The notes beneath the pieces are model-generated. The model was not told the origin of the DNA and searched no databases. It saw only the letters and a program-made list of their open reading frames with translations. A program made the position numbers and the translations under genes. DNA of 13,316 nt, taken from positions 1 to 13,316 of the forward strand of contig DAOWMZ010000016.1 of the NCBI GenBank assembly GCA_030642845.1, in the 5' to 3' direction. Below, one piece after another: positions 1 through 13,316 of the stretch. The stretch comes from Candidatus Zixiibacteriota bacterium (lineage in GTDB: Bacteria; Zixibacteria; MSB-5A5; GN15; FEB-12). Positions within the stretch are counted from its first letter, which is position 1, and the number at the start of each line of letters is the position of its first letter.

Positions 1-91
1 TCATAATTAATTCCTCTCTGAATCACCAAATCTACAAAACCATGACTTAATTTCAAGTCTTACTTGTCCGGATTAAGCTGACGGGAAACAC

Positions 92-2521
92 TTGGTTAAT
101 AAATATTTAGGAGAGTTTAGAGATGTTATTAAGTATGGTAAATTAGCATTTGAGCATATTGATGATTTAAAAGATAAAATCAAATTAATTGATGTTTGTA
201 TTAATATGGCATATGCCTATGTATACCTTGGGAATTTTAGAGAAGCCAAAAAATACCAATTTAAATCTCTCTCATTGATACAATCAAATAATTTCTCAAA
301 TAATTTTATTAACTTCTATCATTGTACTGATATGATATATAGAGAAATTGGTGATTTAGATAGTGCAAGGAAAATAATATTAAATAAATTAAAGATGCTT
401 AATTCACCATTGTTTGATGATATTAAAGGAAATTCATTTCTGGATTTAGCTGTAATATCATTTTATAAAAGTGATGCTAAAGAAAGTGAATTATATTTAG
501 AAAAAGCAAAAAATATATTTACAGCATTGTGTAATGATTCATCTCTCTTAAGAGTTCAATTTTGGAATGTACTTTCCCAACACTATTATAGGGATTCTCC
601 TAAATACAAGAAATTAATTATTCTATTATCTAAGTTCTTGGAGATTAATAACAACTATTATGCAGCATTATGTTTTTACCATATTGTTATTAATAAACCT
701 TCTGAAGTAATTATAGATACAAATATCATTAAGAGAATTAGAGATTTTGTTCAAGACTCTAAGGCTCCCTTATTCAACGCAGTATCTTATTTAGTAAATT
801 CATTAAAAGAAGAAGAAAACATCCATGGATTATATGAGTACAAACAATGCTATAAGATATTTGATAAAATCAATGCGAAATATTTAGCATGTATTACTTG
901 TGAGAAAATTGCAGATATATATTATTCTGAAATAAAAGAAAAAATCGCGATGAAGTTTTATAATCGAGCTAAATTTATCGCTGAGAGTATAAGTAACAAA
1001 ATAATATCAGATAGGTTAACAAAGAAAATAGAATCCAATAGTTATTCAGATAAAGAGAGATTAGATATAATAAAGTCCATGTATGGAATCTCTAAAATTA
1101 TTGGTAATTTAAAAAACCATGATGAAGCTGTTCAGGAAGTAGTACAGTATGCGATTGATCAAACTGGTGCTGAACGAGGAGTCTTACTTACTAAGGTAAA
1201 TGGTTCAAAAAAACTAAAAATTGAAGCACTATTAAACTGTGATGATGATAGCTTGGCTGACATTGTTGACTTTAGTAAATCTATTCCTGATCATGTTGAT
1301 CTTAAACAATTACCATTAATAATTGAAAATGCAGTTAATGATAAAAGAACAAAAAACTATAAGAGCATTATAAAAAATAATATTCTATCTGTTATATGTA
1401 TTCCTTTAAAGATTACTGATTCATGCACAGGTATTCTATATCTTGATCATCATACAATACCAGCATTATTTGATGAAGGAGATATTTTGTATGTTTCAGC
1501 AATTGCGATTATACTGGGCAATATACTTTCATCAATAATGGACTTTAAAGATATAAGCATAATAAATCGTCAATTGGTAGCAGAAATTAGTTCTCAAGAT
1601 AATTATTATAATTTTGTTGGTAAAGATCCAGTTGTGAAAGAACTTTTTAGTAGATTACCTGAGATAGCAATGACAGATGCTCCTGTTTTATTAATTGGTG
1701 AAAGTGGTACTGGTAAAGAAATAATTACAAACAATATTAATAAATTAAGTAATAGAAGTGATAAACCATTAGTTAAAGTAAATTGTGCTGCTATTTCTGA
1801 TACTCTAATTGAAAGTGAACTTTTTGGGATTTCAAAAAATGTTGCAACCGGGGTAGATAAAAGAGATGGAAAGTTTGCTGCAGCAGATGGAGGTTCTATC
1901 TTTTTTGATGAAATTGGGGATATGCCATTATACATTCAAGCTAAGGTTTTAAGAGTCATTGAATATGGAGAGTATTATAGAGTTGGAAGTAATAAACCAG
2001 CTTTTACAGATGTAAGATATATTTATGCAACAAATAAGAATATTGAACAATTAATAAAAGAGAAGAAGTTTCGTGAAGATCTTTATTATAGAATTAATAC
2101 TATTGCTATTAATATTCCTCCTTTAAGAGATAGACCAGGAGATATTAATATACTTCTTGATTATTTTCTAAATAAATATAGAAAGGGATTAAATTCATCT
2201 GTATTTACTTTAGATGCTTTAACAGCATTAAATCTTTATAATTGGCCGGGTAATGTTAGAGAATTAAAAAATATTATTGAGAGGTGTTGTATCTTTTATG
2301 GTGGGAATAAAATTGATTTTCAACAATTACCTTCTACAATTAAAGAATATGTACCTGCCATTGATGATAAGAAAAAATTAGAATCAATAGAAAAGATAAA
2401 AATCATTAATGTTTTAAATAAATATAATGGAAATATCACTAAAGCAGCAGAAGCATTAGGAATGCCAAGAACAACTCTGAATTATAAAATTAAAATTTTA
2501 AATATTCGAAAAGATATATAA
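92..2521 (+). CDS. TPR-GAF sigma-54-type transcriptional activator (AAA+ domain, Fis-type HTH), probably N-terminally truncated
   Basis: Cytoplasmic enhancer-binding activator. Residues 1-320 are alpha-helical with TPR-like units (for example 'AYVYLGNFREAKKY' near 41-55 and 'IADIYYSEIKEKIAMKFYNRA' near 277-297). A GAF-like sensor spans about 325-485. The sigma-54-interacting AAA+ domain spans about 506-735, with Walker A GESGTGKE at 536-543, Walker B FFDEIGD (D606/E607), arginine-finger-like FREDLYYRI and 'WPGNVRELKN'. A Fis-type HTH closes the protein at about 768-804 ('GNITKAAEALGMPRTTLNYKIK'). The sigma-54-contacting GAFTGA loop is replaced by NVATGV at 583-588, so normal sigma-54 contact is uncertain. 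The only start is a TTG without a good ribosome site, 16 bases after an in-frame TAA (74-76), and the first in-frame ATG is at 206. Related regulators usually have more TPRs, so 5' loss is likely. Bases 1-91 hold no other gene I can support. Domain calls are secure; start and target are not. Confidence 0.9.
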   Translation: MVNKYLGEFRDVIKYGKLAFEHIDDLKDKIKLIDVCINMAYAYVYLGNFREAKKYQFKSLSLIQSNNFSNNFINFYHCTDMIYREIGDLDSARKIILNKLKMLNSPLFDDIKGNSFLDLAVISFYKSDAKESELYLEKAKNIFTALCNDSSLLRVQFWNVLSQHYYRDSPKYKKLIILLSKFLEINNNYYAALCFYHIVINKPSEVIIDTNIIKRIRDFVQDSKAPLFNAVSYLVNSLKEEENIHGLYEYKQCYKIFDKINAKYLACITCEKIADIYYSEIKEKIAMKFYNRAKFIAESISNKIISDRLTKKIESNSYSDKERLDIIKSMYGISKIIGNLKNHDEAVQEVVQYAIDQTGAERGVLLTKVNGSKKLKIEALLNCDDDSLADIVDFSKSIPDHVDLKQLPLIIENAVNDKRTKNYKSIIKNNILSVICIPLKITDSCTGILYLDHHTIPALFDEGDILYVSAIAIILGNILSSIMDFKDISIINRQLVAEISSQDNYYNFVGKDPVVKELFSRLPEIAMTDAPVLLIGESGTGKEIITNNINKLSNRSDKPLVKVNCAAISDTLIESELFGISKNVATGVDKRDGKFAAADGGSIFFDEIGDMPLYIQAKVLRVIEYGEYYRVGSNKPAFTDVRYIYATNKNIEQLIKEKKFREDLYYRINTIAINIPPLRDRPGDINILLDYFLNKYRKGLNSSVFTLDALTALNLYNWPGNVRELKNIIERCCIFYGGNKIDFQQLPSTIKEYVPAIDDKKKLESIEKIKIINVLNKYNGNITKAAEALGMPRTTLNYKIKILNIRKDI

Positions 2522-2540
2522 CCGCTCCTTTATGACCAAC

Positions 2541-2567
2541 TGACAAAAATCATTGCTATATTTGTCA
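2541..2567. promoter_or_regulatory. Inverted repeat TGACAAA-N13-TTTGTCA, candidate activator site
   Basis: A perfect 7-base inverted repeat starts 20 bases after the activator stop codon and about 155 bases upstream of the -24/-12 element. That is the normal distance for a sigma-54 enhancer. Further GTCAAT copies lie at 2564, 2618 and 2630, the last two 12 bases apart. Its left arm shares ACTGACA with the dyads at 3697 and 4567. Binding by a protein is inferred only. Confidence 0.35.
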
Positions 2568-2573
2568 ATCGTA

Positions 2574-2703
2574 TCGCATTTGATTTAATAGACTAACATT
2601 TATTGAATGCGAAGACTGTCAATTTATTCGTCAATCAATTCTATTTATAAATTCCATCAATTGATGTAATGCGGTGTAGTATTACAAGATACAAGAGAAT
2701 GCG
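2574..2703. promoter_or_regulatory. Cluster of AATGCG motifs upstream of the secreted-peptide gene
   Basis: TCGCATT (2574-2580) faces GAATGCGA (2605-2612) as an inverted pair, and TAATGCGG (2667-2674) and GAATGCGT (2697-2704) follow. The same octamer, GAATGCGA, occurs twice upstream of the second sigma-54-like promoter at 12807-12825. Elsewhere in the window AATGCG is scattered singly in coding DNA. The clustering in the two comparable promoter regions suggests a regulator binding site. Confidence 0.4.
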
Positions 2704-2718
2704 TAGGCTGATTTAAAC

Positions 2719-2735
2719 AGGCATGGAATTTGATT
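2719..2735 (+). promoter_or_regulatory. Sigma-54-like -24/-12 promoter
   Basis: The element reads AGGCATGGAATTTGATT. GG is at 2720-2721, followed by exactly ten bases and GA at 2732-2733, compared with the consensus TGGCAC-N5-TTGC. The -24 half (GGCAT) and the TTG of the -12 half match; the usual C after TTG is A. Transcription would begin near 2744, giving a leader of about 32 bases to the ATG at 2776. A sigma-54-type activator gene lies directly upstream. The -12 mismatch keeps confidence moderate. Confidence 0.5.
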
Positions 2736-2775
2736 AACTCTGTTTTGTAAATAAACACAAAACAAAGGGAGTCAA

Positions 2776-3030
2776 ATGATGAAAAACAAACGATTCACAT
2801 TCTTAATTGTAAGCTTTTGTATCTATCTTCTTGCAACAAGCTTTATTGGAACAATTGGAACACCTGTTACAGCTTATGCTGATGGAGATCCATTCCCTCC
2901 CCCACCAGATTCAATACCTGAGGGTGGTAAAACATCAGATACAACATTATCAGGACCTGAAGAAAACCGACAAGAAAATGAGATGTCAATACTTGATATG
3001 TTGTTGTGGTTAGTAACTGTTAAAATATAG
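2776..3030 (+). CDS. Small secreted proline-rich pre-peptide (84 residues), function unknown
   Basis: I do not recognise a family. The protein starts with a classical signal peptide: basic MMKNKR, a hydrophobic stretch of about 22 residues, then AYA before DGDPFPPPPD, giving a predicted cut after residue 35. The mature part, about 49 residues, has a PPPP run, an acidic polar middle (EENRQENE) and a hydrophobic C-terminal helix (MLLWLV). A GGGAG ribosome site lies 5-6 bases upstream of ATG 2776; ATG 2779 is the alternative start. It has its own sigma-54-like promoter and a strong terminator, so it is a single-gene transcript directly downstream of the TPR activator gene. It could be an exported signal peptide, a bacteriocin-like peptide or a small envelope protein; the sequence does not decide between these. 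Confidence 0.75.
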   Translation: MMKNKRFTFLIVSFCIYLLATSFIGTIGTPVTAYADGDPFPPPPDSIPEGGKTSDTTLSGPEENRQENEMSILDMLLWLVTVKI

Positions 3031-3034
3031 GAAT

Positions 3035-3059
3035 AAGAGGGATTTATTCCCTCTTTTTT
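3035..3059 (+). terminator. Rho-independent terminator of the secreted-peptide gene
   Basis: The 8-bp stem AAGAGGGA (3035-3042) / TCCCTCTT (3048-3055) has a 5-base loop and runs into six T residues. It begins five bases after the TAG stop and ends only seven bases before the next start codon. Confidence 0.85.
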
Positions 3060-3065
3060 ATTATT

Positions 3066-3680
3066 ATGAAGAGTTTTCAAAAGAAAATATTACTCTATAA
3101 TCTATTTCACAATCGAAGAGTTATTACAATTGATACAATTAAAAATGTATGTAATGTGTCTGAGAGGACTGCATATAGATATATAAATCAACTCTCTGAA
3201 ATAAATGTTCCAATATATTATGATAAGGAATTGGGAGGTTATTGTCTAAACAGGGATACTGAAATCAATGATATTAATGATCTTGATGACATTATCTTGA
3301 TAATTGTAAGTCTAAAATCTTTGTTTAAATTAGTTAATAATTCTTACAAAGTGAAAATAGATAAATTAATAACAACATTATTAGTAAAACAAAAATATTC
3401 ATTAGAAGAAATATTTCAATCTTTTAATGTCTATTTTGATAATAATCATCAAACTGAGGATTATTCTAAGCTGTTAACATCATTGTTACTTTATTCTGCT
3501 ATGAAGTTTAAGAAAAAAATAAATGTTACACTAAATGATGAAAACATATCTGATAATATTGAATTCATCGAGAATCCTGATATAATATTTGAGAATAGAT
3601 GGAAGATCTCAGATCATGCCAAAAACTTAGAGGATTATAATATTGATGATATATTGATGGTCACATTTGAAAAAAATTAG
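3066..3680 (+). CDS. HTH_11 (DeoR/WYL-like) transcriptional regulator
   Basis: A 204-residue DNA-binding protein. Residues 1-62 form an HTH_11-type winged helix; 'VCNVSERTAYRYINQLSEI' is the recognition region and 'PIYYDKELGGYCLNRD' the wing. The rest is a helical linker and a C-terminal region ending 'ENRWKISDHAKNLEDYNIDDI', which faintly recalls the end of WYL-domain regulators but lacks the WYL motif. The gene is extremely AT-rich. It has no visible ribosome site, unlike its neighbours, and its ATG follows the upstream terminator almost immediately, so it depends on read-through or on a promoter inside the previous gene. The CTGACAG dyad starts 17 bases after its stop and may be its operator (inference). 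The HTH call is firm; ligand and targets are unknown. Confidence 0.75.
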   Translation: MKSFQKKILLYNLFHNRRVITIDTIKNVCNVSERTAYRYINQLSEINVPIYYDKELGGYCLNRDTEINDINDLDDIILIIVSLKSLFKLVNNSYKVKIDKLITTLLVKQKYSLEEIFQSFNVYFDNNHQTEDYSKLLTSLLLYSAMKFKKKINVTLNDENISDNIEFIENPDIIFENRWKISDHAKNLEDYNIDDILMVTFEKN

Positions 3681-3696
3681 AAAAATATTCCCTATA

Positions 3697-3730
3697 ACTG
3701 ACAGAAACTGGCAGTGAGATATATTATACT
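3697..3730 (+). promoter_or_regulatory. CTGACAG-N3-CTGGCAG dyad overlapping a possible promoter
   Basis: ACTGACAG (3697-3704) and CTGGCAGT (3708-3715) form an inverted repeat with one mismatch and a 3-base spacer. CTGACA, then about 18 bases, then TATTAT gives a plausible -35/-10 pair, with the dyad covering the -35. ATACTC/GAGTAT at 3726-3744 can form a small hairpin. The same dyad occurs at 4568-4584. Both precede small, now broken, genes. The rest of 3745-3836 shows nothing I can name. Confidence 0.45.
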
Positions 3731-3836
3731 CGTATCGAGAGTATGGAGAAGGGGGGAGGCTTCTTGGATGTAAGGGTGTCTCGGTTATGAATTATTTACA
3801 AAGATGTGATTATTAATATTAATCTTTAGGGGTTCT

Positions 3837-4046
3837 ATGATAATTAAAATTGGTGACCGATTTGAAGAGGGCGAAATATGTTCTGAAACCGGTGTTTATC
3901 ATTTTGATGGTTATGTTGATGGCTCACAATACCCTCGACCAAAACTTTAAGATAGTATTATTAAAGTAAAAAAGGGTCAAGAATTTCCGGAAATAAAGAC
4001 ATTAAAAAGAAAAATTATGTGGGAATTAATTAGTAAGCATTATTAA
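3837..4046 (+). pseudogene. YjzC-like small protein, broken by an in-frame TAA
   Basis: The first 37 codons encode 'MIIKIGDRFEEGEI' and 'GVYHFDGYVDGSQYP', then TAA at 3948-3950. The same frame continues for 31 codons ('IIKVKKGQEFPEI' and 'MWELISKHY') to TAA at 4044-4046. Joined, the two halves have the order of the small YjzC-like proteins: GE..P..GVY..DGYVDG, then a strand with ..KGE.FPPI, then a final W-containing strand. An AGGGG ribosome-site-like sequence lies just upstream of the ATG. The homology across the stop shows that the two pieces were one gene of about 69 codons. Family assignment is from memory of the motif order and is moderately sure. The parent family's function is unknown. 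Confidence 0.6.
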
Positions 4047-4110
4047 TATTGTAAAATTGAAAAAATCAAAATAATTAATGTTTTTTTGATAAATCTGATA
4101 TTATAAAAAG

Positions 4111-4162
4111 TCCGCTCAAAACAGTATATATTACTGTTTGGTTATTAAGAACAAGGAGCGGA
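4111..4162 (+). promoter_or_regulatory. Hairpin leader hiding the ribosome site of the IS110-type stub
   Basis: TCCGCTC (4111-4117) is complementary to GAGCGGA (4156-4162), which contains much of the ribosome site of the transposase ATG at 4164. Inside lies a second perfect hairpin, AAACAGTA (4119-4126) / TACTGTTT (4132-4139). Transcripts entering from outside would fold and block translation, a known protective feature of insertion sequences. The left end of the element probably lies near here. In IS110 elements this non-coding end can also carry the bridge RNA; I cannot tell whether any of it remains. Confidence 0.5.
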
Positions 4163-4163
4163 T

Positions 4164-4337
4164 ATGTTACAAAGCTATTTGGGCATTGATGTCCACAAAC
4201 GTCGATGTGTATTTACGGAGATTGATAGTTTAGGCAAAGTGATTCAAAGAGGTAATTTTGATAACAATTATGAAGAATTATCAGATTTTGTTTCAAAATT
4301 ACGTGGGAATGAGCATAGGGTTAGTATTGATATATAG
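4164..4337 (+). mobile_element. IS110-family transposase, N-terminal remnant (57 codons)
   Basis: The ORF encodes 'MLQSYLGIDVHKRRCVF' followed by 'TEIDSLGKVIQRGNF', typical of the start of IS110-family DEDD recombinases, where the D of GIDVHK is the first catalytic acidic residue. It stops after 57 codons ('RVSIDI'), whereas complete IS110 proteins have roughly 300-400 residues, so the remaining catalytic residues and the C-terminal serine domain are gone. The ribosome site AAGGAGCGG is good but sequestered (see 4111-4162). No transposase sequence continues downstream in any forward frame that I can read, so the element was cut by a deletion near 4330. It is not mobile by itself. Confidence 0.75.
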
Positions 4338-4674
4338 TATTAATAAACCCTGGAAACAGAAATGGAAACGGAAAGAATAGTATAAAACAATGGAGATTAA
4401 TACTTCGAATTTAATAATAATTATATAGTCTTAATTTTCATTGAATAATATTTAATCAATTAATCCTATCTAATATAGCAACTTTCTTATGTACTGAATG
4501 AAACTATCAGTAAAATTGAAATATAAGAAAAAATAACCAAAAATATTTTAGATTATTTTCACTTCCACTGACAGGTTCTGTCAGGGGTATTATGTATATT
4601 TATCTGCATTAATATATCCATCATGGGCGACTTACTCTTGATTCTAATATTAAAAATGGGATCGGAGTTGTAGT
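4338..4674. other. AT-rich intergenic stretch after the IS stub
   Basis: No coding region is supported. Apart from the CTGACAG dyad and promoter-like sequence at 4567-4596, I see only AT-rich DNA without clear repeats. The right-hand end of the insertion element is not recognisable. Confidence 0.5.
4567..4596 (+). promoter_or_regulatory. Second CTGACAG-N3-CTGTCAG dyad, with a possible promoter
   Basis: CTGACAG (4568-4574) and CTGTCAG (4578-4584) form a perfect 7-base inverted repeat around GTT. CTGACA followed by TATGTA after 17 bases, or TATTAT after 14, may be the -35/-10 pair. It lies about 100 bases upstream of the small gene at 4675, comparable to the copy at 3697 upstream of the gene at 3837. 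Confidence 0.45.
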
Positions 4675-4806
4675 ATGAATGAATTCTTAATTGGATTGAA
4701 AAGTATGCTTACTCAATTCAAACTAGATCCATCTAATGATTAGGCAATTCTAATTTTTATTGTGTGTTGTGTTATCGTGGGTGCAATTATTTTGTTTATT
4801 ACATAA
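4675..4806 (+). pseudogene. Small single-pass membrane protein interrupted by an in-frame TAG
   Basis: A GGAG ribosome site at 4664-4667 precedes ATG 4675. Twenty-two codons ('MNEFLIGLKSMLTQFKLD') end at TAG 4741-4743. The frame then stays open for 20 codons encoding an almost purely hydrophobic segment ('AILIFIVCCVIVGAIILFIT') and ends at TAA 4804-4806. Without the TAG this would be a 43-residue protein: an amphipathic N-terminus followed by one membrane helix. The length and hydrophobicity of the second half make a point-mutated gene more likely than chance. It lies 33 bases upstream of the large surface-protein gene and might have been co-transcribed with it. No family is recognised. Confidence 0.5.
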
Positions 4807-4839
4807 ATATAAGTACTACAAAAAATCAGGAGGGCTCCG

Positions 4840-7800
4840 ATGAAAAGACTAATGCTTCAATTAATTATGGTTTCAGTGACGCTTTGTTGCGTTCTGGGAA
4901 GTTCATCCGTGTTAGCTGATGAACCGCTTGATAGTGCCAGCGTTCCCGATCCTTCGGATTCGCTGCTTCAGGTTCTTTTACAATCATCCGGGAATGGCAT
5001 AACTTTACCATCATCCGGGACGGTTGAGTTAACTATTATGAAAACCGAGACATCATCCCTTGAAGATGTTTTGGCATTGACTTCCCCGAGTTATCAGACA
5101 CTAACGTCAAATGCTCGCAACTGCGTCGGTTGCAAATGGGACTTGGGATGGTTCGAAGCCGAATCGGAATTGGTGTTTACTTTAGATAATCAAAACCCCA
5201 AAACCGGTCCAAATCAGGTTACAATTTATCCCAGGATCACTGGGAATAGTCCACTGTGGTCATTAAACTTTGAGGATTGGAAAGACTCAGACTGGGATGA
5301 TGTAATAGCCACGGTTCGTTTCTATCCTGATACAATAGTCAAAGTAAAACAGATTACGTTTCTCGATGATATCAATATTGAAAACATTGATGACTTGATT
5401 TGGGATGTAACTTACGATGACAAAGGAGAAATCCTTTCCATATGGAAAGGTGGTCCAGTCGCTGATGCAATGAGAAATTCAACTGTTGCTGGAAAGGCGA
5501 AATTGGAAGTTGAATTGGAGGGTTTTCCTGCGCTTCCATCAACCCCACTCCAGGTGGAGTGTTCCTGGCACTTCTCTTCTCAGTCATGGGGAGGCGGCTC
5601 ATTCGAAGGTAATAAGTTACTTGATGCCAATAATGAAGTTTTAATCAATATGCCGCAGGTTATAGGACAATATAATCTTACGCTTTATTTTGAAATTCGT
5701 GACAATGATGGTAATTACATTTCCTACCAGGATTTTCCGGGCTTAACTACGTTTGTAACCTGGGATAATCCGAATCTTATAGCTTCAGAGATTAAAGCTA
5801 ATAGGCTGGATAAAGCCGTTAACTGGGCTTCACCCGCGAATACCGAAGTAAGTATGGTTGACGGTCTTAATGCGGGGATTTACTATTACGGACAAAACCA
5901 CTGGTTGTATCGTGATCTCCACCCTGGATGGATGTCATTAGTTGACGGAGCAATCCAACAAGGAAACTGTTTTAGTTTCTCAGAAGTTTGGGAAAAACTA
6001 GGTGCGTTATTAGGGTCGGATAATACAGAACGATTTGGTCCATATAAAGGCGAATACCTTGAAGGATTCCTTACTAAGCCTGCCACTTCAATGGATGGAC
6101 TTAATGGGAACACATATCCCTGTGAGGATCCAATAGTGATTGATCGATGGTTGTTTGGAAGTCATGTAATTGGCTCTTTCACTAAACCAAATTCAATGTA
6201 TAAATATTATGATCCAACCTTCGGGGATAAATATTCTACCAGTGCTCAATATGTACAATGGAATATTATTGGTCCCAATCCAAATGGAACAGGTTTACTA
6301 GACGACGGAAGTCATCTTATTCATATATTGAGCGGTCCTACAGCTACATGGCTATGGGGGCTATCCTGTTATGAAGATATTCTGAACGGGACAATGGCAA
6401 TGAACGAAGAGCATAATAGTCCGTTTATTTCAAATATGTCATCCGATTCAGGTGTTGATACTAATGGTGATGGCCTATTTGAATATTTGCATATTGGGAT
6501 AGATGTTGATGTAGACATAGCAGGTGACTATACAATTATGGCTCGCTTAATGTCAAATGACTCACTAATAACTAAAAGATCACATATGTATTCTACTATG
6601 ATAAGTTCGGTATTCTCTCAGCAATGCGATGTTGGTATAGAGACCTTCGATCTCCAATTTAGCGGGCAGGATATTTATAAAAGTGGCTTTGACGGAAATT
6701 ATCAGGTAGTCATGAGTTTAACTGATGAAAACATCTCCCTTATTGACACAGCTTCATTTTTCACAACAGCATATGTTCATACTCAATTCAGAGAGGTCAC
6801 CGGAGAGATTACAGGTGCTTCTGACTATGGCGAAGATATCGACAATGACGGATTATTCGATTATTTGACCGTAGATGTGTCACTGGAAACTGTTGAATCA
6901 GGCTGGTATAGAGTACAAGGTTTTCTCATTACAGACTCTACTTATTTTTCTTCTACCAGTGAAAACTCGACATTGCAAATAGGAGCGAATACTGTAACAA
7001 TTAGGTTCGACGGTAATGAAATTCGAGATTATGGTATTGACGCGCCCTATACACTAAAAGTAAATCTATATGCTCCTGATGGTTACACATTTGATTCACC
7101 CCTATTTCAAACCTCTTCCTATAGTTACACCGATTTCGATAGTCGTGTAGCCCGATTTACCGGTTCGTTTACCGACCATGCAACCGACACCAATTTAAAT
7201 GGTAAGTATGATATTCTTACTATAGAAGCAGACATTGAGGTTGAACAGGCTGGTGACTATCTTGTATCAGCATGGCTCCAATCCCAAGCAGGAGAAGACA
7301 TTGCCAGTGCAAGAACTAATCTGTCAGTTTCTGCTGGAACTCATACGGTTGCCGTCGATTTTGACGGAAAGTATGTGTATCAACATGGTGTTAATGGCCC
7401 ATATGAATTGATTTATATAGTAATTGAAGATGCGGATGGAAAAAAACTGGATGAATTAGAACTGGGTTACTCTACTTATGGATATAGTTTTTCGACTTTC
7501 GAACCGCCATCCGTTACAGTTACAGGTACATTCAACGATTATGGATGGTACTCCTGGATACAGCCTTTCTGGTGGTTGGCAATTGATATCGAAATAAACA
7601 GTGTTAAAGGGGGGTATGTTTCTGCCAGTGCTGAGTTATACAGCGTCAGTGGGGAATATATAGTAGCATCATCCACTTTACAATATATGTTACCAAACTA
7701 CCCTCAAATGGTTCGGCTACTATTTGATGGGCGACGCATTTACGGAAATCAGGAGGACGGACCATACGATTTACGAAACCTCGTAGTTTATCATGAGGAT

Positions 7801-9231
7801 ACTCCGTCGGAAGTTGCCCGAGTAGCTGAAGCCTACACCACATCCGAATATAGCTTTACGCAATTTTCTCTTGCAGCAGTGGTGGATGGAACGGTCAGAG
7901 ATGCTGATGATATACCGATTGAAGGTGCAATATTATCAATAAACACATGGGATGAAGATGTTTCGGATGAAAACGGAGGATATAGGTTGTCCGTACTTGA
8001 CAACGGAAACTACACCATTGATATAGAAAGTCCGGAAACGATGGAAATTGATGCTTGGGTTATTTATGTCAATGGTGACTCGGTCGGTATTGCTGATTCG
8101 GTTTTTCTCCCTCTGGTTGTCGGCACGGTAACACAAGTTGATTTCAAGGCTCTTCCATCTGCCGGTGGGAGTGGTATCATTGAGGGGAGTATATTTGGTC
8201 CATCAGGTGGATTATTGGGTGTAACAATCGACCTCTTCGATTGGAATGATATGTTATATGAAGTGACTGTTACCGATGCGACTGGTACATATTCTTATTT
8301 AGAAGTTCCGACCGGAGATTATAATGTAGCCGTTGTTACTCCTCTGGGATTCATTGCGAATCCTGAAATTCAACCGGTTAATGTTATATCCGGTTCTGTT
8401 AATGTGATCGATTTCAATCTTGACCAGATCGAAATTGTGGATTCGCGAAGAGGCAAAGGGTATTGGAAACATCAGGTAAATGTACATTTAAGCGGAAAAG
8501 GCAACGCGCATGAAAGTCTGGAGGAAATGTCAAATTATCTGGATCAGATTCGTTTACATTTTAACAATAACCTCGAACATCCTGTGATTATATTTGAGGT
8601 TGATCAACCAGCCAACCAAACCGACAGTCTGGAATCGCTACGTGCTCTTTTATCCGCTAACGGTGGTGACATGAATATCAAAGCTCGACAACACCTTGTA
8701 ACTTTGTTATTAAATGTGGCTTCGCTCAAATTACATCAAACGACCATCGTTACTGTAGACGGAGCCACCGTTTCACAAGCCATTACCCATTGTTACGATT
8801 TGATCATTGATTCTGATGAATCAAACGACGAGACCGCCAAGGATATAGCAGAAAAGATTAACAATGGCCAGCTTGTCGATGCGGGAGAAGTTCCATTATC
8901 GACTCCAGTGGTGGCATATAAAGGAATCATGGAAGATGAAAGTACTATACCTTACCGATTCTTTTTGTCTGAGAATTACCCAAACCCTTTCAATCCGAAT
9001 ACGGAAATCAGTTTCACTTTACCAGAGGCAGTATTTACCAATCTTAAAATCTATAATATATTGGGTCAACATATCGTAACTCTTGTAGACGATTATCTTG
9101 ATCCGGGGATTCACACGGTAACTTGGAATGGTACTTCTTCGACTAATGTTATTGTGGCAAGCGGTATTTATTTCTATCATTTTGAAGCAGGTGATTTTGT
9201 TGAAACCAAAAAAATGATCCTTCTTAAATAA
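4840..9231 (+). CDS. Large secreted multidomain protein with a transglutaminase-like domain and a C-terminal sorting domain
   Basis: A 1463-residue exported protein. The signal peptide is 'MKRLMLQLIMVSVTLCC...VLA', cut near residue 26. An N-terminal region of about 350 residues precedes a transglutaminase-like stretch with 'QGNCFSF' (C377), 'GSHVIGSF' (H442) and 'YYDPTFG' (D458), a plausible Cys-His-Asp triad. Four beta-type repeats of about 120-130 residues follow, starting near 535, 660, 780 and 900; each has a G-Y strand, an 'FDG..I/VY..G..GPY' motif and a 'YS[YF]..F' end, and the first three open with a calcium-loop-like D.N.(D/N)G. Two carboxypeptidase-regulatory-like folds lie near 1013-1100 and 1111-1195, and a helical 'GYWKHQ' region near 1200-1370. 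The C-terminus (1377-1463, 'ENYPNPFNPNTEISF' to 'KKMILLK') is a T9SS/FlgD-like sorting domain. AGGAGGG gives a strong ribosome site. Likely a cell-surface enzyme or adhesin; the substrate is unknown. Confidence 0.88.
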   Translation: MKRLMLQLIMVSVTLCCVLGSSSVLADEPLDSASVPDPSDSLLQVLLQSSGNGITLPSSGTVELTIMKTETSSLEDVLALTSPSYQTLTSNARNCVGCKWDLGWFEAESELVFTLDNQNPKTGPNQVTIYPRITGNSPLWSLNFEDWKDSDWDDVIATVRFYPDTIVKVKQITFLDDINIENIDDLIWDVTYDDKGEILSIWKGGPVADAMRNSTVAGKAKLEVELEGFPALPSTPLQVECSWHFSSQSWGGGSFEGNKLLDANNEVLINMPQVIGQYNLTLYFEIRDNDGNYISYQDFPGLTTFVTWDNPNLIASEIKANRLDKAVNWASPANTEVSMVDGLNAGIYYYGQNHWLYRDLHPGWMSLVDGAIQQGNCFSFSEVWEKLGALLGSDNTERFGPYKGEYLEGFLTKPATSMDGLNGNTYPCEDPIVIDRWLFGSHVIGSFTKPNSMYKYYDPTFGDKYSTSAQYVQWNIIGPNPNGTGLLDDGSHLIHILSGPTATWLWGLSCYEDILNGTMAMNEEHNSPFISNMSSDSGVDTNGDGLFEYLHIGIDVDVDIAGDYTIMARLMSNDSLITKRSHMYSTMISSVFSQQCDVGIETFDLQFSGQDIYKSGFDGNYQVVMSLTDENISLIDTASFFTTAYVHTQFREVTGEITGASDYGEDIDNDGLFDYLTVDVSLETVESGWYRVQGFLITDSTYFSSTSENSTLQIGANTVTIRFDGNEIRDYGIDAPYTLKVNLYAPDGYTFDSPLFQTSSYSYTDFDSRVARFTGSFTDHATDTNLNGKYDILTIEADIEVEQAGDYLVSAWLQSQAGEDIASARTNLSVSAGTHTVAVDFDGKYVYQHGVNGPYELIYIVIEDADGKKLDELELGYSTYGYSFSTFEPPSVTVTGTFNDYGWYSWIQPFWWLAIDIEINSVKGGYVSASAELYSVSGEYIVASSTLQYMLPNYPQMVRLLFDGRRIYGNQEDGPYDLRNLVVYHEDTPSEVARVAEAYTTSEYSFTQFSLAAVVDGTVRDADDIPIEGAILSINTWDEDVSDENGGYRLSVLDNGNYTIDIESPETMEIDAWVIYVNGDSVGIADSVFLPLVVGTVTQVDFKALPSAGGSGIIEGSIFGPSGGLLGVTIDLFDWNDMLYEVTVTDATGTYSYLEVPTGDYNVAVVTPLGFIANPEIQPVNVISGSVNVIDFNLDQIEIVDSRRGKGYWKHQVNVHLSGKGNAHESLEEMSNYLDQIRLHFNNNLEHPVIIFEVDQPANQTDSLESLRALLSANGGDMNIKARQHLVTLLLNVASLKLHQTTIVTVDGATVSQAITHCYDLIIDSDESNDETAKDIAEKINNGQLVDAGEVPLSTPVVAYKGIMEDESTIPYRFFLSENYPNPFNPNTEISFTLPEAVFTNLKIYNILGQHIVTLVDDYLDPGIHTVTWNGTSSTNVIVASGIYFYHFEAGDFVETKKMILLK

Positions 9232-9257
9232 CTAAACCATTGACGAATCTTGTATTT

Positions 9258-9294
9258 AACCGGTAATCATTAATTATGATTACCGGTTTTTTTT
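9258..9294 (+). terminator. Strong rho-independent terminator after the surface-protein gene
   Basis: A perfect 13-bp stem, AACCGGTAATCAT (9258-9270) / ATGATTACCGGTT (9276-9288), has a 5-base loop and is followed by eight T residues (9287-9294). It begins 26 bases after the stop codon. Confidence 0.93.
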
Positions 9295-9323
9295 AAAGTC
9301 TTCGTTTCCTTGTTTTCTATAGA

Positions 9324-9512
9324 GAAGAGATATTCAATATTCTTGGTCAAAGGGTAAATAATTTAATAGATCAAGATCTGGAATCTGGTATACATAAAAT
9401 CCAATGGGATAGTAAGAATTCTAATAGTGAACTAGTATCATCAGGCATATATTTCTATAGGGTGGAAGCAGGTGACATGATAATTACAAAAAAGATGACT
9501 ATAATAAAATAA
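9324..9512 (+). pseudogene. Orphan C-terminal sorting-domain fragment
   Basis: An open frame after the TAA at 9294-9296 encodes, from about 9324, 'EIFNILGQRVNNLIDQDL', then 'SSGIYFYRVEAGDMIITKK' and 'MTIIK', ending at TAA 9510-9512. This aligns along its length with the last 62 or so residues of the protein encoded at 4840-9231 ('KIYNILGQHIV', 'ASGIYFYHFEAGDFVETKK'). There is no start codon with a ribosome site, no signal peptide and no passenger domain. It is the 3' remnant of a second surface-protein gene, left by recombination or deletion. The DNA is more AT-rich than the intact copy, so it is probably a diverged paralogue, not a recent duplicate. Confidence 0.75.
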
Positions 9513-9523
9513 AGAGGTGAATT

Positions 9524-9595
9524 ATGAAAAACACTAGAATTCTTATAATACTATTATCTTTAATCTTAGTAATTAGTATATTTTGGCTGAATTAA
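9524..9595 (+). CDS. Tiny hydrophobic ORF resembling an isolated signal peptide (23 residues)
   Basis: It encodes 'MKNTRILIILLSLILVISIF' plus WLN, with an AAGAGGTGA ribosome site eight or so bases upstream, and starts 12 bases after the orphan sorting-domain fragment. It has a basic start and a long hydrophobic core but no cleavage site or mature part. It could be a real membrane micro-peptide, or the start of an exported protein whose remainder was lost. No family is recognised. Confidence 0.4.
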   Translation: MKNTRILIILLSLILVISIFWLN

Positions 9596-9663
9596 TGGGT
9601 AATCAACACTTCAGGCGGGTATGTTGAAATTGTCTGTTGGTTCTTCTTGTTTGCTGATATTGT

Positions 9664-9682
9664 CTGGTATTACCTGGTATTA
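9664..9682 (+). repeat. Tandem 9-mer CTGGTATTA
   Basis: CTGGTATTA occurs at 9664-9672 and 9674-9682, separated by one C. TGTCTGGT at 9661-9668 recurs at 9769-9776 and, inverted, at 9722-9729, linking this repeat to the structured element just downstream. Confidence 0.5.
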
Positions 9683-9692
9683 GGGTTATGAG

Positions 9693-9799
9693 CCTGTTCA
9701 AAAGTCCGAACAACAGGAAGCACCAGACACTAACCCGTAGTAATAGCAACTATTTACGGGAGACACAGTGTCTGGTGTTTCTTCTTATTATCTCCTGTT
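9693..9799. other. Nested palindromic element, candidate structured RNA or small mobile/regulatory element
   Basis: CACCAGACACT (9721-9731) pairs perfectly with AGTGTCTGGTG (9767-9777), extendable to about 15 bp with one G-U pair. Inside, CCCGTA (9734-9739) pairs with TACGGG (9755-9760). Outside, AACAGGA (9712-9718) pairs with TCCTGTT (9793-9799), but CCTGTT at 9693-9698 can instead pair with AACAGG, so two outer structures exclude each other. Downstream of the main stem the DNA is T-rich (9778-9793). There is no coding potential. A structured RNA, an attenuator or a small palindromic element would all fit. Surrounding bases 9596-9692 show only the 9-mer repeat. Confidence 0.5.
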
Positions 9800-10172
9800 T
9801 TGGCTAATTATGTTAGAAAATTGTTAGAAAGGGGTGTATGTTAACATAGAAGCAGTACTCCACGATAAAGAGGGCATTTTGTAATTTTCGATTGGATTAT
9901 AACCGCTATTTCTGGAAATGAATCCAGTTCCCAGCAAACATAATCAGATTTCGGCAATGACTATAACATAACTCAGATTTGCGTTTGAGGTTTGAAATTT
10001 CTATCTTATGATATTAAATGAGATAGTGTGGCAGTGTCAAAATAAATGAGGCGATTTGCCTATGGTGGCCAACGGATTTGCCTGCCAGTTAGCGGAAAGT
10101 AAGAGTTTGATACTGTCTTAATTCATGGGAATAGTGAAATTTGAATGTATGATTCAATTTTAAAAAGGAGGG
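9800..10172. other. Intergenic region before the chimeric regulator
   Basis: No gene is supported. TTGATA, 17 bases, AATAGT at about 10107-10135 is a weak sigma-70-like promoter candidate. Two GATTTGCC copies occur at 10053-10060 and 10074-10081. TGGCC-N8-TTTGC near 10065-10081 resembles a sigma-54 promoter but has 11 bases instead of ten between GG and GC. A strong GGAGGG ribosome site ends the region at 10167-10172. Confidence 0.35.
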
Positions 10173-12224
10173 ATGATGATTACTATTAAATCAACATTGC
10201 CATTAGTAGTTATTCTGGTAATGCTTATGTCGTTGGATGCTCGTCCCGAATGCGACTCAATTGAATATTTAACCGACATCAATACCGGTGATGCGGCCCT
10301 TGGAATATTCGTCAGAGGTAATCGTTTATATGTAGCAGACCGTGGATCAGGATTCAAGGTAATGAACATCAAAGACGCCAATAAACTTGTCCTTATGGGG
10401 AGCTATCTGGAACAAGGTCGATCACAGGCCCAGGATGTCTTTGTCTCTAGAAGCTTGGCATATGTGGCAGAGGGAGGAAGGGGATTTAGCATAATAGATG
10501 TAGCAGATCCATATAACCCAAGCTTGGTTCGATATGTTTCAAATCCCGGATTAAGCGGCGCTTATACTGATGTATATGTATCAGGTGACTACGCGTATTT
10601 CGCACATACTCCTCGCGGTTTATTAATATTCAATATTTCGAAGCTATCAAAACCAAAACTAGTAGGTGAATTCAAGGTTAGAAAAGCAGAAGTCGCAGAT
10701 GTATTTGTAAGGGGACGGTATGCTTACCTTGCGGTAACTAGTCATCAAAATCCATCAGGCACCGGATTACTAATCATTGATGTAACGAACCCAAGCAACC
10801 CTCTTTTAGTAAATAGTCTAAAGACTCCTGGGCAAGCCTTGAATTTATTTATAGCCGATGATTATGCCTATATCGCCGATTTGAGTGGTGGACTTCAAAT
10901 AGTTGACATATCCAATAGTTGGAATCCACGAACAGTTGGAACATGGGAGGGTGGGTCCGTCGCCAATGTCTGTGTATATAGTAATATCGCCAATGCTGTA
11001 GATCGATATAAGAACCGAGTGTACGCCATCGACGTAAGAAACCCTACATCCCCACATCTCATCTCTCAGTGTAGGATATACGGAGGTGCAAACATAGAGG
11101 GGAGGACAGCTCAAACATGTGATATCGGCGTAAAGGACGAGTATATCTATGTAGCAAATTGGAGAAAGATCAACATCCTAAAATGTGTTCCCAAAGAAAA
11201 AGCTCTTAAAAAAGGATTGAAAATTTCTCTTGAGATTGCTCCTGAATCGGCTCTTATCTCTCAGATTAAACGACTTTTTGGTGATCTCTATCTCGCAACT
11301 AACAAATACAAACTAGCTGATAAATACACCAAAGAAGCTCTTGTTGTTGCCGAGAAAATCGGTGAGAAAGTTGAAATCGCCGCCTGCTATAGAATCTTTG
11401 CTCAACTTGAGCATCGTAATGACAACGATAACAAATCCGCCCAGGCGGACAAGGCCAAAGAATACTACACTAAAGCAATCGACCTGTTCAAACTGATTGG
11501 GTCACGATACGAATTAGCGGTCACACAATATTTAGCGGCAACGAGTGGTTTGTATCACAACGGTGTGCGCCATGCTATGCTTTACATGACTCGTGACTAT
11601 TTTGAATCTGAAAATGTTAAACCTTATTTAAAGAAAATAGAGAAAGCATTAAAGAACCCAACTACCAAAGAGAAATTAAAACCAATCGCATCTGGTGCTC
11701 CGACTATTATTGCCGTTAACCCTCAGATGAAAAAACTGGTTGAGATAGCTGAGAATGTCGCTCAGTCGGATATGTCGGTTCTATTGACTGGCGAAACTGG
11801 CACTGGCAAAGACCTGATAGCGAGTTATATTCACCACGCCAGTTGCCGTGAAGGCGATTTTGTGGAATTTAACTGTCCACTCTTTTCTGATGGTCTTTTT
11901 GAATCGGAGCTTTTTGGCAGTGTCAAAGGAGCTTTCACCAGCGCAAACAAAGATCGAGTCGGGCGGGTAGAATTGGCTAACAACGGCACACTTTTCCTGA
12001 ATGAAATCAGCGAGATTCCTGTCCAGCAACAGGCTAAACTCTTACGAGTGATAGAAACAGGTGAATATGAAAAGGTCGGCTCAAGCAAAAAGCTAAAAAC
12101 CAACTGCCGTATAATTGTCGCTACAAATGTTGATTTGAAACAGAGAATATCAGATGGTAAATTCCGTGCTGATCTTTACCATAGGATTAATGAGATACCC
12201 TATTCATCTACCACCTCTGTGTGA
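10173..12224 (+). CDS. Chimeric, frameshifted gene: secreted LVIVD beta-propeller fused to a TPR/sigma-54 activator (5' part)
   Basis: Residues 1-25 are a signal peptide. Residues 40-335 hold six or seven LVIVD repeats (for example 'YVAEGGRGFSIIDVADPYNP', 'YIADLSGGLQIVDISNSWNP'), a surface propeller. At about residue 338-346 (nt 11184-11210) this passes without a linker into TPR helices ('LFGDLYLATNKYKLADKYTK', 'CYRIFAQLEHR', 'LIGSRYELAVTQYLAA') and then a sigma-54 AAA+ domain: Walker A GETGTGKD (540-547), GAFTSA (586-591) and Walker B LFLNEI with N610 where Asp is usual. An exported propeller and a cytoplasmic activator do not belong in one chain, so the ORF looks like a deletion fusion of two genes. 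It ends early after 'RINE' because of a one-base shift near 12195. ATG 10176 fits the GGAGGG ribosome site better than ATG 10173. Confidence 0.85.
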   Translation: MMITIKSTLPLVVILVMLMSLDARPECDSIEYLTDINTGDAALGIFVRGNRLYVADRGSGFKVMNIKDANKLVLMGSYLEQGRSQAQDVFVSRSLAYVAEGGRGFSIIDVADPYNPSLVRYVSNPGLSGAYTDVYVSGDYAYFAHTPRGLLIFNISKLSKPKLVGEFKVRKAEVADVFVRGRYAYLAVTSHQNPSGTGLLIIDVTNPSNPLLVNSLKTPGQALNLFIADDYAYIADLSGGLQIVDISNSWNPRTVGTWEGGSVANVCVYSNIANAVDRYKNRVYAIDVRNPTSPHLISQCRIYGGANIEGRTAQTCDIGVKDEYIYVANWRKINILKCVPKEKALKKGLKISLEIAPESALISQIKRLFGDLYLATNKYKLADKYTKEALVVAEKIGEKVEIAACYRIFAQLEHRNDNDNKSAQADKAKEYYTKAIDLFKLIGSRYELAVTQYLAATSGLYHNGVRHAMLYMTRDYFESENVKPYLKKIEKALKNPTTKEKLKPIASGAPTIIAVNPQMKKLVEIAENVAQSDMSVLLTGETGTGKDLIASYIHHASCREGDFVEFNCPLFSDGLFESELFGSVKGAFTSANKDRVGRVELANNGTLFLNEISEIPVQQQAKLLRVIETGEYEKVGSSKKLKTNCRIIVATNVDLKQRISDGKFRADLYHRINEIPYSSTTSV

Positions 12225-12591
12225 ACGAAAAGAAGATATCCCTGAACTGGTGAAGTATTTTATTAAAGAAGTTGGATTTAATGTTAACGGTCATAAGAAA
12301 CATGTTAACGATGTGATCCGCAAGTTAAGCCAGAATCACTGGACAGGTAATGTCAGAGAATTACTAAATGAGATTAGACGCTTGTATGCCACCAGCGATA
12401 AATCAATTGTAAAGATGATTGATTTGATAAATGAATCCCAACCTCAATCTGATAGTGATCAACTCCTGAATTTACTTGTAAAAGCAGATTGGAATCAAAG
12501 TGAAGTTGCCCGCCAACTCAATGTAAGCGAAACAACAATTCGTAAACGAATCAAAAAATACAATATTTCAAGACCTATTCAAATTAAATAA
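12154..12591 (+). CDS. 3' part of the frameshifted sigma-54 activator (end of AAA+ domain and HTH)
   Basis: Only the part from about 12196 is real protein: 'YPIHLPPLCERKEDIPELV' continues directly from 'DLYHRINE' of the upstream frame, as in sigma-54 activators (RLN.(F/Y)PI.LPPLRER..DIP). It then carries 'HWTGNVRELLNEIRRLY' and a Fis/HTH_8-type DNA-binding helix pair ('DWNQSEVARQLNVSETTIRK'). The shift needs one extra base in 12192-12200, for example the A at 12195. The ATG at 12154 lies in sequence that codes in the other frame and has no ribosome site, so separate translation is unlikely. With the shift repaired, the joined product would have about 805 residues. I regard the two pieces as one pseudogene, unless the shift is an assembly error. 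Confidence 0.8.
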   Translation: MVNSVLIFTIGLMRYPIHLPPLCERKEDIPELVKYFIKEVGFNVNGHKKHVNDVIRKLSQNHWTGNVRELLNEIRRLYATSDKSIVKMIDLINESQPQSDSDQLLNLLVKADWNQSEVARQLNVSETTIRKRIKKYNISRPIQIK

Positions 12592-12610
12592 CTATAGATA
12601 AGTATTTTCA

Positions 12611-12728
12611 CTCGAACCACTTCGATTCAAAACTCGAACCTATAAAAAACATCTCATCTCATTTTAATTAAACAAGTTATAAGGGTGCGAAAATCACCTC
12701 GAACCTTGCTCGAACTAAAACTCGAACC
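12611..12728. repeat. Two helically phased triads of (C)TCGAAC(C)
   Basis: TCGA cores begin at 12612, 12622 and 12634, and again at 12699, 12710 and 12722. Five of the six are CTCGAAC(C); the one at 12622 is degenerate (TTCGATT). Spacings inside the triads are 10/12 and 11/12 bases, about one DNA turn, and the two triads are offset by 87-88 bases. They lie about 110-225 bases upstream of the -24 element at 12836, the usual enhancer distance. Candidate binding array for an activator or repressor. Confidence 0.6.
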
Positions 12729-12730
12729 TT

Positions 12731-12755
12731 TGGGGGTGTTATCAATAATCCCCCA
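12731..12755 (+). terminator. Weak hairpin, TGGGGG/CCCCCA, possible terminator
   Basis: A 6-bp stem, TGGGGG (12731-12736) / CCCCCA (12750-12755), with a 13-base loop, is followed by T-rich but interrupted sequence. It is 140 bases downstream of the regulator stop. The loop is long and there is no clean T run, so it may only be an operator dyad. Confidence 0.3.
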
Positions 12756-12806
12756 TTAGATTTTAATCTTTATTTTCTTCACATTGTACTATTACACAGT
12801 AGCTTA

Positions 12807-12825
12807 TCGCATTCTTTTCGCATTC
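12807..12825. promoter_or_regulatory. Direct repeat of TCGCATTC, 11 bases apart
   Basis: TCGCATTC at 12807-12814 and 12818-12825 is the reverse complement of GAATGCGA found at 2605-2612. The pair ends 11 bases before the GG of the sigma-54-like promoter, on one face of the helix. Confidence 0.45.
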
Positions 12826-12834
12826 CAATCAAAT

Positions 12835-12851
12835 TGGCACGGTTTATGATA
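12835..12851 (+). promoter_or_regulatory. Second sigma-54-like -24/-12 promoter
   Basis: TGGCACGGTTTATGATA: the -24 part, TGGCACG, is a perfect consensus. GG at 12836-12837 is followed by ten bases and GA at 12848-12849, the same GA variant as the promoter at 2719. A start near 12860 would give a leader of about 330 bases before the gene at 13188. The ORF at 12897 within the leader lacks a placed ribosome site and is probably not real. Confidence 0.5.
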
Positions 12852-12989
12852 TACTATTATGCGTGACTCTTGGAAGGTGAAGAATTGGCTTCATAAATGG
12901 GTGTTCCCAATCCCTTTTTACTTATGTCTTTCTCTCAAAGGCATTGTATGATGTGTCATTTTCGTTTTTCAAGATATGGTGTGATACTC

Positions 12990-13015
12990 CTGGGTTCGGC
13001 TCATACCGAACCCAG
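12990..13015. other. Perfect 10-bp hairpin in the leader of the last gene
   Basis: CTGGGTTCGG (12990-12999) and CCGAACCCAG (13006-13015) pair perfectly around a 6-base loop. No T run follows, so it is not a typical terminator. It lies about 130 bases downstream of the proposed transcription start and 170 bases before ATG 13188. Possible leader regulation, RNA stability or processing element. Confidence 0.6.
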
Positions 13016-13187
13016 AGAGATTGAGCATATACTTAGAAGGGTGTGCTATTGTAACGTACTAAACGTAAATGATAATAAATCGTCTATGTATTAATAGGGT
13101 AGGCATAAGTTTTCGGAGGTTGATAAATAAGAAAAAATCAATTATTCTCTTTATGGTATATATTTACATTCAGGTACGGAGGTATTT

Positions 13188-13316
13188 ATGAAAAGAATGA
13201 TAATTTTAATAATCAGCGCATTTTTTGTTGTAACAATATCATTTGCACAAACAATTGAACAGAGAAATCAAATATCCGGAAACCCTTTTGTCCCGATTGC
13301 ATCTATGGATAAGAAA
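13188..13316 (+). CDS. Start of a secreted protein (partial, cut by window end)
   Basis: Forty-three codons are visible, with no stop. 'MKRMIILIISAFFVVTISFA' is a clear signal peptide, predicted to be cut after SFA, followed by 'QTIEQRNQISGNPFVPIASM'. A CGGAGG ribosome site lies 5-6 bases upstream. The mature part is too short to assign a family. It is the first gene downstream of the sigma-54-like promoter at 12835, in the same position as the secreted peptide at 2776 relative to its own activator gene. Confidence 0.8.
   Translation, partial: MKRMIILIISAFFVVTISFAQTIEQRNQISGNPFVPIASMDKK

Follow-up and report, generated by a model that had tools for sequence, protein, structure and literature searches.

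A probable sigma54 cassette with a Phe-less activator, and a second activator module of another family, in Candidatus Zixiibacteriota

Introduction

The closest described systems to the locus analyzed here are the NtrC/NifA/PspF class of enhancer-binding proteins and the RRNPP receptors (Rap, NprR, PlcR, Rgg, and AimR). In the portions of the literature cited here, the Phe of the GAFTGA loop is described as essential, with only Tyr tolerated (PMC7057263, PMC2941729), loops without Phe are described as inactive (PMC7057263, PMC2941729, PMC9770992), and loop-lacking proteins are reported as regulators of sigma70 promoters (PMC10274813, PMC3162934). The RRNPP criteria, as given in part of PMC10075063, comprise a small neighboring propeptide, a Sec signal peptide, a receptor of 250–500 aa, a peptide-binding TPR, and an oligopeptide importer.

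The window, that is, the whole 13,316-nt stretch that was analyzed, carries two activator modules (table 1). Module 1 resembles the NtrC/NifA/PspF class in its AAA+ Sigma54_activat domain, its GAF domain, its Fis-type HTH, and probable sites ahead of a -24/-12 element, but it has a kinase and TPR front end, an adjoining peptide gene, and Ala or Val in place of the GAFTGA Phe in 35 of the 37 family members read. Like the RRNPP receptors, it sets a TPR protein beside a small exported one whose tail is hydrophobic. It differs from them in belonging to another phylum, in carrying a kinase and an AAA+ domain on a protein of ~1400 aa, which exceeds the RRNPP size range, in having a candidate ligand only, and in the absence of an Opp-type binding protein from 27 of 35 genomes. 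Its third gene is similar to the WYL regulators (DriD, CapW, PafBC, and BrxR) in its HTH_11 front and in fold (Foldseek E 6e-5, with a TM-score of only 0.27), whereas its length is ~205 aa, no WCX was found, and WYL lies below Pfam detection. Module 2 belongs to the ~720 aa TPR-sigma54 activators, which share TPR and Sigma54 domains with module 1 and of which many have a sigma54-like element and exported products downstream; unlike module 1, they have an aromatic GAFTGA/GAYTGA-type loop, repeat arrays of other words, and varied products. Literature searches combining sigma-54 with RRNPP, TPR, pheromone, or Zixibacteria found no match, which does not prove absence from print.

Table 1. Features of the window, with positions counted from its first letter.
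Feature	Positions	Strand	Remark
Module 1 activator (809 aa, C-terminal part; family of ~1400 aa): TPR, GAF, Sigma54_activat, AAA lid, HTH_8	92..2521	+	Pfam
Codons of NVATGV at the sigma54-contacting GAFTGA loop position, Phe to Ala	1838..1855	+	
TGACCAA/TGACAA pair, 8 b apart, at offsets +11 and +19 (the TTRCCR places in relatives); likely site of the module's own activator	2533..2546	.	predicted
Further TTGTCA (2562) and GTCAAT (2564, 2618, 2630); possible activator sites	2562..2635	.	predicted
Inverted pair TCGCATTT / GAATGCGA	2574..2612	.	named by the sequence-only reading
TAATGCGG at 2667 and GAATGCGT at 2697	2667..2704	+	
Sigma54-like promoter AGGCATGGAATTTGA, -12 GA	2719..2733	+	
Signal-peptide protein, 84 aa (83 aa if second ATG)	2776..3030	+	
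C-terminal tail DMLLWLVTVKI: acidic residue, then ten mostly aliphatic; frequent family signature	2995..3027	+	
Hairpin and T-run, terminator/attenuator-like, separating the peptide gene from the third gene	3035..3060	+	z -5.4
Third gene, 204 aa HTH_11 regulator, WYL-like by fold	3066..3680	+	
Module 2 activator, frame 1: LVIVD propeller front fused to a TPR-Sigma54 part from the ~720 aa family	10173..12224	+	
Module 2 activator, frame 2: AAA lid, HTH_8	12154..12591	+	
CTCGAAC x5 (12611, 12633, 12698, 12709, 12721), likely module 2 activator array	12611..12727	+	0/200 simulations
GAATGCGA x2, spacing 11 b, adjoining promoter	12807..12825	-	
Sigma54-like element TGGCACGGTTTATGA, -12 GA	12835..12849	+	
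Signal-peptide gene start (MKRMIILIISAFFVVTISFAQ...), ~340 b past the element, runs off contig end	13188..13316	+	

Results and Discussion

Architecture and Conservation of Module 1

Module 1 (92–3680) is one copy of an old, conserved three-gene unit of Candidatus Zixiibacteriota. Its order is a kinase-TPR-GAF-sigma54 activator, ~190 b with predicted activator sites, a sigma54-like promoter, a signal-peptide protein of ~80 aa, a hairpin, and a short WYL-like regulator. In this contig no in-frame kinase half accompanies the activator; its relatives read Pkinase-TPR-GAF-Sigma54-HTH_8, most full matches having open frames of ~1400 aa, and the AAA+ domain and Fis-type HTH are present in the window protein and in those of L039 and L056. 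A peptide gene lies downstream in 27 of the 29 evaluable best homologs, window included (L048 is doubtful, and L046, at a contig end, was dropped from the 30 loci), in 10 of 12 further ~1400 aa homologs, and in 6 of 8 more distant ones. Across the evaluable loci, the small propeptide gene is the direct neighbor of the activator gene in 43 of 49.

A scan of 84,980 species genomes for the third gene returned 50 loci, of which the 16 best all have an upstream activator motif and 15 have the peptide, whereas the other 34 are without the motif. No WYL or WCX domain match was obtained for this gene, HTH_11 being the only one (below cut-off in L135 and L142). Among the further homologs 9 of 12 loci showed the gene, and among the distant ones 1 of 8, which we counted against a self-contained cassette.

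On balance we regard it as probable that module 1 is a self-contained sigma54 cassette with a Phe-less activator, that module 2 is separate, and that the octamer GAATGCGA is not the link between them. The kinase-TPR-GAF-AAA+ protein would bind sites directly behind its own gene, predicted to be of TTTRCC/YGGYAA type in many relatives and probably TGACAA/GTCAAT in the window copy. Once bound, it would activate the sigma54 promoter lying ~190 b downstream, engaging the genome's sigma54 through a Phe-less loop (A/V-T-G/D-V), and the promoter would yield the exported peptide and, beyond the hairpin, the WYL-like regulator. Gene order, promoter element, helix-following sites, loop, and peptide build are read directly from the loci; the direction of control, the role as activator, and the input (kinase, TPR, or GAF) are inferred. 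The conserved pairing of a single activator with a single peptide in this uncultured phylum is now characterized in enough detail to be tested.

The Phe-Less Loop and Sigma54

In the module 1 family the third loop residue, read in 37 of 40 rows (L219, L221, and L224 were left out), is A in 31, V in 4, and F in 2. The loop Thr is retained in 37/37 with no deletion; Ser occurs in L046 and L226, which lie outside this table. An aromatic loop residue is present in 9/9 read of the 12 other activators of the same genome and in 19/19 read of 20 module 2 proteins. A match to rpoN was found in 71 of 79 genomes, with exactly one in 68 of these; G035 has two, the only second sigma54 in a search across all 79, and in G063 and G073 rpoN is in pieces. 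The genome of the window, which is 72% complete, gave no rpoN match. Region I of rpoN is alike in 29 of 30 loci.

Given that Phe-less loops have been described as inactive, the module 1 protein might not activate at all. It could instead be a repressor, or a silent partner to a second enhancer protein acting on the cassette promoter, a reading in line with the described requirement for Phe or Tyr and with the loop-lacking proteins at sigma70 promoters (Introduction). We think this unlikely given the undeleted loop with its Thr retained throughout the table and a promoter element that is sigma54-like in 36/36 loci. If Phe-less proteins do activate sigma54 polymerase, the aromatic-residue rule for the GAFTGA loop would need revising, and annotation filters built on this loop, of the kind described in part of PMC3162934, may miss a clade.

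The Promoter and Its -12 Position

In all 36 loci where the peptide start could be placed, an element with GG at -24 and, ten bases on, G at -12 exceeds the score limit; 10.4 such loci were expected (L215, whose activator frame was not read cleanly, was left out). The -12 dinucleotide is GA in 19, GT in 13, and GC in 4, whereas the flgB elements have GC in 30/30 loci (examined in 30 out of 54 genomes matching flgB). The sequence-only reading had drawn attention to an unusual GA at -12 in GG-N10-GA elements; both elements are present, at 2719 and 12835, and the departure from GC (32/36) is genuine and conserved across module 1 loci. A mere genome habit, as might be read from GT or GA at 6 of 9 noncoding sigma54 sites of the same genome, is partly overturned by the uniform flgB elements. 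By eye, one of those six sites precedes a fliR-like gene (L209), and thus not all flagellar genes go with GC.

Among the cassettes, both Phe loops go with GC and 30 of 35 Phe-less loops go with GA or GT (Fisher 0.03). As a full account of the -12 position this covariation was rejected: the aromatic loops of the module 2 family go with GT in 5, GA in 2, and GC in 4 of the 11 elements above the limit (16 loci scored), and therefore the loop alone does not explain -12.

Candidate Activator Sites

The word TTTGCC occurs in 30 copies in 27 module 1 regions, against 5.0 expected, and TTRCCR lies just 3' of the activator in 22 of 40 loci. It follows 16 of 18 PLST-type recognition helices versus 6 of 22 others (Fisher 1.2e-4); the TTTRCC-type sites of relatives track the recognition helix of the activator. 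The window copy is without TTRCCR, and only 2 of 11 further loci have it.

The Exported Peptide: Effector or Signal

The peptides have a cleavage-like motif in 30/33 (by a simple ad hoc rule rather than a trained signal-peptide predictor), an acidic linker (23 K/R vs. 231 D/E behind residue 36 in 33 peptides), and a hydrophobic run at the C terminus that is polar at positions 3 and 10 counted backward, the acidic residue standing exactly ten from the end in 19/33. P0002 has a tail similar to that of the window peptide.

The reading of the peptide to which we give most weight, though at somewhat less than even odds, is that of a membrane-active, envelope, or antimicrobial effector, the activator sensing something unrelated through its kinase, TPR, or GAF. 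The signal peptide, the acidic linker, the polar positions within the hydrophobic run, and the absence of an Opp-type importer from 27/35 genomes are all consistent with it; against it, the pairing of one adjoining activator with one peptide exceeds the needs of an effector, and the window peptide matches no Pfam or NCBIfam family. Alternatively, in a feedback of RRNPP type, the exported tail would be the ligand of the activator's TPR, and the cassette would sense its own product, as quorum sensing or export monitoring. This is conceivable because the TPR part models like the Rap/NprR peptide receptors: the model aligns across nearly the whole Rap chain and RRNPP rows top the fold search, tied, however, with LGN, and no match stood clearly above unrelated TPR proteins. 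Against its classical form, SBP_bac_5, the Opp type to which the importer test was confined, is encoded in only 8/35 activator genomes and in 4/17 of those at least 95% complete. No covariation signal was detected between the peptide tail and TPR distance. The signal-peptide part does correlate with TPR distance (partial 0.20 and 0.23, p 0.004 and 0.001) and with GAF distance (0.15, p 0.024), which we take as probable shared descent. We hold peptide feedback to be doubtful. Still less probable is a class-wide sigma54 peptide circuit of diderms, in which a Rap-like TPR in a kinase-AAA+ activator would read its own peptide tail and the Phe-less loop would open promoters whose -12 has mostly lost C. 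If the peptide were a signal, peptide sensing by TPR receptors would extend beyond the Gram-positive bacteria dealt with in the cited portions of the literature.

Module 2 and the Octamer

The sequence-only reading saw one module twice, in identical order: an activator, octamer sites, a promoter, and a secreted product. For module 1 this order holds, and the promoter does lead to a signal-peptide gene. Module 2 departs from it; its activator is chimeric, the frame being broken near 12200, and the first frame behind its element (12897–13094) has by eye no signal peptide, the signal-peptide gene following only ~340 b on. The activators belong to different families with different recognition helices. 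What survives of a repeated module is that both families often precede a sigma54-like promoter and an exported product. Module 2 appears to be a broken or misassembled member of its family with its own CTCGAAC array; in the repeat test, 9 of 13 relatives (of 19; L099, L102, L103, L106, L112, and L114 were omitted as too short, broken, or of doubtful frame) have arrays of related but different words.

The octamer sites themselves were correctly located. Exact GAATGCGA occurs at 2605 (+), 10248 (+), 12807 (-), and 12818 (-), and nowhere else in the window; the inverted partner at 2574 is TCGCATTT, one letter off, and the relatives TAATGCGG and GAATGCGT are where they had been placed. Four copies were reached in 0/200 shuffles; for this one word the count exceeds chance, but the word was picked only after the sequence had been read. 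Between the two intergenic stretches 11 octamers are shared; Markov simulations average 10.3 and reach 11 in 889/2000 runs, and in 878/2000 they yield a shared octamer present three times altogether. Genome-wide there are 55 copies, versus 11 of the reversed control word, and 44 of the 51 outside the window lie within open frames of at least 100 aa.

That a single regulator reads GAATGCGA in both modules, as had been proposed, we consider quite improbable. Three of the ten genome copies outside long frames do fall in the two module regions, and the module 2 relatives L097, with a AATGCGTAC array, and L111, with TCGCATT copies directly before the promoter as in the window, led us to raise an even lower estimate slightly. 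Yet octamer sharing is at chance level, the remaining module 2 arrays consist of other words, GAATGCGA occurs in 1 of 27 module 1 regions (the window's own, and none of 26 relatives'), and AATGCG occurs in 6/27 against 3.4 expected (22/200 simulations reach 6). As a common site linking the modules GAATGCGA was accordingly rejected, and most likely it is not what links them.

Another word, GTAATGCG, was rejected for module 1: it occurs in 4/27 regions, a count that this word reaches in 0/200 simulations, but some 8-mer reaches 4 in half of them. Within the window's module 1 region no word is repeated beyond chance. A recurring word can mislead, and the better supported sites came via relatives, not via two copies.

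The proposal had also predicted GAATGCGA ahead of sigma54 elements and signal-peptide genes across the genome. Among the nine noncoding TGGCAY-N5-TTG[ACT] sites, two have it within 200 b upstream; both have GC at -12 and flagellar-type genes downstream (named by eye), and no signal-peptide gene follows either. The octamer thus seems somewhat enriched at sigma54 sites of this genome, though not as predicted. In 8 of 30 loci AATGCG falls within the 100 b preceding the flgB element, where 1.9 would be expected, and a sigma54-linked reader of the word, of a flagellar kind, may exist, which is a weak lead.

Conservation of the Cassette

The two activators of the window belong to different families. 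The module 1 activator corresponds to the C-terminal portion of a family of about 1400 aa (Ser/Thr kinase, TPR, GAF, Sigma54_activat, and HTH_8), in which the kinase motif HxDLKxxN is present in 13 of 14 aligned members. The module 2 activator falls in a TPR-Sigma54 family of about 720 aa, with identities of 41–59% over the searched piece (matches at E 1e-75 or better) and paralogs in several genomes. The window makes up one entire contig (C266) of a draft genome that comprises 2.15 Mb in 361 contigs and is 72% complete.

Comparison across genomes indicates that module 1 is a conserved cassette. We searched 146 genomes for homologs of its activator and took as loci the best place per genome in 30 genomes, the window's own included. 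In 27 of the 29 loci with enough downstream sequence, a small protein of 73–90 aa (doubtful at L048) starts 229–275 b past the activator stop codon and is followed by a regulator gene of about 200 aa, the third gene. The exceptions are L050 and L054, which show no peptide behind the activator and have short regulators of 85 and 101 aa. Among 12 further homologs of the 1400-aa kind, the peptide is found in 10 and the third gene in 9 (L215 judged by eye); among eight more distant homologs the figures are six and one. A scan with the third gene across 84,980 species, one genome each, yielded 50 loci, of which the best 16 (L135–L150), many being the same places as the activator-search loci, have the activator motif upstream in every case and the peptide in 15. 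The activator motif is absent at the remaining 34, where the matches are mostly of 250–360 aa (two of about 210 aa); the one checked, L154, is a full HTH_11-WYL-WCX protein. The 16 named contigs holding the cassette are titled Candidatus Zixiibacteriota (12), GN15 (one), or only "bacterium" (three), and some duplicate places already represented by members of the window's family (L135 is L037).

In the peptides, the signal peptide is joined by an acidic linker, in which P, T, G, S, and D are frequent, to a tail that opens with D or E and continues with about ten aliphatic residues. Behind residue 36, 33 peptides hold 231 D/E against 23 K/R. In 19 of these 33 the acidic residue of the tail is exactly ten residues from the C-terminus, and in 23 it is nine or ten away; in a wider set of 43 the counts are 21 and 27. 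The window peptide has no family match in Pfam or NCBIfam. Its nearest relative found, P0002, is 73% identical, with three differences within the last 22 residues and a drifted linker. Folding of the stretch that separates the peptide gene from the third gene gave a hairpin with z at or below -2.8 in 17 of 25 loci; the one in the window has z -5.4 and a T-run. At L044 (genome G020) two near-identical tandem peptide genes, differing mainly in the tail, lie between activator and third gene.

Features of the window
Position	Feature	Remark
4164-4337	Fragment resembling the start of an IS110-type transposase, stop after ~58 codons	By eye
4840-9231	1463 aa secreted protein, C-terminal sorting domain Por_Secre_tail	Domain match
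~9330-9513	Second, headless Por_Secre_tail-like tail copy	By eye
10173-12591	In-frame fusion of an LVIVD beta-propeller front with an activator piece, followed by a frame break	Decay or assembly chimera

Promoters and the Activator Loop

Wherever a peptide start could be placed (36 loci), a -24/-12 element that passes the score limit lies upstream of it, against 10.4 such loci expected; a few of these elements, for example in L062 and L213, are weak. Their -12 dinucleotide is GA in 19, GT in 13, and GC in 4, the last base carrying no weight in the score. For comparison, flgB promoters were read in 30 of the 54 genomes with a flgB match (the own one and 29 relatives), and all 30 have GC. The "unusual GA" singled out in the sequence-only reading is therefore a real and conserved trait of the cassette. 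It is not exclusive to it: elements of the module 2 family are mixed (GT 5, GC 4, GA 2), and six of nine noncoding sigma54 sites in the own genome have GA or GT. A second sigma54 as the cause was rejected, because rpoN was matched in 71 of 79 genomes, exactly once in 68 of the 71, and region I is alike in 29 of 30 loci. Elsewhere in the own genome (L023, C86:2437), a promoter reading TGGCATGGAATTTGA, almost the same letters as the module 1 element, follows a further activator gene, by eye of the NtrC type, and precedes a gene for a lipoprotein-like product.

The GAFTGA loop touches sigma54, and its Phe has been described as consistently essential, Tyr being the sole replacement (PMC7057263, PMC2941729, PMC9770992, PMC3162934). 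Of 40 cassette activators, 37 could be read, and at the Phe position these have Ala (31), Val (4), or Phe (2), the loop Thr being kept in all 37; outside this set, L046 and L226 have Ser in place of the Thr. Phe is present in all nine other activators read in the own genome (of 12), Phe or Tyr in all 19 read of the module 2 family (of 20), and the two distant homologs that are without the peptide, L228 and L229, retain a normal GAFTGA-type loop. The parts of the cassette are of known kinds, namely an enhancer-binding protein, a WYL-like regulator, and a small exported protein, and our literature search found neither this combination nor such a loop described. The combination of a Phe-less loop with sigma54-like promoters across a conserved clade is our most surprising result.

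Predicted Activator Sites

Behind the activator stop, TTRCCR occurs at +5 to +40 in 22 of 40 loci, paired 8 b apart in 12 of the 22, and YGGYAA occurs at +81 to +113 in 17 of 27. TTTGCC has 30 copies in 27 regions (5.0 expected). TTRCCR is present with 16 of 18 PLST-type recognition helices versus 6 of 22 others (Fisher 1.2e-4). Since site presence tracks the recognition helix, there is good evidence for the predicted binding of the module 1 activator behind its own gene. The window helix, PRTTLNYKI, is unlike the PLST type, and at the same offsets the window has TGACCAA/TGACAA, with GTCAAT copies further downstream; we infer that these are candidate sites of the window's own activator, matching its different helix.

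The Octamer and the Second Module

The sequence-only reading had activator, GAATGCGA, GG-N10-GA element, and signal-peptide gene in one order twice, under a shared regulator. All four exact GAATGCGA copies and both elements lie where it put them, but the second half is weaker than claimed: the module 2 activator is chimeric and breaks frame, and the signal-peptide gene, cut by the contig end, starts about 340 b behind the module 2 element.

We consider a shared regulator acting on both modules very unlikely. The four copies exceed shuffles (0/200) for that single word; however, GAATGCGA was chosen after reading the sequence, and the fair test is any octamer common to two stretches of equal size and make-up. 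The two intergenic stretches share 11 octamers against a simulation mean of 10.3, and in 878 of 2000 simulations a shared octamer reaches three copies in all. Furthermore, GAATGCGA is found in one of 27 module 1 regions, the window's, and its core AATGCG in six of the 27 (3.4 expected; reached in 22/200 simulations). Two relatives of module 2 speak somewhat for a shared regulator: L097, whose repeat array is AATGCGTAC, and L111, where TCGCATT copies adjoin the promoter; these two come closest to GAATGCGA. They are among five of 13 relatives with strong seven-letter repeats (L097, L098, L101, L109, and L111; 0–6/200 simulations), the repeats being weaker in four and absent in four. These repeat words, of ACGCA or TTCGTA type, are related, but none is the window's own, CTCGAAC, repeated five times behind its module 2 activator (0/200 simulations). 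The downstream products of these relatives vary, by eye, among lipoproteins, small Cys-rich proteins, and others.

GAATGCGA may be a flagellar-type site that also happens to lie near both window promoters. The own genome has 55 copies against 11 of a reversed control, and 44 of the 51 outside the window lie inside frames of at least 100 aa. The proposed genome-wide check did find the octamer within 200 b upstream of sigma54 sites, in two of nine noncoding ones, but both precede flagellar-type genes (flgB and another, named by eye) and read GC at -12. Just upstream of the flgB element (L230 and L231–L259), AATGCG marks a possible flagellar regulator site: it occurs within 100 b before the element in 8 of these 30 loci, including the own locus that prompted the test, versus 1.9 expected (0/300 simulations).
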